IMG/VR virus record: IMGVR_UViG_3300036770_007134
Span: 1 to 64,000 of that record
DNA length: 64,000 nt
Source: a virus
Strand: one strand, 5' to 3'
How positions within the stretch are numbered: the stretch's first letter is position 1; every line of letters starts with the position of its first letter. A model generated the notes under the pieces. The model ran no database searches and was not told the DNA's origin. It saw only the letters and a program-made list of their open reading frames with translations. The translations under genes were made by a program, and so were the position numbers. Shown piece after piece: positions 1 through 64,000 of this stretch.

Positions 1-327
1 TTTATCGAGTAATTCTTTATTTAAAATTTTTTCCTCTTTTATATCAAAAACACTACCAAGGATTCTTCCATATTTTCCTTTTTTGTCTTTAATTGTATTA
101 ATAATACAGCGATTATTATTTGCTTCAAACCATTTTTCTACATATTCTTTAGCTGCTAAACCCAGTTTTTTCTCTTCAATATTTGAGGTCCTAATCTCTG
201 GAGCGTCGACACCAGATAGGCGGACTCTACAAGCGTAGTGGATATCAAACCCAAGATCAATGCAAACATCAATAGTATCTCCATCTATTACCTTCTTCAA
301 CGTAGCAGCATAGGTGTATAGCGACAT
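1..327 (-). CDS. Thermonuclease-like (SNase) protein, C-terminus cut by window edge
   Basis: The first 109 residues of a staphylococcal-nuclease-fold protein are visible; the gene continues past position 1. The family cleaves DNA and RNA using Ca2+. Visible motifs match it in order: a DGDTIDV strand (residues 15-21), then RVRLSGVDAPE (about 34-44), which holds the equivalents of catalytic Arg35, Asp40 and Glu43 (Thr41 is replaced by Ala), then KYGRILG (about 86-92), which holds the Arg87 equivalent. There is no signal peptide, so it probably acts inside the cell, perhaps in host DNA turnover that feeds the nucleotide genes upstream. The ATG at 327 lies one base after the glycosyltransferase stop, so the two are co-transcribed and probably translationally coupled. 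A second copy of this fold sits inside the tail hub encoded at 31,859-43,939. Confidence 0.88.
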   Translation of the reverse strand, partial: MSLYTYAATLKKVIDGDTIDVCIDLGFDIHYACRVRLSGVDAPEIRTSNIEEKKLGLAAKEYVEKWFEANNNRCIINTIKDKKGKYGRILGSVFDIKEEKILNKELLDK

Positions 328-328
328 G

Positions 329-1114
329 TTAATCTCTTTCTATACCCAACGCATCGCATGCATCCCTAAAAATTTTCTGACTTAATTTAAATTTTTGGTC
401 AGCTTCTCCGCCTATAGGTGAAGACTTATGCCAACTATGGCCTATTGAAATATGGCCATTATAGACAACCTTATATCCCAAGTAGCGAGCAAAGTATGAA
501 CACCATGTCTCTTCATAATAGTGAGGCGTAGGAAGAAATGCTCCTGTTGCGTTTGGGTAAATTGATCTATATTGTTTATTATTTGTCATATCATTCCAAA
601 CTTTTCTTCTTATAAAGAATGCTGATCCGGAAATTGTTACGCAATCTATCACATCTTTGTATAAAATATCTTTTGGATCTTTTTCTCTCCAACCTCTCAT
701 GATGGGCTTGGTATTTGTTCCTATTATGCCACCATGTGTTATCAGGCCATTTTCATCACGTTGCTTTGGTCCAACAATATGTATATCAGGATTTTGATCA
801 AAAAAATCCTGCATATCTATCAGATCCTTAGTTTTTAACCATACATCTGCATTAAGGATGGCTATTACGTCACCCGAGCCAACGCTAGAAAGCTGATTTG
901 CAGCTGCTGAATAGCCAATATTTTCATTAGTATAAAATGAAGATATATCATAACTCCCCAAATTCGAACTCAACCAACTAACACTGTCATCAGTTGACTT
1001 ATTATCGGCTATATGTAGATTCCACACATTTTGCGTGTAATCCCCATGAAGGGTGTTTAGAAATCTCTGAAGAAGAGAACGAGTATTGTAGTTCACAACA
1101 CACAAATCTATCAT
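329..1114 (-). CDS. Family 2 (GT-A) glycosyltransferase
   Basis: The 261-aa protein is probably a cytosolic inverting sugar transferase that uses a nucleotide-sugar donor. It begins with the family 2 nucleotide-binding strand (CVVNYNTRS, residues 5-13), followed by ADNKSTDDS (37-45) and NENIGYSAAANQ (63-74). The metal-binding DXD-type motif is NADV (88-91). A GSAFFIRR strand (163-170), an EET acceptor/base region (201-203) and a His-rich C-terminal part (H221, H225) follow, as in rhamnosyl/GT2 enzymes. No membrane helices are visible. Its start overlaps the preceding small gene by ATGA. The substrate cannot be told. Likely roles are decoration of virion protein or modification of host surface sugars. 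Confidence 0.88.
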   Translation of the reverse strand: MIDLCVVNYNTRSLLQRFLNTLHGDYTQNVWNLHIADNKSTDDSVSWLSSNLGSYDISSFYTNENIGYSAAANQLSSVGSGDVIAILNADVWLKTKDLIDMQDFFDQNPDIHIVGPKQRDENGLITHGGIIGTNTKPIMRGWREKDPKDILYKDVIDCVTISGSAFFIRRKVWNDMTNNKQYRSIYPNATGAFLPTPHYYEETWCSYFARYLGYKVVYNGHISIGHSWHKSSPIGGEADQKFKLSQKIFRDACDALGIERD

Positions 1115-1239
1115 ATTATTTTTCCTGTCGTCATACTAAAGGCATCTTTGGAATTAAATCCGTAGTTTAGCAGATCTACATAAACTGATTTAGCGTACAC
1201 TAAATCTTTTTCTTCAAGATAGAATTCAGATAAATGCAA
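1111..1239 (-). CDS. Small helical protein, start uncertain
   Basis: This is a short unrecognised protein whose stop overlaps the glycosyltransferase ATG in an ATGA, typical of genuine coupled phage genes. The C-terminal ~40 residues (HLSEFYLEEKDLVYAKSV and onward) look like one or two amphipathic helices, faintly TPR-like. The frame stays open up to 1323. Starts at 1323 (TTG, with GGAG five bases upstream) or 1317 (ATG) would overlap the preceding gene by about 70 bases, so I place the start at the TTG at 1239, seven bases after that gene's stop. A TTG at 1275 is another option. Function unknown. Confidence 0.4.
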   Translation of the reverse strand: MHLSEFYLEEKDLVYAKSVYVDLLNYGFNSKDAFSMTTGKII

Positions 1240-1246
1240 AAATAAA

Positions 1247-1477
1247 TCAAACCCAGTATTCTTCTTCGTCTTCAACTGGCTTGTAGTAATTTTCTTCTGC
1301 TTGAAACCTAATTTCATCTGCAATACTTCTCCATGCGGCGGCGTCTTCCTGATTATTTTGATCTACTGCTAGTAGATCAAATGTTTCAGCTAGATACAAC
1401 AATGTATCATAAGATAGCACTAGTACGGAGTCGCCTGGGCTTAATTTGACACTATGCTTTTTTCTATTCTTGCTCAT
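1247..1477 (-). CDS. Small acidic hypothetical protein (76 aa)
   Basis: Unrecognised protein with a basic N-terminus (SKNRKKHSVKLSPGD), a leucine-rich middle (VLVLSYDTLLYLAETFDLL) and a strongly acidic end (EDEEEYWV). The frame is open to a start at 1483. The ATG at 1477 is preferred because an AGGA box lies about eight bases upstream, and it shortens the overlap with the preceding gene to 14 bases. No signal peptide or clear membrane helix is seen. It belongs to a run of tiny genes between thyX and the glycosyltransferase. Such genes in phages often encode host-takeover peptides, but nothing in this sequence shows that here. Confidence 0.65.
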   Translation of the reverse strand: MSKNRKKHSVKLSPGDSVLVLSYDTLLYLAETFDLLAVDQNNQEDAAAWRSIADEIRFQAEENYYKPVEDEEEYWV

Positions 1478-1676
1478 TATCACTTTCCTGTTTTACTATT
1501 TTGTGTAAACAAATATTTTTACTGTCTGGTTCAAATGTTATAAAAAATATATTCTTATCTTCTTCCGTAAGACCCTCTGGCACGGGAGAGTCTTCTGCAA
1601 CCTTTCTATTTGCGGAGCCGTAGACCTGACTATGGTTATCATATACTACTAAATAGTTTAACTTAGATGCTGGCAT
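1464..1676 (-). CDS. Small hypothetical protein (70 aa)
   Basis: Unrecognised 70-aa protein starting MPASKLNYLVVYDNHS. Beta-strand-like stretches (YLVVYD, NIFFITFE, NICLHKIV) alternate with polar loops, suggesting a small beta domain. The C-terminus is acidic (QESDNEQE). It has two Cys-free halves and a single Cys at about residue 56. Its last codons overlap the start of the following gene. A 45-base gap separates it from the small membrane-protein gene upstream. No function can be assigned. Confidence 0.65.
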   Translation of the reverse strand: MPASKLNYLVVYDNHSQVYGSANRKVAEDSPVPEGLTEEDKNIFFITFEPDSKNICLHKIVKQESDNEQE

Positions 1677-1721
1677 TATCCAACCTTATGTATTTATCTT
1701 TTGAATTTATAGTATAAAAAT

Positions 1722-1877
1722 TAATAGTCCACATAAAAAAGAAATAAAAAATGCTAATCTATATGATATTTTTTTTACTTTTGGATCATCAGATGACTGA
1801 TGAAGTATATTTAAATGCATTACCCAGTTTAGCAAAACGCAGAAACTGATAATCTTTATTATATCAATATAGATCAT
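1722..1877 (-). CDS. Small membrane protein (51 aa)
   Basis: This open frame is short but well placed: its ATG overlaps the thyX stop in an ATGA, so it can be translated by re-initiation. Residues 2-25 form a hydrophobic segment (around KIISFCVLLNWVMH), a good single transmembrane helix. A basic linker (KVKKISYR) and a second, shorter hydrophobic patch (LAFFISFYV) follow to the stop. The layout resembles small inner-membrane phage peptides, but no family is recognised. A holin-like or superinfection role cannot be told apart from sequence. Confidence 0.6.
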
Positions 1878-2578
1878 ATTTCACCTAATAATAACGGCAC
1901 ACTGACAGGAAATCTTGAAATAATTAACTCCCTAACAGCTTCTGCATAGCGTTGGATTTCTACCTGAGAGTCTTCCTTAAGTCTCTGGAGAAGAAATAGC
2001 GCCACAGATTGCAAACTGCAGGACCATCTGTATACGACATACATACCATATGCTGGCAATAGCAATCTAGCCTGCTCTGGAGCAATGCCATGATCCAGAG
2101 CCGCATTATACAGGGCTTCCCCCTTTTCTACGTACGAGATAAGCTCTTCCGTAAAAAAGGCTCCTGTTAAAGGATCAACTGGCCCACCAGACCCCTGCTT
2201 TCTGTTATCAGGAGCAAGTCTCCACTCTTCTTTATTTGGGATATAAAAATCTGGCTCCATAGTGACATATCTGCGAGACGATTCATTCCAGGAGTCCATC
2301 GTATGATCTGAGCCAACGACATATTTCCAATGCTGACGAGCAACCATAAGCGGTGCTTTAAACTCAAATGTCATAAATGCGTGTCTGAACGGAGACATGT
2401 GATTCTCTTTAGCTAAGAATGTAATTAAGCTTGCATCTTGGCTTGAGAACTCTTCTGACTCTTTCTGAAAAGAAGCCCTAGCAGCGTTCACCACCGACAA
2501 GTCTGACCCCATGCAGTCAACGAGTCTTACATACCCCTTATCTAGTACGTCTATTTTCTTGTCATTTATCATCATCAT
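1874..2578 (-). CDS. thyX: Flavin-dependent thymidylate synthase (variant ThyX)
   Basis: ThyX makes dTMP from dUMP using methylene-tetrahydrofolate and FAD/NADPH. The protein (about 234-239 aa) shows the family's MGSDLSVVNAARASF opening, the HMSPFRHAFMTFEFKAP segment, then ARQHWKYVVGSD, SWNESSRRYV and EPDFYIP, and late on APEQARLLLPAYG, which supplies the conserved C-terminal Arg region. The textbook RHR-X7-S signature is not intact: the first part reads RQHWKY, as in divergent phage-type ThyX, while S-x-NE-x-S-x-RY is preserved. The frame contains five closely spaced ATGs (2593, 2587, 2578, 2575, 2572). I choose 2578, nine bases after GAGG. The start lies inside the acidic tail of the preceding gene. 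Together with the upstream ribonucleotide reductase it supplies DNA precursors. Confidence 0.93.
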   Translation of the reverse strand: MMMINDKKIDVLDKGYVRLVDCMGSDLSVVNAARASFQKESEEFSSQDASLITFLAKENHMSPFRHAFMTFEFKAPLMVARQHWKYVVGSDHTMDSWNESSRRYVTMEPDFYIPNKEEWRLAPDNRKQGSGGPVDPLTGAFFTEELISYVEKGEALYNAALDHGIAPEQARLLLPAYGMYVVYRWSCSLQSVALFLLQRLKEDSQVEIQRYAEAVRELIISRFPVSVPLLLGEI

Positions 2579-2912
2579 CTTCTTCATCCTCATTAAGGGT
2601 TATATTATCTTCTTCTCCCAACAATTCTACCACAACCTCATTAAAATCCAAAGCTACTTTATAAAGACTTGCCATAAGATTATGCATCAAACTATCAAAT
2701 GACATTTCCAGATCAAAACCCAAATGAACATTGCAGAAAATCATATCAGATATATTCGCCACGGCTGAAGCCAACTCCTGTTGAAGAAGAACAACCTCTT
2801 TTAACGTCATTGTTTCTTCTTTGTTTATATTTTCATATACATTTTGTAAATTATTTGAATTAATTATATTATCAAATATTTTATTGTAATTATTTTCTGA
2901 ATTATCTTTCAT
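2562..2912 (-). CDS. Hypothetical protein with poly-Asp/Glu tail (116 aa)
   Basis: No family is recognised. The N-terminus is Asn-rich (residues 1-32). The middle (about 35-100) is helical with heptad-like hydrophobics (LKEVVLLQQELASAVANI). The protein ends in EDEEDDDDK, a highly acidic tail typical of DNA-mimic or chaperone-like proteins, though it may only reflect the overlap with thyX. The GAGGATGAAGAAGATG coding this tail also supplies the thyX ribosome-binding and start region. The gene lies between the Cys-rich 55-aa protein and thyX, after an AT-rich 71-base gap. Confidence 0.65.
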   Translation of the reverse strand: MKDNSENNYNKIFDNIINSNNLQNVYENINKEETMTLKEVVLLQQELASAVANISDMIFCNVHLGFDLEMSFDSLMHNLMASLYKVALDFNEVVVELLGEEDNITLNEDEEDDDDK

Positions 2913-2983
2913 TTACTTCTCATTTAAAATGTTTTAATACAATAAAAACAAATCTTTTATAACATTAAAAATATTTATTGGTT

Positions 2984-3151
2984 TTAATCACTAGGAATCT
3001 CATATTTTTGATAAAAAACCTCCATATAATCATTACAAAAGGAGCAGGCTTGCATATACCCAATATCAAGCTTTTCAACATTAGGGAACTCGCCGCAGCA
3101 CTTTTGAATCACAAGTGAATATCTGCTTTTATCATTTATCGAACTGGGCAT
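2984..3151 (-). CDS. Small Cys-rich, possibly zinc-binding protein (55 aa)
   Basis: This short gene overlaps the end of the ribonucleotide reductase gene by 16 bases. It is open from the ATG at 3151, which has AAGG six bases upstream, to the TAA at 2984. The 55-residue product has two cysteine pairs, KCCGEF at 18-19 and ACSFC at 36 and 39. A CC-x16-C-x2-C layout could bind one zinc or act as a small redox partner. Its place directly behind an RNR that needs re-reduction of a C-terminal CX4C pair makes a thioredoxin-like or RNR-linked role tempting, but no CXXC thioredoxin fold is evident beyond CSFC. Function unassigned. Confidence 0.6.
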   Translation of the reverse strand: MPSSINDKSRYSLVIQKCCGEFPNVEKLDIGYMQACSFCNDYMEVFYQKYEIPSD

Positions 3152-5067
3152 GCTCCGCCTTCACACTCAAGATCTTCAATCGAAAATTGGTTTAAATTAT
3201 CGGTAAAAGATAAATCTTTAATTAAAGATTTCATTTTAGTATAATCACTTTCTGATATCTGCTCATAAGGAGCTAAAGCAAAACCGTGATCACTATGAAG
3301 TAGGAATGATACAGACTTTAACTTGGTTTGATAAAACTTCTTCATCCACTCTCGTATTTCTGGCAATTCTTCCTTACGATAATAAACAGTGACAGAAACA
3401 TTGTTATCAGCCCATGATGACTGAGCCCTAACCACCCACTCCAGCTGTTCAATTGCAGTTAAGTCTTTTGCTAAGGTCGCATGGACCGGAGTTTCACAGG
3501 GAAAAGAAACTACGCAGACAGTGTGATTTTCCTTACCGTCAAGGCCTATATCATATTGGACATTGTAACCTTTGTCTCTGCAGTAATTAACTAATGGATC
3601 GCTACTACCCATGCGAACTCTACGGATATAATACTGAGAGTACGCTGGATGAATCCCCGGAGTTACACCAGCTAGGAGGCTAAGGGTCCCAGATGGCTTA
3701 ACTGTTGTAAGCTTGATAGACGGATTTACACCCAAATGCTGAGACCACTCTACGTCGAACTTGCGTAATTCTTCGTAGCATTCCGAAACCCAAGATAACT
3801 GCTCCTCAGTAGACTGAAGCCACCCAGTGATCCCCTGCCCTAAACGACGGTTACGAGAAATGACATCTTGAGACTTTTTATATGGATATTGAAGAGTCGT
3901 AATAGCCTTTTGGGTCTTATACAAAAGACGGCTAATGTCAATTAACTCTTTTTTGCTAGAAATATTTGGAAGGAATATCTCAGCCAGGTTACAGGGCTCT
4001 CCATCCTCAAGTCCAATTTCACCACATGGATTTGTTCCGATTACCTTGTTGTCGTTAATTTTTTCGCCAAGACGTCCATTTTTTCTTATTAACTTACGAT
4101 TAATAAGACCATAAGGCTCACCCGTCCCATCATAACCTTTCCAGAATTCGTCAATTATTTCATCATATGAGTCGGCAAAAACCGAATTATTTGAATTAGC
4201 TCTCCACGCAGGAATATCGCCTTTGCCCCAGTTTTTCGCACGAAGATACAAGAAATCATCTGGATCACCAATAGCTATCTGCGCAGATCGCCGAGCTGAG
4301 CCTGCAACTACTATTTTTCCTATTATATTACATATATCGAGAGCATCAACTGAACGAATCTTCTTTCCCTCTCTTGCAGAAAGAATCTTACATATATCCA
4401 CAATACCTTCGATCAAAACCTCAGGACCAGAAGCAGTGCCTCCAAAAGTTTTCAGTTGTGCACCAAAGCCACGAATTAATATAGTGCTATAAGTAAATGA
4501 TTGACCAGTATAAAAATAGCTATTTAAAACTCTCCCCAAAAGAGCAGACCATCCCTGTCTTGAATCTGGTACGATAAAATCTGCGTCGTCTGTTTTTTGA
4601 TGAGATATCATATGCACATGCTTGACGACAGGTAGATCGTGGACCACTGCTCTTTCCACCGTAAACCCAACCCCTCCGCCAACCATCAGGTGATCCATTA
4701 GAAATTGAAAATCTTCAACTTTAGAGATAGTTGTCATCCAGCAGTTTACGAGCGAAACGCCACTCATCTTTTCAACAAGAGGCGTCCCAAGTTGCCAAAG
4801 TGATCTGCCAGCAAATATGCCTTTTAGGTTAAAAATATAATCAAATAGTCTTTCTGCTTCATCCTTAGTATAGCCAGCGCCTATATCTTGCGCCCCATTT
4901 ATACATCGTGCAATTGTCTCATGCCAGTATTCTTTTCTGCCAAGATCTTCTATATCTCTAGAGTAAGTTCTTCTGTATACAATTTCCCCCATTCCATTGA
5001 AGCCCCATGGTACTGGCTTACCAATATACGAGTTTACAAAATCCTCAGAAAGAATAGCTTTAGACAT
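3136..5067 (-). CDS. nrdJ: Class II (adenosylcobalamin-dependent) ribonucleoside-triphosphate reductase
   Basis: The enzyme reduces ribonucleotides to deoxyribonucleotides using B12 radical chemistry. The 643-aa protein matches the monomeric Lactobacillus leichmannii RTPR type: RSLWQLGT, then LVNCW with the first active-site Cys (C109), GGGVGF, GFGGTASGP, NPCGE (C348, E350), GEPCNL (C359, the radical Cys; the 11-residue spacing is as in RTPR) and VKPSGT. The C-terminus CEGGACPVR carries the redox shuttle pair C635/C640 (CX4C). At 643 aa it is about 100 shorter than the 739-aa Lactobacillus enzyme, by internal shortening, and I see no intein. The ATG at 5067 is chosen over an in-frame TTG at 5079 because GGAG lies six bases upstream. 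It overlaps the preceding gene by eight bases. Confidence 0.95.
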   Translation of the reverse strand: MSKAILSEDFVNSYIGKPVPWGFNGMGEIVYRRTYSRDIEDLGRKEYWHETIARCINGAQDIGAGYTKDEAERLFDYIFNLKGIFAGRSLWQLGTPLVEKMSGVSLVNCWMTTISKVEDFQFLMDHLMVGGGVGFTVERAVVHDLPVVKHVHMISHQKTDDADFIVPDSRQGWSALLGRVLNSYFYTGQSFTYSTILIRGFGAQLKTFGGTASGPEVLIEGIVDICKILSAREGKKIRSVDALDICNIIGKIVVAGSARRSAQIAIGDPDDFLYLRAKNWGKGDIPAWRANSNNSVFADSYDEIIDEFWKGYDGTGEPYGLINRKLIRKNGRLGEKINDNKVIGTNPCGEIGLEDGEPCNLAEIFLPNISSKKELIDISRLLYKTQKAITTLQYPYKKSQDVISRNRRLGQGITGWLQSTEEQLSWVSECYEELRKFDVEWSQHLGVNPSIKLTTVKPSGTLSLLAGVTPGIHPAYSQYYIRRVRMGSSDPLVNYCRDKGYNVQYDIGLDGKENHTVCVVSFPCETPVHATLAKDLTAIEQLEWVVRAQSSWADNNVSVTVYYRKEELPEIREWMKKFYQTKLKSVSFLLHSDHGFALAPYEQISESDYTKMKSLIKDLSFTDNLNQFSIEDLECEGGACPVR

Positions 5068-5749
5068 TTTTTTCTCCAACTTTCATAATGTATTTAGAAT
5101 TTATTTTTGATATCTCTTTTGCTTTTATTTTTAAAATATCTTCTATAGTATAGACCTTATGTATTTCTTTTTCAAAGAAATACCCACTTCTCCAATTGAA
5201 AACATGGTCAACATGGTTTTTGTGATTTACAAAAAGATTACAGACAACTGCACCACCATATGCTTTTACTATATTTTTCATTTTATCTTGAACATCTACA
5301 TTGTGCCCAATCTCTTCGACGCTTTTTTCGTATAACCAGTTATATCCTTGTCTGGTTATTGGCACAGTGTCGACTCTACTTGTAACGCCAATCGATATAC
5401 ATTTATTTCTTTTTTCTATAATTTCTAAATCTTCTTTTATAACACCTTTAAAGATATCAAACCAATCACCTTCATTAAACTGCTTCCATCCAGTACACCA
5501 AAAAAGAAGATTACTAGGGATCTCGGGTATCGAGATCTTTTGAACCAGAGGAAGTATAGTAGCGCATGCTACAGCTTTCTTAACGTGGTCTTTTGCTACA
5601 GTTTCATTTCTAAATTTCTTGACAGCATTATTCCATAAACTAGATATATGCGGCTTCCAATCTATATCGGCTATATACAGCTTTAAATATTTATCTGCAA
5701 CATCTACAGGAAGCGTGCTATTTTCAACAACTTCTATTAAATTTTTCAT
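5060..5749 (-). CDS. Hypothetical protein ahead of RNR (229 aa)
   Basis: No family is recognised. The 229-aa protein is mixed alpha/beta and basic overall, with Trp-rich stretches (IDWKPHISSLW; LFWCTGWKQFNEGDWFDIF) and a central TRVDTVPITRQGYNWLYEKS segment. There is no signal peptide or membrane helix. The start at 5749 has a GGAGAGGT box immediately upstream. It is the first gene after the terminator at 5,766-5,801 and overlaps nrdJ by eight bases, so it is probably co-transcribed with RNR. A role in nucleotide metabolism or regulation would be inference from position only. Confidence 0.75.
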   Translation of the reverse strand: MKNLIEVVENSTLPVDVADKYLKLYIADIDWKPHISSLWNNAVKKFRNETVAKDHVKKAVACATILPLVQKISIPEIPSNLLFWCTGWKQFNEGDWFDIFKGVIKEDLEIIEKRNKCISIGVTSRVDTVPITRQGYNWLYEKSVEEIGHNVDVQDKMKNIVKAYGGAVVCNLFVNHKNHVDHVFNWRSGYFFEKEIHKVYTIEDILKIKAKEISKINSKYIMKVGEKNV

Positions 5750-5765
5750 ACCTCTCCATTGTAGC

Positions 5766-5801
5766 GTAAAAAGAACGTAGCCCCACCAATGGTGGGGCTA
5801 C
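5766..5801 (-). terminator. Intrinsic terminator after the structural/lysis block
   Basis: A perfect 11-bp inverted repeat (GTAGCCCCACC ... GGTGGGGCTAC, arms 5777-5787 and 5791-5801) with a 3-base loop is followed on the minus strand by GTTCTTTTTA. This is a standard rho-independent terminator for leftward transcription. It lies 50 bases after the stop of the holin-like gene and 17 bases before the start of the 229-aa gene, separating the late virion block from the nucleotide-metabolism block. Confidence 0.88.
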
Positions 5802-5850
5802 CATTCAAGAGTCCTACCACATAGGGCTCATTTTACCATAATAATCCTAT

Positions 5851-6045
5851 TCAGTCTACAACATTCCTGCCGAATGATGAATCATCTGGATTAAGGAAGC
5901 GCATCGCGACTGGTATAACAGCTGCCCATAAGGCGTTTAGTGTCATTTTCCAGTCCCCCGTAGCAGAATATGCTGCTAAAGCTGCAGCGAGCACACTTCT
6001 ACCATAAGAGGCTATCATTCTTTTCGTTGCTGCCGATAAATTCAT
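5851..6045 (-). CDS. Putative holin-like small membrane protein (64 aa)
   Basis: The 64-aa protein has two hydrophobic segments, around residues 17-27 (SVLAAALAAYSA) and 35-51 (TLNALWAAVIPVAMRFL), joined by a short TGDWKM turn and ending in a polar NPDDSSFGRN tail. Small proteins of this pattern, with an Ala-rich double segment then RFLNPxDxxFGR, occur in many tailed phages and are commonly annotated as holins. That label rests on size and topology rather than proof. A strong GGAGG lies six bases before the ATG, and the ATG overlaps the preceding stop (ATGA). It is the last gene before the terminator. I see no separate endolysin beside it. Confidence 0.6.
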   Translation of the reverse strand: MNLSAATKRMIASYGRSVLAAALAAYSATGDWKMTLNALWAAVIPVAMRFLNPDDSSFGRNVVD

Positions 6046-6326
6046 ACTATTCCTCCATTTATTTTAGCAAGCCTACTATCGTGATAAGCTTTCTTGACCG
6101 ACTTCTCTATAAGAAGATGAAAAGTTAAACCTAGCCACACTCCTGTGAATATGTTTCCTAATTTTGATTTTTCTGTTATTCTCCAAAAAGATCGAGTTAA
6201 TGTCTCAATTTTTTCGGACTTTATAGCGTAAGTATCATACACTATAACTGCAAATGCGAGGATAAACCATGCTGGTAGTCCAGACTTTCTATCTAGGACA
6301 TCAAAATTTAAAGGTTTACCCAACAC
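6042..6326 (-). CDS. Two-helix membrane protein (about 94 aa)
   Basis: The protein has two predicted membrane helices (GLPAWFILAFAVIVYDTYAI and NIFTGVWLGLTFHLLI) separated by a conserved-looking polar stretch, SEKIETLTRSFWRITEKSK. It resembles small phage membrane proteins that travel with holins and lack an assigned role. The frame is open to 6488, but that start would overlap the preceding gene by 160 bases. The GTG at 6326 (or TTG at 6323), directly after the preceding TGA, is more likely, although its ribosome-binding site is weak. The stop overlaps the next ATG. A lysis accessory (second holin, antiholin or spanin-like) role is possible. Confidence 0.55.
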   Translation of the reverse strand: MLGKPLNFDVLDRKSGLPAWFILAFAVIVYDTYAIKSEKIETLTRSFWRITEKSKLGNIFTGVWLGLTFHLLIEKSVKKAYHDSRLAKINGGIV

Positions 6327-6327
6327 A

Positions 6328-6957
6328 TCAGAGAGCTTTAGCTGACGGAACACCGTACCATTCTTTAACTTTTTCACGACCATAATCGCCTGTGACATTT
6401 GCCTGACCATAACCTTCGGTAAATACTTTCGAACTTTCCACGCCTGCAAATCTTGCAGGCACGAAGTAGCCAAAAGAGCTCGGAGCACCTTCTGCCTCCG
6501 TCCTCTGGGCGTGGCCTGTGTTTGCCATAACTTCTGCCGAAGTTACGCCATCGAAAATGTAATTATTATATCCATATTCAGTAAAATATTCATTACCTTT
6601 ACCGAAACTAGGTGGGAAAGCGGCTGCGCCAGCTAAACCCTTGTACTCAAGAGGCCTAAACCTAGCACCATCATAAGTCGCGGTTCCATCTGCAAAAGTG
6701 CCAGACAAAGGATGGACGTATAAATCGGTACCATTAAAAACCTGTGACAAGAATCTGTTACCGGGAAATTGACCTGTTCCTGGCTCAAAGTGATTATCTG
6801 GTGCACCATCTAGAACGTGATCAGTGCTATAAAGAGGATAAAAAGAATATACTCCAGCGCCCTTTACCTTACCAGTCATCGTCGTGTATGGATTTACCAT
6901 ATTGACGCTAGTTCTGCCTTTAAGAACTGGTCTTGGGCCAGTATAAAAAGTAGCCAT
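6328..6957 (-). CDS. Probable virion structural protein (209 aa)
   Basis: The 209-aa protein starts MATFYTGPRPVLKGR and is rich in Gly, Tyr, Phe and Pro, with repeated aromatic turns (YSFYPLYST, FEPGTGQFPGNRF, YFTEYGYNNYIF). The composition suggests a compact all-beta virion protein; there are no cysteines or membrane helices. I cannot place it in a named family with confidence. It comes after the tail fibre/wedge genes and before the lysis-type genes. A separate upstream gap (6958-7020) and a good GGAG box suggest independent expression. A decoration, fibre-tip or capsid-related role are all possible. Confidence 0.7.
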   Translation of the reverse strand: MATFYTGPRPVLKGRTSVNMVNPYTTMTGKVKGAGVYSFYPLYSTDHVLDGAPDNHFEPGTGQFPGNRFLSQVFNGTDLYVHPLSGTFADGTATYDGARFRPLEYKGLAGAAAFPPSFGKGNEYFTEYGYNNYIFDGVTSAEVMANTGHAQRTEAEGAPSSFGYFVPARFAGVESSKVFTEGYGQANVTGDYGREKVKEWYGVPSAKAL

Positions 6958-7020
6958 TTATTTCTCCTTTATAAAACAATATAGCAATATAGTACTGGAA
7001 TAGTACTGTTTTTGTACTTT
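6958..7020 (-). promoter_or_regulatory. AT-rich gap with short repeats, possible promoter
   Basis: This 63-base gap is long for this compact region. It holds two tandem copies of an 8-base CAATATAG unit (6978-6993) and AGTACTG at 6991-6997 and 7002-7008, with a further GTACT at 7014-7018. On the minus strand TGCTATATT could be an extended -10 box, but no convincing -35 lies upstream. A weak AGTAC/GTACT hairpin just after the preceding stop is also possible. Low confidence that it is functional. Confidence 0.25.
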
Positions 7021-8274
7021 TTAAGAATATTCTACAACTAAATCACTTAAAACTGGAGGAGTTTTATCATCCAATTGACTCAATGTTACCTCTATCCATA
7101 CACTATTCGATGCACCGGGGTTAGTCAATGTGTATATTCCACCATCTTCATATATAACCCTATAAGAAAAGCAGCTTGATATTAAATTTAATGGAACATT
7201 ATAAATTTTAGGGGTTACACTAGTAATAGAATTTATAACATCTCCATTTGAGGGGGTGTACTTTATAATGGTTTTGCCTTCTGGCATATACTTGTTGTAT
7301 CTTACGTCAAAATCGGATAGGCCATATGTATACACATTATTACCAAGTTCGTTGAAATAGTTTCTTTGGGAAAACTTAATCCTTATTGCGCTCGCATCAA
7401 TTTCCGAAAAATGAAAAGATAGTGGTCCACTATTAACAACCTTATCTGCACCGATGGTATCCCAACCACCTGGAGGGACCCTTCCTATCGCTTCTGATAT
7501 ATTATTATACATCCTTGTGTTATTTAATGGGGTCCATCCATCAGAATTATCTAAACTTGGATTACTTTTTGTAGTATATTCAATAGAAACTACATCTACA
7601 CCATAAGAAGGATATGGATTGAGCCTTACTTCATTAGCTTTGTATGATCCTGTAGATTCTGTTGGTATTTTAAAATATACCATCATTTGCGCTCCAGTAG
7701 TAACAGAAGAATCTACTACAATATTTCTTTTCCAGACTTTTGTTGGATCATCTAATATAGAATTGTAAATTGGTGTTGAATTAATGGTAGCGCCTGGTAA
7801 ATCTACTCCAGTGTAATTATTTTCTACTTTAGCTTTAAAAAATTTAGGAATAACTTGACCAGAAAATTGACTTCCAAATTTTAACTTTGAATAAGACCCA
7901 CTAGCTATAATTGGAAGTGTAATAACATTGTATATTGGATCAAAATACAAAAGCTGCGTTGATCCAATGGTGAAATTAGTATTTATAAAATTTGAATAAT
8001 CCAACTGACTAAATGAATGTATGGACATTTTATTACTAGCGGCCTCAAGCGCCCTAACCCTATCTTCCATATCTTTCAGGGCTACTGATAGAAATTTTTG
8101 ATCTTTCAAAACTCTTTCAAAAGCGTTTGCCAATCTTGAATCTATATCTAAAGCTCTATTATAAAGATAGACCAAATCTTTGTAATTTTCTTCAATTCTA
8201 TCATTATAGTCAGCGCTATTTACTGGTCCATTAAATTTGTAGTCTCTTTTCTTGGTATTTAAAAATTCTGACAT
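7021..8274 (-). CDS. Tail/baseplate protein, coil plus beta-sandwich (417 aa)
   Basis: The N-terminal ~90 residues are helical with heptads (IDSRLANAFERVLKDQKF and LKDMEDRVRALEAA), a trimerising coil. The rest is beta-rich. A segment around residues 175-330 (DDPTKVWKR, then STPYSYGV-type strands, then IRIKFSQRNY and VYTYGLSDFDVRY) has the feel of a discoidin/galactose-binding jelly roll. The plan recurs in the three larger neighbours at 8,682-15,636, suggesting a duplicated family. It is the last of the fibre/wedge series. It is probably a baseplate-attached or carbohydrate-contacting protein; no exact family is named. Confidence 0.7.
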   Translation of the reverse strand: MSEFLNTKKRDYKFNGPVNSADYNDRIEENYKDLVYLYNRALDIDSRLANAFERVLKDQKFLSVALKDMEDRVRALEAASNKMSIHSFSQLDYSNFINTNFTIGSTQLLYFDPIYNVITLPIIASGSYSKLKFGSQFSGQVIPKFFKAKVENNYTGVDLPGATINSTPIYNSILDDPTKVWKRNIVVDSSVTTGAQMMVYFKIPTESTGSYKANEVRLNPYPSYGVDVVSIEYTTKSNPSLDNSDGWTPLNNTRMYNNISEAIGRVPPGGWDTIGADKVVNSGPLSFHFSEIDASAIRIKFSQRNYFNELGNNVYTYGLSDFDVRYNKYMPEGKTIIKYTPSNGDVINSITSVTPKIYNVPLNLISSCFSYRVIYEDGGIYTLTNPGASNSVWIEVTLSQLDDKTPPVLSDLVVEYS

Positions 8275-8276
8275 TT

Positions 8277-8669
8277 TTATTCTTTCTCTAATCTAGATAT
8301 TTTATTCATAAGTCGGAAAACTCTAGAACCCATTTTGCCTAATGTGTCAATTTCAAGATCCTCTAAAGCCGGAGTGTCGTTGTCTAAAAGAAAACTAACT
8401 CCATCAACAGTATAACTCAAACCATCATTAAGCTTGACTGACTCAGTGTAATCAGAGTAGTCACCACTAACATATTTCAGATAATCAGCTAAATGAGACT
8501 CTATTTCGTCTAGCCTTGAAGATATTCTTGAAATATCAATTTTAAAATTATTAGATTCTGAATTTTCAGACTCACTAGACCTATAGGATCTATACCTTGT
8601 TCTACTACGAGTAAAAATTGGCTCTATATTTCTATTTGAGTTTTTTTCACTGCTGTACATAATAGCCAT
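8277..8669 (-). CDS. Small coiled-coil virion-associated protein (130 aa)
   Basis: The protein has a Ser/Arg-rich N-terminus (about residues 8-35, many SRS/RYRS turns), then helices RISSRLDEIESHLADYLKYV and GSRVFRLMNKISRLEKE at the two ends of a short beta hairpin (LSYTVDGVSFLLD). It lies between two coil-plus-beta wedge genes with 2- and 12-base gaps. It could be a bracket or connector that joins neighbouring trimeric proteins. No family is recognised. ATGs at 8669 and 8660 are both possible starts; 8669 has an AGG box at normal spacing. Confidence 0.65.
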   Translation of the reverse strand: MAIMYSSEKNSNRNIEPIFTRSRTRYRSYRSSESENSESNNFKIDISRISSRLDEIESHLADYLKYVSGDYSDYTESVKLNDGLSYTVDGVSFLLDNDTPALEDLEIDTLGKMGSRVFRLMNKISRLEKE

Positions 8670-8681
8670 TTTTATTACCTA

Positions 8682-10823
8682 TCATTCATTGTTTTTAAAT
8701 TTTACTCTTACGCCATTAACTATTGGAGAGGTAAATACATTTTCATATCTTCTAAGATCAATCCTGTATCTAACAGCTGAAATAGCTTCTGACACATCTG
8801 AATAGTACCTTATCATAGACGTGCCTAGTAGTTTTTTATTAGCTATAATTTCTCTAGAATTATACAATGTATCTATTGTGAATATATTATCTATTCTAGA
8901 TATTTTCTGTCTAAAATCTTCTGGAGATAAATAAGACATATAATTTAGGTAAACAGTTCCATATTCACTCAAACCTACTCCAGAAAACATGGAAAATGAA
9001 ATTCCATCACCAGAGAACGGCTTATCATAACCTATGTATATTTCATTAACGCCAGACTTAAAATTCCATTCCACATCTTTAGATATAACTCCAGCTGGCA
9101 AGTCTGAAATAAGAGTTCCATTAAGAAATATGGAAAGATTGTAATCTGATCTACTTTTTGATATCTTGCTAGAAACGACTCTAGACACATCGCACATCAC
9201 CCTGCAATCAAACATGCCAATACTCTTACTTTGTATAGATGTAGATGCAGAAATGAGTGAATTTGATAAAATAGAAGTTATTACCTGTACATTTTCGTCG
9301 TTTCTTAAACCATCAATCCAGTAATTCAGATCCTTGTAACGACTGTCTGAAATCGTATAATCTAAAATTATTTCCCTAAGCCTAAGAGCATTAATACCAG
9401 ATAGTATATAAGGTTGAACTATTTTGTCAAAAGAATTTACTTTAGCAATTCTCCATACATTATGGTCAACATATGGGTGCTTAATCGGATTCAAGTCGTT
9501 TATATTTTGCGAAGTATAATTCTCATCTATCATTAAAAACTTAGCAGACACGAGATCTGACTCAGATGCTATGTAATCTGTCCTAACATTAGAACCAACT
9601 AAATTTGCTATTTTATCTATCCCATCTGGAGCTAGATTAGTTGGACTAAGCCTTACCCAATTGAAATCATTGTAACTACTAGCTCCATCTAAATCTGGTG
9701 CTACATAATATTCAACATCTGAACCATTTGGGACCTGTGCATCTGACTGAATGGCAACTGAAGATATACTAAGTATATTATTGTCTATAGATGGTATGCT
9801 AATTGGGTTAGATACGAGAACTGCTTTTTTATCATATACATTAGAAAAAATTAAAAGCTCCCTAAGTCCAAATTCATATACGTACGGCTGACTTGATCCT
9901 GGAATAATTCTATCTGGTTCAGTTTTATATATAATAATTTGCGCACTAGAATATACCTCTGGATTAAATTGAAATATAAATCTAGAATAATCAGACTTAG
10001 AAGACTTAACCTTAGGACTAGACAAGCCCCCAGTGGAAGTGCCCAATCTGACTGAAACCGTACATGGGGAAGAGCCAAATGTGTAGCCAGATATAGAGGA
10101 GATTACCTGACCGATGTTAGACAAAGATACATCCAACCTAATTGCTACCACTCCCTGCTTATTTGACTCATATCTATATGACCAATATGTATCAGTCAAT
10201 CCATCAAACAATAAAGATGGATCATCCACAGTAGACCCATCGACTAAAGTTGAACCATCAAATGATACACTGTACTTAACATCAGCTGATGCTATCCCAC
10301 CAAGGGCCGAACTGTAAGAAAGATTATTCGATATCTTTGGTATCGAAACAAAACCTCTATCCACATCAACATATGCTGTAGTAAGATTCATGTCTATATC
10401 AGACAATGAATTAAATGATTCATATTTAGAATAAAAAAATCCATCAGAATTATTATTTGCAAATAAAAGCTGATCTACTTTATTCTCAAGATCTCTTCTT
10501 TTAGCTTTTAGGTTATATAGTTTAGAATTTAAATTTGTTATAACGGAAAATAATTCATTATTATTTTCCGAAACACAATCGTATATAACTTCTAAATTTA
10601 GAAGACTATTTGCCATTAGCTCATTTAATATGTCGGGATCTACATTGTTCTGCCTTTGAAGAAAATCAAAAGGTACATTGACGGGAAAACCTAGGCTGTT
10701 TATAGAAAAATACTTATTAAACTCTTTTCTAACTTCAATTTCAGAAGGTTTTACCCCCTTAGAATAAAGTATTTTATAAAGATTTAAGAGAAACTTTCTT
10801 TTTTGTATCGTAGATATATTCAC
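8682..10823 (-). CDS. Large baseplate/fibre protein with discoidin-like region (713 aa)
   Basis: The 713-aa protein starts with helices (1-130) ending in a coil (LNSKLYNLKAKRRDLENKVDQLL). A beta-rich body follows, in which residues about 205-330 (LFDGLTDTYWSYRYE, GVVAIRLDVSL, PCTVSVRLG, YVYEFGLRELLIFSN) follow the strand order of F5/8-type C carbohydrate-binding domains. A second beta region lies at about 380-680. The start is GTG at 10823, overlapping the previous stop as GTGA. Family resemblance to the 725-, 876- and 417-aa neighbours suggests duplication. The likely role is a baseplate wedge or receptor-contact protein. The domain call is by pattern only. Confidence 0.7.
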   Translation of the reverse strand: MNISTIQKRKFLLNLYKILYSKGVKPSEIEVRKEFNKYFSINSLGFPVNVPFDFLQRQNNVDPDILNELMANSLLNLEVIYDCVSENNNELFSVITNLNSKLYNLKAKRRDLENKVDQLLFANNNSDGFFYSKYESFNSLSDIDMNLTTAYVDVDRGFVSIPKISNNLSYSSALGGIASADVKYSVSFDGSTLVDGSTVDDPSLLFDGLTDTYWSYRYESNKQGVVAIRLDVSLSNIGQVISSISGYTFGSSPCTVSVRLGTSTGGLSSPKVKSSKSDYSRFIFQFNPEVYSSAQIIIYKTEPDRIIPGSSQPYVYEFGLRELLIFSNVYDKKAVLVSNPISIPSIDNNILSISSVAIQSDAQVPNGSDVEYYVAPDLDGASSYNDFNWVRLSPTNLAPDGIDKIANLVGSNVRTDYIASESDLVSAKFLMIDENYTSQNINDLNPIKHPYVDHNVWRIAKVNSFDKIVQPYILSGINALRLREIILDYTISDSRYKDLNYWIDGLRNDENVQVITSILSNSLISASTSIQSKSIGMFDCRVMCDVSRVVSSKISKSRSDYNLSIFLNGTLISDLPAGVISKDVEWNFKSGVNEIYIGYDKPFSGDGISFSMFSGVGLSEYGTVYLNYMSYLSPEDFRQKISRIDNIFTIDTLYNSREIIANKKLLGTSMIRYYSDVSEAISAVRYRIDLRRYENVFTSPIVNGVRVKFKNNE

Positions 10824-12997
10824 AACTTTTGGACCTTTGCTATCAATTGATATGAGCGAATCACTGGTGTGATATTTTTATTCGTAGACTTAGAGCACCT
10901 GATCATAACTCTTAATGCCCTAACTTTATCGGGAACATCTGGGTAATTCAAATATGCGACTCCGGGTAGTTTATTCTCTTCTAATATTTTCCTATTAAAA
11001 GCTATTACCTCTGCGATTCCCCTAAAAGAAAGTTCCACTGGAGATATCTCAAACCAGTTATTAGATCCAGTAGATATATAATATCTAAACGATAGATCGT
11101 TAGCATACGTGTTATCGTCCGTAGCGTCGACAGATAACATTACAGACTCCACTTCATTATCAAAAGTATATAAAGACGATACAATTTCAAATTCATCATT
11201 ATATATTTCATGAGAAATAGAAAAATCTGCCAACCCTATGCTCCATCTTTTGGCGTTTAGTATTTCCTTTTTCATCTGAAGCTTTACCGGGTAATCTTTT
11301 TCTGTTTGTGGAATGGTCAAAAAAACCTGTTCAGCAGAGAAGGTATTTTCATTAATATCAATTATAAACCTATTCCCATTCCCAGCCAATATTTCATATG
11401 GGTTTGATCCATTGAAAGAATTCGTTACATCTTGTACCCAAGAAGCAATCCCCTCTGCAGCAGTTAGTGCGTCTTGCTCAGAAGAATACACTATGTTAGA
11501 AAAATTAATAATCGACAATTCTTCAGCATCTACGAAATCAATAATTTGCGAACCGCTGTAATCCCTGTATCCAGAAAAGTAAACCTCTTTACTCGTCTCA
11601 TTTACATCTGTCAAATTAAATTTAATTGCCCAGCCCGATATCTCTCTTTCTGCTGAAGTAACGTATGTTTGAAGAGTTATAATATTATCAGGCTGAACTT
11701 TTATATTGTTAGCCAAACCCATAGATGGAATTATCTTACTTTTATCAAAAGAAACCTTCAGGTACTGGCTTTGATTTAAGAGGTCTGGATTAAACCTCTC
11801 CATGCCATCAAATGGAGTCTTAATATCCGTTTCAATCGGCTGCCAGTAAACATGTTGGATAATTATATCCTGGTAAAAACTTTGAGAAACCTCCACAATA
11901 AAGTAGCTTACAGGCCTTTCTGTAAATCTTATTGTAGCTGAATTGTAGAAATAATTTTTAGACATTTCTATATTTAAAGGAGATATAGATGACCCTATAA
12001 ATATAGGTTCTTTTAAAATATTTTCCGAATTACCATCAGAATCAAAAGCATATATTGACTCTACCTTAACGGTGGAAAGAGATTTGAAATTTGGAGTTAT
12101 GTCTATTGCATTAGCTAACTGTGGGTATCTAGACTCCAATTTAAAGGTTAATACAAGAGGGTCAGATTCCGAATGCTCAGACCAGTCATATAGTCCTCCA
12201 ACTTCAACTGTAGAAGCTATATTGCCATCAGATATATATTTAAATTCATTATCATAATAGCTATTTGGTTTTTTCACATTTATCGATTCATATTCAAAAT
12301 ATGTAAGAGCCGTATCGTCAATGATGGATGACACGGATGACACAAAAGGTGTTTCTATGTAATCGTATTTGTAACCAAAGTCACTATTTTCATCATCAGA
12401 TCTTGAGACCCTATGATTATTTCCGGGAAATCCATTTGATGGAAGCAGTGATATTTTATATGGTGTCCATTTCTTTATATCTTTAATCGGAAAAGTTAAA
12501 GAACCATTTCTTACCACTGGAATAAGCCCCGACTTTATGCCTGATATATCAAAATTATCCATATTATCAAAAGAGTCCCCAAAATACACCAAGTCATCAG
12601 ATGGACTTTTAGTGTACATTTGAAGTATTTTAGACTTAGAAGAAATTCTATTTAAAAAAGCTTTTTCTTTCTGTATCTCAGAAAAAAATAAATTGAACGC
12701 ATTTACAACTTTGGCATTGAGGTAGTCGACTTGTCTTGTGATCGAATTTATATCAGAAGTCAGCGATGTGCTAAAATTATTTATTTTAGTAGAAAATGGA
12801 GGTTCACCGTGTATGAACGGAATATATTCGGTCATCGGCATTCCTACGTTAGAATATACCTTAGAGAGCACCTCATAATACCTGGCGATTTTTTCGTCAT
12901 CATCAACAAAATCGCCATTAATCTCCTCCAAAAAAAATGATTTAAGAGAATTAAATATTTGTTCGTATACTAAAGTATTAGATGAAATTTGAGTCAT
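10820..12997 (-). CDS. Large baseplate/fibre protein, coil plus beta (725 aa)
   Basis: The helical N-terminus (1-135) contains TSDINSITRQVDYLNAK and EIQKEKAFLNRISSK, a long coil. It is followed by LVYFGDSFDNMDNFD and a beta-rich body. Residues about 250-400 (ISDGNIASTVEVGG, LVLTFKLESR, ATIRFTERPVSYFIVEVSQ) again look like a sandwich of the discoidin type. The C-terminal half (about 600-725) repeats strand-rich segments ending in KVRALRVMIRCSKS. It is coupled to the next gene by a 4-base overlap. No named family; I infer a baseplate wedge or fibre role from position and architecture. Confidence 0.7.
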   Translation of the reverse strand: MTQISSNTLVYEQIFNSLKSFFLEEINGDFVDDDEKIARYYEVLSKVYSNVGMPMTEYIPFIHGEPPFSTKINNFSTSLTSDINSITRQVDYLNAKVVNAFNLFFSEIQKEKAFLNRISSKSKILQMYTKSPSDDLVYFGDSFDNMDNFDISGIKSGLIPVVRNGSLTFPIKDIKKWTPYKISLLPSNGFPGNNHRVSRSDDENSDFGYKYDYIETPFVSSVSSIIDDTALTYFEYESINVKKPNSYYDNEFKYISDGNIASTVEVGGLYDWSEHSESDPLVLTFKLESRYPQLANAIDITPNFKSLSTVKVESIYAFDSDGNSENILKEPIFIGSSISPLNIEMSKNYFYNSATIRFTERPVSYFIVEVSQSFYQDIIIQHVYWQPIETDIKTPFDGMERFNPDLLNQSQYLKVSFDKSKIIPSMGLANNIKVQPDNIITLQTYVTSAEREISGWAIKFNLTDVNETSKEVYFSGYRDYSGSQIIDFVDAEELSIINFSNIVYSSEQDALTAAEGIASWVQDVTNSFNGSNPYEILAGNGNRFIIDINENTFSAEQVFLTIPQTEKDYPVKLQMKKEILNAKRWSIGLADFSISHEIYNDEFEIVSSLYTFDNEVESVMLSVDATDDNTYANDLSFRYYISTGSNNWFEISPVELSFRGIAEVIAFNRKILEENKLPGVAYLNYPDVPDKVRALRVMIRCSKSTNKNITPVIRSYQLIAKVQKL

Positions 12998-13005
12998 CGA
13001 TTAAC

Positions 13006-15636
13006 CTAACTTGATATTGATATTTTACTTAGTTTATCATAAAATGGATTTTTATTTGAAGTTTTCAGTTTTAACAGTAGAGCGTCTACGCTAAATAGGC
13101 TATCTATATTTTTTAAATTTTTTCTAAGAACCATTCTAAACCTTAAACTATATGGTATATATTCATAATCAACTGTAAAGCCTTGATTAACTTGCCTGTC
13201 AAATATTATTTCTCTACCATTAGAGATAAAAAGAATCTGGTTTGATGTGTAAAAGCTTACTTTTTGTGGAGAGTCGGTATAGTTAGTGAGATCTATACCA
13301 TAAGTTCCATCATCGAACCTTATAGTAATAGGTTTATATGAATTGCCGTAGTCGCCTTCATAAAAAATGGTACCATATTTATCGCTGTATATTCTTGATG
13401 AAATGTTTGAAGATTTTACATACGGCATATAATCGAGCTTAATAACTTTTCCCGCCATTGCGGAGTCGAACACTTGACCAAACCCATTAGCTGATTCATA
13501 TCTTTTTACTGTTTCTTTAAAAGAATTATCCTTAACAAAATCAATGACATCAGGAGAATATTCTGCTTTATTTAATTCATACGCAGTAGAATAAACTGAA
13601 TTCGAATTAGAGTTCAATATAATTTCATTTATTGTGATCGAATTGGTTATCGAGTTATATGAATACTTTAATGGATCGCAGAGAAAGCCGTCTATATAGA
13701 CCTTAATAGTGCCAATTAATGGTCTAAACCTTAGCGGAGCTGTGTATGTTGATGAGTTGAAAAATAAAACTTCAGAATCTATAGAATCTTCACCACTGAA
13801 TGCTAAAGGTTGCCAATCGCTCTCGTTTACGGGATAATCTGAGTTAGAAATTGATAATTCATAAGAAATTGAAGATGGAATATCAAACTCAGAAACTATC
13901 ACACTATCGTTAGAATTAAATCTACAAGACGCTTTAATTGCTTCGACATGAGAAGAAATAGGGATTTTTCTACTAACAAAAACAGCCTTATCAACCTGTT
14001 TATTATTAGATAACAAAAATTCCATAGACTGGACTGAAAATGCGTACTCGTAAGCGTCAGCTTTCTCTGCTGACGCAAGAGCTCTTGTTATTCCATTGAG
14101 TCCATAAACTTTTACGGGCCTTGAATAATCTATTGTTTTGTAGTCAAAAAAATTTGAGTTTTTAGATATCATAAAAGATGATGAGCCCAAGCTTCCAATA
14201 GATCTTGACGACGAAGGCCTATCTATATAGTTATGTGTCTCAAATAAAACACCCTTAGAATCAAGTGACGAAGCCATAGAGTTTACCAAATCTACAAAAA
14301 CAGGAGATCCCACAATACCGGTATCAGAAATTTTATCTGAGACATTAAACATTCTTAATCTATCTGACATTTTAGTCACATATCTTTTTAGTGTATTCGG
14401 GAAAGAGTTAGAGTAATAGCTGTAATTAACGCGATTGGATTTTCTTATTTTTTCTATATCTGTTCTTTCTTTCATGAATCTATATACAACATCTTGAGAT
14501 TCGCTAAATGTTTCTGCTCTTTCTAATGATTTATAATTCATGAAATGTTGTATTAACTTAGAGTTAATTTCAGATTTTATTGGAACAATTTTAGATCTTA
14601 AATATCCAATTTGATTAAATATAATTATCATTTTATCAATAGACACTTTACCAAATGATATCTCAGACAAAGAAGAAAGCGACACAGGATGTTCTAATAC
14701 TGTTTTAAATGGCTTTATCTCAGATGAATTACCAGAAGATATATTTGAAGACTGCGTAAAGTATTCATCAGTAAAAAGTATGATTTGAGACACGTACATG
14801 TCTCTTCCATCATTCGGCACAAGCCGAATAGAGTCACATGTAACTGGTGAGTTAAAATCTATATGAACAGCGGTTTGTGCACCATTTAATATTGGATTTG
14901 AATATGTAATATACTTAGAATAATGATCGAGTGTTGCGGACAATATATGAGGACTCTTAACTGTTGTCGTCCATGAATCTTTTAATGTTTCCGTAAAAAC
15001 AGACATAAAATCCGAAGAAGAAGTAACATAATCCTGATAATTAGATTCAATATTAATACTTTTAATATTTTCTAAAACATTTACAGACTCATAAGAATTT
15101 CCCATTTTAAATGTGCCAGAAAACTGATCTATATACCCACCAGTTTCACCATTAAAAGCGTCTCCGGACCTATCCGGTATAGGAAAGTTAACCCCGTCAC
15201 TAGTATAAAAGTTTAAGCTGTCGTTAAATTTTTCAATATAACCAAAATCGTATAGATCATCTTTACCAGATGTAAATTCATATGTATCAGCAAACGTTTC
15301 TAAAGTCGCTATATCATTTTCTAGTTTTTTAATTTCCGATGAAAAGACATCTACCATAGAAGATATGGCTACACTGGTTGAATTTAAAACTCTAAAAAGT
15401 CTAGACATTCTTATAAAAGAATCTCTAAAAAGATCTATTAATATCTCTCTATTCATTACCGAAAATGGGACCACGACACCGGCAGCAAAGTCTTCCCCCA
15501 CACTGAATGAGTTAATGGACGCAACTAAAGAAGAAAGCTGGTCTTTATCTACTTTCATGCTTCTAATAAGGCTGCTTACCGTAGCTCTGCTGCCTTTTGA
15601 TAATGATCTAATATTTGTAGATAGTGAATCAATCAT
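13006..15636 (-). CDS. Large baseplate/fibre protein, coil plus beta (876 aa)
   Basis: The first 125 residues are helical (LVASINSFSV; SSEIKKLENDIATLETFA). FTSGKDDLYDFGYIEKFND and a beta body follow, matching the order seen in the 725-aa neighbour. Residues about 235-310 (TAVHIDFNSPVTCDSIRLV then VSQIILFTDEYF) resemble a galactose-binding sandwich. The C-terminal part has strand repeats (GTIKVYIDGFLCDPLKY; FDDGTYGIDLTNYTDSPQ). It sits one base after the stop of the 1871-aa gene. It is probably part of the wedge/fibre set at the tail end; catalytic motifs are not visible. Confidence 0.7.
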   Translation of the reverse strand: MIDSLSTNIRSLSKGSRATVSSLIRSMKVDKDQLSSLVASINSFSVGEDFAAGVVVPFSVMNREILIDLFRDSFIRMSRLFRVLNSTSVAISSMVDVFSSEIKKLENDIATLETFADTYEFTSGKDDLYDFGYIEKFNDSLNFYTSDGVNFPIPDRSGDAFNGETGGYIDQFSGTFKMGNSYESVNVLENIKSINIESNYQDYVTSSSDFMSVFTETLKDSWTTTVKSPHILSATLDHYSKYITYSNPILNGAQTAVHIDFNSPVTCDSIRLVPNDGRDMYVSQIILFTDEYFTQSSNISSGNSSEIKPFKTVLEHPVSLSSLSEISFGKVSIDKMIIIFNQIGYLRSKIVPIKSEINSKLIQHFMNYKSLERAETFSESQDVVYRFMKERTDIEKIRKSNRVNYSYYSNSFPNTLKRYVTKMSDRLRMFNVSDKISDTGIVGSPVFVDLVNSMASSLDSKGVLFETHNYIDRPSSSRSIGSLGSSSFMISKNSNFFDYKTIDYSRPVKVYGLNGITRALASAEKADAYEYAFSVQSMEFLLSNNKQVDKAVFVSRKIPISSHVEAIKASCRFNSNDSVIVSEFDIPSSISYELSISNSDYPVNESDWQPLAFSGEDSIDSEVLFFNSSTYTAPLRFRPLIGTIKVYIDGFLCDPLKYSYNSITNSITINEIILNSNSNSVYSTAYELNKAEYSPDVIDFVKDNSFKETVKRYESANGFGQVFDSAMAGKVIKLDYMPYVKSSNISSRIYSDKYGTIFYEGDYGNSYKPITIRFDDGTYGIDLTNYTDSPQKVSFYTSNQILFISNGREIIFDRQVNQGFTVDYEYIPYSLRFRMVLRKNLKNIDSLFSVDALLLKLKTSNKNPFYDKLSKISISS

Positions 15637-15637
15637 G

Positions 15638-18600
15638 TTAGCTCCAAGAATTTCCTTCTAAATCCTGAAGCTCAAATACCACACCAGCTGTCAGGTTACT
15701 TCTGATAATTTCGTAAACTTCAGTTTTATTTAGAAAATTATTTTCTACCTCTCTAGGTATTCTAATTATAACATATCCACCATTGGGATACGCCATAGAA
15801 GATGGTGGATAAATATCCCAATTATTTAACACATCAGGACTATATTCCATTAACTCAACTATAGAAACATCATCAACCAAACCACCACCTCTAGTCCTTA
15901 CATCTATATAATGAGGAATTTTATTATTTGGATTTCCATTTATACTAATTATTGCAATAGGTAGTGCGAAGGGGTTATAACTTGTTGATTTTTTGTTAAA
16001 TATATCTGAATTATAAGTATAATTCACTGAATTGGTATTTTCATAATCATTTATAAATATATATTTTTTACTAAAATTGTCGAACGTATAAACTTTTCTA
16101 GGAAGTATATATATGTATAATGGCTTCTTGTAATCAACGTTATTTAAAAACGGATTAATTGGGACAGGGCTCCCATCAATTTGTCTTATTAATATATCTT
16201 TATTTTCTACAGAATAATCAACTTTAATCTCACTAAGTTCGCTAGGAAGCACTCTGGGGATAAATTCAATAACACCATTAAAACAATCAATATTTTTTAT
16301 ATAATTTTCAGGGACTACATCCCATGAGCCCGTGTTTCTATTTTTGAAATATACCACTACTACCGGTTTCACTATTCCAAATATAGATTCAGAGTAATTA
16401 GTTGGATGATTCCATGATAAAATAGGTGCTTTATTTAGTTGAATTCTCTCATTATCAATAATTGTAGGATTTTCATTAGAAATATCATATGATCCGTACC
16501 CATATATGTCTGACCAATCAGACATTTTGGATCTAGAAGTCTCATAGAAGGCTAAAATTTCTTGTCCTAAATAATTCTTTTTCCAGTCATTTATATAATA
16601 GTTATTTGGAATTTTAATCATTTTAGAAAAAGAACCACTAGAAACAGGCAGCTCCCACGCATCAAATTTTGATAGTGAACTCGATAAATTTCCGACGCGT
16701 ATAGCGGACTCTGATCGGAAAGCTACAGAATATACAGGAGCTACGTACTTTAGAGGTATAGTTACAGGTGTAAAGGTTATATCTTTAGACGGTCCTATAA
16801 AATCTATATTACCAGTATTACCATCTGCATCATAGGCCAATACTCCGATGTAAACATTATTGCCGCCACTATTCCTTTGTATTAACTCTACATAAGATAT
16901 AGTAGTTCCTATAAACTCTTTTTTGTCTATGTCATAGAAACCGTATATAAATCCATCTTCCAGTAGCTCAAAGTTAACTATAGAGAAAAAACCAAATCTA
17001 GTATCAACTTCGTCATCTAAAGTGGAGTTCACATCTTTTAAACCTGAGTTGATCACCGAAGATGAAGGAAACCCAATTGGATCCCCAGAACTATCGCACA
17101 GTAATAAAACACCATCATTTACATTAACCGAATTTTTGCCTCCAGTATAAAGAATAGCTCCATCTATAGACCTAAGACTGTAGCCTTCCGGCATAGGCGT
17201 TGGCCCAACTCTAACGACTTGCGAATTAGAATAATAAATATTAGATGTTTGATACCTTAATACTATACCGACACCAGGTACAGAATATGGAGAATCTAAG
17301 ACTACAGGGGAGGCATCAACATTATCTCCCTTTTCCCATATGCCTATATTCGTATCATTATCTATAATTTTTGATATCTCATATTCAAGTATACTTGGGC
17401 TACTTATAAAGGTCGAGGAAAAGTTTATTCTAAACTCTGCGTCTTCGAAAAATAAATTTTCATCACTATTAAAGAATATATCTTTTAAAGAATATTCATT
17501 TTCTTCAAAATTATATGTTTTAGAATCTATCGTTATTGACTTTATATAAGCTCTGGATGATCTTCTAATCAAATCATAATAACTCTGCAGAGAATATATA
17601 CTATGTGTTACGACCTCTGATGGATTAACAATCTTTGGATAATCTTCAATTACAAACGTAAAAGTTCCAACTTTATTTTCTATTCTCGGAACCCAAACGT
17701 CTGGTTGCTCTTCATACCTGGGCTCTTCAATAACCTCTGTTACATAAGTGTACCCATAGCATTTTATTGATTTTATAGCGAACCCTTCTGCATACCCGTT
17801 GTTAAAAGAGGTGTTTGAAATTGAGTCGCCATAAATTTCTATCCACATGTATTTCGCATTACTCTGTGCTGGTTTTATATCAGGCAAACTAATCTTTATA
17901 ACACCATTTACAGGCGTTTTATTAACTACGTTTATACCAGGCATTGACTCAACGGATGCCCTGCTAGTAGCTAGACCGTATCCAACCACCCTACAATTGG
18001 CCCAGGATGGATCAATATTAACCCTAAGCTCACTAATTGAAGTAAGACTTTCTGGAAGCTTGAAAAATATAACATCTCTAGCCTCTTTTGGATTTACTAC
18101 ACCACTAAATGTTGTCTTTTTGTAAGTTTTACTATTTATTTCAGCTGCTACAGCGCAGCGCCTAGCTGCTTCTATGTACTGATATACTTTTGAATCTATA
18201 CTTGATATATATCTCAAGGCCTCATCATATATATCTCGCCTTTGTGAATAAACCCTTTTCCAAAAACTAGCTAAATACCATTTTGTCTCACTGTCAACTC
18301 TTCCATCTATGTATCTTAATTTTTCTGCGGACTGGAATGATCTAACGCCACTAGCGGTGGCTGGCCCATAATATTGATCCAAGCTATATGGATAATAGTT
18401 TCTAGTGCCAGAATAAAAATTATTATATGTCCAAAGAGTAAACTGAACATAAGTTGCAAAAGCGCCCCTATTGACATGATTGGAGCTGGATATATCATAC
18501 CTCCATATTTTCCACGTATTACCAAGATCTATATCTCCAGTATATGGGAAAACGTTAGTCGGCTGGGTGGTAGACGTAGCTCTGAATAAACCAATATCAT

Positions 18601-21253
18601 CAACAGCTGACCTAAAGTCAGATGCCGGAACCTCTACCCAAGATTTGGTCTGCCCAAACACACCAGGATATTCTATTGGATCAACTGCCTGGTAGTATCC
18701 TGTTTTAAATTCAATGCCAGTTAATCTAGCTGATCCATTCATTCCTGTGTAAGCTGTGTAACTTTGCGGAGAATCGCTAGCTGAATAATAATTGTAGTAA
18801 GAATTTATGTCAAACTTATAATCTTTAAAAGCTGCATTCCTATCTATTGCATCGTTTATTAAAATATTATTAGATGTACTTAACGGTTTTTCAATAATTA
18901 TATAAGGACCAAGATTATCTGGTATCCTCAACTCAGGAGATGAAACCGTAGTATACGCAAAGGTTTTTGCAGATGGTGTCGATATTTTATATAAATAATA
19001 TGAAGAACTTAACCCATTAACAAAGTTACTAGCAACCCTTTCTGCTTGGCCTGCGTTATATATTTCAACATCCGGGTTTGTTACCTCTATATAGAAATCT
19101 ATTTCTGATGAATCCATAGAAGATAACCTAGACTTTTGTTTATCGGTTATAAAATTAGATATTTCATTTTTATAAAAATTAAATATATCACTGTTTACTT
19201 TTTCATTTTTTAGAATATCTAAACCTGAAATAGAATTAGTTGGTGATATAGAAATGCTTGAAAAATAATTTGCCTTTTCTTCATCAAGAAGAACACTGGT
19301 ATCCATGACCCATCCGGATCTCCAATCAGAGACATAATTATACAAAGGGGATCTAAAGTCGACACGAGAACCCTTTATTGCCATTCTTGAGTATAAGCTA
19401 TAGCAGACCATATTGTAAAGGGCCTTAAAAGGGCCCTCTACAACCGCTGAAAACAAATTTCCTAAACCAGAATCAATAGAATAATCTCCATTATTAACTC
19501 TAATAACATTATCAGATCCTGTCACAGAAAATTGATCATTACAGTATCTGAAAAACGGGAAAGACGTTGCAAAAATGTTACCACCCGTAAGTCTATCACC
19601 TGTACTTTTGCTTATAATGTGAATGCCAGTTGGTTGTGAGTTGTGAGTTATAAAATAACTATACCTATCGAATTCAGATGAAGACAAGTAATTACTGAAA
19701 TATTTAGTATTCTTATATTCGCCTGAATCAAACTTACTTGTTCCATGAATGCTGTATTCCGCTTTCTCAAATATAGAACTTTCCCCTACATCATTTATAG
19801 TCCACCCACCATTTTTAGTTGAGTCTATTATCTCGGATTCAGTATTAAGTCTATGACTAGACATTTTAACCACATTGTCTGAGGATATACTTAAACCAGA
19901 TATTCCAGAAACACCATTTCTAGATCTAGATAGATCCATCATAAGCGAACCATTATTTGCAACAAAAGACTTAAGCTTTGCAACGTGGTTTACACTAAGA
20001 TCAAAAGAAGGTTCAAAAGCTAAGATATCATAATTAGATAAATCTTCAGTTTCTATATCTACTAACCAATAGTTTTTTTGGTTTTTTTCAATAGAACTTT
20101 GCTGAATATATAAAGGTCTTTCAATTTCAATTTTTTCAGCGTCGTTTGCATCTGAAAGTGGATTTACGAATTTAAATTTAGACAAATTAAATGGAGAGTT
20201 CTCTAATCTATAGAATATATAAGGATCATGCACCGACGAGGAAAATCGCGAACTATAGAGCACCCCTACGTTAACTGTTCTATAGTTTAATAGATCATCG
20301 TTAGAGGGAAAATCTTCTTCATTTAAAGATACAGAAGAGTTAGATTTAGCTATCAATCTCCAGTTGAACACTTCGTAACTTCTAGTATCTTCAATTGCCT
20401 TAGAGGGCACAAACACCTGATAGCCGTCATCCTCAACTTTATCTAGAGCTAGTTCTGAATACTTCTGATTAAACTTCTTAACTGCAAATATTTGACTATT
20501 AAAATAGTTTTTATCCAATACAAACGACTCTTCAGCTTTTTCTTTAAATATAGGTACTGCATTTATAGTCTCAGAATAATTTATTTGCTGATCGAAAATT
20601 AGACCTCTATCATCACATTGAACCTTATCATATGTTAACCTTATATTTTTTGGTTGATCTGAATCGAACAAAACTATAATTCTGTAAGGTATTACATCGT
20701 TTACGATATTATATTCAGTTTTAAATGGCTCTAAAAGTATTCTATATTTTCTAGTAGACTTAGCTACATTCACATAGTCCGAACCATCAGGTCTAGTCAC
20801 TAATATATTTAGTCCAACAAATTTTTCTTGATCTATATATTGACGAATTGACGAAGCAGAATAGTCTTTCGGAGCCGCAATAAAAAATCTGCTAATATAA
20901 AAATAATGTGAAAAATCTTGAAATTCAAGAGTATTTATGTCTAGTCTTTCCGTGTAAGATGGCTTGTTGATAAAAATATTTGAAACTGTAAGATTATTTG
21001 TTTTAAACTTAGAGGAGCCATTTATTTTTCTTAAAACTCCTAACTCATCTGCGTATGCTAAGGATTCGCCCTCAATATTTCCAATCACATTTTCTGGTAT
21101 CAAATATGACACATCTGAAATAGATAATGTGTTCGAAGGTGTCATTTTATCAGAACTAAACCATGCCAACGGTATTGAGTCAGATAAAGACTTGCTACCA
21201 ATCTTGATAGCTTTTTCATTTCCTTGAATTGTTTGATTTTCAAATTTTTCCAT
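15638..21253 (-). CDS. Very large baseplate/fibre protein with a GATase-like segment (1871 aa)
   Basis: The 1871-aa protein is mainly beta-rich and Ser/Asn/Tyr-rich. Residues about 400-565 stand out: YDILAFEPSFDLS, KLKSFVANNGSLMMDLS and, later, NIFATSFPFFRY follow the strand-helix order of class I glutamine-amidotransferase-like folds found in some surface and glycan-related proteins. I see no Cys-His-Glu triad. Around 1030-1130 a sandwich-like region (ISELRVNIDPSWANCRVVGYG; KYMWIEIYGDS) recalls discoidin domains. The ATG at 21253 (GGAG five bases upstream) is preferred over the GTG at 21256. It overlaps the previous stop by one base. Probably a virion surface or baseplate arm protein; no exact family. 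Confidence 0.65.
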   Translation of the reverse strand: MEKFENQTIQGNEKAIKIGSKSLSDSIPLAWFSSDKMTPSNTLSISDVSYLIPENVIGNIEGESLAYADELGVLRKINGSSKFKTNNLTVSNIFINKPSYTERLDINTLEFQDFSHYFYISRFFIAAPKDYSASSIRQYIDQEKFVGLNILVTRPDGSDYVNVAKSTRKYRILLEPFKTEYNIVNDVIPYRIIVLFDSDQPKNIRLTYDKVQCDDRGLIFDQQINYSETINAVPIFKEKAEESFVLDKNYFNSQIFAVKKFNQKYSELALDKVEDDGYQVFVPSKAIEDTRSYEVFNWRLIAKSNSSVSLNEEDFPSNDDLLNYRTVNVGVLYSSRFSSSVHDPYIFYRLENSPFNLSKFKFVNPLSDANDAEKIEIERPLYIQQSSIEKNQKNYWLVDIETEDLSNYDILAFEPSFDLSVNHVAKLKSFVANNGSLMMDLSRSRNGVSGISGLSISSDNVVKMSSHRLNTESEIIDSTKNGGWTINDVGESSIFEKAEYSIHGTSKFDSGEYKNTKYFSNYLSSSEFDRYSYFITHNSQPTGIHIISKSTGDRLTGGNIFATSFPFFRYCNDQFSVTGSDNVIRVNNGDYSIDSGLGNLFSAVVEGPFKALYNMVCYSLYSRMAIKGSRVDFRSPLYNYVSDWRSGWVMDTSVLLDEEKANYFSSISISPTNSISGLDILKNEKVNSDIFNFYKNEISNFITDKQKSRLSSMDSSEIDFYIEVTNPDVEIYNAGQAERVASNFVNGLSSSYYLYKISTPSAKTFAYTTVSSPELRIPDNLGPYIIIEKPLSTSNNILINDAIDRNAAFKDYKFDINSYYNYYSASDSPQSYTAYTGMNGSARLTGIEFKTGYYQAVDPIEYPGVFGQTKSWVEVPASDFRSAVDDIGLFRATSTTQPTNVFPYTGDIDLGNTWKIWRYDISSSNHVNRGAFATYVQFTLWTYNNFYSGTRNYYPYSLDQYYGPATASGVRSFQSAEKLRYIDGRVDSETKWYLASFWKRVYSQRRDIYDEALRYISSIDSKVYQYIEAARRCAVAAEINSKTYKKTTFSGVVNPKEARDVIFFKLPESLTSISELRVNIDPSWANCRVVGYGLATSRASVESMPGINVVNKTPVNGVIKISLPDIKPAQSNAKYMWIEIYGDSISNTSFNNGYAEGFAIKSIKCYGYTYVTEVIEEPRYEEQPDVWVPRIENKVGTFTFVIEDYPKIVNPSEVVTHSIYSLQSYYDLIRRSSRAYIKSITIDSKTYNFEENEYSLKDIFFNSDENLFFEDAEFRINFSSTFISSPSILEYEISKIIDNDTNIGIWEKGDNVDASPVVLDSPYSVPGVGIVLRYQTSNIYYSNSQVVRVGPTPMPEGYSLRSIDGAILYTGGKNSVNVNDGVLLLCDSSGDPIGFPSSSVINSGLKDVNSTLDDEVDTRFGFFSIVNFELLEDGFIYGFYDIDKKEFIGTTISYVELIQRNSGGNNVYIGVLAYDADGNTGNIDFIGPSKDITFTPVTIPLKYVAPVYSVAFRSESAIRVGNLSSSLSKFDAWELPVSSGSFSKMIKIPNNYYINDWKKNYLGQEILAFYETSRSKMSDWSDIYGYGSYDISNENPTIIDNERIQLNKAPILSWNHPTNYSESIFGIVKPVVVVYFKNRNTGSWDVVPENYIKNIDCFNGVIEFIPRVLPSELSEIKVDYSVENKDILIRQIDGSPVPINPFLNNVDYKKPLYIYILPRKVYTFDNFSKKYIFINDYENTNSVNYTYNSDIFNKKSTSYNPFALPIAIISINGNPNNKIPHYIDVRTRGGGLVDDVSIVELMEYSPDVLNNWDIYPPSSMAYPNGGYVIIRIPREVENNFLNKTEVYEIIRSNLTAGVVFELQDLEGNSWS

Positions 21254-24200
21254 CACTGCTCCGAACTGTCCGGATGTATTTGAGTATAGTCAGATATCAT
21301 ATTTGGAGTAGATCCGAGAATTCCCATTTGATATTGTTCATATCTAGATATTGGAACCCATCTAGGTGGCTCCCAATTGTATCCAGAATTAACAAAACTA
21401 ACATTACTAGAATCGCTGTGCTTGTATACAAAGTTTGGTGTCGAATATAAGTCTGAATTCTCTCTCTTAAGATGCCCTAACGCTGAATCAAATCCGGGAA
21501 CTTCATTAGCGTACTGGACTGGGTCATAGCTTTCATGCCAATAAACTATGTCACCACCTATAGTAATAAGATTATCACGGAAAACTTCACCTAACGATAC
21601 AACAATTGATCTAGCCTCTGATGGAGTAGCCAATTCAACCACCGCAAAACTGGTACCAGGATTTATTTGAGGATCAGCCAGAATTGAATCAAATACCTGG
21701 AATGAACCATCTGCATTACTTTTAACGGTTCCCGAATATTTGTAATTCGGAGTAGCAAAGATGTCAAACAAGGTATCAGCTACATACCAATTTATATCTA
21801 ACTCTGCTGAGAGCGGCTTATCCCTCCAATAAATTTGACCGATTATATTAACATACACACTGCCACTTCCCGAGTAGTGCAACCTTAGGGGAACTGCTTT
21901 AACCGATACAATAAATTCTACTGAATTTTTAATTGAATAATTAACAGTTGCAGAATAGCCATATGTATCGCTGGGCGGAGTTGCAGGATCGTCACCCTCT
22001 ATTAAGATATAGTCACTGATCATATCTGACGGAATTGAACCACTGTATCTTAAAATTGCTTTACCAACTCCATTGTCGTCAGTTACAATGTAGCTAGGAT
22101 CGGCTAAAACACTAGATGAACTTATCCAAAATCCTTGATTTGGTTTTAAGTTTCCATTAATATCTTTAGATACTATTGTTAAATACATGAAATCGTTAAA
22201 ATTATCAGATATATTTTTAGGGGAAAGATAAATATCTGCTGAACCAAAGTCCCTTTCTATGGCATCAATGTATACAAATCCTTCATCTAATGGATTTTCA
22301 ATTGCATCTATTCTTAAGTCTATGGGATATTTAAAATCGTTTGTTGAATTTTCATATGTAATCACATAGTCTTCTGGCGAATTAGGAGTAGATGATAGAT
22401 ATAGTCTTGCCTGGTACGAATCCGAAAGGAGGTCATAAAAATCTTTATCTATAAAATACGCCTTATTTACCATATAAGAAACTTCATATGCTCTTCCGTT
22501 AACCATAGGTGTCGCATCTGAGAATAGTTCGATAGAATACCCTGGTACGTCAATGTTGGAAAAAATATTTTTACCCAAAAATAAGTCTTTAACATATTCT
22601 ATATGAGTATCCTGATAAGCAAGATGAATTAGATTATAAATATTCCCATATATTATTTCTTTATTATAGAAGCTGTGAATATGCGGAGTTGCCAAATCTT
22701 GAAAGAAAACATTCCTATAATAATCAGATCCGACTTTCACTATAATTGGACTTCCGGCCCTGGGGACAGATGATAAAGTATGCTGGAAATTCTGAGAATT
22801 ACTAAACACGTCCGAAATTGAATCAGAATATATATATTGATCGTTTTTATTTATGTTGATTAACCCAGAATTAACAGATGCTAAATAATCCCTATCTAAA
22901 TAAGGATCTCTCTCTGCATATAAGTTAAAATTAGTTTCATTGCCATTTGCAAGATTGTTTTGCAGATTTAGCCTAAGAGAATTTATATCGTCTGTGTACT
23001 GTATAACATCATCGTTATTAGTTATAAATAATATTTTTTCTATAATTCTATATGAATCTTCACTTAAATTAAAACTATCTAATCTTAACCTGTAATTTCC
23101 GACTAACTTGTCCTCATTATAGTAGGCATCAAGGGGGCTCTCGTTGTTACTGTATGCGTTTCCGAACGAATCTATATAACCATAGTAAAGACCTGGAGTG
23201 GTCTCGGATGAAAAAGATTCGAAAGTTCTCGCTTTTATTGGATAGTGGCTACTATCTACGCTTCGTATGAACGCGTAATAATTATTATCGTAGCTTAATG
23301 TCGAACTTTCAAAATAAGAACTAGCTACTGTAGCTGATTCAGCTATAACATAGTATTCTATACTAGGTGAAGATGGTACAAAAAATCTTTCTTCTGTTAC
23401 TGGGTCGAAACAAACCCCACCATACATTCCAGTAACTGTGTCCATTATCCCATCAATATATATACTACTTGGTGTTGCACCACCTGGTAAAAGTATTGAA
23501 TCAATATGCTTTAATATATTCAAGTCAACATGAGATAAATCATAGTCCTCCAGACTGCTATAAGAATTTAAAACTACTTCTCTTTTAATTGGCTTAGAGT
23601 TAAAGTAAACTGGAGTAGCCGAATAAACATTAGATCCTATCAATAGATCTAAATCTTCTAAAATGAAATTAGGGGTTGATAAAGAGGTTGTGTTAACAGA
23701 CAAATATGATCCATCTATATCAAAAACTCTGACGTGTCCGGAGTCAGTTCCGTTTCCGTCATTGCTAGTAGCCCCCACAGCTAGACGGTTTCCATCAGAA
23801 GACAAATCCACAGACCAACCAGACAAATCGCCTGCAGCTTCACCATCGATATCGGATCCGACTTGGACCCAAGATGACCCATCCCAGTCAAAAACTCTGA
23901 CGTGTCCGGAGTTAGTTCCGTTTCCGTCATTGTTATAAGCCCCCACAGCTAAACGGTTCCCATCAGAAGACAAACCTACAGACCAACCAGACAAATCGCC
24001 TGCAGCTTCGCCATCGATATCGGACCCAACCTGAATCCAGTTCGATCCATCCCAGTCGAAAACTCTGACGTGTCCAGAGCTAACTCCATTGCCGTCATTG
24101 TGAATAGCTCCCACGGCTAAACGGTTTCCATTGGAAGACAAATCCACAGACCAACCAGACAAATCGTCTGCAGCTTCGCCATCGATATCGGATCCGACTT

Positions 24201-26964
24201 GGACCCAAGATGACCCATCCCAGTCAAAAACTCTGACGTGACCCGATGAGAAACCGTTAATACCATTATTATAATTTGCTCCCACAGCTAAACGTGAACC
24301 ATCGGAAGACAAATCTACAAAAGAACCAAAATAATCGTCTGCAGCTTCACCATCGATATCGGATCCGACTTGGACCCAAGATGACCCATCCCAATCATAT
24401 ACTCTGACGTGACCCGATGAGAAACCGTTAATACCATTATTGAAATCTGCCCCCACAGCTAACCGTGAACCATCGGATGACAAAGCCAAGCTCACCCCAG
24501 AAGAATCATATGTAGCTTCGCCATCGATATCGGATCCGACTTGGATCCAAGATGACCCATCCCAGTCAAAAACTCTGACGTGTCCGGAGTCAGTTCCATT
24601 GCCGTCATTGTTATAAGCCCCCACAGCTAAACGGTTTCCATCAGAAGACAAATCCACAGAAAATCCAGAATAATCATATGCAGCTTCACCATCGATATCG
24701 GATCCGACTTGGACCCAAGATGACCCATCCCAGTCAAAAACTCTGACGTGCCCAGAGTTAACTCCATTAATACCGTCATTACTAGTAGCCCCCACAGCTA
24801 ACCGTGAACCATCGGATGACAAAGCCAAGCTCACCCCAGAAGAATCATATGTAGCTTCGCCATCGATATCGGATCCGACTTGGACCCAAGATAATGCTGG
24901 AAAATTATAAACATTCCAATAGGGGGTAGAAGTAGAATATGAATATTTATAATCTAAATTAGGCTGTAATTCTACATACTGCTGAATAGATTGATCCCAA
25001 AAAAATCCAAATACAACACTTACAGAATTAATATTTCCAAAAAAAACTCTACTAAACTCTGGAGTTGACCCGTAAGATATATACTGTTCGTTATTAATTT
25101 TATTTCTAAAATCTAAATATCTAACAGTATATCCATCGTGATCAAAAACTTCAAAAACATTATAATCAGGGCTAGTTGGGTGCCCCTCGCTATAGGTATT
25201 GGTGTGTCTTAGCCCATCATAAGTATTTGCATCTAGATTTACATAAAAAGAAGCTGGAGTTGCGATATCTCCATAACTGTCTACATTAATTTCATAAACA
25301 AAAGATGGATCAGAAATTGGTTGTTCTATTATATTTTTTATATAACCTATTGACATCTTATATGGCACAGTAATCGGTGCATATAAGTCTCTATAACCAG
25401 AAGCCTGCATACCTTCAATTTTGACACTTCCGCTAAAGTTAATAGTTGCTGAATCTTCATAGCCAAAATACAGTTTTGCGTCATCAAAGTCTCCGACTCC
25501 TGGTTTATAGTATTCGTTAGAGACGTTGACAAGACTATCGTATATCGCAGGAATTCTAGATATACCTTGTCCAGTTATACCGCCATAATCCCATATACCC
25601 TCTCCCCAATTTACGTAACCTATATTGGAAGGATATTTTATATTAATATCTTCAATTAAATTTCTAAATATCTTATTTGGGTGACCATACTTTGAAAAAT
25701 AAGGAGTAGAACTTTGGATATCTTCTATCTCTAATATTTCAGGAGTTGCACCTACATAATTCGAATCCGGCGTAGCTCCGTACGCCCTCCAAATATCTAA
25801 CTCTCTTCTAAGCCCAACTTGAAGCGCATTTTTAGTAACACCTGATATATTTTTTGATGCGTCGAGAATTCTTTTCTTATAATTAAAATTACTCTCAAGA
25901 TATAATCTAGGAAGACCTACTCTTGCGCCGAATTCATCAAAAGAATTATAAACATTTATAGGCTCCTGCTTTACTGGGACCCCATCTACCTTAAGAACAC
26001 TAAAAATTCTATTGGTTACCAGTTGCCCCATTGTATTATCTATATAATACGCATAATCTGTAACTCTAAGGTTTATCAATTCTGAGAAATTCGATACCCT
26101 TGCCAACACAACAGAATCGCCTTCGACCCTTATGGAATTAGCAGGTATGCCGTAAGATGAATAGACCCAGGCTGTCATATTCTCGTCTGCGGAGTTTATG
26201 TATGAATTTATTGAGGTTAAATCAATCCTTCTTTCAAGATCATCTAAATGCATGCCAGAAAGTGCATTTATCATTTTTCCGCCAATAGATTCTGGCACAT
26301 CTAGAGCCGGAGTTGCCCCATAGCGAGAGTCTTCATATAGCTTTGTCCAGCTCGGAAATCTATCTAAAATTTCTCTAGCTGATTTAGATATATTTTTAGG
26401 AACCGTATCATGTATCGCCACTTCAAGGTAAAACACAAGACCAACGGAACCAAGATCAATGCCTTGATCATCTAAAGTCAACTCTATCCTTATGTATGGC
26501 TTAACACCTGAGGAAAGGATTGTACCAGAATCTCCACCATATATGGTCTTCATCCATGGGCCAGTTGAATAGTCTGATTCATAAAATTGAATAGAAAAAC
26601 CAGGAGTGTGCTCACCCGGAAGATTCGTAAATACATACCTATAATTAACTAGGTCAATTTTTGAACTAGTATCTAAAAATCTAAGAATAGTAGGAGTGGC
26701 GGAATCATAGACAACTTCTCCAGCATCTGTGACGTAAATAGAGTTTGGAGAAAAGGGGGTAGCATTCTCTCCGTCAAAATTTGGAGAAGTAATATCCAAC
26801 CCGACATAAGTCCTATCGCCTATAAGATTCAATCCTCCAGTAGATCTCGTATAAGAATAGTTTGAATAGCTATTATTATTATATAGATTAATATAACTTG
26901 TAGTCCATATATTCTCTTCTTTTACAAAATCTGAACTCCTGAGAAGGAGTAAATACCTTTTCAT
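21253..26964 (-). CDS. Giant gpI-position tail fibre/baseplate protein with seven-bladed FG-GAP-like propeller (1903 aa)
   Basis: This gene follows baseplate J, where gpI and fibre genes lie in P2-like phages. The N-terminal ~600 residues include a gpI-like helical stretch (REILDRFPSWTKLYEDSRYG, GKMINALSGMHLDDLERR) and LESNFNYKKRILDASKNISG. Residues about 690-1085 are seven tandem repeats of 56-57 aa, each with WVQVGSDIDGEA, LSSDGNRLAVGA and SGHVRVFDWDGS, an integrin-like FG-GAP beta-propeller with DxDG loops able to hold Ca2+. Near the C-terminus (about 1620-1800) two Ig-like domains appear (VTDDNGVGKAILRY; SNADGSFQVF). The tripeptide [AST]-Thr-Pro occurs 21 times outside the repeats, far above expectation. 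The likely role is receptor binding or a baseplate-attached fibre. Confidence 0.8.
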   Translation of the reverse strand: MKRYLLLLRSSDFVKEENIWTTSYINLYNNNSYSNYSYTRSTGGLNLIGDRTYVGLDITSPNFDGENATPFSPNSIYVTDAGEVVYDSATPTILRFLDTSSKIDLVNYRYVFTNLPGEHTPGFSIQFYESDYSTGPWMKTIYGGDSGTILSSGVKPYIRIELTLDDQGIDLGSVGLVFYLEVAIHDTVPKNISKSAREILDRFPSWTKLYEDSRYGATPALDVPESIGGKMINALSGMHLDDLERRIDLTSINSYINSADENMTAWVYSSYGIPANSIRVEGDSVVLARVSNFSELINLRVTDYAYYIDNTMGQLVTNRIFSVLKVDGVPVKQEPINVYNSFDEFGARVGLPRLYLESNFNYKKRILDASKNISGVTKNALQVGLRRELDIWRAYGATPDSNYVGATPEILEIEDIQSSTPYFSKYGHPNKIFRNLIEDINIKYPSNIGYVNWGEGIWDYGGITGQGISRIPAIYDSLVNVSNEYYKPGVGDFDDAKLYFGYEDSATINFSGSVKIEGMQASGYRDLYAPITVPYKMSIGYIKNIIEQPISDPSFVYEINVDSYGDIATPASFYVNLDANTYDGLRHTNTYSEGHPTSPDYNVFEVFDHDGYTVRYLDFRNKINNEQYISYGSTPEFSRVFFGNINSVSVVFGFFWDQSIQQYVELQPNLDYKYSYSTSTPYWNVYNFPALSWVQVGSDIDGEATYDSSGVSLALSSDGSRLAVGATSNDGINGVNSGHVRVFDWDGSSWVQVGSDIDGEAAYDYSGFSVDLSSDGNRLAVGAYNNDGNGTDSGHVRVFDWDGSSWIQVGSDIDGEATYDSSGVSLALSSDGSRLAVGADFNNGINGFSSGHVRVYDWDGSSWVQVGSDIDGEAADDYFGSFVDLSSDGSRLAVGANYNNGINGFSSGHVRVFDWDGSSWVQVGSDIDGEAADDLSGWSVDLSSNGNRLAVGAIHNDGNGVSSGHVRVFDWDGSNWIQVGSDIDGEAAGDLSGWSVGLSSDGNRLAVGAYNNDGNGTNSGHVRVFDWDGSSWVQVGSDIDGEAAGDLSGWSVDLSSDGNRLAVGATSNDGNGTDSGHVRVFDIDGSYLSVNTTSLSTPNFILEDLDLLIGSNVYSATPVYFNSKPIKREVVLNSYSSLEDYDLSHVDLNILKHIDSILLPGGATPSSIYIDGIMDTVTGMYGGVCFDPVTEERFFVPSSPSIEYYVIAESATVASSYFESSTLSYDNNYYAFIRSVDSSHYPIKARTFESFSSETTPGLYYGYIDSFGNAYSNNESPLDAYYNEDKLVGNYRLRLDSFNLSEDSYRIIEKILFITNNDDVIQYTDDINSLRLNLQNNLANGNETNFNLYAERDPYLDRDYLASVNSGLININKNDQYIYSDSISDVFSNSQNFQHTLSSVPRAGSPIIVKVGSDYYRNVFFQDLATPHIHSFYNKEIIYGNIYNLIHLAYQDTHIEYVKDLFLGKNIFSNIDVPGYSIELFSDATPMVNGRAYEVSYMVNKAYFIDKDFYDLLSDSYQARLYLSSTPNSPEDYVITYENSTNDFKYPIDLRIDAIENPLDEGFVYIDAIERDFGSADIYLSPKNISDNFNDFMYLTIVSKDINGNLKPNQGFWISSSSVLADPSYIVTDDNGVGKAILRYSGSIPSDMISDYILIEGDDPATPPSDTYGYSATVNYSIKNSVEFIVSVKAVPLRLHYSGSGSVYVNIIGQIYWRDKPLSAELDINWYVADTLFDIFATPNYKYSGTVKSNADGSFQVFDSILADPQINPGTSFAVVELATPSEARSIVVSLGEVFRDNLITIGGDIVYWHESYDPVQYANEVPGFDSALGHLKRENSDLYSTPNFVYKHSDSSNVSFVNSGYNWEPPRWVPISRYEQYQMGILGSTPNMISDYTQIHPDSSEQ
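23706..24890 (-). repeat. Seven tandem ~169-bp repeats coding the propeller
   Basis: Seven in-frame copies of a 168-171-bp unit give about 1,185 bp. Long blocks are nearly identical between copies, including the DNA coding for VGSDIDGEA and SGHVRVFDWDG, while short internal blocks are shuffled. TYDSSGVSLAL occurs in copies 1 and 3, ATSNDG in copies 1 and 7, AYNNDGNGT in copies 2 and 6, and INGFSS in copies 3 and 4. This mosaic is what unequal recombination or gene conversion among copies produces. Copy number may vary between relatives. Confidence 0.95.
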
Positions 26965-26980
26965 AGTTACCTGCTAATTA

Positions 26981-28150
26981 TTAATAATTTGTTACACCAA
27001 TTATAACAGAATTGGCATCTAAGTTTCCAGCTACAAAATATTTTGTTACAGTATTAAGATTCTGATCTTCAATAGCCACAGGTCTTCCATCTAAAGATAT
27101 AGAAGTGACAGAAACTGACATTACACTATCTGAAGCTAGCTTCATTTGATTTTCTATTTCCGATATAGATAAAGTACTTCCAACTGTCATAGTATTTATA
27201 TACCTCTTTGCAAACAGGGCCGCCTGATTCTGTATTGCAGTAACAACTTCTTGAGACGGCTGCTGGGACATCATTATATTAGCCCCTATCGAAACCCTTA
27301 CCCTTTCCGCTATTCTAGCATTTAATTTTATTCCGACTGGCTTAGTCGGTGTCAAACTGGCGACTACTGCGCCCGGCAGTGTGGATGGATTAGCTCCTGC
27401 CTCTGGGACAATAATAACATCACATGACCCTATTCCATATGAACCCTCTCTTATCCTAACATCCTTAACGCCAGGAACCGCCAGCGCAGCAAATCTGACA
27501 GATTCAGCGGTTCCAGTTGTCCTAGCCCTCATTGACGCTATAATTCTTCTCCTGTAATTGGCGTCGTTTTCAGACGTCACATTAGAATACACCTCTTTTG
27601 GGTTCGTGCAGTAAACTACAGTAGACGCTGGAGAAACATAGTCATGCCTGGTCAAGGAACCTCTAGGCGCGACATATGAATTATCACTGAAATTTGGCTC
27701 GACCCTACCATAGGCGCGCGTTGAACCTGGTGGTATTATGACCTGACCAGAAAGCCTATACATATACTGCTTACTTAAATAAGTTGTAACATCATTGTAC
27801 ACCATAGTGCCAGCAGGGACTATAACTGTCCCACTATAAGGTTTATCTATACTAAATTCTATATTGTAAGATTGCCTCTCTGCTGAAGACTCCGGCGTAA
27901 TGGCCTTTCTTTGAACACCATAGAGATCTCCTATAAGATCTAAGTTTCTTCCAGAGGCTGTACTTAAATCTGCCTGCATCATAGTAAATCTAAACGCTTC
28001 ATATAAATCTGCTACTTCAGAACTAAATGCTTCTGCAAAAGCCCTAGCAACTGACCCAGGATATATTGCCGATATGCCTGCATTTTTCTCCAAGCCATCT
28101 AACATGGACACAAGTATTTGTGATTTATTTTTAGTTCCATAAATAGCCAT
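26981..28150 (-). CDS. Baseplate J-like protein (gpJ / T4 gp6 type)
   Basis: The 389-aa protein has the features of the J-like baseplate wedge family. There is an N-terminal helical part ending in RNLDLIGDLYGVQRKAITPES (residues about 62-85), then SGTVIVPAGTMVYND, typical of the family's beta domain. The central signature NDANYRRRIIASMRARTTGTAESVR (in part) follows, then LAVPGVKDVRIREGSYGIGSCDVIIVPE (in part). The C-terminus ends in a small alpha/beta domain. J proteins form the wedge ring around the hub and trigger sheath contraction. It follows the gp25/W gene by one base, the classical W-J order. Confidence 0.92.
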   Translation of the reverse strand: MAIYGTKNKSQILVSMLDGLEKNAGISAIYPGSVARAFAEAFSSEVADLYEAFRFTMMQADLSTASGRNLDLIGDLYGVQRKAITPESSAERQSYNIEFSIDKPYSGTVIVPAGTMVYNDVTTYLSKQYMYRLSGQVIIPPGSTRAYGRVEPNFSDNSYVAPRGSLTRHDYVSPASTVVYCTNPKEVYSNVTSENDANYRRRIIASMRARTTGTAESVRFAALAVPGVKDVRIREGSYGIGSCDVIIVPEAGANPSTLPGAVVASLTPTKPVGIKLNARIAERVRVSIGANIMMSQQPSQEVVTAIQNQAALFAKRYINTMTVGSTLSISEIENQMKLASDSVMSVSVTSISLDGRPVAIEDQNLNTVTKYFVAGNLDANSVIIGVTNY

Positions 28151-28151
28151 A

Positions 28152-28532
28152 TTATGCTCCTAAGCTTTGGGATACCGAAAGAGTAATTGGATTATCTATA
28201 TCTGATAGAATATGTATATCAAACCTTATAGTATCCGGACCCGTTGGTATAGCATCTATGTATATGTTTCTAGATTTAAATAGCCCCTCTTTTTGAAGCC
28301 CTTCTTTTATTAATCTTTTGCCATATTCTCCCGTTTCTGGACGCTGTGGCATGCCGTAGAGCTTAGAAAGGTCTATCCCTAATTGTGGGTAAATATAAAA
28401 ATCTCCTGGTTCCGTCATAAGCCTTATGTACACTTGTTGCACATCGGATTGAAGATTATTATTAGTAGTTGCTATATCTTTACCGCCATTTATAACTATA
28501 TCTCCAGATAAAGAAAAATATAAATCACTCAT
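28152..28532 (-). CDS. Baseplate wedge protein gp25/W-like
   Basis: The 126-aa protein matches the GPW/gp25 family in length and motifs: an N-terminal beta strand, DIATTNNNLQSDVQQVYIRL, then the hallmark TEPGDFYIYPQLGIDLSKL (EPG near residue 40), LIKEGLQKEGLF and a final strand pair. In T4 and P2 this protein sits at the junction of sheath and baseplate and starts sheath assembly. It lies immediately before the J-like gene, as in P2 (W-J). Confidence 0.93.
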   Translation of the reverse strand: MSDLYFSLSGDIVINGGKDIATTNNNLQSDVQQVYIRLMTEPGDFYIYPQLGIDLSKLYGMPQRPETGEYGKRLIKEGLQKEGLFKSRNIYIDAIPTGPDTIRFDIHILSDIDNPITLSVSQSLGA

Positions 28533-28550
28533 TAAAAATTCCTATTCGTA

Positions 28551-29216
28551 CTAATTTCCAGATTCAGATTGTTCTCTTAAAGCTTTTTCATGAGCCTGAT
28601 CAAAAGAGTGTCCATCTTTTATGAATTTAATCATTAACAATATATGCTCTCTGCTATAATCAGTCGAATAAGCCTCTAAAAGAGCTCTGTCTTCAAAAGA
28701 TAAAGAAGACAAATCAACTTCTGAAGAAAAACCTTGAACTGGTATATCAGATTCACTAAAGGTGTACTTAGCCTGTATAGTAACAGGTTTTTTCAGTTCT
28801 TCCTTTTCTAAATTTCTAGCATAATCTAAATAGTATGAAACTTTATTGTTAGCAGAATGAACAGTCTTTGGATTTATTTTTACCAAAGTTGGTTCAGAAT
28901 ATGAAGAAGCGGCGTAGTTAAAATTATATCTATTCCACTTTAAACCGTCTTCTTTGCACAGCAGCTTTATGTTGTCCGCAAATAAAGATATACTTTTAGA
29001 CCTGGCGCTTATAACTATGCCAACTCCAGGGGCAGCAAATATCTCTATATCCCCGTAGTCATTTAGTCTTAAAAAACTAGATAAATCTGGATGAGTTAAA
29101 CCTACTTCTCTATCAGAAAATGTTTTTCTTTTTGTCATCTCAACATTGACTGGTGCGTACTTTCTTTTTTGTATATCCTGGTTCAATGCCGCTGTTGGAA
29201 TATAATCGTTAATCAC
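28551..29216 (-). CDS. Putative baseplate spike-associated protein (221 aa)
   Basis: Unrecognised as a named family. Residues about 50-90 (LNDYGDIEIFAAPGVGIVIS, then SKSISLFADNIKLLCKED) have the alternating pattern of a triple-stranded beta-helix seen in phage membrane-piercing spikes. The N-terminus (KRKYAPVNVEMTKRKTF) is basic, and the C-terminal ~50 residues are helical. It lies between the OB-fold gp5/V-like gene and gp25/W, exactly where spike components are expected. It could be the spike shaft, a spike chaperone or a hub adaptor. Confidence 0.6.
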   Translation of the reverse strand: MINDYIPTAALNQDIQKRKYAPVNVEMTKRKTFSDREVGLTHPDLSSFLRLNDYGDIEIFAAPGVGIVISARSKSISLFADNIKLLCKEDGLKWNRYNFNYAASSYSEPTLVKINPKTVHSANNKVSYYLDYARNLEKEELKKPVTIQAKYTFSESDIPVQGFSSEVDLSSLSFEDRALLEAYSTDYSREHILLMIKFIKDGHSFDQAHEKALREQSESGN

Positions 29217-29224
29217 CTAATACC

Positions 29225-29593
29225 TCAATCTATTAAATATCTAGGAATTCCTGTTTCAACTGAATAATTTCTATTATAATAACTACTTGATTTTACATCG
29301 TCAAAAAAATTTAATATATATGGATCTGTTTCTTGAGTATTTCTAAAACCTATTAAACATCTCGTACCCACAAAAGGCGCCACAGTTTGCAATCCTTTTG
29401 TGACTGGACATGGAACATTGTTTAAAACCTGTCCAGGCTTACCGGAATGGGGGTCATCCACTACGACTGTAGCTGTGTTATTCACTGGATTGAAAGATAT
29501 AACCATACCGGGTCTAGTCCTGGACTCTTTTAATCTAGTTGCATCTATCTGTTCTTGTATTTTTTTATCAAATCTGGGATACTTTTTCTGCAT
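29225..29593 (-). CDS. Spike-base OB-fold protein (gp5/gpV N-terminal type)
   Basis: The 122-aa protein has a helical, charged N-terminus (residues 1-27) and then an OB-fold typical of gpV/gp5 spike bases: RPGMVISFNPVNNTATVVVD, GQVLNNVPCP, TVAPFVGTRCLIGFRN, DPYILNFFDD. This domain plugs the tail tube below the hub and connects to the piercing spike. It is short and has no beta-helix of its own, which is probably supplied by the next gene (28,551-29,216). Lysozyme activity is supplied separately by the preceding gene. Confidence 0.82.
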   Translation of the reverse strand: MQKKYPRFDKKIQEQIDATRLKESRTRPGMVISFNPVNNTATVVVDDPHSGKPGQVLNNVPCPVTKGLQTVAPFVGTRCLIGFRNTQETDPYILNFFDDVKSSSYYNRNYSVETGIPRYLID

Positions 29594-29601
29594 GATTTAT
29601 C

Positions 29602-31857
29602 CTATTCGTAGGTCGAAGTGCCACCACTGCCCGTGTTATAGTTTATAATATCTCTTTTTTCTGGTGGACCACCGTTTACTGGGAAAAACCATCCATCAAC
29701 CCAGTCTGGAGCAAAGGGTTTAACTCTTGATCCACTACCTGACGTATTAAACATCTCAAGTGTCCAATCTTTTAGATCAGAGGCTTTACCTCCACCCCTT
29801 ACGTAAGTTGACACTGCGTCGTAGAAACGAACACCTCTTATAAAACCGTATTCATGACTGCCATAATCACCCCATGGCCTAAAGATATATCCAGTTTCCG
29901 GAGAGTACCCTAATTTGTCAGATGGTGTCATATTTTGAGGGGGCATTCCTCCACCCTTGGCCACCGTATAACACATTGATGCCTGATTGATCGGAATCCA
30001 TAAAAGTGGATCCAAAAGCGGAAAATACACAGACCTATCCTGAGTCCCATATCTTTGATATAATGAAGTAACTTTCTGATTAAAGTTATCAACTGTTATC
30101 CCCTCAGCTGCATAGTTTGCATACCCTAGCTGCCAACCCTTCCTAGCAACATTTCCCTCCGGCATATAAAAGTCATGGCGCCCATTAGCATTAGTCAGTA
30201 GGTTTAGCTGAAACAAGCCGATAGACCAATCCCCGGTATCTATATTCGGATTAATTGACCTAACAACTCCGCCGCTCTCTCTCACCACAACAGCACAGAA
30301 GATTGCAGACGCCTCCGCCGAAAATACGGTTGATCTTAATAAATCAAATATTTCTTGAAGGTCAAGCTTACCCGGGTCAGTCCCTGTCGCATAGCTTTTT
30401 GTAAATTTAGCTAAAGTTTCTGGGCTAATCTGAGCTTCATCGTCACTCAGCCCCATTCCTCCTGTCCACCCAGATTCACCTAAACCGGTACCACCATCTA
30501 TCCACTCGAAAGACGGTGCACTTAAAACACCTCCTGGACCAGAATATATTCCCGACCTAGCTGCCGACCAGCTTACATGTATATGACTTCTATGATTGTC
30601 GTCTGTATAAAAATTTAAATATTTTAGATTCCTAAATCTAACTTTCACGGGTGCATTATCAGGCTCAAGACCATCGGTTACCCCAAGTTCTGTCGCCAAA
30701 TCAGGAGAACATACAATAAGATCAGGTAAGAGGTATGGAGCCTGAATCGCCATATTGTCCATCGCCTCAAGAAGTGCATACAGCGCTTCCCTGTGCCTAT
30801 CTGCGTTTGATCCTTCTGATTTTAGATTTACAGACATTGATCCGTCAGAAGAAGATATAGTAGCAATATCGAAAGCTCTTCCAAAAACATGATCACTAAG
30901 AGATTTCCCACCCTTGCTTAAATTTGGACCCTGATTATTAGGAGAATTTGCTCTCCAGACTCCAAGCCCGCCAGTAATTCTAATAGAAGAGTTATCCGAA
31001 CTTATGTAATGAAGAAACTCTATAAGAGTTGGGCATATGTAGGCGGTTTTGACAGGTAGCTGTATTATTGAATTATCTACAGCGGAAGAAACGCCATCTA
31101 AACCGGGATAATAAGATTTAGTTGCAGAAGATTGACCGATATTATTTGGAACATCGAAAGGAAAACCATTCTTTATCGCAGAATGATCATGCACAATCCC
31201 AGATACCGCCATCTGATGAAGAAGATCGAGCCTTTCATATAGCCATGTGAATTCTTCGTCGTCAATAGTTACATCTTTTATAACAATAGTTCTAGAACCT
31301 CCAGAATATGCTGCTACATCAGATATGTAGTCTGCGTTTATGTGTCCATTTGATCCAGATACAGTCCTGGCGTTCTCCAGTGAGCCGATGTATGCCGCAC
31401 CAGTTGCATTAGCTATTACTGACAATGCTCTAGATGATATATCACCACCAAGATTCTTGGATATCACATTGGTATTACCCAAGGCCTGCTGAAATGCGGC
31501 GACTCCGCTTACTGTGATGGTTCTATCACCATCTTTAACCTCTAATTCTTGCCCCTCTTCGACTGCTTTTATATCCGCATAAAACGCAGCCTGAGCGCCT
31601 CCTGTTAGCAATGAGTTCAGAGAACTGTTTGCAGCTTTTGCATTTGCGGCTATAGAATATCTTGGATCCTGATAGAATGCGTCTCCAGAAAGAACTTCTG
31701 TCAAAGTTCTTGAAGTAAGAGTATCTCCATATATCCCATCTTGATTCCTAGAAGTATTAACGACTACTGCTTGTCCAGATGGATAGTAGTTTCTATTAAT
31801 TGCGCCTATTAATGAAACACTGTTATTTAAATCTTCTGACTTTAAAGAAATAGACAT
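29602..31857 (-). CDS. Tail-associated dual peptidoglycan hydrolase (M15 peptidase + SLT-like)
   Basis: The 751-aa protein seems built to cut the cell wall at infection. Residues about 260-435 are a zinc peptidase of the M15 (D-Ala-D-Ala/L-Ala-D-Glu) type, with SDHVFGRAFDI giving H-x6-D near 326 and HIHVSW giving the second zinc His near 427. Residues about 510-660 resemble a lytic transglycosylase/lysozyme-like domain, with RESGG (catalytic-type Glu near 529) and SIGLFQLN. The N-terminal 250 residues are Ala/Ser-rich and beta-poor, probably the virion-binding part. There is no signal peptide. It lies directly after the giant hub gene and before the spike base, in keeping with a tail-tip location. 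Confidence 0.85.
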   Translation of the reverse strand: MSISLKSEDLNNSVSLIGAINRNYYPSGQAVVVNTSRNQDGIYGDTLTSRTLTEVLSGDAFYQDPRYSIAANAKAANSSLNSLLTGGAQAAFYADIKAVEEGQELEVKDGDRTITVSGVAAFQQALGNTNVISKNLGGDISSRALSVIANATGAAYIGSLENARTVSGSNGHINADYISDVAAYSGGSRTIVIKDVTIDDEEFTWLYERLDLLHQMAVSGIVHDHSAIKNGFPFDVPNNIGQSSATKSYYPGLDGVSSAVDNSIIQLPVKTAYICPTLIEFLHYISSDNSSIRITGGLGVWRANSPNNQGPNLSKGGKSLSDHVFGRAFDIATISSSDGSMSVNLKSEGSNADRHREALYALLEAMDNMAIQAPYLLPDLIVCSPDLATELGVTDGLEPDNAPVKVRFRNLKYLNFYTDDNHRSHIHVSWSAARSGIYSGPGGVLSAPSFEWIDGGTGLGESGWTGGMGLSDDEAQISPETLAKFTKSYATGTDPGKLDLQEIFDLLRSTVFSAEASAIFCAVVVRESGGVVRSINPNIDTGDWSIGLFQLNLLTNANGRHDFYMPEGNVARKGWQLGYANYAAEGITVDNFNQKVTSLYQRYGTQDRSVYFPLLDPLLWIPINQASMCYTVAKGGGMPPQNMTPSDKLGYSPETGYIFRPWGDYGSHEYGFIRGVRFYDAVSTYVRGGGKASDLKDWTLEMFNTSGSGSRVKPFAPDWVDGWFFPVNGGPPEKRDIINYNTGSGGTSTYE

Positions 31858-31858
31858 A

Positions 31859-34800
31859 TTAATTTCCGATCCTTGTCAGTGTAGGGACTGTTTCCGATGA
31901 TGTCAAAACTGATTCCGACTCAGTTTGAATGTCTTTAACAAAAACTTTCGCAAGGTTATTTACTACAAGCTCCCAATTAAGACTATAAGGCGTACCATCG
32001 CTAAAGTATTCATCCCATGAAACATATGGCCATCTCGCAATAAGAGAATATATCTCTTCTATAGACTTAAATCTAACTAGCGCAGAATATAAACCTTGTT
32101 CATTCTGGCTAAGACCAGAAATTGAATCACCAGAAGATGGGTCTATTGTATAGTAATTAGGTATATTAGATGACTGAATTGAGTCAAGTATTTTATCAAA
32201 AAATACAAAAAATGGGGAGCCGTCATCAATGTCTAATTTCATATCATTTTTAACAATCTGCATGTAGTTTGGCTCGTTTATATGTGACCTCAATAATTCG
32301 TTAACATAGGATTTATGAGAGTCAATATTTTCATCTGGCAATCTATAAAATATAGTGCCTATAATTCTATCAAATTTATCAGTCTGATAATTGGTTGGAT
32401 CGTTTTGACTATTGCCAGCTTCATAATCTTGATTTAAAATTGCCGAACTAGAAGAACTGCCCGAGCTTCTTGTTTCATTTACTCTTAATACAAAAATTTT
32501 ATTTTTCAGCGCTCTTTCAACAAAAAATTTTGCTTGACCGGCTGAAGTAGACAGATCATTTATGCTTAAATTAGCAGACTCCGAAGATCCAGGTATTAGA
32601 ATTCTTCCATTTATAACGTTTAATTCTGATGTATCTATTCCGTCAAATCTAATAGTAAATTGGTTTCCAGATATTACATCCTGAACCTCTATAGTATCTC
32701 CATCCTTAACATCTAAACATTTTACCACAACCTTAAAGCTTGGCTCTAGTCCAGCTTTATCTGGCCCCAATCCAGAAAGTTTCAAAACTTCAGAATGAAC
32801 CATAGCGTTCTGGTAAGATGCATATCTAACAAAGTCTTCTATTTGTGTTTCTTGCCATCCCATACTCTTAAAAAGATCATCAGTTCTAACGTAGGCGTTG
32901 CCTTCTGGGGTTCTCATCTTAACTCTTGTCCCAAGTATTCCTGGTAGAATAGCCTTACTGTGATAAGAACCTACTACCATCCCCTGGTTATATGAAAGCC
33001 CCGCATCCATTGGTTGCCCATTCTTATTTAAATACTGGATATAGCATCCGTGTTGATCAATAAGATTATCTCTTATGTATCTCCAGCCAGACCATGCCAC
33101 TTTAGATGCTATTCCACCAACTACTGCACCAACAGCTAAACTTCCACCACCAGTCACTGGTGCAAGAATGGCACTAGCCGTACCAAGCGCAGTGCCAGAT
33201 ACACTTGAGGCCATTAAGGCAAAGAGGTCATACTTTCGGCCCTGTGTACTCATCATCTCCTGGAGTGCTCGACTAGTATCTGGCGCACTTTTTGCCACCT
33301 CTAAAGACATTAGATCTTTAACCAAAGCTGATGACCCGTGAGTATACTGTATCCCTCCAACTAACTGAGGCGACAACATTTCAGACAAAGCGTCCATAGA
33401 AACGTTTCCGCCAACCGATACCCCAGAGTTTGCTGATCTTAATTGATCTAACATTATTCTAGTATCATTTCTTAAAACTTGTTTAGACATTAATGAACCA
33501 ACTGACGATATTAAGCTCCACCTGACCGGATCATTAACAGTTACTAGTGCATTCGGAGTTATGGATGTTATAAAACCAAGATCTGGAGTAAAGTGATGGA
33601 CAACCTGCTCAACTTCAAATATTCCGTACATTCTTTCGTAAACATCTGCTAAATAAACAAGATCATGCGGACGTATATCTGCGTTGCCTACAACAACTAA
33701 TTCTCCGCCATAAATGTCTTTTATAGAATCTCTTAAATGTGATAAAGCTATCCTTTTTGCCGAGATTTCGTCAGGAACACCAGTAGCTGCCTTGGTGAAC
33801 CCTCTAATAGTCTGAAGTGGATGCATGATGGGATGGATTACGGCCAGCACTCCTTCTCCTATCGCGTTATCAAAAAATATTCCTGTCTCAATAGTTTTCT
33901 CAACTTGCCTCTCAGAAGGCGCACCTTTATCTAGCGCAACTGTTACCGGATATTTTCCATCGGATACAGCGGTTATCACTGTTGGTACGTCGCTTATAGT
34001 TTCCTGTATCCTGTTTGATAAAATGTGACTAAAAGAATTTACATAATGTATTCTTTGAAAAGGTTCTCTTACTTCTACTACAGGCTCACCATATTCTCTC
34101 GTAAAAGGATTGTCTACTTTTCTAAGCATTGAGCCATCTGTGCCTAGTGAATAATATATCGAATCATTTAGCGCTTTATTTAAAATATTTGACTGACGCC
34201 TAAAAGCACTTGACTCGCCAATTGCATAACCAAGCTGGCTCATAGATAACTTAAACTGATTTAGCAATAAACCCAACCCATCGGCAACTGAGCTAAATAT
34301 TGGACCTACAGTATTATTCCATGCCGCCTCTATAGCTGAAGTACCTTTAGACCACGCCCACGTTATTGGATTTGTCGAACTATTACCTTCAGACGCTGTT
34401 GAGGCTAGTAATGATAGGAATTTATCTTTATTACTTGGTTTCGCATAATCACCATATGGACTTATGTAAACCCTAAATACCGCATCGACTGGTTTAAAAC
34501 TCCATTCATCACCACTGCCAAATATATTATTGTTTCCAGTTGCCAGTGCACCTAATGCGCCGCCCATAGATGCGGAAATCACAGCACCGGGGCCAAAGCT
34601 GCCTGAGTTAAATACTTTAAAATCAGGCCTTAAGACTAACCACGCCCTAGAGTAAGGGTCTTCCCACAGCCTCTGTCTAAATGATCCGACCATAAATAAG
34701 AACAACTGTTTGGGAGTTCTTATTCTTTGCATTATATTCTCTATCTCTGCATCAACGTCAAAAGGAGCTCGTCCATTTCTAAAATTAGATGGGTCCCCCT

Positions 34801-37800
34801 GAGGGATATTGCCATCAGCGTCTGGTGCCGTAAGATTCGTCTCCGGATTTTCTTCAACTATTTCCGAAAGTACTCTTTCATACTCAACCTGAATAAGTGA
34901 CTTAATCGCACTATTCGATAAGAATATCTCTCTAATAGATGCTAGCTTAGAATTTACCAAATTATTCAAAGATGCTATTAAACCACCATCATCACTGGGT
35001 GCGTCTATAAAATTTGCCCTTGCAAACTCTATTGCATCTGCTAGCTCTTGAGATGCTGTTTGGGCACTGGTGGTGCCAGGCCTACCTTCTAGATTATCTA
35101 CGTAATCCTGACCCAGAAGCAGCGAAAACTCATCGAGTGCGGTTCCATCATCTGCCCCAAAATTAGATATAACAGGATCACTAGGATCTGTACTTAACGC
35201 TCGCCTTAGGTAAGCAGGAAGTTCATCATCTGAGTCAGGATCCATACCATACACTTCCTCAAATATCTTTTTTACTGAATCATATGTATGATAACCAGAT
35301 CTAAATTGATTCCATATCCTTTGTGCCTCTTCTTTAGTTCTTCCACTCCCAGCTATAACAGATACTGATGGATCGAAATCTTCATCGTAAAAAGATCTAG
35401 CCTGTATTGATATAACATCCGCTTGATCATATACAGCTGACAATGTAGATCTGTTATCCTCATCGGTTGACGTATCTATATCATAAAGCTTGTCAATATT
35501 TGTATTATTTACAACAATATTAAAGTATGTTTCGCCATCAATTATCGGATTTCCACCATAAAGAATTCTACTATAAGATGGAGATATTGCTGTTTGGTAT
35601 GGAATATATGCCTCTAAAGAATTATTTAGAACACCCACATACAAAGGTGTTCCGCCGACCATTACGTTGATGCCATTGTCATTTTTTTCGGCTAATAAAA
35701 CATCACCAGACAAAGGCTGAAACGCGCCAAATCCGACTAGTGTAGGATTAGTGACTATTTCTTGATTACTTGATATTTCTGAAAAACTTAATATTGGAGA
35801 ATTTTGAGGTGCAATAACACCTAAAGAAGTGTCATCAGGAACAAAGGCCATCAGACAATCTTGTGGAGATGGGCTGTCTCTAAACCCACCTATTCCTTCA
35901 CTCTCACTTTCGGTTATTATCCCTAAGTAATAAGCTGCGTCTGGAGAAACCACCGCATCGTGTTCATTTTCACCCCAGAGGAAGTATGCAGGAGCGCACA
36001 CGACAGCCCTACCGGTTGAAGGATTAAATACTAAAACTTTTCTATTTCTATAATCCTTAGCAGATCCGTACAACTCCCCATTCGGATGATACTTATTTTT
36101 AAAATCTTCTATAGTATCCGGGGGGGCCGTAGGCGTATAGGGCCACTTCATCGCTATGTAAAATTGCTCTCTCAGAGCATCTTTTACTGCTGGCCAATCT
36201 TTGGCATAGGAGTTAAAAAGTCTTAAATTAGTAAAATCTATAGAGCTAGAATTAAAAGATGATGCTTCAGTAAAATCAACCTGAGTAGTAGGAATCGGCA
36301 TTGCTGTAAAAACTGGAATCTGAACCTGCTCATCAAGAATTTTTCTTTGCGCGTTAAGCATTGCCGAGGAAAAGTCTATATATTTATCGAGTATAACAAG
36401 CTCTTTAAATCCTTCTCTATAATCCCATTTTCCATCATATGCCCTTTGAAGACCCTCTCCAAGAATGCTAACAGTAGAATCTATTATTTCTCCAGACAAG
36501 TTTATAGTGTCACCCTGTTGATCAAAAATTGATTCCACTATATCAAGTGCGTAATTTATACCCTGAGTAATATCGCCTAGTATTGGCACATCGCCAATTA
36601 GCCAGTCAAAACTTGCAATCGATAAAGCTCCAGTTGTCACATCGGTAATTTTATCTATACTCCAATCTACTGCTCCCGTTATGCCAGAAACTCCACCACC
36701 TATAACATCGTCAAACACATTTTCTATAAAACCACCTGGATCGCTTTCTCTATCAAACAACGAATACTGTTCATTATCTTTAAAGAAATCTTTCTCTACT
36801 TCTTTTAATATTTCAAACAGCCTAGTATCATCAGAATCGACAGTTATCGATGAGCTATTTTTAAGTTCAGAAATACCAGATATCCCGATTGTGTCAACAA
36901 AATACGGAAAAGAGTATCTTGGAGGAAGATTCGTTATCTGGGCATGTCTGCTAACCATTCTGTCAAAATCTATGATAGTTTCCTTTTCCTCATAATCGAT
37001 AGGAAGATGATAGCCGACCTGAACAGTACCTCTTGAAACAGGAAGTTTACTTATAACCTGTTCATTTAAAATATCAAAATACATCATAGAACTTGGACTA
37101 CCAAAATTTAATATTTTCCCACTAAGCTCACTAGTTGGTCTATATATTCCGGAAGAATTTTGTATATCTTCTCCGATCTTCTTATAGGAATCAGATAACT
37201 CAGCCATATCTAGAAACGCAGAATAATCAGAATATCTATTCGTAGACTTGTTGATTTGTGTAAGGATTTCACCAATTTCGTAATTAGGGCTTTTAATTTT
37301 TGGGATATCCTCTAATACACCAAGCTCTCTTGCTTTGTCATCTCCAGGATAACCTGTTGTTACCGGAATTACACCAGACGTGTATAGCCAATGGGGTTTA
37401 CCATAGAATATTGTAGATCTATCCTCAAATGGCCTGACTGCGACTATATAATTAGGAAGGAGTCTGGCACATGTGTCAAACATATCCCAAACAGTTCTCA
37501 TGTAAGTTTGAGCCCTAAATGATACTTCATCTGCCCCGGGAAGGTCGTCGTCTTCATTTTGGGATATAATTCCCATAGTTCTAAAAAGATTTCTCCCACC
37601 CCTACCTCTTAAAACCCCTCCAAGACCAAAGCCAACCAGTGGACTCATCGGCCCTCCAAAAGCCGTACTTATAAGACCGCCCACTATCCCAGAAGCTACA
37701 TCATCTTTGAGACTAGAATTGAGAGTGTAGTCAACAGTTAAATTATCCAAAGTAGCTGATGCGGAAGGATTATTCTTTTGTGTTTGGATTAAAAGTTTAT

Positions 37801-40800
37801 TCCAAGCGGTATCTGTTAGCATGGAAGTTGCTGAAGAACCGGATATACCAAAATTGTCTACTGGAGAAACAGAAGCCAAAGTTCCCCATCCATCATCTAA
37901 GTCACCACCAAGGAATTGGGCTATACCAGTTCCATTTCCTGGATATATATTTCTTTTAAACAACTCAAGATCTGTCTCATTTGACGACATCCCTAATAGT
38001 GAGGTGACAATATCAGTGACACCTATACCAGTAGAATTTTTGAAACTAGAATATGCTGAATAACTTTGATACGCGCCATATGCACCTGCAGTGGGTAAAG
38101 AATGGCCCGCCAGCACGGTTGTTACCGCTCCTCGTATTCCTGCGCCCTTGGATAGATCTGATATTTGACTTCCACCTATTCTCCCAGTACCAACGCCGCT
38201 GAAAGCAGAACTGATAGCGCTATACATTGCCTCTTGTTTATCTCGCTCCTGTCTAGTCAGTGGTTCATATAATATTGTACCGAAATGCCTAATACCAAAT
38301 CTATTTTCAGAAAAAACTGTACCTCTAGTAGCTCTTGCTATATTTTCCCTGACTCTCCCAGCGCCCATTGACAGGAGCCTTACCATTAAGTCTCTTGGTT
38401 CGGACATCCAAAATCCTGTATCTAAACCACCATCTATTTTTCCACTATCTCCTTTTTTATTTGTAGAATTAATCATACCACTAAGCTCAACTGCGTCAGA
38501 CTGAGCGGTGACTGTAACTATGTCTCCTTGTTCGACTTCTGTTATAACTCCGTTAAAAAGCGTTTGAAGAGAATTGGGATTCGCTCCATAACCAGCCCTA
38601 ATGTGAACTCTTACCCCAGGTTTTAGTCTAATATTATTTATATCTACAACATAATCATTTCTCATGTGACCAGAAATATTCCTAGATAAATTTAAAACTC
38701 TATCTATAGACATTTCTATACCAGCATTTAGTGGAAGAGTTTGATTAATCCCATCAAGATATGAATTAAACATTTCCTCGGCGGCGTTGGTCGTGAGTTT
38801 GGAATATAGGTTAGATAATCTAAAAACAAGGGTGTCGGCCATAATATCTTCTGAACTAACTATTGAAAAGTCTATTATAGATTGTAGTCCATAAAAATTA
38901 TCAAATAATTTCATTCCAGCGAAGTTGCCGCCCTCATCTATTAACCAGAGCATATAGGTGGGAAACGCTCTTATCATTCTACCTGTATTATCCCTATACT
39001 GCGTATCTTTTAACATTCCTTCCCAGTGTGTATAAACGTCTGTATCGTAGGCATTTTGATATTCGGAAATGGCCTTAGCTCCCGGAACCCCTGAGTTTAC
39101 TCTTGTGTTTCCATTGTCAGGAGTTTGTACATCTTCAATTGGGTTAGGTCTTAATAATAGACCCCCAGATGAGCCATCTGATAGATCAGATTTCTGTACT
39201 AAGTCTCCGCCTTCTCCATTGCTTAAATAGAATCTTCCATTCTTAGAATCGATATAACCGTAGTAGTTACCAATAGCCGTCATAAGCATCGAGGGGGTCA
39301 ATCCGCTTTCTATTTCATCTCTGTTCCCTGTTGGAATCGATACTATAACCTTATGAAATTCAACGTCGTCTGGGTCAAAGCTGACATAGTTTTCGGATTG
39401 AAGAGAGTATTCACCAGCTAAAGCTGACTCTATTTGCTTGGACACCCTTTCTCCAGAAAGTATATGATCACCAATTCTATATCTAGACGCAGATGCTTCT
39501 AGAAATATCGAATCCTCAGAAACATTATCTGCGAAATTTATAAATTCAGATATAAATTGTCCCTTATCATCACTGGATAGGCCTTGTGTTTGTTTCAAAG
39601 CGACTTTTTCATTTAGTACATACAAAAGCTCTTCTCTAGATATTTCAAGATCTTTTACATATTCTCTTATTTCTTCGTATAAAGGCTGGTTATTTGAATT
39701 CGTAGAAAACCTTCTTGCATATTGTATGAAATCAAATTCAATCTTTGCCAGTGCTATTTCATTATTTATAATATCACCAGCAGACGGCGTGGTAACCGGA
39801 GTTTGACTTAAATACTCTCTTTGTTGCGACATATTGTTTATTATATCTTGATCATATGTTTCAAAGCTTCTAAAATAGAAATCGGGATCTAAATTACCTA
39901 CAATTTCACCTTGTGAATTTTGAACAGATAACGGAAAATCTGGATATGCATTAAAACTGCCCCAAAGCTGCTTTATCCTTAGAAAGGGATTTCTTTTTGA
40001 AGAAAAATGCTCGATCATTTCTTTTTGCTGAGAACTAGAAAGATTTTCTCTTTTTTGCTGAAATATGTCAAAATCAGACAACGTCATATCGACCCTGTAT
40101 ACATGCGGCTGATTAGGAACTGTTGACACATTAAATGACATAGGAAGAACGTATTTAATCCCAGATAAGGCGGTGATAATATTTTTAATGCCCATAAAAC
40201 CAAGGACACCAGCGGAATGTTCTAACCTTGCTAGTCCAGATAGATGATCAAACATTCTTTTAAGTTTCTTCAACTCCTTTTCATCATTACCACTGCCTAT
40301 GACTATCATAGATATACTCACAAATGAATCTCCACCACCTATGTGTTGGTATGTTGGTTCGTCCATAAGTTGAACTTGCAGTTTGGCAAAATTGTTAGAC
40401 ATTGACACATTTATCGACTCTACTATTACCGAATTCTCATCAAAAGCTACCTCTATCATTGGGACTTCCCATTCATTAAACTGATAGCTTGCGTTCCTTG
40501 CTCTTTGAGCATCTAAGAATGCCTGTATTGGACCGCTTTGAAAGAATCTCTCATATAAAACGCCATTAAACGCGCTTGTAATTTGATCTTTGACTGACTG
40601 CTGATCAGGAGCTGTGCCGGTTCTATCTTGTATCTCTGATATTTTTTGATTAGTCAAATACTCCAAAAAAGAACTAGGATTAAGTGATATTCTGTACAGA
40701 AGATCTTTACACTGATCAAGTGTCATATTATCGCCATCAGAATTCAAAAGAACCTTATTCTGGAATCTCCATGGACCAGGATCTTGATACTGAGTTAGAT

Positions 40801-43800
40801 CTATTGCACCGCTTGGGCCAACATATTCCCTGAGCCAATCTTCTCTATTCTGACCTAGTTCATTTAGCTTGTTATTATTTTCTATAATAAATGTAGATAT
40901 TATAGAATTAAAATTAAGTTCCGCGGAATCAGAAGAGCCAAGTGGTGCAGTTAATATATCCAGACTGTCTAGTATCAACTTTCTATATGAAGGCGAATAT
41001 GTATTATTTCTAGATATGTCTATTGTTTCAGAAAGACTCAACCCATAGTCGGCTGCCTCCGTTATGTCTATACCAAATTTCGCCAACATCCTTCTCCATA
41101 CACTTTCCCCGGCATCCGTGAGCAGTTCTTCTTGTTCGCTCCTAAAGGAGGCTATTGATGGTAGGAATATTTTTGTTTGAGTTTCAGCTGGAACAAAAAA
41201 GCTAATATGCCTTCCATCTTGCCACTCTTTAACTATATTTGTAGTTAAAACATCAAAGTTATTTACTGCTGGTGCACCAACCTCTAATGGGATGTCTTCT
41301 CCGTCCAGCGGTGTTCCAATTTGAGTAACATCAAAATCTAAAGCTTCACCCTGGTCAACTTCTTTTGAATCTGAAGTTTTTAACAAAAAATTCTCATTAA
41401 CATATTTATGAAGATGAGTTGCTGCCTTCCCCATGTATTGGCGATATTTACCCCAGTGGATAGATTGATTAAAGTCAGACAACATTGGCAGGAATGGCTT
41501 ATGGTTAAAATTAAGCAGTTCTAAATCAACTGCCAACGTAAAAGGATAACCAGGAACCGTATTTATAGACATAGAATTTAGACATACTGCGGTTATGCCG
41601 TGAACTGAGTTTAAATAATGGTTTTTTATTGGTAATATTGGAGAATACCTAAAAGCTGCAACAAGGCCTCTTAAAGAAGATAAGAATTTATCAATAACTT
41701 TTTCGTCACTACCACCTGCCTTAAAGTCTATCTTCATATCCTCATTTAGACTTATAGACGTTCCAGAATCTAAACTTATTCCCCATATTTCTTGATAATT
41801 AGGGAAAAATAACCTTAACCTTACTGACGTCTCTTTGTGTCCAGAGTTAAATTTAGGAGTATTTTTTTGCCTAAGAGCTCCACCTGTTAAGCTGCCGGTT
41901 TTGAAAGATGTATTTATATCTATTGAGATAGGTGGAACATAAAAATTAGCTGCACCGAGTCTTAAATGAAAAATATCAGGAGACTCAGGATGTATATTTG
42001 ACCTATAAGGTGAGCTGTCTAATACATTCTTTATTCTTCTAGCTGTATTATCAAGCTTATGAGCTAACTCAAAGACTTGTTGACCATTCTCTCCAATCCC
42101 AAATGCTTTTTCTAAAGTATCTATATAATTAGCTTCAGCGGTTGCTTGATCACCATATTGATTAGTTATAGCAATTGCGTCAATTAATAAAGTTGTGAGA
42201 CTTGGAATATAATAAGAGATTACAGTAAAAGCTATAGGGTCACTCTTTATCTTAGCAACTGCTGCTGATAGTGACTCAAGCCAATATATATCTTCAGCGG
42301 GATTGAGAAAACTATCAGCTGGAGCATTTAATGCGCCTATACTTGTCAGTCTTCTTTGAGCAAAAAGTGATATATCGTAGGCGTAGGATGCTAACTCCAA
42401 AAGGCCGCTAGATATAAGCCTGTCATAAATTACATCTATACCATTATTTTCAAGTTGACTTAGTCCTTCTGTGTTTACCGAAGAAAATGCCCTAATAAAT
42501 GAGTCAAATCTCTTCTGTTCAATATCTTCATCTCCAAAAGCTGTCAAAACAAGCCCTCGAACAGATCTTGTATCCGCTCCTTCCCAAGCAGATCCGGCAG
42601 ATGAGCCCGCACCGATACCCAAGGCCTGAGAAAGAGCCGATGCCGCAGAGTTAACGTCAACATACTCGCTAGAAACACCTGGATTTGAATAATCAAAATA
42701 ATCACGACCTGAGTCGCCCAAAGTGGCAACAGTTATTTCTTCCGTTACCAGCCTTTCTTCTTCTATCAGGGCATCATAGTCTAGCAATGATGAGGCTAAA
42801 ATTGCGGCCAACTCACTTCTAAAGATTACATCAACAAGATCTTCAAGACCAAGATTTTCATACTCATCAATAACTGCCAGAATTCTTTCTTCGACTCTTT
42901 GGGTTATTTGCAGTATATAAAAACCACTTTTTTCATCTAACTTTTGAATATATTCATCATATTCAATTGCAGAAGAATTATACTGCAAATATATGCTTAC
43001 AATGTCGGTCGAATAGTCTTGTAGAATATCCTCATAAGAAACATTCAGTGTTTCATATAACGAAGATAAAATTATTGTCTTTATTGGCTGCTCACCAGGA
43101 AAGGCGTCTACGTATTCTGTGACATTTGCGCTAATTACTTCAGCTATATCGTTATTGAGCTCAGTAATAACTTGATTAATGTTGGATGCAATTATTTCCT
43201 GATTTTGATCTGCAAACTGTTCTGCCGTTAGTCTTATCTGACTTTTGGCTAAATCTATTAAATTAGGAACCTGAGTTTTAACTATTGTCTCAAGCTGAGT
43301 TCTGGCTATTTGTGCGCCTTTGCTTCTGTAATCTAATATTATTCTTTCTATATCATGGTTAAAAAATTTGGATACGTCGCTAGACGCATCCAAAAAAAAT
43401 GTAGAAAGACTAGAAATAGTATCATATACAGATATGCTTTTGTTAACTGCTGCTTCTATCTCTTCTTTAATTCTTTTTACCGTAGATTCGCCACTCCAAA
43501 CTTCTAATCTTTCATTTGCGATCTTTGCGGCGGTTAGGGGGACCTCATCAATGTATATATCGTTTTCCCATAAATGTTGCCGCATTTGCTCCGGAAGACC
43601 AAAGCCTTGATTACCATACCCACTTTCGAGTAGTGCGTTTTGATAGTTGTCATAAGCTATTTGGTTTGATGAAGTATATTGACCGGTTACAAATACAGAC
43701 AAACATAAATCCATAGCAAGCGTAGAAAATTTATCTTGCTCATCTGAGTAGTAGTATATTATATGTTTTCCGGGAACATTTGGAACATTGCTAAGATATT

Positions 43801-43939
43801 GCCCATTAATAGTTCCATCTTTAAGAAACTCTTTAATATTTTCTTCAGAATCACCATTAAGAACAGAAACAACCCTGGGGTAATCTGAAGAAACAACTAT
43901 AGCCTCTAGATATGTTATAGCTTCACTATTTGTGGTCAT
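31859..43939 (-). CDS. Giant tail hub/baseplate protein with C-terminal SNase domain (4026 aa)
   Basis: At 4026 aa this is the largest gene in the window. Order: a helical N-terminus (1-~600); two related domains, copy 1 at about 646-823 and copy 2 at about 1156-1296, sharing DEKxxxKxLSxLxG, IKN-type and MSxNxxTVPxxPxxxxVDxxLxxF patterns; a gp27/gpD-type hub segment at about 1740-1825 (DINNIRLKPGVRVHIRAGYG, NGVITEVEQGDIVTVTA); several Gly/Ala-rich hydrophobic stretches (about 2083-2110, 3576-3626); and a complete staphylococcal-nuclease domain at about 3735-3865. The last has KDGDTIEV, TIRFDGIDTSE, AGQAKFFVERAL, DKFDRIIG and YVNELLRSH, retaining equivalents of catalytic Asp21, Arg35, Asp40, Thr41, Glu43 and Arg87. 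It is encoded between the tape-measure-type proteins and the cell-wall hydrolase, which supports a tail-tip hub. Confidence 0.85.
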   Translation of the reverse strand: MTTNSEAITYLEAIVVSSDYPRVVSVLNGDSEENIKEFLKDGTINGQYLSNVPNVPGKHIIYYYSDEQDKFSTLAMDLCLSVFVTGQYTSSNQIAYDNYQNALLESGYGNQGFGLPEQMRQHLWENDIYIDEVPLTAAKIANERLEVWSGESTVKRIKEEIEAAVNKSISVYDTISSLSTFFLDASSDVSKFFNHDIERIILDYRSKGAQIARTQLETIVKTQVPNLIDLAKSQIRLTAEQFADQNQEIIASNINQVITELNNDIAEVISANVTEYVDAFPGEQPIKTIILSSLYETLNVSYEDILQDYSTDIVSIYLQYNSSAIEYDEYIQKLDEKSGFYILQITQRVEERILAVIDEYENLGLEDLVDVIFRSELAAILASSLLDYDALIEEERLVTEEITVATLGDSGRDYFDYSNPGVSSEYVDVNSAASALSQALGIGAGSSAGSAWEGADTRSVRGLVLTAFGDEDIEQKRFDSFIRAFSSVNTEGLSQLENNGIDVIYDRLISSGLLELASYAYDISLFAQRRLTSIGALNAPADSFLNPAEDIYWLESLSAAVAKIKSDPIAFTVISYYIPSLTTLLIDAIAITNQYGDQATAEANYIDTLEKAFGIGENGQQVFELAHKLDNTARRIKNVLDSSPYRSNIHPESPDIFHLRLGAANFYVPPISIDINTSFKTGSLTGGALRQKNTPKFNSGHKETSVRLRLFFPNYQEIWGISLDSGTSISLNEDMKIDFKAGGSDEKVIDKFLSSLRGLVAAFRYSPILPIKNHYLNSVHGITAVCLNSMSINTVPGYPFTLAVDLELLNFNHKPFLPMLSDFNQSIHWGKYRQYMGKAATHLHKYVNENFLLKTSDSKEVDQGEALDFDVTQIGTPLDGEDIPLEVGAPAVNNFDVLTTNIVKEWQDGRHISFFVPAETQTKIFLPSIASFRSEQEELLTDAGESVWRRMLAKFGIDITEAADYGLSLSETIDISRNNTYSPSYRKLILDSLDILTAPLGSSDSAELNFNSIISTFIIENNNKLNELGQNREDWLREYVGPSGAIDLTQYQDPGPWRFQNKVLLNSDGDNMTLDQCKDLLYRISLNPSSFLEYLTNQKISEIQDRTGTAPDQQSVKDQITSAFNGVLYERFFQSGPIQAFLDAQRARNASYQFNEWEVPMIEVAFDENSVIVESINVSMSNNFAKLQVQLMDEPTYQHIGGGDSFVSISMIVIGSGNDEKELKKLKRMFDHLSGLARLEHSAGVLGFMGIKNIITALSGIKYVLPMSFNVSTVPNQPHVYRVDMTLSDFDIFQQKRENLSSSQQKEMIEHFSSKRNPFLRIKQLWGSFNAYPDFPLSVQNSQGEIVGNLDPDFYFRSFETYDQDIINNMSQQREYLSQTPVTTPSAGDIINNEIALAKIEFDFIQYARRFSTNSNNQPLYEEIREYVKDLEISREELLYVLNEKVALKQTQGLSSDDKGQFISEFINFADNVSEDSIFLEASASRYRIGDHILSGERVSKQIESALAGEYSLQSENYVSFDPDDVEFHKVIVSIPTGNRDEIESGLTPSMLMTAIGNYYGYIDSKNGRFYLSNGEGGDLVQKSDLSDGSSGGLLLRPNPIEDVQTPDNGNTRVNSGVPGAKAISEYQNAYDTDVYTHWEGMLKDTQYRDNTGRMIRAFPTYMLWLIDEGGNFAGMKLFDNFYGLQSIIDFSIVSSEDIMADTLVFRLSNLYSKLTTNAAEEMFNSYLDGINQTLPLNAGIEMSIDRVLNLSRNISGHMRNDYVVDINNIRLKPGVRVHIRAGYGANPNSLQTLFNGVITEVEQGDIVTVTAQSDAVELSGMINSTNKKGDSGKIDGGLDTGFWMSEPRDLMVRLLSMGAGRVRENIARATRGTVFSENRFGIRHFGTILYEPLTRQERDKQEAMYSAISSAFSGVGTGRIGGSQISDLSKGAGIRGAVTTVLAGHSLPTAGAYGAYQSYSAYSSFKNSTGIGVTDIVTSLLGMSSNETDLELFKRNIYPGNGTGIAQFLGGDLDDGWGTLASVSPVDNFGISGSSATSMLTDTAWNKLLIQTQKNNPSASATLDNLTVDYTLNSSLKDDVASGIVGGLISTAFGGPMSPLVGFGLGGVLRGRGGRNLFRTMGIISQNEDDDLPGADEVSFRAQTYMRTVWDMFDTCARLLPNYIVAVRPFEDRSTIFYGKPHWLYTSGVIPVTTGYPGDDKARELGVLEDIPKIKSPNYEIGEILTQINKSTNRYSDYSAFLDMAELSDSYKKIGEDIQNSSGIYRPTSELSGKILNFGSPSSMMYFDILNEQVISKLPVSRGTVQVGYHLPIDYEEKETIIDFDRMVSRHAQITNLPPRYSFPYFVDTIGISGISELKNSSSITVDSDDTRLFEILKEVEKDFFKDNEQYSLFDRESDPGGFIENVFDDVIGGGVSGITGAVDWSIDKITDVTTGALSIASFDWLIGDVPILGDITQGINYALDIVESIFDQQGDTINLSGEIIDSTVSILGEGLQRAYDGKWDYREGFKELVILDKYIDFSSAMLNAQRKILDEQVQIPVFTAMPIPTTQVDFTEASSFNSSSIDFTNLRLFNSYAKDWPAVKDALREQFYIAMKWPYTPTAPPDTIEDFKNKYHPNGELYGSAKDYRNRKVLVFNPSTGRAVVCAPAYFLWGENEHDAVVSPDAAYYLGIITESESEGIGGFRDSPSPQDCLMAFVPDDTSLGVIAPQNSPILSFSEISSNQEIVTNPTLVGFGAFQPLSGDVLLAEKNDNGINVMVGGTPLYVGVLNNSLEAYIPYQTAISPSYSRILYGGNPIIDGETYFNIVVNNTNIDKLYDIDTSTDEDNRSTLSAVYDQADVISIQARSFYDEDFDPSVSVIAGSGRTKEEAQRIWNQFRSGYHTYDSVKKIFEEVYGMDPDSDDELPAYLRRALSTDPSDPVISNFGADDGTALDEFSLLLGQDYVDNLEGRPGTTSAQTASQELADAIEFARANFIDAPSDDGGLIASLNNLVNSKLASIREIFLSNSAIKSLIQVEYERVLSEIVEENPETNLTAPDADGNIPQGDPSNFRNGRAPFDVDAEIENIMQRIRTPKQLFLFMVGSFRQRLWEDPYSRAWLVLRPDFKVFNSGSFGPGAVISASMGGALGALATGNNNIFGSGDEWSFKPVDAVFRVYISPYGDYAKPSNKDKFLSLLASTASEGNSSTNPITWAWSKGTSAIEAAWNNTVGPIFSSVADGLGLLLNQFKLSMSQLGYAIGESSAFRRQSNILNKALNDSIYYSLGTDGSMLRKVDNPFTREYGEPVVEVREPFQRIHYVNSFSHILSNRIQETISDVPTVITAVSDGKYPVTVALDKGAPSERQVEKTIETGIFFDNAIGEGVLAVIHPIMHPLQTIRGFTKAATGVPDEISAKRIALSHLRDSIKDIYGGELVVVGNADIRPHDLVYLADVYERMYGIFEVEQVVHHFTPDLGFITSITPNALVTVNDPVRWSLISSVGSLMSKQVLRNDTRIMLDQLRSANSGVSVGGNVSMDALSEMLSPQLVGGIQYTHGSSALVKDLMSLEVAKSAPDTSRALQEMMSTQGRKYDLFALMASSVSGTALGTASAILAPVTGGGSLAVGAVVGGIASKVAWSGWRYIRDNLIDQHGCYIQYLNKNGQPMDAGLSYNQGMVVGSYHSKAILPGILGTRVKMRTPEGNAYVRTDDLFKSMGWQETQIEDFVRYASYQNAMVHSEVLKLSGLGPDKAGLEPSFKVVVKCLDVKDGDTIEVQDVISGNQFTIRFDGIDTSELNVINGRILIPGSSESANLSINDLSTSAGQAKFFVERALKNKIFVLRVNETRSSGSSSSSAILNQDYEAGNSQNDPTNYQTDKFDRIIGTIFYRLPDENIDSHKSYVNELLRSHINEPNYMQIVKNDMKLDIDDGSPFFVFFDKILDSIQSSNIPNYYTIDPSSGDSISGLSQNEQGLYSALVRFKSIEEIYSLIARWPYVSWDEYFSDGTPYSLNWELVVNNLAKVFVKDIQTESESVLTSSETVPTLTRIGN

Positions 43940-43944
43940 TTACT

Positions 43945-44394
43945 TCACCTAAAACTCATATTACTTTTAACTATTCCGTTAATCAAATCGCTAGAAGATT
44001 TTTCCCTACTCATTCCACTATAGTTATCTATTATACTATAGTTTTTACTATTTTTAAAATTTAAACTTTTTAAATCTGAATCAACTTTTGGAAGTCTGTT
44101 TAAATCATAATATTCTTTATTATATCTTTTTGTTTGTAAATTTTTACTACCATAATTTGAATTATTTAATTCAATATGATTTGAATTAGGATTATTTAAA
44201 CCAGCCAGTGAACCACGTATAGTTTTAGATCCTCTTCTTTGTGAATCTCCACTGCCTGTAATAGGCTTCCTTTGGCCTCCATTGGTTATAACTCTTGCAG
44301 AATACTTATCCGCTCTAGCTTTCCTTGGTGAAGTGTCTTTTCGAGCACTGGCCGATGCAGATAAACTAGAATTACTAGAAGAACCGTAGCGCAT
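43945..44394 (-). CDS. Small basic, disordered Ser/Asn-rich protein (149 aa)
   Basis: Unrecognised. The 149-aa product is dominated by Ser, Asn, Arg and Lys, with many RKARADKYSAR- and NNPNSNHIELNNSNYG-type stretches and no clear folded core. Predicted charge is strongly positive. It lies between the second giant tape-measure-type gene and the giant hub gene, with 11- and 5-base gaps. Position and composition suggest a flexible connector or assembly factor at the tail tip, or a nucleic-acid-binding protein in the virion. Both are inferences. Confidence 0.65.
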   Translation of the reverse strand: MRYGSSSNSSLSASASARKDTSPRKARADKYSARVITNGGQRKPITGSGDSQRRGSKTIRGSLAGLNNPNSNHIELNNSNYGSKNLQTKRYNKEYYDLNRLPKVDSDLKSLNFKNSKNYSIIDNYSGMSREKSSSDLINGIVKSNMSFR

Positions 44395-44405
44395 TTATAC
44401 CAACC

Positions 44406-47400
44406 TTAGTATCTTTGACCCATTTCAGAATATGGATCACGCCTTGATCTCGGCAGATTGTTATATATAGTAGTGGAAGTATTTCCATTAGTTAAGGCGG
44501 CTGCCCGCTCATTAAACTCTCTAATTTTCTGCTGATTTCCATTAACTGATATATTATAAGACATTGAAGAATTATAAGAGCCCATGTCAACATTAGGTAT
44601 AGATGGATTTCTTATTGGATACTCCTCATATGCTGACCCACCAGGTAGAAGTGGTGGCCCCTGTACATCTTCTGGAGTCCTATCGGTAAAGGACTGATAT
44701 AAAAAACTTCCAGCAACTAGTGCGCCTATTCCTACTGCTGTTTTTCTTATCAACTTATTTCTAAATAAGTCCTGAAAATCTCCATCATCCAATTTCTTTT
44801 TAAACTTTTTATAATTAGAAGATGCGACAGATGCCTGTGTTACACCTTCTGAAGCTTCGTCAATTTTTCTTGCAGCTCTTCTACTTATTACCGTGTCTGC
44901 AGATGGATCAGCTGGAAAATTTGCGCCGGTTGGAGGAAGTCTACGTAAAGCCAGAGATGCCCTATAGGCTTGTGCTATGACCCTATTTTCCGGTGTTGAA
45001 TCAGAACTATCTACAAAAGCTTTCAACTGCTCAAAGGCCTCTTCATTGTATACTCTTAAAAGCTTTTTTATTAGACGGGCTCTACCTTTCTCAACTATAG
45101 TTTGTTTTCTGCCAGATTTTGCCAAATGCCCAGCCTGTCTAAAAGTTTCATAATCATCAATCATACGCCTTGCATACTTTTCTATATCCTCATCAGATGA
45201 AAAACCTTGAGAAACCTCGTACAATGCTTGTGACTGACTTAAGGGATCTATAAATTTTGCATTCAGGTTGGGATTTGCACTGCCCACCCTATATTTTAAA
45301 CTACTTAAACTTTCATACTGAACTGAACGCGCTATCATTTGCTCTAAAACTGAAAAATCTGCAGTATTAGTCGCAAACGTAAGCTGTCTAAATGCTCTAG
45401 CGTCTTCCAAGGATCTAATCAAATCTGATATACGATCCCCTGGATCATCAGTCATTACCGTTGCAAGGTCTAAAATATCTACACCTGCTGCAAATCCTGC
45501 CCTGTCTAGCTCATTTGTTAAATCTAAAATATTAACACCATGCTGATCGATAGCATAAGCTATTGAATGGTATAAGCTTTCTGAAACATTTAATTTTGAC
45601 ATCTCTCTAAAGATAGCATCTGAATTTTCTCCCACTTTTGAATCAGCCAAACCTCTAACTCTATCAAGCATGTTTTTATGTTCTTGTATTATACTCTCTG
45701 CTATTCTTTCCGTTTTTGAATTAGAAGAAACATAACTCAATGACATATCTGCAATACTGCCAGTAGCACCAGAGGATTGCCTAGCCATAGTCTCTGCCAA
45801 TCTCCTATTAGAATAAACTGCTGCATGTTTTCCTTCTTTTATCCCAAACTTTTCAATAAACATTTCTCTCTGACGAGCAATTATGTTTTCATCTCGATCA
45901 GAAGATGACAGTCCTATTATTTCTTCTAGATCTCTAATTACTTCAGTGGTGTTAGCCCCTGCTCTATTGGGCAGGCTGTCTTGAAATAGTTTGGCCCCGG
46001 TTAACATTTCTTCCATTAATATACTTAAGTCTTTATCACTTAACCTAGGGCTAGAACCAACCCCAGACATGAGCATGCCAGCATCGATTTTAATTCTATC
46101 TGAACCGACTCCTGATACGGCGCCCATTAATCTGCCTATTTGACGAATTAAAAGTTCTCCTCGGTCATCAGAACCAAGCCCTTTAAGTATTAAATCTTCC
46201 GGAACTACTGAACCAGTACCCCCACCAAGAAATGGCTCATACAATTGCTCTATGGCGCGAATAGCTCCTTGACTTGTAGCGGCAGATTGCGCTGATGTTG
46301 AAATTGCTTTTGCAGTTCTACCCATAAGAACTGCTGCGTCAATCGCTTCTTCCTGCCCTGCGTAGCGCAGCTTAAAATGATCTCCAAAAAAATTTTGTAA
46401 TTCTGAATCACCTTTTATAGCCCCTACAAGCTCTTCAACCTGCCCAAGAGCATTGCCTGCGATCATACTCCTATTAACGTATTGGCCCAGTATTTCGCCA
46501 CCCTTTTGCGAGTCTAGCAACGTCTGCGTCTTAAAAGCTGAATCTAAAGCGATCTCCATCATTTTTTTCGCAGAAGCTGATGCCCCTGAATATATTGACT
46601 GTATTTCCTTTTGAAAACCTATAAAGATTGAATCCGGATCTAAACCGGACAACTTCTTAGTTTCAACAAAAGAAGATAAACTAGAGTAAATTGACCTTAA
46701 CTCATTGTCGTCAGTAAACCCACTTAAGGACTCTAATAAGGGTTCTGTCATATCTCCAGCCCCGGCATTAAACATGGCTCTCTGCACAAAAAACGAAGCA
46801 AATTCTGGATTACTTCTATTCAGCATATTTACATCAAGAGTTGAACCACCTCTCTGAATTAAGGTCATCGCGTCTTGGCTTAAAGTTGGCCCACCATACA
46901 AATTTGCCAAAAGATTTTCCACATGCTCACCAACTGTACCACTTGTATTCAAAGACTGCAACATTTGGAGTCTAGTCGTAGAAATCCTATTTTTTACATC
47001 AGGATTACTGCTTTCCAGAAGTCCTAAAATATTACGATTTTCAGAAATCTGTCTAGTAGTTCTATTTCTATTTAAAAGAAACAAATCTTCTATAGCCTGA
47101 AATATAGTTTCTGCTTCTTGATCAGAATAGCTAATCCCTGAAAGTGCACTTAATCTACTAACTCGTTCAGTGCCTTGCATATTCATCATTTCAACGATTT
47201 GATCCATGATATCTTTTCTTTTGCCAAATATAGAGTTAGCCGAATGAGAATCTAAAACGGCTTTCCCAAACATAACTTCTTCAATACCACTAGGCTGTCT
47301 TGACATTAGGAAACCAAAAGACTTCATATTGTTAACATTTTCATACGAAGCGTAATGTATTAAAGTTTTATCATCAAGGTCGAATCCACCCAAAACATGA

Positions 47401-49658
47401 TGAAACTTTTGAATATCTTGTGATGCAAAAAGTAACCCGTGGCCTTTTAGTCTAAAATTAACGACTTCAGCCGACTGACCACTTGCTATCTCAATTCTAG
47501 TTCTAGTAGGAATACTGGAACTAGAATTACCTCCAAATAAAAGCTCTCCATCTGTGAAAATTTCGGAGCTAGCTTCGGAAAGTGCAGAAAAGCGATATGA
47601 ACCCGGCATAGCAACTTGCAAAACTCCATCTTCAGTCCTAAAGGCATTAACTTGCATGTAATTATGTACAAAATTTACAAGCTGTGGAGCACTTCTAACG
47701 TCTATACCACTCCTGTACAAGTCAAGAAGCCTCTGTGCATATTGCCTATTTCTTCTAGCTGAATCTCTTGCGTAGGTGGGTAATATATCTATATCCCTAC
47801 TAGCTTCATGCTTTAGCGCAGAAATAAGCTCATTCGGAAGTGCGCCAGTTTCATCAAAACTTTTAATTTGAGCCTGAACATCTCTAAATCTTCTTAACAT
47901 AAAATCTTCTGAGTCTCCACTTTGAAGATATGGACCGATAAAAGCGCCGGTTGGATCGTCTAGGTATACTATTCCACGAGATCTACCAAGTCCGCTCAAA
48001 TTCAACCCTTCGACATCGCCTGTTATAGACATTTCAGGCTTTAAATCCGCTGTGCTTACAACGGCAACATAACCAGCTTGCCTCATTTCTGCATTTAAAG
48101 CGAATGGTATCGTTGAAGATTTTATTTGATATTCTTTACCTCCATAGGTTATACCTGCTCTAATTGTGTGCTGTTCAGGATTCGATTCGAGTGCATATCC
48201 TATGGAAGTTTTTTGATTCATTAAATTTCTTATTCTTTCTTGGGCAGCTTTTTTTTGATCTGGGGACATAGTTGGCAGGCTTCTCTCTAAATCTACAATC
48301 TCTGCAGAAATATTTTCGTCTAACCTTTCATAAAAAAGACTATCCCATACGGAAAAACCATCAAATGCTTTAGTATTTCTGTCAAACATACCAAAAATAT
48401 AATCTTTCATTATCTCTGTTATGCTTTCATCGTAACCGAATTGTGTTATTCTATCTTCTATTTTCTGCCTAAGCATTTCGCCTGTAATGTGAGCGCCTTG
48501 ACCAGCCTCTGTAAAAAGTTCTCTAAAACTATCTTGAATTATCCTACTCATTCTATCATTTGATTCATCAACGAAAGTTCTCACAAGAGGTTGACGTTTT
48601 TGCTTACCGCCCTTACGACCACCAGGAAGTCTTCTTTTTTCAAACCTGCCAAATGCTGATGAATTTCTTTGAGTTTGATCAATTAAGCCTTCTGCCAACG
48701 CTTCATCTAAATAACTTGTAAAATCTTGGAAAATAGATGCTGTATTTAAACCTTTTTCATTCAAAATATCAACCATAAACTGGTCTAATATTCCAGCGTT
48801 TATGGCGTCTGATTCCATGCCAAACTGTCTCGCAAACAAATACAAATTTTCATCGAAAATATACACAGATTGCTGCAGGGTCCTACCATCAAGGGCTTCA
48901 CTTAAGATATCTCCTGATAATGAAACATCCCGGGGGGCCATAACACCTCTGAGTCTTTTGGGTACTTTCTGTAAAGACTTTAAAAGAGTGCCACTTTCTA
49001 AAGCTCCGCCTTGACCAAATATCTCATCAGCAGCAACTGTCCCATGTCCAGCTAGCCTAAACAATGACTCTATCTGAAGCTGGTTCAATTTAATACCACT
49101 ATCAGTTTGGATCTGAATTAATCGCGCACCTTCATCGTCAAAAACTGGAGACCCTGATAACTCTCCACTCATTAAAACGTCTGCAATTTTTCGTGCATCT
49201 GCTTTTTTATTTCTCTGATTTTCACTGACTCTAAGAGTAACTAAAGAAGAACTAAAATATCCACCCATGATTTCATCTATAGCCTGAGATTCAAGCCCTG
49301 CGGCCCTGAGTATTCTCTTTTCGTTTCCCGTAAATGTACCAGCTCTTTGTTGTACGGATCCCATAATTTCCGACAAATAAGCCATATTGTCACCATGTCT
49401 AGCTTGATTGGTCAGTGAAAAAAATTCAGTTAAATAGAGCTTATCAGACCTACTTTGCGCCTCGACTAAATTGGTAAAAATTTCACCTGTTGCATTTAAT
49501 CTAAAACCGAAGCTTCCGTCTGGATTATCTACTATCGATATTAAATTACCTTGCCCATATCTAGTCTTAGAAAGAACAGACTCCGCGCCAACACGAGCAC
49601 GTGACGCCATGTTGAAAAACATATTTACAAAAAAATTATAATCAATATTTTCTGCCAT
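44406..49658 (-). CDS. Giant virion protein, tape-measure region (1750 aa)
   Basis: The mostly helical 1750-aa protein has a basic patch (FEKRRLPGGRKGGKQKR, about 345-362) and one hydrophobic helix near the C-terminus (VGIGALVAGSFLYQSF, about 1638-1655). The central segment, about 690-790, differs: beta-rich, with MPGSYRFSALSEAS, FRLKGHGLLFASQDI, HHVLGGFDLDDKTLIHY and FGFLMSRQPSG. The FDLDD motif (D760, D762, D763) with the preceding G-H and following R-Q-P recalls the DxDGD loop of double-psi-barrel RNA polymerases, but the third Asp is displaced, so this is only a lead. The ATG overlaps the stop of the 2214-aa gene by one base, so the two are made together. It is a likely tape-measure partner or ejected protein. 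Confidence 0.65.
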   Translation of the reverse strand: MAENIDYNFFVNMFFNMASRARVGAESVLSKTRYGQGNLISIVDNPDGSFGFRLNATGEIFTNLVEAQSRSDKLYLTEFFSLTNQARHGDNMAYLSEIMGSVQQRAGTFTGNEKRILRAAGLESQAIDEIMGGYFSSSLVTLRVSENQRNKKADARKIADVLMSGELSGSPVFDDEGARLIQIQTDSGIKLNQLQIESLFRLAGHGTVAADEIFGQGGALESGTLLKSLQKVPKRLRGVMAPRDVSLSGDILSEALDGRTLQQSVYIFDENLYLFARQFGMESDAINAGILDQFMVDILNEKGLNTASIFQDFTSYLDEALAEGLIDQTQRNSSAFGRFEKRRLPGGRKGGKQKRQPLVRTFVDESNDRMSRIIQDSFRELFTEAGQGAHITGEMLRQKIEDRITQFGYDESITEIMKDYIFGMFDRNTKAFDGFSVWDSLFYERLDENISAEIVDLERSLPTMSPDQKKAAQERIRNLMNQKTSIGYALESNPEQHTIRAGITYGGKEYQIKSSTIPFALNAEMRQAGYVAVVSTADLKPEMSITGDVEGLNLSGLGRSRGIVYLDDPTGAFIGPYLQSGDSEDFMLRRFRDVQAQIKSFDETGALPNELISALKHEASRDIDILPTYARDSARRNRQYAQRLLDLYRSGIDVRSAPQLVNFVHNYMQVNAFRTEDGVLQVAMPGSYRFSALSEASSEIFTDGELLFGGNSSSSIPTRTRIEIASGQSAEVVNFRLKGHGLLFASQDIQKFHHVLGGFDLDDKTLIHYASYENVNNMKSFGFLMSRQPSGIEEVMFGKAVLDSHSANSIFGKRKDIMDQIVEMMNMQGTERVSRLSALSGISYSDQEAETIFQAIEDLFLLNRNRTTRQISENRNILGLLESSNPDVKNRISTTRLQMLQSLNTSGTVGEHVENLLANLYGGPTLSQDAMTLIQRGGSTLDVNMLNRSNPEFASFFVQRAMFNAGAGDMTEPLLESLSGFTDDNELRSIYSSLSSFVETKKLSGLDPDSIFIGFQKEIQSIYSGASASAKKMMEIALDSAFKTQTLLDSQKGGEILGQYVNRSMIAGNALGQVEELVGAIKGDSELQNFFGDHFKLRYAGQEEAIDAAVLMGRTAKAISTSAQSAATSQGAIRAIEQLYEPFLGGGTGSVVPEDLILKGLGSDDRGELLIRQIGRLMGAVSGVGSDRIKIDAGMLMSGVGSSPRLSDKDLSILMEEMLTGAKLFQDSLPNRAGANTTEVIRDLEEIIGLSSSDRDENIIARQREMFIEKFGIKEGKHAAVYSNRRLAETMARQSSGATGSIADMSLSYVSSNSKTERIAESIIQEHKNMLDRVRGLADSKVGENSDAIFREMSKLNVSESLYHSIAYAIDQHGVNILDLTNELDRAGFAAGVDILDLATVMTDDPGDRISDLIRSLEDARAFRQLTFATNTADFSVLEQMIARSVQYESLSSLKYRVGSANPNLNAKFIDPLSQSQALYEVSQGFSSDEDIEKYARRMIDDYETFRQAGHLAKSGRKQTIVEKGRARLIKKLLRVYNEEAFEQLKAFVDSSDSTPENRVIAQAYRASLALRRLPPTGANFPADPSADTVISRRAARKIDEASEGVTQASVASSNYKKFKKKLDDGDFQDLFRNKLIRKTAVGIGALVAGSFLYQSFTDRTPEDVQGPPLLPGGSAYEEYPIRNPSIPNVDMGSYNSSMSYNISVNGNQQKIREFNERAAALTNGNTSTTIYNNLPRSRRDPYSEMGQRY

Positions 49659-52600
49659 TAACCTACTCCAGCTGAAATATTAAAAGTATTATTAGAAAAT
49701 GGACTATAACTCCCATTGACAGAACCCGAAAGGCCCATAGAAGACATAAGAGACCTAAGCTTATATAACACATCTTGGCGATCTTCTCCTGAGCTATAAT
49801 CAGGGTAAGACATGTTGGCGAGATTTGCTTGACGGACCTGCTGAGGATAGTAGCCCATTTGTGACATTTCCAAACCCATGTGTTGACCTATTTTTATTTT
49901 AGTATGATCACTACTTGCGCCAGCTGCCCAGCCTTCCCAGTTTTGATCTGGTAATTCATGTCTAGAAAAATATTCAACCAAATCAGGCTTTTCTTCAACC
50001 CTCATCCCCCAGGCTGCTTGATAAAATCTTCTTTCTAACCTACCAGAAGTAGACAATATTCTCTCTCTCTCACCCTCATCTTGTGTTTGTATCATTGCCT
50101 TAAAATGTTCTCTTTTTCTTTTTGGTATAGCAAAAGCTAATTGCTCCGCATTACCGGTTTCGACATCTGCGCCATACATTGTTCTTTTAGCTGCTTGTCT
50201 AAAATTAAATGCCGCCTTATAATCACCAGCTGCTTGAGCCTCTGACGCAAGCTTTGTACTCCTTACATACTCTAATATGTCCCCATATTCTTCAACTGCT
50301 AATTCTTTTTTTCTTTCCAACGGAATAAATCTATCTCCGGTTATAGCCTCATACGCATTGCCATAAATAGAAGAAGAGGCTCCAGCTGCAGCCCCTACTG
50401 CCGTACCAAATAATCTAGCTTTTGGAGTCCTACCAAATAAAGAGCCGACTGCAGCCAGACCAATCATAGCGGCTGCCGGATTATCCTGAGTAGCTTTATT
50501 TAACATAGGTTTTATGTAGCTCTCATAGGGTCTCTGCCATTGGGGGAATGTGGAACCATAAACATTATTTCTTTCCCAGTCTTCTATCGCTGTTTTTTTG
50601 CCAAAAGTTTTATTTACAATAAAATTATCAGAGTGAGCTAACATTTCACCCATTCTTCCAATGGTGTGACTAGCCATAGATATACCAAGATCATCTGCAC
50701 TGTAGTTTTTGTAGGTGTAGTCAGAAAAATTATATTTACTCGTAACATCCTCGTGCTGAGCTCGTACCTCTGCGACCTTTTCCCTTTCAGCCACAGATAA
50801 ATCCATTCGATCAATCATTTTATTCAGCTGTCTAAACTGTTTAGAATAAGGGGCTACGTCAGCAAGGATGTCTAATTGATTTACTGGGCCATAAGATCCT
50901 CCAAATAATCGATTAAATCTTTCATAACCTACGCCAGGAAGCCTAGATTCACCCTGCTGGATCTTTGTGAACGGATCACCCGTAGTAAAATCTATATAAT
51001 ATTCTGGTCCTGGAAGAAATGGATATTTTTGACCCATAGTGTTTTTAATTGGATTTAAATAATCTACATTTGTCCTTTCTTTTGGTATAAATCTTCTGAC
51101 TATTTCAGAAAACTCCAAATTACCTACATCAGCACCGCCGACAGGAATATCACCAAGTCCCCCAAGGTTTAAATCCCAGAAACTCCTAGTACTTCCATAG
51201 GCTTTGGATGCTGACTGAAGAACAGATCTCTGAGGCTCAAAGTCTCCTTGACCTAATCCAAGAGACTGCCTTAAACTAGAAAATCCGAAACCATATATAC
51301 CAGCCATCTCTTGAAGTCTATATCCAATATCACCAGCCTGATAGGAAATACTAGATGGATTTAATGGCTCACCTGCAGAGACTATATTAGGAAGCATAAC
51401 CCCAGTCATCTTTGGAGGGCTATATATTTGAGAAATTCCAGTGACAGGGGCTGCCTGCTGATCCGATCCATATTGAGCCATTTGAGCGTTTTGAGCACCG
51501 AGCGAAGATCTAACCCTATTTCCTGCAGTGCTTAAAACCCCAGCCTGAGATGCTAACGACCTATTGTAATCTCCAATTGACCCTCTATTTTCCATTCCCA
51601 AAGGAGCAGCTTCGGTCATTAAGCTGTTCCCAATTTGACCAGTAACAAAACCATCTACACCACCATAAGCTGCCGTGTTAAAAGCTCCAGATTCGCCAAC
51701 TGGAACATATTTAGCTAGCTCAGACTGAACTTCCTCTTCATGCATTAATATACTAGGCTTAAGAAGCCTGCCTACTGTAGCGTTTAGCAGGGGTGTTACC
51801 GGACCGAACGGTCCAGTAAAATATTCGCCAGAAACTGGATATGGCCTATCATTATAATGCTTTCTTTCGAACCTATATGGGTCCAATGGTCTTAACGGAG
51901 ATATGTCATTATAAAACAAAAATTTTTCCATCGGACTTCCGTAGGTATCCGAAGTGAACGATGGAGCATCTCTCAACATTCTATAGTAAGAGGGACGATA
52001 ATACATTGTTTGACCACCAGTAAAAGGAGTGTTGCCCAATGGCCAAAATCTACCCTTTTTGATGGGCACTTCGCCCTCTAGAAGCTGCTCTCTTTTTTCG
52101 CCATAAGACATACCCCCCGGCATAAGCCCTGCCATCAATGAGTGTATCTCTACTGCTGTACGAGCTGCTGCAGTAGTCACCATAGGGGTATAGATTCTTT
52201 CTCCTCTAGCATCTGTTTCATTGTAAACATACCCACCTAAAAGCCTGTCAGCTGTAAGTGCAGTAGTCCCTGCTGCATAAATTGGCAAAGCCCTCTTACC
52301 AACCATTCCTCTCGCAAAAAGATCAAGAGGACCAGAAAAAGAAGAAACATCCAGCTGAAGACCAACCGAACCAAAGTACCTATTTAACCTCTCAACACCC
52401 TGTGACATTGGAATGCTGCCTCCAGAAAAATAATCCGGATCTGAATAAGTTGTGAACCCAGATGCATTAAGTAGAGCTCTTTTTGGATTTCTCGCAAAAA
52501 CAGTTCCGAATGTAGGGACAAGTGTAGATTTTTGACCTGACCCAAGAGGATCTGTAGCCAATTCATCTATTTGATATGGCGCTACTCCAAAATTTTTCTT

Positions 52601-55600
52601 TAAGGGAGAAAGAACTGGCGAAAGCCTTCTTCTAACCGAAGTTGATATTTGACTTATAGAACCGCTTACATAAGGATCAAGAAGCTCACCCATACCGCTA
52701 GTGGCGGGGTTCGCTAGTGTTTCGGTGATTTCGTATAATTTCATCCTACTGTCTAATGATCTTCCGGATGAAGGTGAGTAGGTTTTAAAAGCGGTAGCAT
52801 TAAACCATGACGCCAAGGTCGAAGCTCTTGCTTCTGCTAATTGTGAGGAATTAATTCGTCCACTTCTTGCCATTTCAGACAGGGTCTGTTCTATTTTTAT
52901 GAATGCATCTATTGCTGGCCTACCCTCAAGTGCTGGACTTGCCTGAGTTATATATCTAAATATCTCATCATTTAACTCGTCAAATCTAGTAGATATAGTC
53001 GGTGACCTTTCACCAAGGCGAGACGGCGACATTAGATCACCCTCATCGATAATTCCCCTTAGTCTGGTAACCGCTCTATCTACAAAGGCTGGATCTCCAC
53101 CTTGTGCACTAACTGCCTGCTTAACTCTTCGCCTATCGTTTATAATTCTATAAGCAAAGTCTCTTAACTCTTCTGGGCTTTCTATATCTGCGGGACTTAT
53201 ATCAAAATAAGTGAAAAGTTTTTTAGTGTTTGGATCTTGTGCTAATTCCCTTTGAACGCTCCTTGGGGTGCCTGCGCCAAAAGTTGTTTTTCCAAACCTT
53301 TCAAAAGCACCTAGTATTTTAGCTTCACTTACTTCCCGTATCTGAGCACCGGATTCATCGACCATCTGGAAGGATTTAACTTGATTATTTTCAATAACAG
53401 CGTTTAGCCTGGCGTTCACCTTCCTTCTCCCAATGCGCATTTCGACAGACTCACCCTTAAGAAGAGACGCCATAACTGAAGGATTTTCTAGGTCACCTTT
53501 TCTATTTCTGAATCTGGCCGCTAAATTAAATAGCGAATTCGGTTGTTCGTCATCAACTCTGAAAAACTTTCTAAGCTTAGAAAATCTTTTACCCTCTCCT
53601 ATGCCCTCTGCACCAGTTTCATCGGCACCATACCTAGAATGGCGTGACCACAATTCAGAACTTTGAGTCGGCACAGATCTATATAATCCTTTAAGCTCAG
53701 TAGCGTAAGCCTCATTTGCTATTCTGTCATTCTTAAATCCGTATACTTTACCTTTCGTACCCTTTCCTTTAATCCACATATAGAAATCAGATCTAGTTTG
53801 TGGGTCTCCGGCTTCCTTAAGGTATGGTTGAACACTTGACGAAGAGATATATTGGATTGGTGATCTTGACCTCATTTCACTAATAGATCTATACCCAAAT
53901 AAGTCTGTTGGATTAAAGTTTAATATTGGAATTTTAAATTGACTAGCAAAGAAATCCATAGTTTTACCAATGCTAGCTTTTATGTTTGTAAAATCTAATA
54001 CTTGACCATGTCTATTTGAGTAAACACCATCAAGCTTTGTTCTACCAATACTATAAGATATCGGATCATTCATCTTCATAGTGTTGACAATTCCGTATAA
54101 AGTCCCCCTCTCTTCATCCCTCATATAGTCAAACATTCCTCTGGATCTGGCTTCATCAACAGACATCTGTTTAAACCCAAAAATATTAAAACCATCTCTC
54201 GACCCAGCGCCCGATGTCATTTTCTTTGATCTAATCAAAAAAGACCTAAGCTCTACAAAATTACTTGCATTAAACCCCCTTTCTCCCAACATCCTGTCGA
54301 TAGTCTCTATAGATAATCTCTCCCCAGACTCATCTACCACTTTCAGTCCAAGTGTTTCAGCTGATTTTCTTTTTAAATAATCCATCTGGGCACCAGATAT
54401 GCTCCCATCAGGATTCCTAACAAAATCATAAAAAGAAGCTTTTTTAGGACTTAATATACCACTTGCTGCTTTTGGTAGAACTTTATCGTAGAAAGTTTTC
54501 CACTCTTTTTCTGCATTTTCTTTAAGGGTCGATTGAAAATTTAAACTAAAAAATGAGTTACGTGCGGAACCTATTCCGTCAATTAAGAATTGAGCAGCTG
54601 TGTCTTCACCACCTAAATCTTGAATAAAATTAGCAAAATCGTCTTTTGTAGTTATAGTTTTATATCTATTTAAAATTTGATTAAAAAAATCTACCTGATT
54701 GTCATTATCAAAAATATTTCTTTTACCAATATTTATTAATTTATCCAATTTTGCATCTGCTGTGGGGACTTCTAAATCTAGGTTATTAACAAACCTTTGA
54801 GCCCTTTTTTCATCCACACCTCTTCTAACAAGGTTGGATACAATTGATTGACCAAACGCATCTTTTTGTCTTTCTCGGAAAAATTCACCCTTAGTAAAAG
54901 ATTCAGAAGATGGACCACCTCTGCCCAATCTTTCTACTGCTTTTGCAATACCGGATATTCTGCTATTCTTATTTGTTTGAATTCTGCGCATTGCGGAAAG
55001 AAGTTGATCTTGGTTGGCAAAAAATCCGCCGCTCATCCCTTTCGCCAATGCCCTGTTAAACGCTAGTGCTCCGCCCATAGCGTCTTGTGCTAAGCCAAGG
55101 GTTTTATATTCCTTGCGCCCTGCAGCGAAGCCTTTTCTGAGAGCCTCAGTAACCGGCACTATATCAAGAAATGATGTTTTATCTGGATCCCCAATGTCTT
55201 TTAATCTAGACCCTTTTGATCCAAATAAATTATCAAATGTTATCTTTCTTAATTCTTTCCTAGATGCCCCCTGTGCAACTGCAGCCCTTCTAGCATTAGA
55301 TACACCATGACGTAAGTCAGAAAAAGTTTGGACTGGACCTTTTATATTTTTAAACTGCTCAGTAGCCGCAGAAAGTGCGCCCGAGGACTTAGCGGAAGTT
55401 CTTAGAAACTTGTCAACTATATTCGTTACATCATGCCCAACTTCTGAAAGAAGTGCATCTAATTCGACAAATGCGCGATGTGCCTTTGGCCTAAAGTTAC
55501 CCTGTATTGCTTCAAGGTTATACTGCGAATGCCTTAATGTCTGAAGTGAACTTTGAGCGGTTCTTGATGCGGCGCCTGCAAATTCAAATGGTAAAACTAT

Positions 55601-56302
55601 CGTCGCAATATTTTTAGCTGATTCGGTAACAAAGTCTGCGACAACGTCAGCTGGATTGTACCATTTTACTTTTTCACTCTCTTCGTCTTTATCTCCAAAA
55701 AGCGGCTGAACTATAGCTTTATCAGCGCCGTAAAGGGCTGGGAGTTCATACGGTAATCTTCTTCCAGCTCTAATAAGCCTTTGTTGGAGCTCATCCCTAA
55801 AGGCCCAATCTATCTCTGAGCCATACCCGGCCAATCTTTCATCAGCATTAAAGCCAAAACCGCTTGCTGACTCACCCCTTCTATATCCAGTTGTGAGCTG
55901 CCCATCTAATTCATAGACCATTCTAGAATAGCCATCATCGATAATTTCTTTATCGGCGTTTTCGATATATCTGGTGAACCCTTCTAGTTCATCAAGGTGA
56001 CGCCTTATAGACGTTACACTATTTACAACTGACGTAGCGAAAACGTTTCCAGAATCAGCTTTGTCTTGAGCGTATTTTGATAACTTTAATCCACCTTTTT
56101 TAGTGAATCTTGTCAATACCGATGATACAGCCAGAGTAGTGGCAGTAGCAGCAACAAACTTCATAATAGGATGACCGTCTAAAGCCCTGGATATATACCC
56201 AGAGTTAGGAGCAGTGCCATCCTGCTCACCCTCATTAATAGGAATATCGCGAGAAGTTACACCAAAACCTATATTATGTATAGGACCTGGATCTCGTATC
56301 AT
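49658..56302 (-). CDS. Giant tape-measure-position protein (2214 aa)
   Basis: This gene lies directly after two chaperone-like genes, the classical place for the tail tape measure. The N-terminus has a hydrophobic stretch (IMKFVAATATTLAVSSVL, about 45-63). Long helical, Arg/Lys-rich segments follow, and there is a hydrophobic pair near 1940-1984 (MIGLAAVGSLFG; LFGTAVGAAAGASS), typical for tape measures that touch the host membrane. Residues about 1387-1524 are unusually rich in Pro, Tyr and Phe (GRFWPLGNTPFTGG, MYYRPSYYR, PLDPYRFERKHY, YFTGPFGPV) and look like a conserved folded module rather than a coil. If entirely extended it would specify a very long tail, so part of it is probably not the ruler. 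Exact family not named. Confidence 0.7.
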   Translation of the reverse strand: MIRDPGPIHNIGFGVTSRDIPINEGEQDGTAPNSGYISRALDGHPIMKFVAATATTLAVSSVLTRFTKKGGLKLSKYAQDKADSGNVFATSVVNSVTSIRRHLDELEGFTRYIENADKEIIDDGYSRMVYELDGQLTTGYRRGESASGFGFNADERLAGYGSEIDWAFRDELQQRLIRAGRRLPYELPALYGADKAIVQPLFGDKDEESEKVKWYNPADVVADFVTESAKNIATIVLPFEFAGAASRTAQSSLQTLRHSQYNLEAIQGNFRPKAHRAFVELDALLSEVGHDVTNIVDKFLRTSAKSSGALSAATEQFKNIKGPVQTFSDLRHGVSNARRAAVAQGASRKELRKITFDNLFGSKGSRLKDIGDPDKTSFLDIVPVTEALRKGFAAGRKEYKTLGLAQDAMGGALAFNRALAKGMSGGFFANQDQLLSAMRRIQTNKNSRISGIAKAVERLGRGGPSSESFTKGEFFRERQKDAFGQSIVSNLVRRGVDEKRAQRFVNNLDLEVPTADAKLDKLINIGKRNIFDNDNQVDFFNQILNRYKTITTKDDFANFIQDLGGEDTAAQFLIDGIGSARNSFFSLNFQSTLKENAEKEWKTFYDKVLPKAASGILSPKKASFYDFVRNPDGSISGAQMDYLKRKSAETLGLKVVDESGERLSIETIDRMLGERGFNASNFVELRSFLIRSKKMTSGAGSRDGFNIFGFKQMSVDEARSRGMFDYMRDEERGTLYGIVNTMKMNDPISYSIGRTKLDGVYSNRHGQVLDFTNIKASIGKTMDFFASQFKIPILNFNPTDLFGYRSISEMRSRSPIQYISSSSVQPYLKEAGDPQTRSDFYMWIKGKGTKGKVYGFKNDRIANEAYATELKGLYRSVPTQSSELWSRHSRYGADETGAEGIGEGKRFSKLRKFFRVDDEQPNSLFNLAARFRNRKGDLENPSVMASLLKGESVEMRIGRRKVNARLNAVIENNQVKSFQMVDESGAQIREVSEAKILGAFERFGKTTFGAGTPRSVQRELAQDPNTKKLFTYFDISPADIESPEELRDFAYRIINDRRRVKQAVSAQGGDPAFVDRAVTRLRGIIDEGDLMSPSRLGERSPTISTRFDELNDEIFRYITQASPALEGRPAIDAFIKIEQTLSEMARSGRINSSQLAEARASTLASWFNATAFKTYSPSSGRSLDSRMKLYEITETLANPATSGMGELLDPYVSGSISQISTSVRRRLSPVLSPLKKNFGVAPYQIDELATDPLGSGQKSTLVPTFGTVFARNPKRALLNASGFTTYSDPDYFSGGSIPMSQGVERLNRYFGSVGLQLDVSSFSGPLDLFARGMVGKRALPIYAAGTTALTADRLLGGYVYNETDARGERIYTPMVTTAAARTAVEIHSLMAGLMPGGMSYGEKREQLLEGEVPIKKGRFWPLGNTPFTGGQTMYYRPSYYRMLRDAPSFTSDTYGSPMEKFLFYNDISPLRPLDPYRFERKHYNDRPYPVSGEYFTGPFGPVTPLLNATVGRLLKPSILMHEEEVQSELAKYVPVGESGAFNTAAYGGVDGFVTGQIGNSLMTEAAPLGMENRGSIGDYNRSLASQAGVLSTAGNRVRSSLGAQNAQMAQYGSDQQAAPVTGISQIYSPPKMTGVMLPNIVSAGEPLNPSSISYQAGDIGYRLQEMAGIYGFGFSSLRQSLGLGQGDFEPQRSVLQSASKAYGSTRSFWDLNLGGLGDIPVGGADVGNLEFSEIVRRFIPKERTNVDYLNPIKNTMGQKYPFLPGPEYYIDFTTGDPFTKIQQGESRLPGVGYERFNRLFGGSYGPVNQLDILADVAPYSKQFRQLNKMIDRMDLSVAEREKVAEVRAQHEDVTSKYNFSDYTYKNYSADDLGISMASHTIGRMGEMLAHSDNFIVNKTFGKKTAIEDWERNNVYGSTFPQWQRPYESYIKPMLNKATQDNPAAAMIGLAAVGSLFGRTPKARLFGTAVGAAAGASSSIYGNAYEAITGDRFIPLERKKELAVEEYGDILEYVRSTKLASEAQAAGDYKAAFNFRQAAKRTMYGADVETGNAEQLAFAIPKRKREHFKAMIQTQDEGERERILSTSGRLERRFYQAAWGMRVEEKPDLVEYFSRHELPDQNWEGWAAGASSDHTKIKIGQHMGLEMSQMGYYPQQVRQANLANMSYPDYSSGEDRQDVLYKLRSLMSSMGLSGSVNGSYSPFSNNTFNISAGVG

Positions 56303-56312
56303 TTCGCCTCCC

Positions 56313-56942
56313 CTATCTCATCCCCCATAGTTTTTGAGCAATTGGATCTTGATATCCAGCGGCTCCTGTCGGCTTTGCCTTATCGTGTTTTTCGGCGGTT
56401 TGCTTAGCTTTTTGTTCCTCTTCTTCAGGATCGACAAGCTCAAGAGATACCCCAGAGTACTGAACGCCGTTCATGGCTTGTCTTATTTCTATGACTTTTT
56501 CAGACAAAGCAACGTGTTGCGCCAATTCGGAAAAAGTCATATCTTCCAAATCTTCTGGTGTATATGAAGTTATAGTAGCCAAAACAAATGCTTTCATTAA
56601 ATTTTTAACTTCATTAGATTCGATTCTTTTTTCTTCTAAAATAGATTTAGCTATTTTAGGTGAAAAAAAACCAGATAGATCTAAAATTTCTTGAGCAAGT
56701 ATAGAAACTGTGCCTGCAGGAATCTTTGCAAGATTAAAATCTTTTGGCTCAACTACTGCGCACGATATTATCAGATCTTCTATATCAGCTGAAGATAAGT
56801 CTTCGTACTGCTGATGGTATAGTATAGTGTTATATTCCTTAAATGTTAGCTCTCTAAATATGAAATCAATATTTTTTATAACTACACTATAAAGTTTGCC
56901 ATACTTATTTTTTAACTCAAATATCTCATTAACGTCTAACAT
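56313..56942 (-). CDS. Tail-assembly chaperone-like protein B (209 aa)
   Basis: Sequence and position point to a tape-measure chaperone. It shares a core with the preceding gene: FRELTFKEYNTIL, then DLIISCAVVEP, then AGTVSILAQEILDLSGFF, against WRVLNRVEYKQIV, ANTCILYP and AGIPSLIAQEVLEASGF. So the two are paralogues. The C-terminus is highly charged and probably disordered (DPEEEEQKAKQTAEKHDKAK). The ATG at 56942 comes three bases after the upstream TGA and lies in the same reading frame as the upstream gene. It is followed, 10 bases later, by the 2214-aa gene. Confidence 0.72.
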   Translation of the reverse strand: MLDVNEIFELKNKYGKLYSVVIKNIDFIFRELTFKEYNTILYHQQYEDLSSADIEDLIISCAVVEPKDFNLAKIPAGTVSILAQEILDLSGFFSPKIAKSILEEKRIESNEVKNLMKAFVLATITSYTPEDLEDMTFSELAQHVALSEKVIEIRQAMNGVQYSGVSLELVDPEEEEQKAKQTAEKHDKAKPTGAAGYQDPIAQKLWGMR

Positions 56943-56945
56943 ATA

Positions 56946-57488
56946 TCACAGCTGTCTAACCTCAAGGGCGACAAAACCAGATGCTTCTAAAACCTCTTGA
57001 GCGATTAATGATGGAATGCCCGCCATAATGCTGGAAATATCACCATTTTCAATAGCGGGATATAGTATACAGGTGTTTGCTATTACTTCTTCATTCCACA
57101 TATTTGCTTCAGCTGAAGACAATTTACCAGATTCCATTAATTGTTCCATTTTTTTTACTATCTGCTTGTACTCAACCCTATTGAGAACTCTCCATATTAT
57201 ATGATTGTCGTATGACACAGAAGTTACATATATCTCTCCAAATTGCTCTTTCCACTGTTTGACAAGGCCAGCTGTTGGCCCACCGTCCCACAATTGCTCC
57301 AAGTCGTCTAAATCCTCTATCATCACCCCATCTTCATTCGATTGTTCAGTCGTATCAGGCTCATCAAAAGACGGCTGTTGAATATGTATTTCTTCGATTT
57401 CAATATCAATACCAGATAGGTCAGTAGCCTCTAAATCAAACACATTAGAAGATCCTTCTGTTACAACTACTTTTTTACCATTAGACAT
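56946..57488 (-). CDS. Tail-assembly chaperone-like protein A (180 aa)
   Basis: The 180-aa protein has an acidic, disordered N-terminal half (residues 1-60, many Glu/Asp, EIEEIHIQQPSFDEPDTTEQ) and a helical C-terminal half homologous to the next gene (YKQIVKKMEQLMESG, EEVIANTCILYPA, PSLIAQEVLEASGF). Phages commonly encode two overlapping tape-measure chaperones (G and GT) via frameshift. Here the two are separate genes in one frame with a UGA between them. It is the first gene after a strong-looking promoter (57,511-57,539) and has an AAAGGAG box just before the ATG. Confidence 0.72.
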   Translation of the reverse strand: MSNGKKVVVTEGSSNVFDLEATDLSGIDIEIEEIHIQQPSFDEPDTTEQSNEDGVMIEDLDDLEQLWDGGPTAGLVKQWKEQFGEIYVTSVSYDNHIIWRVLNRVEYKQIVKKMEQLMESGKLSSAEANMWNEEVIANTCILYPAIENGDISSIMAGIPSLIAQEVLEASGFVALEVRQL

Positions 57489-57503
57489 ATTAACTCCTTT
57501 TTA

Positions 57504-57539
57504 AAAAAAAATTATATCACACTAAAAACATTTATTCAA
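57504..57539 (-). promoter_or_regulatory. Sigma70-like promoter ahead of chaperone/tape-measure genes
   Basis: On the minus strand TTGAAT (57539-57534) is followed by a 17-base spacer and TATAAT (57516-57511), with TG in the extended -10 position (TGATATAAT). The predicted transcription start lies around 57504, in an oligo-T tract, so the leader is about 16 bases before the ATG at 57488, with AAAAAGGAG inside it. Spacer length and -10 match the bacterial consensus; the -35 matches at four of six positions. It lies in an 85-base gap, unusual for this compact region, so it probably drives the tape-measure operon. Confidence 0.65.
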
Positions 57540-57559
57540 ATCAACATCACTAACACATA

Positions 57560-57580
57560 TCCATAAAATTTATTTATGGA
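57560..57580 (-). other. AT-rich hairpin overlapping the tail-tube-like gene 3 stop
   Basis: An 8-bp inverted repeat (TCCATAAA ... TTTATGGA) with a 5-base loop spans the stop codon of the gene ending at 57574. The stem has only two G/C pairs and no T-tract follows, so at best it is a weak terminator or mRNA end-stabilising hairpin. It lies about 20 bases upstream of the promoter for the next operon. Confidence 0.3.
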
Positions 57581-58506
57581 ATATAATTTGGTATATATGT
57601 CGAAATAAGTGGTTCAATTCTAGCCCCATAATCATCCAGTAAATAGTTATAATCAGATATATCTACAACTGGCAAATCCTTTACAAAGGATAAATCGACT
57701 TGAGAATAATAAAAATCTCTAGCCATAAATTGATAACTCTCCAAAACTGGCTGACCACCAGGAGAGTAAGCAGTGCCCATACTGATAAGATTGACCTGCT
57801 GCAATACTGTTTTCAAAGGCCTAGAAATATCATCTATTCTTATATTCCTTTGGTTTACATCTGATATATTAACTCTATCTAAATCATCTTGAATAGATTT
57901 AATATCGTCGCCATAGAAATCTACTGAACTTAATGCTGTTTCCTCAGCCCCATATAGTATTATAAAATTAAATGGTGGGTGGGCGCTGAAGATATTGTTA
58001 GTATTTATTTGATCAGTTGCAGGATCAGTGGTCACTCTATCTAATTGACTTATTGACCAATATCTTTCTAGGTTCAATTCATCTTCAGCGGTTTGGTTTT
58101 GGGGTGTCATTCTTGACACAATACTATTTTGATTTAAGGTAGACCTATCTTTAACTGACTGCCTATTTTTTGCCGCTTTTTCTAGCAGGCTTGTAATTCT
58201 TCTTGGATCTTTTGTATAAACACTAAATTCTCCCGTCACTATTCGAGTGCCATACATTATGGTATCGTAGTTGTATGACCAGTATCCATAAATAGGTGCT
58301 TTTTGCTGCTGGATAGAATATCCGAATGTAGCTATATCTAGCTCATCACTAGGATCAAACAGGCCATCAATATAAACTTTTACATCTTCCCCGCTAAAAA
58401 AATAATCAAAATAGTTAGATGGTTTTTGATTATATTGCCTTCCACCGCCCGACCATTTTCTATCTATATTCTGAGAAAAAATATCTATAGGTGTATTATC
58501 CGTCAT
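57574..58506 (-). CDS. Tail-tube-like protein 3 (310 aa, divergent)
   Basis: The 310-aa protein is a divergent relative of the two tube-like proteins encoded upstream. FSGEDVKVYIDG parallels the FSGADxVA start of the others, QQQKAPIYGYWSYNYD parallels REKAPIYTMGSPNP, and GTRIVTGEFSVYTKDP parallels GKRGIAGSLIFTVFD. It has a longer, Asp/Asn-rich insert (residues about 140-200). Likely roles are the tube terminus, tube initiator or hub adaptor (T4 gp48/gp54 are tube-fold proteins of that kind), rather than the main tube. It is the last gene of the tail-shaft block. Confidence 0.7.
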   Translation of the reverse strand: MTDNTPIDIFSQNIDRKWSGGGRQYNQKPSNYFDYFFSGEDVKVYIDGLFDPSDELDIATFGYSIQQQKAPIYGYWSYNYDTIMYGTRIVTGEFSVYTKDPRRITSLLEKAAKNRQSVKDRSTLNQNSIVSRMTPQNQTAEDELNLERYWSISQLDRVTTDPATDQINTNNIFSAHPPFNFIILYGAEETALSSVDFYGDDIKSIQDDLDRVNISDVNQRNIRIDDISRPLKTVLQQVNLISMGTAYSPGGQPVLESYQFMARDFYYSQVDLSFVKDLPVVDISDYNYLLDDYGARIEPLISTYIPNYIP

Positions 58507-58527
58507 AATAGAGTAACCTTATAAAAA

Positions 58528-59286
58528 TTAATAGACATTTGTTGGGACAACATTTAGCGCATTTTGAGCAGAAAGGCTTTCCCTTGGATCTTTTCTGTAT
58601 AGTATTTCTCTAATACTTTCGTCCACATCGTCACCAAATACATTTAAAGATATTTGAATATCCCTAGCAACTTGGTCTGGATTTGAGTCCGGATCATCTA
58701 TAGATGGATTACTATACTTAACCATAGGCTGAATCCCTCTTGCCATGTATGTATATGTTTGCTCGGTAATTAAATCATCTATAGACATCGTTTGACCTTC
58801 ATCAACTATAGTCATACCAAGTATTTTCATCTTTGCAATTGAACCATATTCATTTAAAAAAGTTATAACCATATCAAATGGAGGTAACATATCTGCCAAT
58901 GGTGCAAAGAAGCCATTTTGTCTTCCTAGTAAATTTCTGTATTCTTTTATTTTGTAAAATGCATATTCGTTAAATACAGTAAATATCATGCTTCCAGCTA
59001 TTGTTCTCCCCCCTTTGATAAAGCTTTTCGGATTAACATGTCCAATAGTTCTTATAGGAGAATTTTCTCTATGTATAGAGTAGGAAATAGTCTGAAGCTC
59101 GCCCAAGTCAATAACTTGCCCAATCCCATTAAAAATTTTACCCTGACTACCAATAGGAGGTAGTATTATTGTAGCAACTGCGTCAGCGCCAGAGAAGGAA
59201 ATATTAGTATTAATATAATCTGTATTTAAAATATTTGTTTCACCAGCAGGACCGTTGTCTACTGTTGGATATATCTGAGTGCTCAT
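58528..59286 (-). CDS. Tail-tube-like protein 2 (252 aa)
   Basis: The 252-aa protein shares the tube fold with gene 1: SFSGADAVATIILPP, REN-SPIRTIGHVNPKSFIKG, GGRTIAGSMIFTVFNEYA, PPFDMVITFLNEYG, EGQTMSIDDLITEQTYTYMARG. Compared with tube protein 1 it has an insert of about 20 residues after the first strand. It is preceded by the 16-bp hairpin in the gap before its ATG. It may form the end of the tube or an alternative ring, with probable lower copy than protein 1. Confidence 0.78.
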   Translation of the reverse strand: MSTQIYPTVDNGPAGETNILNTDYINTNISFSGADAVATIILPPIGSQGKIFNGIGQVIDLGELQTISYSIHRENSPIRTIGHVNPKSFIKGGRTIAGSMIFTVFNEYAFYKIKEYRNLLGRQNGFFAPLADMLPPFDMVITFLNEYGSIAKMKILGMTIVDEGQTMSIDDLITEQTYTYMARGIQPMVKYSNPSIDDPDSNPDQVARDIQISLNVFGDDVDESIREILYRKDPRESLSAQNALNVVPTNVY

Positions 59287-59297
59287 AACTTTCCTTA

Positions 59298-59335
59298 ATA
59301 ATATACACGGGGGTAAATGCCCCCGTGTATATTAT
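59298..59335 (-). other. Strong hairpin between tail-tube genes 1 and 2, likely attenuator
   Basis: A perfect 16-bp stem (arms 59298-59313 and 59320-59335) with a 6-base loop has five consecutive G-C pairs at the top. On the minus strand it lies 22 bases after the stop of tube gene 1, and is followed by TTAAGGAAAG, the ribosome-binding site of tube gene 2. No uninterrupted T-tract follows, so full termination is unlikely. Partial termination, RNA processing or 3'-end protection would lower downstream tube-2 output relative to tube 1. Confidence 0.7.
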
Positions 59336-59357
59336 AAAATAATTAGATTAAATTAAA

Positions 59358-60044
59358 TCAGGGTCTGATTATATCAGTTCTAAGTGTAGTCTTTGTCAAA
59401 CTAGAAGCCACTAGATCGGTATCGCCCTCGGTAATCATATCGTTAATGTCGATCGTATACATTGGACCCAATTCTCTAGCTACATAAGTCATTGTCTCCT
59501 CAAGAACAATGTCATCCATAGATGCGCCTGAACCCTCATTCAAAAGCTCAACACCATAAATTGACCTAACTGCAGCCTGTCCATACTCATTAGCAAAAGT
59601 TATAGTTATATCAAATGGTGGAATTTGATCAGCATAATATGGGACTACTGACATTACACTTGTGCCCTGACTCTCTACTGTCGCTATACCCCTCTTATGC
59701 CCATCATCTCCCGGCAGAGTATTATGAGCTCTAGTGAAGAACTTGTGAGCCGTGGAGTTTACATCTGCACGGTTTTGGTCCAGCATGGTATAGAGGGCTG
59801 GCCGATCAAAAACTGTAAAAATTAAAGATCCAGCTATACCTCTTTTGCCCCTTGAAAAAGAGCGAGGATTAGGTGAGCCCATCGTATAAATAGGTGCTTT
59901 TTCTCTAGTCACCGAGAAAGTTATACCAGAAAGAGCACCTATTTCTACACCGCCAAAACTGGCCACAATGTCTGCGCCAGAAAAGGTTGTATATGTGTTA
60001 AGATATTTGTCAATATCTGGATTTGTTGAATTAGCAGTAGTCAT
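59358..60044 (-). CDS. Major tail tube protein candidate (tube-like protein 1, 228 aa)
   Basis: The 228-aa protein has the compact tube core with no insert: TFSGADIVASFGGVEIG, SGITFSVTREKAPIYTMGSPNP (in part), FSRGKRGIAGSLIFTVFD, PPFDITITFANEYG, EGSGASMDDIVLEETMTYVAREL. Position just after the sheath gene (25-base gap) is the usual sheath-tube order, and the strong hairpin after its stop would help raise its relative level. Of the three paralogues this is the best candidate for the main tube subunit. Confidence 0.85.
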   Translation of the reverse strand: MTTANSTNPDIDKYLNTYTTFSGADIVASFGGVEIGALSGITFSVTREKAPIYTMGSPNPRSFSRGKRGIAGSLIFTVFDRPALYTMLDQNRADVNSTAHKFFTRAHNTLPGDDGHKRGIATVESQGTSVMSVVPYYADQIPPFDITITFANEYGQAAVRSIYGVELLNEGSGASMDDIVLEETMTYVARELGPMYTIDINDMITEGDTDLVASSLTKTTLRTDIIRP

Positions 60045-60068
60045 TATTTACCCTCCAACGGTAATTTA

Positions 60069-61322
60069 TTATAATGTAATTGATACCTGTATTTCGATAT
60101 TCTTTAGCTCGAATGCGGGTGTTAAGATTAGGTCAACTATGGCCTTATTTTGATTTGGTATATATGTAACAGAAAAATCACTTGCCAATATTGCACCCAA
60201 TAACTGCATTCCTCTTAGTGCTGAAGATATCGATGTTTCCATTGAATTTCTAGTCTGAAGATTTGAAGGCTGACCAACAAATTTCTCACACTGGAGCCTA
60301 ACTAAACGAGTAGCTTCATCTATGATTCTTTTTGTAGATAATCTAGTATAGTCAGAAGTTGACTGTGCAAAAGTAAGACTTTCTCCATATACAGCTGAGT
60401 TATTGAAGTTTATCATTACAGTGTTTACACCTTTGTCGGAAAGACTTGTTCTCTGAGTTTTTGTCGGAGAATATCTTAAAGACCTAATATTAAAAACTGG
60501 TTGATTAACTAATGAGGTAGTGGAAGACACTCTAGATATTGATGACGCAACGTGTGCGGCACCGTTTGAATATCCGAAGTCTTCAGTACCTGATGAATAA
60601 CCAACTGGCTTAAGCTCGGTTGCAACTACAACCACATATGGCCCAACTTCTTTAAATAGATCTGAACTATCTCTATCTGTAAGATTTGTAAGAGACAAAT
60701 GTGAAGAGACCTGAGTCGGGGTCATCGTTTCAATCAAACCCATATATGGCTTAACACCAATTACAGCTACACATGGGAAAGTGTCTTCTGAAATTCTTTT
60801 TGCATGATAAGCAACTTGGTAAGCAAAGCTGCTCGCTGGTGCAGAGTTATTGTCCGCATAAAATCCAAAGCTTGCGTCATTTGACGGCGTTGCTGGATCT
60901 TCCCAATCATCAGGATGTCCACCTCTCCCCCACGCAAGAATAACCGAAGGTCTAACCGATTCTGCGGCTTCGAAAGCGGATGACATCAACTCAGCTGCTG
61001 TACCACCAAAGTTACTGCTAGAAATAGTGCCTGAGGTGTAGTCAAAAATAGTATCACTTGGGAGTGATACTAGATAGACTCTTTCTGTGCCAGCCAAAAC
61101 TAGCTCAATAAAAGCCTTATGAAGGTCTGACCCTTCACCAAAAGCCGTTATGACATCGCTCTCGTTTGATGCGCGAAATGCAAGCAGGTCTGCTGCACCT
61201 GCTGTTCCATCGGCTGTTGAGCGCTTAGCTATGGCTACGACCCTTGGACCTGGTGAGGTAGATGCTCTTGATATCGTATAAAAACGATCTCTTATACTTG
61301 TAGTTACTCCTGGTATACTCAT
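60069..61322 (-). CDS. Contractile tail sheath protein (417 aa)
   Basis: The 417-aa protein shows the sheath pattern: an N-terminal MSIPGVTTSIRD, a Rossmann-like first domain (RVVAIAKRS, NESDVITAFGEGSDLHKAF, AGTERVYLVSLP), a second domain with SVILAWGRGG and VAVIGVKPY, and a C-terminal domain ending NKAIVDLILTPAFELKNIEIQ, which makes the inter-subunit beta contact. It is relatively short but contains both the core and the C-terminal arms. It is preceded by a 107-base gap with a strong GGAGGT box. It is presumably the main sheath; a second sheath-like gene lies upstream. Confidence 0.9.
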   Translation of the reverse strand: MSIPGVTTSIRDRFYTISRASTSPGPRVVAIAKRSTADGTAGAADLLAFRASNESDVITAFGEGSDLHKAFIELVLAGTERVYLVSLPSDTIFDYTSGTISSSNFGGTAAELMSSAFEAAESVRPSVILAWGRGGHPDDWEDPATPSNDASFGFYADNNSAPASSFAYQVAYHAKRISEDTFPCVAVIGVKPYMGLIETMTPTQVSSHLSLTNLTDRDSSDLFKEVGPYVVVVATELKPVGYSSGTEDFGYSNGAAHVASSISRVSSTTSLVNQPVFNIRSLRYSPTKTQRTSLSDKGVNTVMINFNNSAVYGESLTFAQSTSDYTRLSTKRIIDEATRLVRLQCEKFVGQPSNLQTRNSMETSISSALRGMQLLGAILASDFSVTYIPNQNKAIVDLILTPAFELKNIEIQVSITL

Positions 61323-61429
61323 GTTCTACTAAGACCTCCAACTATGAATACTGAAATCTTTCAATATAGTAACAATAAAGTTATAAAAACAAACGTCAGC
61401 TTCTTTAAAAGAAAATAATATATATAACA
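61323..61429 (-). promoter_or_regulatory. 107-base gap before the sheath gene, possible promoter
   Basis: This is the longest gene-free stretch in the structural block. On the minus strand TTGTTT, an 18-base spacer and TATATT form a weak sigma70-like promoter. A small TTCTTT/AAAGAA palindrome lies upstream of it. GGAGGT lies 11 bases before the sheath ATG. Extra transcription at this point would fit the high need for sheath and tube subunits, but the -35 is poor and I am unsure. Confidence 0.35.
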
Positions 61430-62305
61430 CTAATAACTATTAGGTGTTGCTGTTTGATGCAGGTCGGTTATGGTTACATCTATATCTGGAGTAGATTTAA
61501 TATCCTCATCAGAGTAGGCTGCAAGCCACGTTCTTGCATCAATTGCTATCTTCTCCAAAGTGCCGTGAGGTGCTGCAAATGTTTTTTCGGTAGTTAGCAT
61601 ATACTGAATACTTTTTCTTATTATATCTTGATCGTTTCTAGTTATTTCAACATCAGCCAATCTTCTAGCGAAAACTAACTCCGATGCTCCTATCATCTTG
61701 AAGATAGGAGTCATCTCTATCATAAAGTCCTCAAATCTATCTAAGACCTGTTCAGTAACGGAATATGCCTCTTCTGATAAACTCCAGCCAGGAGAATCAT
61801 CTTCCACAAGCTTAACTTTAGATAAAATATTAAAATTTATAATACTTTGAAATTTTTGCCCATAAATAGTGTAATACTTATCTTTTTTTTCTCCCAGACT
61901 ACCGTCTGACAAAATATGTTGTGACGAACTTGGTATTAACACATTTTGGCGCATTCTAGGCTTAGGCTCACCAGTATGAGCCTTTTTCTGAGCTACCCCA
62001 TAAGTTATTATGACATCATACATGTCTAATGCAGATGTCGACCCAATGGCGGATACCGCATCACCCTCAATTACCGAAAAGGCCTGACGAGCAGAAGCCA
62101 TGGGGAGAACTGGGATGCTGGGGTAAACTTCTTCCCACATTTTTTTTAAAACTGATACAAATTCAATATAAGAGAGCTTACCATCGTAAACTTCTTTAAT
62201 ACCATTCAAATCCAGTATTTTACCAGGGGCCTGAAGGGGATCTTGATATATTGAATCTGGCCATCTATTTTCTGATCTACTTACAAAATCTCTATTTAAA
62301 TACAT
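61430..62305 (-). CDS. Putative tail completion/terminator-like protein (291 aa)
   Basis: Unrecognised as a named family. The 291-aa protein has an N-terminal helical stretch (NGIKEVYDGKLSYIEFV, VLKKMWEEVYP). A central alpha/beta part follows with YDVIITYGVA, FQSIINFNILSKVKL and TEQVLDRFEDFMIEMTPIF. The last resembles the gp-type tail-completion proteins that cap the tail tube, in which a strand pair precedes a DxFEDFM helix. The C-terminal part is helical. It lies between two sheath-like genes, which supports a tail-end cap or connector role. Confidence is moderate for the class and low for the exact role. Confidence 0.5.
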   Translation of the reverse strand: MYLNRDFVSRSENRWPDSIYQDPLQAPGKILDLNGIKEVYDGKLSYIEFVSVLKKMWEEVYPSIPVLPMASARQAFSVIEGDAVSAIGSTSALDMYDVIITYGVAQKKAHTGEPKPRMRQNVLIPSSSQHILSDGSLGEKKDKYYTIYGQKFQSIINFNILSKVKLVEDDSPGWSLSEEAYSVTEQVLDRFEDFMIEMTPIFKMIGASELVFARRLADVEITRNDQDIIRKSIQYMLTTEKTFAAPHGTLEKIAIDARTWLAAYSDEDIKSTPDIDVTITDLHQTATPNSY

Positions 62306-62306
62306 A

Positions 62307-63899
62307 TTATGCTCTCGGCCCTCCTGCTATTGAAAAGCTAACACTCTTTAAACCAAGAGAAGAAATTAAATTTATATAAAATATTAAACTTTTTTCTCTA
62401 TTACCGCTTACTTGAATGTCAAAAGAATAATCTACAACTATATTATTTTGTTTATAATAATCTAGTAAATTTTTTACTCTATCCACAAGTGTATCATAAG
62501 AGAATTTTCCTATTGCTTCTTCTGAATATAGTTTTATCTGATTAACACAATCTTTTACTAATCTAACCTGTGCCAACTTTGAGTGAACACTATTTTTATC
62601 AGCTAAAGTATACTCATTCGAAAGATAGACTTCATATGGAGCATTTCTTTTTGCCTTAGCTCCTCGATACGCAAAGTTTACACCAATTGAGTCTAACTTT
62701 TCATATTCAGAATTATTCAGAGAGGCGCTATTTACGGATATGGCACCAGGTATATTCTTCCTTATTAGAGAGACATTCAGAGGTGACGATGCAATCATTC
62801 CAGCTACCACGGCTGATAAAGAAGATGTATAAGACACTGCTAAGTGACTATGCTTCATGGTTACCTCTCCATAAACTGGCATAACAAATCTGCCTATATC
62901 CGAAATAATTCTTCCATTTAAATCGTAAGTTGTTAATTTAGAGTTAAAAATATTAGAATCATAAAGTGTATCAATATCGGAAGATTTTATACCACCAGAT
63001 CTACTTCCGATAATCCCCATTTGAACAAACCCAGTTGAATTATGAAAATCATAGCAGTGAGTGGATAGCTGAGAGACAAAATCTATATCACCGCTTTTCA
63101 AAAAGGAGACCTCCAATGGGACCACTATGTCTATAAAATCTAAATCTTTAATAGCTGTATATGTATCATTTAGTCTTTCATGATATTTTTCATAAAAAGT
63201 TTTGCCTATTGGAGTAGCTGAATCATCGAGAAGTGCTATGGACTGGTTTCTATCCTCATATCTAGATACATACTCTGACATAGGAGCTGCAGCTATTAAA
63301 ACAATGTCTCTTGCACCAGCTCCATAGGCATCAAAAAAACCCTTTAATAGAGGGCTATCTATATCAGCACCAAGTGCATTAATTGCATCCTGAGCCGTAC
63401 GAGCAAAAAATGGCGTATTAACAGGTATATTATCAGAGTGGCCTATCAGTAGGATGGTATCAGTTGTACCACGACCCATTGATTGATAAAAAGCCTTAAA
63501 GTTAGATACCGCTAATGATGGAGCAGATATGTTTATTGGCTTTATCTCATTAAATTGTGATCTAACTTGAAACTTAGATAAAAGCCTTATTTCCTGTATT
63601 GAATCAAACGTTTGACATACTACCGAGTATACTCCACTAGCATAATTTTCGGGAACCTTGTATTCGAACCTATATTCTCCACTTCCTACTCTTTCTATTA
63701 AAGCTGGACCAGTAGAAGGTGAAGATTGATTTAAATAAGAATATGGTCCATCTATAACTTGCCCATCACCGTAATCGCCACGAACAATGGTGAAATATAA
63801 GTCTCTTGGAGTAGCCTGTTCTAAAGGGTCAAAAGATGAACCATTATTGTAAAAGGCAAATCTCATTGCCATCGAGGAACCACTATTAACCAGTATCAT
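62307..63899 (-). CDS. Second sheath-like protein with N-terminal Ig-like domain (530 aa)
   Basis: The 530-aa protein begins with an Ig-like beta domain (residues about 1-120: FAFYNNGSSFDPLE, LIERVGSGEYRFEYKVPENY, GVYSVVCQTFD). It continues in the sheath arrangement: DTILLIGHSDN, ARTAQDAINALGADIDSPLL, AYGAGARDIVLIAAAP, and a C-terminus with YDTLVDRVKNLLDYYKQNN and KSLIFYINLISSLGLKSVSFS, matching the order in the 417-aa sheath. The ATG at 63899 is preferred to an in-frame TTG at 63923, which would overlap the preceding gene. It could be the top ring of the sheath, a neck/sheath adaptor, or a second sheath. A catalytic role is not suggested. Confidence 0.75.
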   Translation of the reverse strand: MILVNSGSSMAMRFAFYNNGSSFDPLEQATPRDLYFTIVRGDYGDGQVIDGPYSYLNQSSPSTGPALIERVGSGEYRFEYKVPENYASGVYSVVCQTFDSIQEIRLLSKFQVRSQFNEIKPINISAPSLAVSNFKAFYQSMGRGTTDTILLIGHSDNIPVNTPFFARTAQDAINALGADIDSPLLKGFFDAYGAGARDIVLIAAAPMSEYVSRYEDRNQSIALLDDSATPIGKTFYEKYHERLNDTYTAIKDLDFIDIVVPLEVSFLKSGDIDFVSQLSTHCYDFHNSTGFVQMGIIGSRSGGIKSSDIDTLYDSNIFNSKLTTYDLNGRIISDIGRFVMPVYGEVTMKHSHLAVSYTSSLSAVVAGMIASSPLNVSLIRKNIPGAISVNSASLNNSEYEKLDSIGVNFAYRGAKAKRNAPYEVYLSNEYTLADKNSVHSKLAQVRLVKDCVNQIKLYSEEAIGKFSYDTLVDRVKNLLDYYKQNNIVVDYSFDIQVSGNREKSLIFYINLISSLGLKSVSFSIAGGPRA

Positions 63900-63900
63900 A

Positions 63901-64000
63901 CTATTTCTCTCTTGTCGCTCCAACTATCCAATAAACTACTTTCCCCATCTTGCCACGAACTGGCGTAGAAATGTCTACTCTATAAATAGTGTAATCCCTA
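63901..64000 (-). CDS. C-terminal fragment of upstream gene (window edge)
   Basis: The last 32 codons of a gene running in from beyond position 64,000 read RDYTIYRVDISTPVRG, then KMGKVVYWIVGATREK, ending at TAG 63903-63901. It is beta-rich and basic. The next gene's ATG begins two bases later, so the genes are coupled. Too little is visible to name a family. A neck or tail-completion protein would fit the position before the sheath-type genes, by analogy only. Confidence 0.6.
   Translation of the reverse strand, partial: RDYTIYRVDISTPVRGKMGKVVYWIVGATREK

Follow-up and report, generated by a model that had tools for sequence, protein, structure and literature searches.

The C-terminus of a 4026-residue baseplate hub protein, encoded in a 64,000-nucleotide stretch of DNA from an uncultured phage (the window), is best read as a divergent staphylococcal nuclease (SNase) domain split by an insert. 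We give a probability of about 0.6 to the reading that this domain is a fixed structural module of the hub and, in the window phage and most of its relatives, also a Ca2+-dependent nuclease. The analysis shows the fold, the residue set, its conservation and the location in the hub, whereas catalysis is inferred. The use of Ca2+ is carried over from the SNase family, and hub homology suggests where in the virion the domain would lie.

The first-pass annotation had described a 4026-residue tail hub with an SNase domain. This length was confirmed for the open reading frame at 31859-43939 (minus strand), and the hub role fits both gene order and homology. Five collinear blocks (residues 657-842, 1156-1377, 1642-1889, 2134-2186 and 3288-3489) aligned in order with the hubs of two phages, MTATph1 of Moorella and KLEB27-3 of Bacillus, with E values down to 4e-31. 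The record of the Acinetobacter phage ME3 hub carries a note of homology to the 0305phi8-36 hub. The genes run from a pair of tail sheath genes and tube-like genes, through those for proteins of 2214 and 1750 residues, to the hub and then baseplate J. Because the protein is collinear with annotated hubs and its gene falls into this order with those for sheath and baseplate J, we identified it as a hub. Its homologous core and its gene order fit a member of the 0305phi8-36 lineage. Compared with the MTATph1, KLEB27-3 and ME3 hubs, residues 2186-3290 (34070-37384, minus strand) constitute a window-specific insert of about 1100 residues without a Pfam match. No peptidoglycan hydrolase domain was recognised within the hub protein itself.

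Three SNase motifs were found at the residues first proposed for them, all on the minus strand: DGDTIEV (residues 3746-3752, 32704-32684), IRFDGIDTSE (3763-3772, 32653-32624) and DKFDRIIG (3854-3861, 32380-32357). In staphylococcal nuclease numbering, Asp19 corresponds to D3746, Asp21 to D3748 (the second D of DGD), Thr22 to T3749, Arg35 to R3764, Asp40 to D3769, Thr41 to T3770, Glu43 to E3772 and Arg87 to R3858. The catalytic set of Asp21, Arg35, Asp40, Thr41, Glu43 and Arg87 is complete in the window hub, in agreement with the earlier claim. The strict signature DGDT-x(12,18)-R-x4-DT-x-E never arose when the hub protein was shuffled 20,000 times, and a looser signature stretched to Arg87 arose in four of 20,000 shuffles.

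Sequence profiles by themselves gave weak signals. The Pfam profile PF00565, with a curated cut-off of 21 bits, gave no match to the window hub domain at E<=10 and none to 50 family members (the window and 49 orthologues) at E<=1. However, profile-profile comparison of the 50-member hub-family alignment with an alignment of phage SNases, stand-alone and from other hubs, reached 93% probability (E=3e-7). Against the window hub, PHROG 452 'endonuclease' scored E=0.02, and the NCBIfam model of the calcium-activated nuclease EcnA scored E=0.0013, far under the EcnA cut-off. Neither the domain nor the family profile retrieved anything usable from Pfam or from PDB sequences, and the hub-family profile found no PDB chain. 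Weak PDB sequence matches, one to SAMP2 and another to a plant protein, were dismissed as chance.

The AlphaFold2 model, which spans residues 3645-4026, has a core with pLDDT mostly above 80 and shows a five-stranded OB barrel with helices in the SNase order. A Foldseek search of the PDB with this model returned, among the matches listed, only SNase or Tudor-SN structures. Alignment to 1snd with VIA-align gave Z 12.3 and an rmsd of 2.3 Å over 100 residues, as anticipated for an SNase-type barrel. The active-site residues lie in the model at the expected elements, namely the β1/β2 turn, the end of β3, the loop after β3 and the start of β5. A chance likeness to SNase, or a different OB fold, would suit the silence of Pfam across all 50 sequences and the missing PDB chain. 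We consider this most improbable in view of the structural Z score, the profile-profile E value, the absence of the strict signature from the shuffles and the correlated conservation described below. An SNase fold with a complete set of active-site residues at the hub C-terminus is well supported by the predicted model.

The domain had been placed at about residues 3735-3865. Its start and motifs hold, whereas its end does not, since the fold resumes beyond an insert. The domain spans about residues 3734-4004, filling the hub C-terminus, and is split after β5. The first part (residues about 3734-3866; 32342-32740, minus strand) comprises β1 to β5, helix 1 and all six active-site residues. It is followed by about 115 inserted residues (about 3867-3984; 31988-32341, minus strand), which are mostly helical and end in a conserved WPYVSWDEY motif. 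The second part (about 3985-4004; 31928-31987, minus strand) contains LNWELVVNNLAKVFV, the putative counterpart of SNase VNEALVRQGLAKVAYV. Structural alignments paired model residues 90 to 358-360 with SNase residues 7 to 114-116, superposing LNWELVVNNLAKVFV (3987-4001) on VNEALVRQGLAKVAYV. The same register was found independently by hhalign with E=0.003, compared with 0.11 and 0.8 for control segments. The last 63 hub residues alone gave no significant HMMER match to SNase, and 125 of 2000 shuffles scored equally well. We assigned the second part to the SNase fold on the strength of the structural alignment, whose register hhalign shares; this modelled assignment is less sure than the rest of the domain. 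Staphylococcal nuclease itself (thermonuclease, PF00565; 1snd, 1snc) shares with the predicted domain its fold, the order of its elements and Asp21, Arg35, Asp40, Thr41, Glu43 and Arg87. However, it is a secreted free enzyme rather than part of a hub, it has no insert between β5 and helix 2, and its loops after Glu43 and before Arg87 are shorter.

A scan of viral contigs yielded 80 loci that share this hub C-terminus, which together with three from another scan and the window gave 60 distinct sequences. The SNase domain was alignable in all 60 of these hub C-termini. Asp19, Asp21, Thr22, Arg35, Glu43 and Arg87 were invariant in 40 of them, and these intact hubs had a median column conservation of 47.5% and a median pairwise identity of 37%. 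Position 41, where SNase binds Ca2+ via the backbone, was Thr, Ala or Ser in the intact hubs. The side chains of Lys84 and Tyr85 were not conserved in the hub domains. In the 20 degenerate hubs, Thr22, position 40, Glu43 and Arg87 were replaced and the fold-defining positions were retained. On a tree of the hub sequence that precedes the domain, the intact or degenerate label needs only two changes, with the site lost in the window's nearest sister (L042) and in a clade of 18. Two losses from an active ancestor would be the natural reading and fit this tree, change counts carrying no direction. Since the sister has a dead copy, catalysis would be dispensable there. The dN/dS ratio in the domain, estimated from close pairs, was about 0.13 for intact and about 0.06 for degenerate hubs. 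The model of a degenerate member, built from an alignment that included intact members, matched SNase with Z 12.2. The degenerate copies have kept the fold and are under purifying selection. Because the domain is present in all 60 hubs and its dead copies keep both fold and selection, we regard it as a permanent structural component of these hubs.

The SNase fold could then be a structural OB-type hub module and nothing else, with the active site of the window a relic or a non-cleaving binder of nucleic acid or another ligand. The retained fold positions, low dN/dS and Z score of the 20 orthologues without the site agree with such a role, as does the prevalence of Asn rather than Asp at position 40. 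However, if the role were purely structural, one would not expect six positions to be jointly invariant in 40 sequences about 37% identical and several of them to be lost together, and we consider this role rather unlikely. That 40 of the 60 orthologues conserve the site speaks for real catalysis, and on these sequence comparisons most lineages probably have an active enzyme. The simplest reading is a structural hub module that doubles, in most lineages, as a predicted enzyme.

Asp40 is a Ca2+ ligand in SNase, and among the 40 intact hubs 33 have Asn at this position and seven, including the window hub, have Asp. Activity may therefore be reduced in the 33 otherwise intact hubs with Asn. The window also contains a stand-alone SNase gene (1-327, minus strand), truncated at its 3' end by the contig edge, in which the active-site residues are present. 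Unlike the hub domain, it passes the PF00565 cut-off (E=2e-8). Matches above this cut-off occurred in 31 of 42 relative contigs, nearly all of them short open frames of 121-157 codons, and the stand-alone SNases of relatives that were re-read mostly had Asn at position 40. That Asn is common in these proteins suggests that Asn40 may be a tolerated variant and no mark of a dead enzyme. Stand-alone genes were found beside intact and degenerate hubs alike. Whether a hub has Asp or Asn at position 40 is not coupled to the residue in its genome's stand-alone SNase, as three genomes (L039, L052 and L053) combine Asp in the hub with Asn in the stand-alone protein. The stand-alone SNase of the window reads GVDAPE, versus GVNTPE in the corresponding genes of most relatives.

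The earlier view that no system of this kind had been described had to be given up. An SNase domain was reported in the hub homologue of BtI1, a phage-like element of B. thuringiensis israelensis (RBTH_07687), by Hardies et al. 2007 (PMC2147016), the first such report, and other named hubs carry one. The arrangement of an SNase domain in a tail hub is thus of an already known kind. Like that of the window, whose hub is assigned to this type by homology and gene order, the BtI1 domain is SNase-related and fused to a gp27-type hub of the 0305phi8-36 lineage, and its function was unexplained by Hardies et al. as well. It lies N-terminal to the hub core, whereas that of the window is C-terminal, insert-split and invisible to Pfam. 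Direct comparison revealed that the hub cores of ME3, MTATph1 and KLEB27-3 are homologous to that of the window, and each of these hubs has an SNase domain. Plasmids pAD3 (B. velezensis) and pN497-ZHONG (C. oceanisediminis) encode further hubs with the domain, their cores linked via a match to KLEB27-3; these two Bacillaceae plasmid hubs are annotated 'nuclease'. PF00565 detected the ME3 domain at residues 1126-1241 (E=5e-14), mid-protein and beside an M23 peptidase, and SNase motifs were found inside the MTATph1 and KLEB27-3 hubs. In the latter two and in both plasmid hubs the domain is N-terminal, in contrast to the C-terminal domain of the window. The motifs of pAD3 and ME3 look complete, as in the window, and position 40 is N in MTATph1, Q in KLEB27-3 and D in the window. 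SNase domains thus recur across giant hubs, and their N-terminal, central or C-terminal positions fit repeated acquisition or relocation. The hub genes of MTATph1 (OR602862.1, 37880-44557) and ME3 (NC_041884.1, 37999-44988) are annotated 'endolysin' and 'peptidase', respectively, and neither record names the SNase domain.

Tudor-SN (SND1) resembles the window family in carrying SNase folds within a large protein, and 3bdl aligned to the window model with Z 11.4. Some SN copies of Tudor-SN have lost the catalytic residues and retained the fold. Its tandem repeats, however, are eukaryotic and outside virions, unlike the window hub. What is new here is a C-terminal, split, Pfam-invisible SNase family in which active-looking and dead copies both occur naturally. 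This family has at least 60 distinct sequences, overlooked by Pfam, in which active-looking, Asn40 and dead versions occur at the same site. The reason for a nuclease in a tail hub has been a standing question since 2007, and with three natural versions of one domain the nuclease question becomes directly testable through comparison of related domains.

Any site of action or substrate is a guess. The hub would sit at the tube tip in every virion, and the nuclease would reach the cell surface and periplasm together with the tail. Ca2+ there would be sufficient for activity, and the nuclease might cleave surface-bound or matrix DNA, or periplasmic DNA or RNA. The phage genome would be protected within the tube and would exit in the cytoplasm, which contains little free Ca2+. 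We offer only tentatively, as a doubtful extension, the full picture of a large uncultured phage lineage whose active, Ca2+-dependent SNase, fixed in the tail tip of every virion, clears or attacks envelope nucleic acid during infection and in some lineages was switched off, with the domain kept as structure. Type VI secretion (T6SS) spikes that bear effectors share ancestry with phage tail tips, a kinship that would suit a domain which is delivered into the cytoplasm and acts there on host or rival nucleic acid, like a nuclease effector of a contractile injection system. PAAR proteins are treated by Iyer et al. 2021 (PMC7824862). The earlier suggestions of entry into the cytoplasm and of an attack on competing phages gained no support from these data. 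Such a cytoplasmic role seems improbable, as an active enzyme would endanger the incoming phage genome and the cytoplasm offers too little Ca2+ for SNase-type enzymes, whose requirement exceeds the supply there. With the two peptide patterns tried, no relatives of the hub C-terminus were found in bacterial and archaeal genomes, and therefore no host was identified.

Several other genes of the window were noted around the tail genes. Two different tail sheath-like genes are neighbours at 60069-61322 and 62307-63923 (minus strand), and two phrog_9206 paralogues (58528-59286 and 59358-60044) come after this pair. A protein of 1872 residues (15638-21256, minus strand) has a PG_binding_1 domain at residues 954-991. 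A ribonucleotide reductase large subunit (3136-5079, minus strand) and a family 2 glycosyltransferase (329-1114, minus strand) are also encoded near the structural genes.
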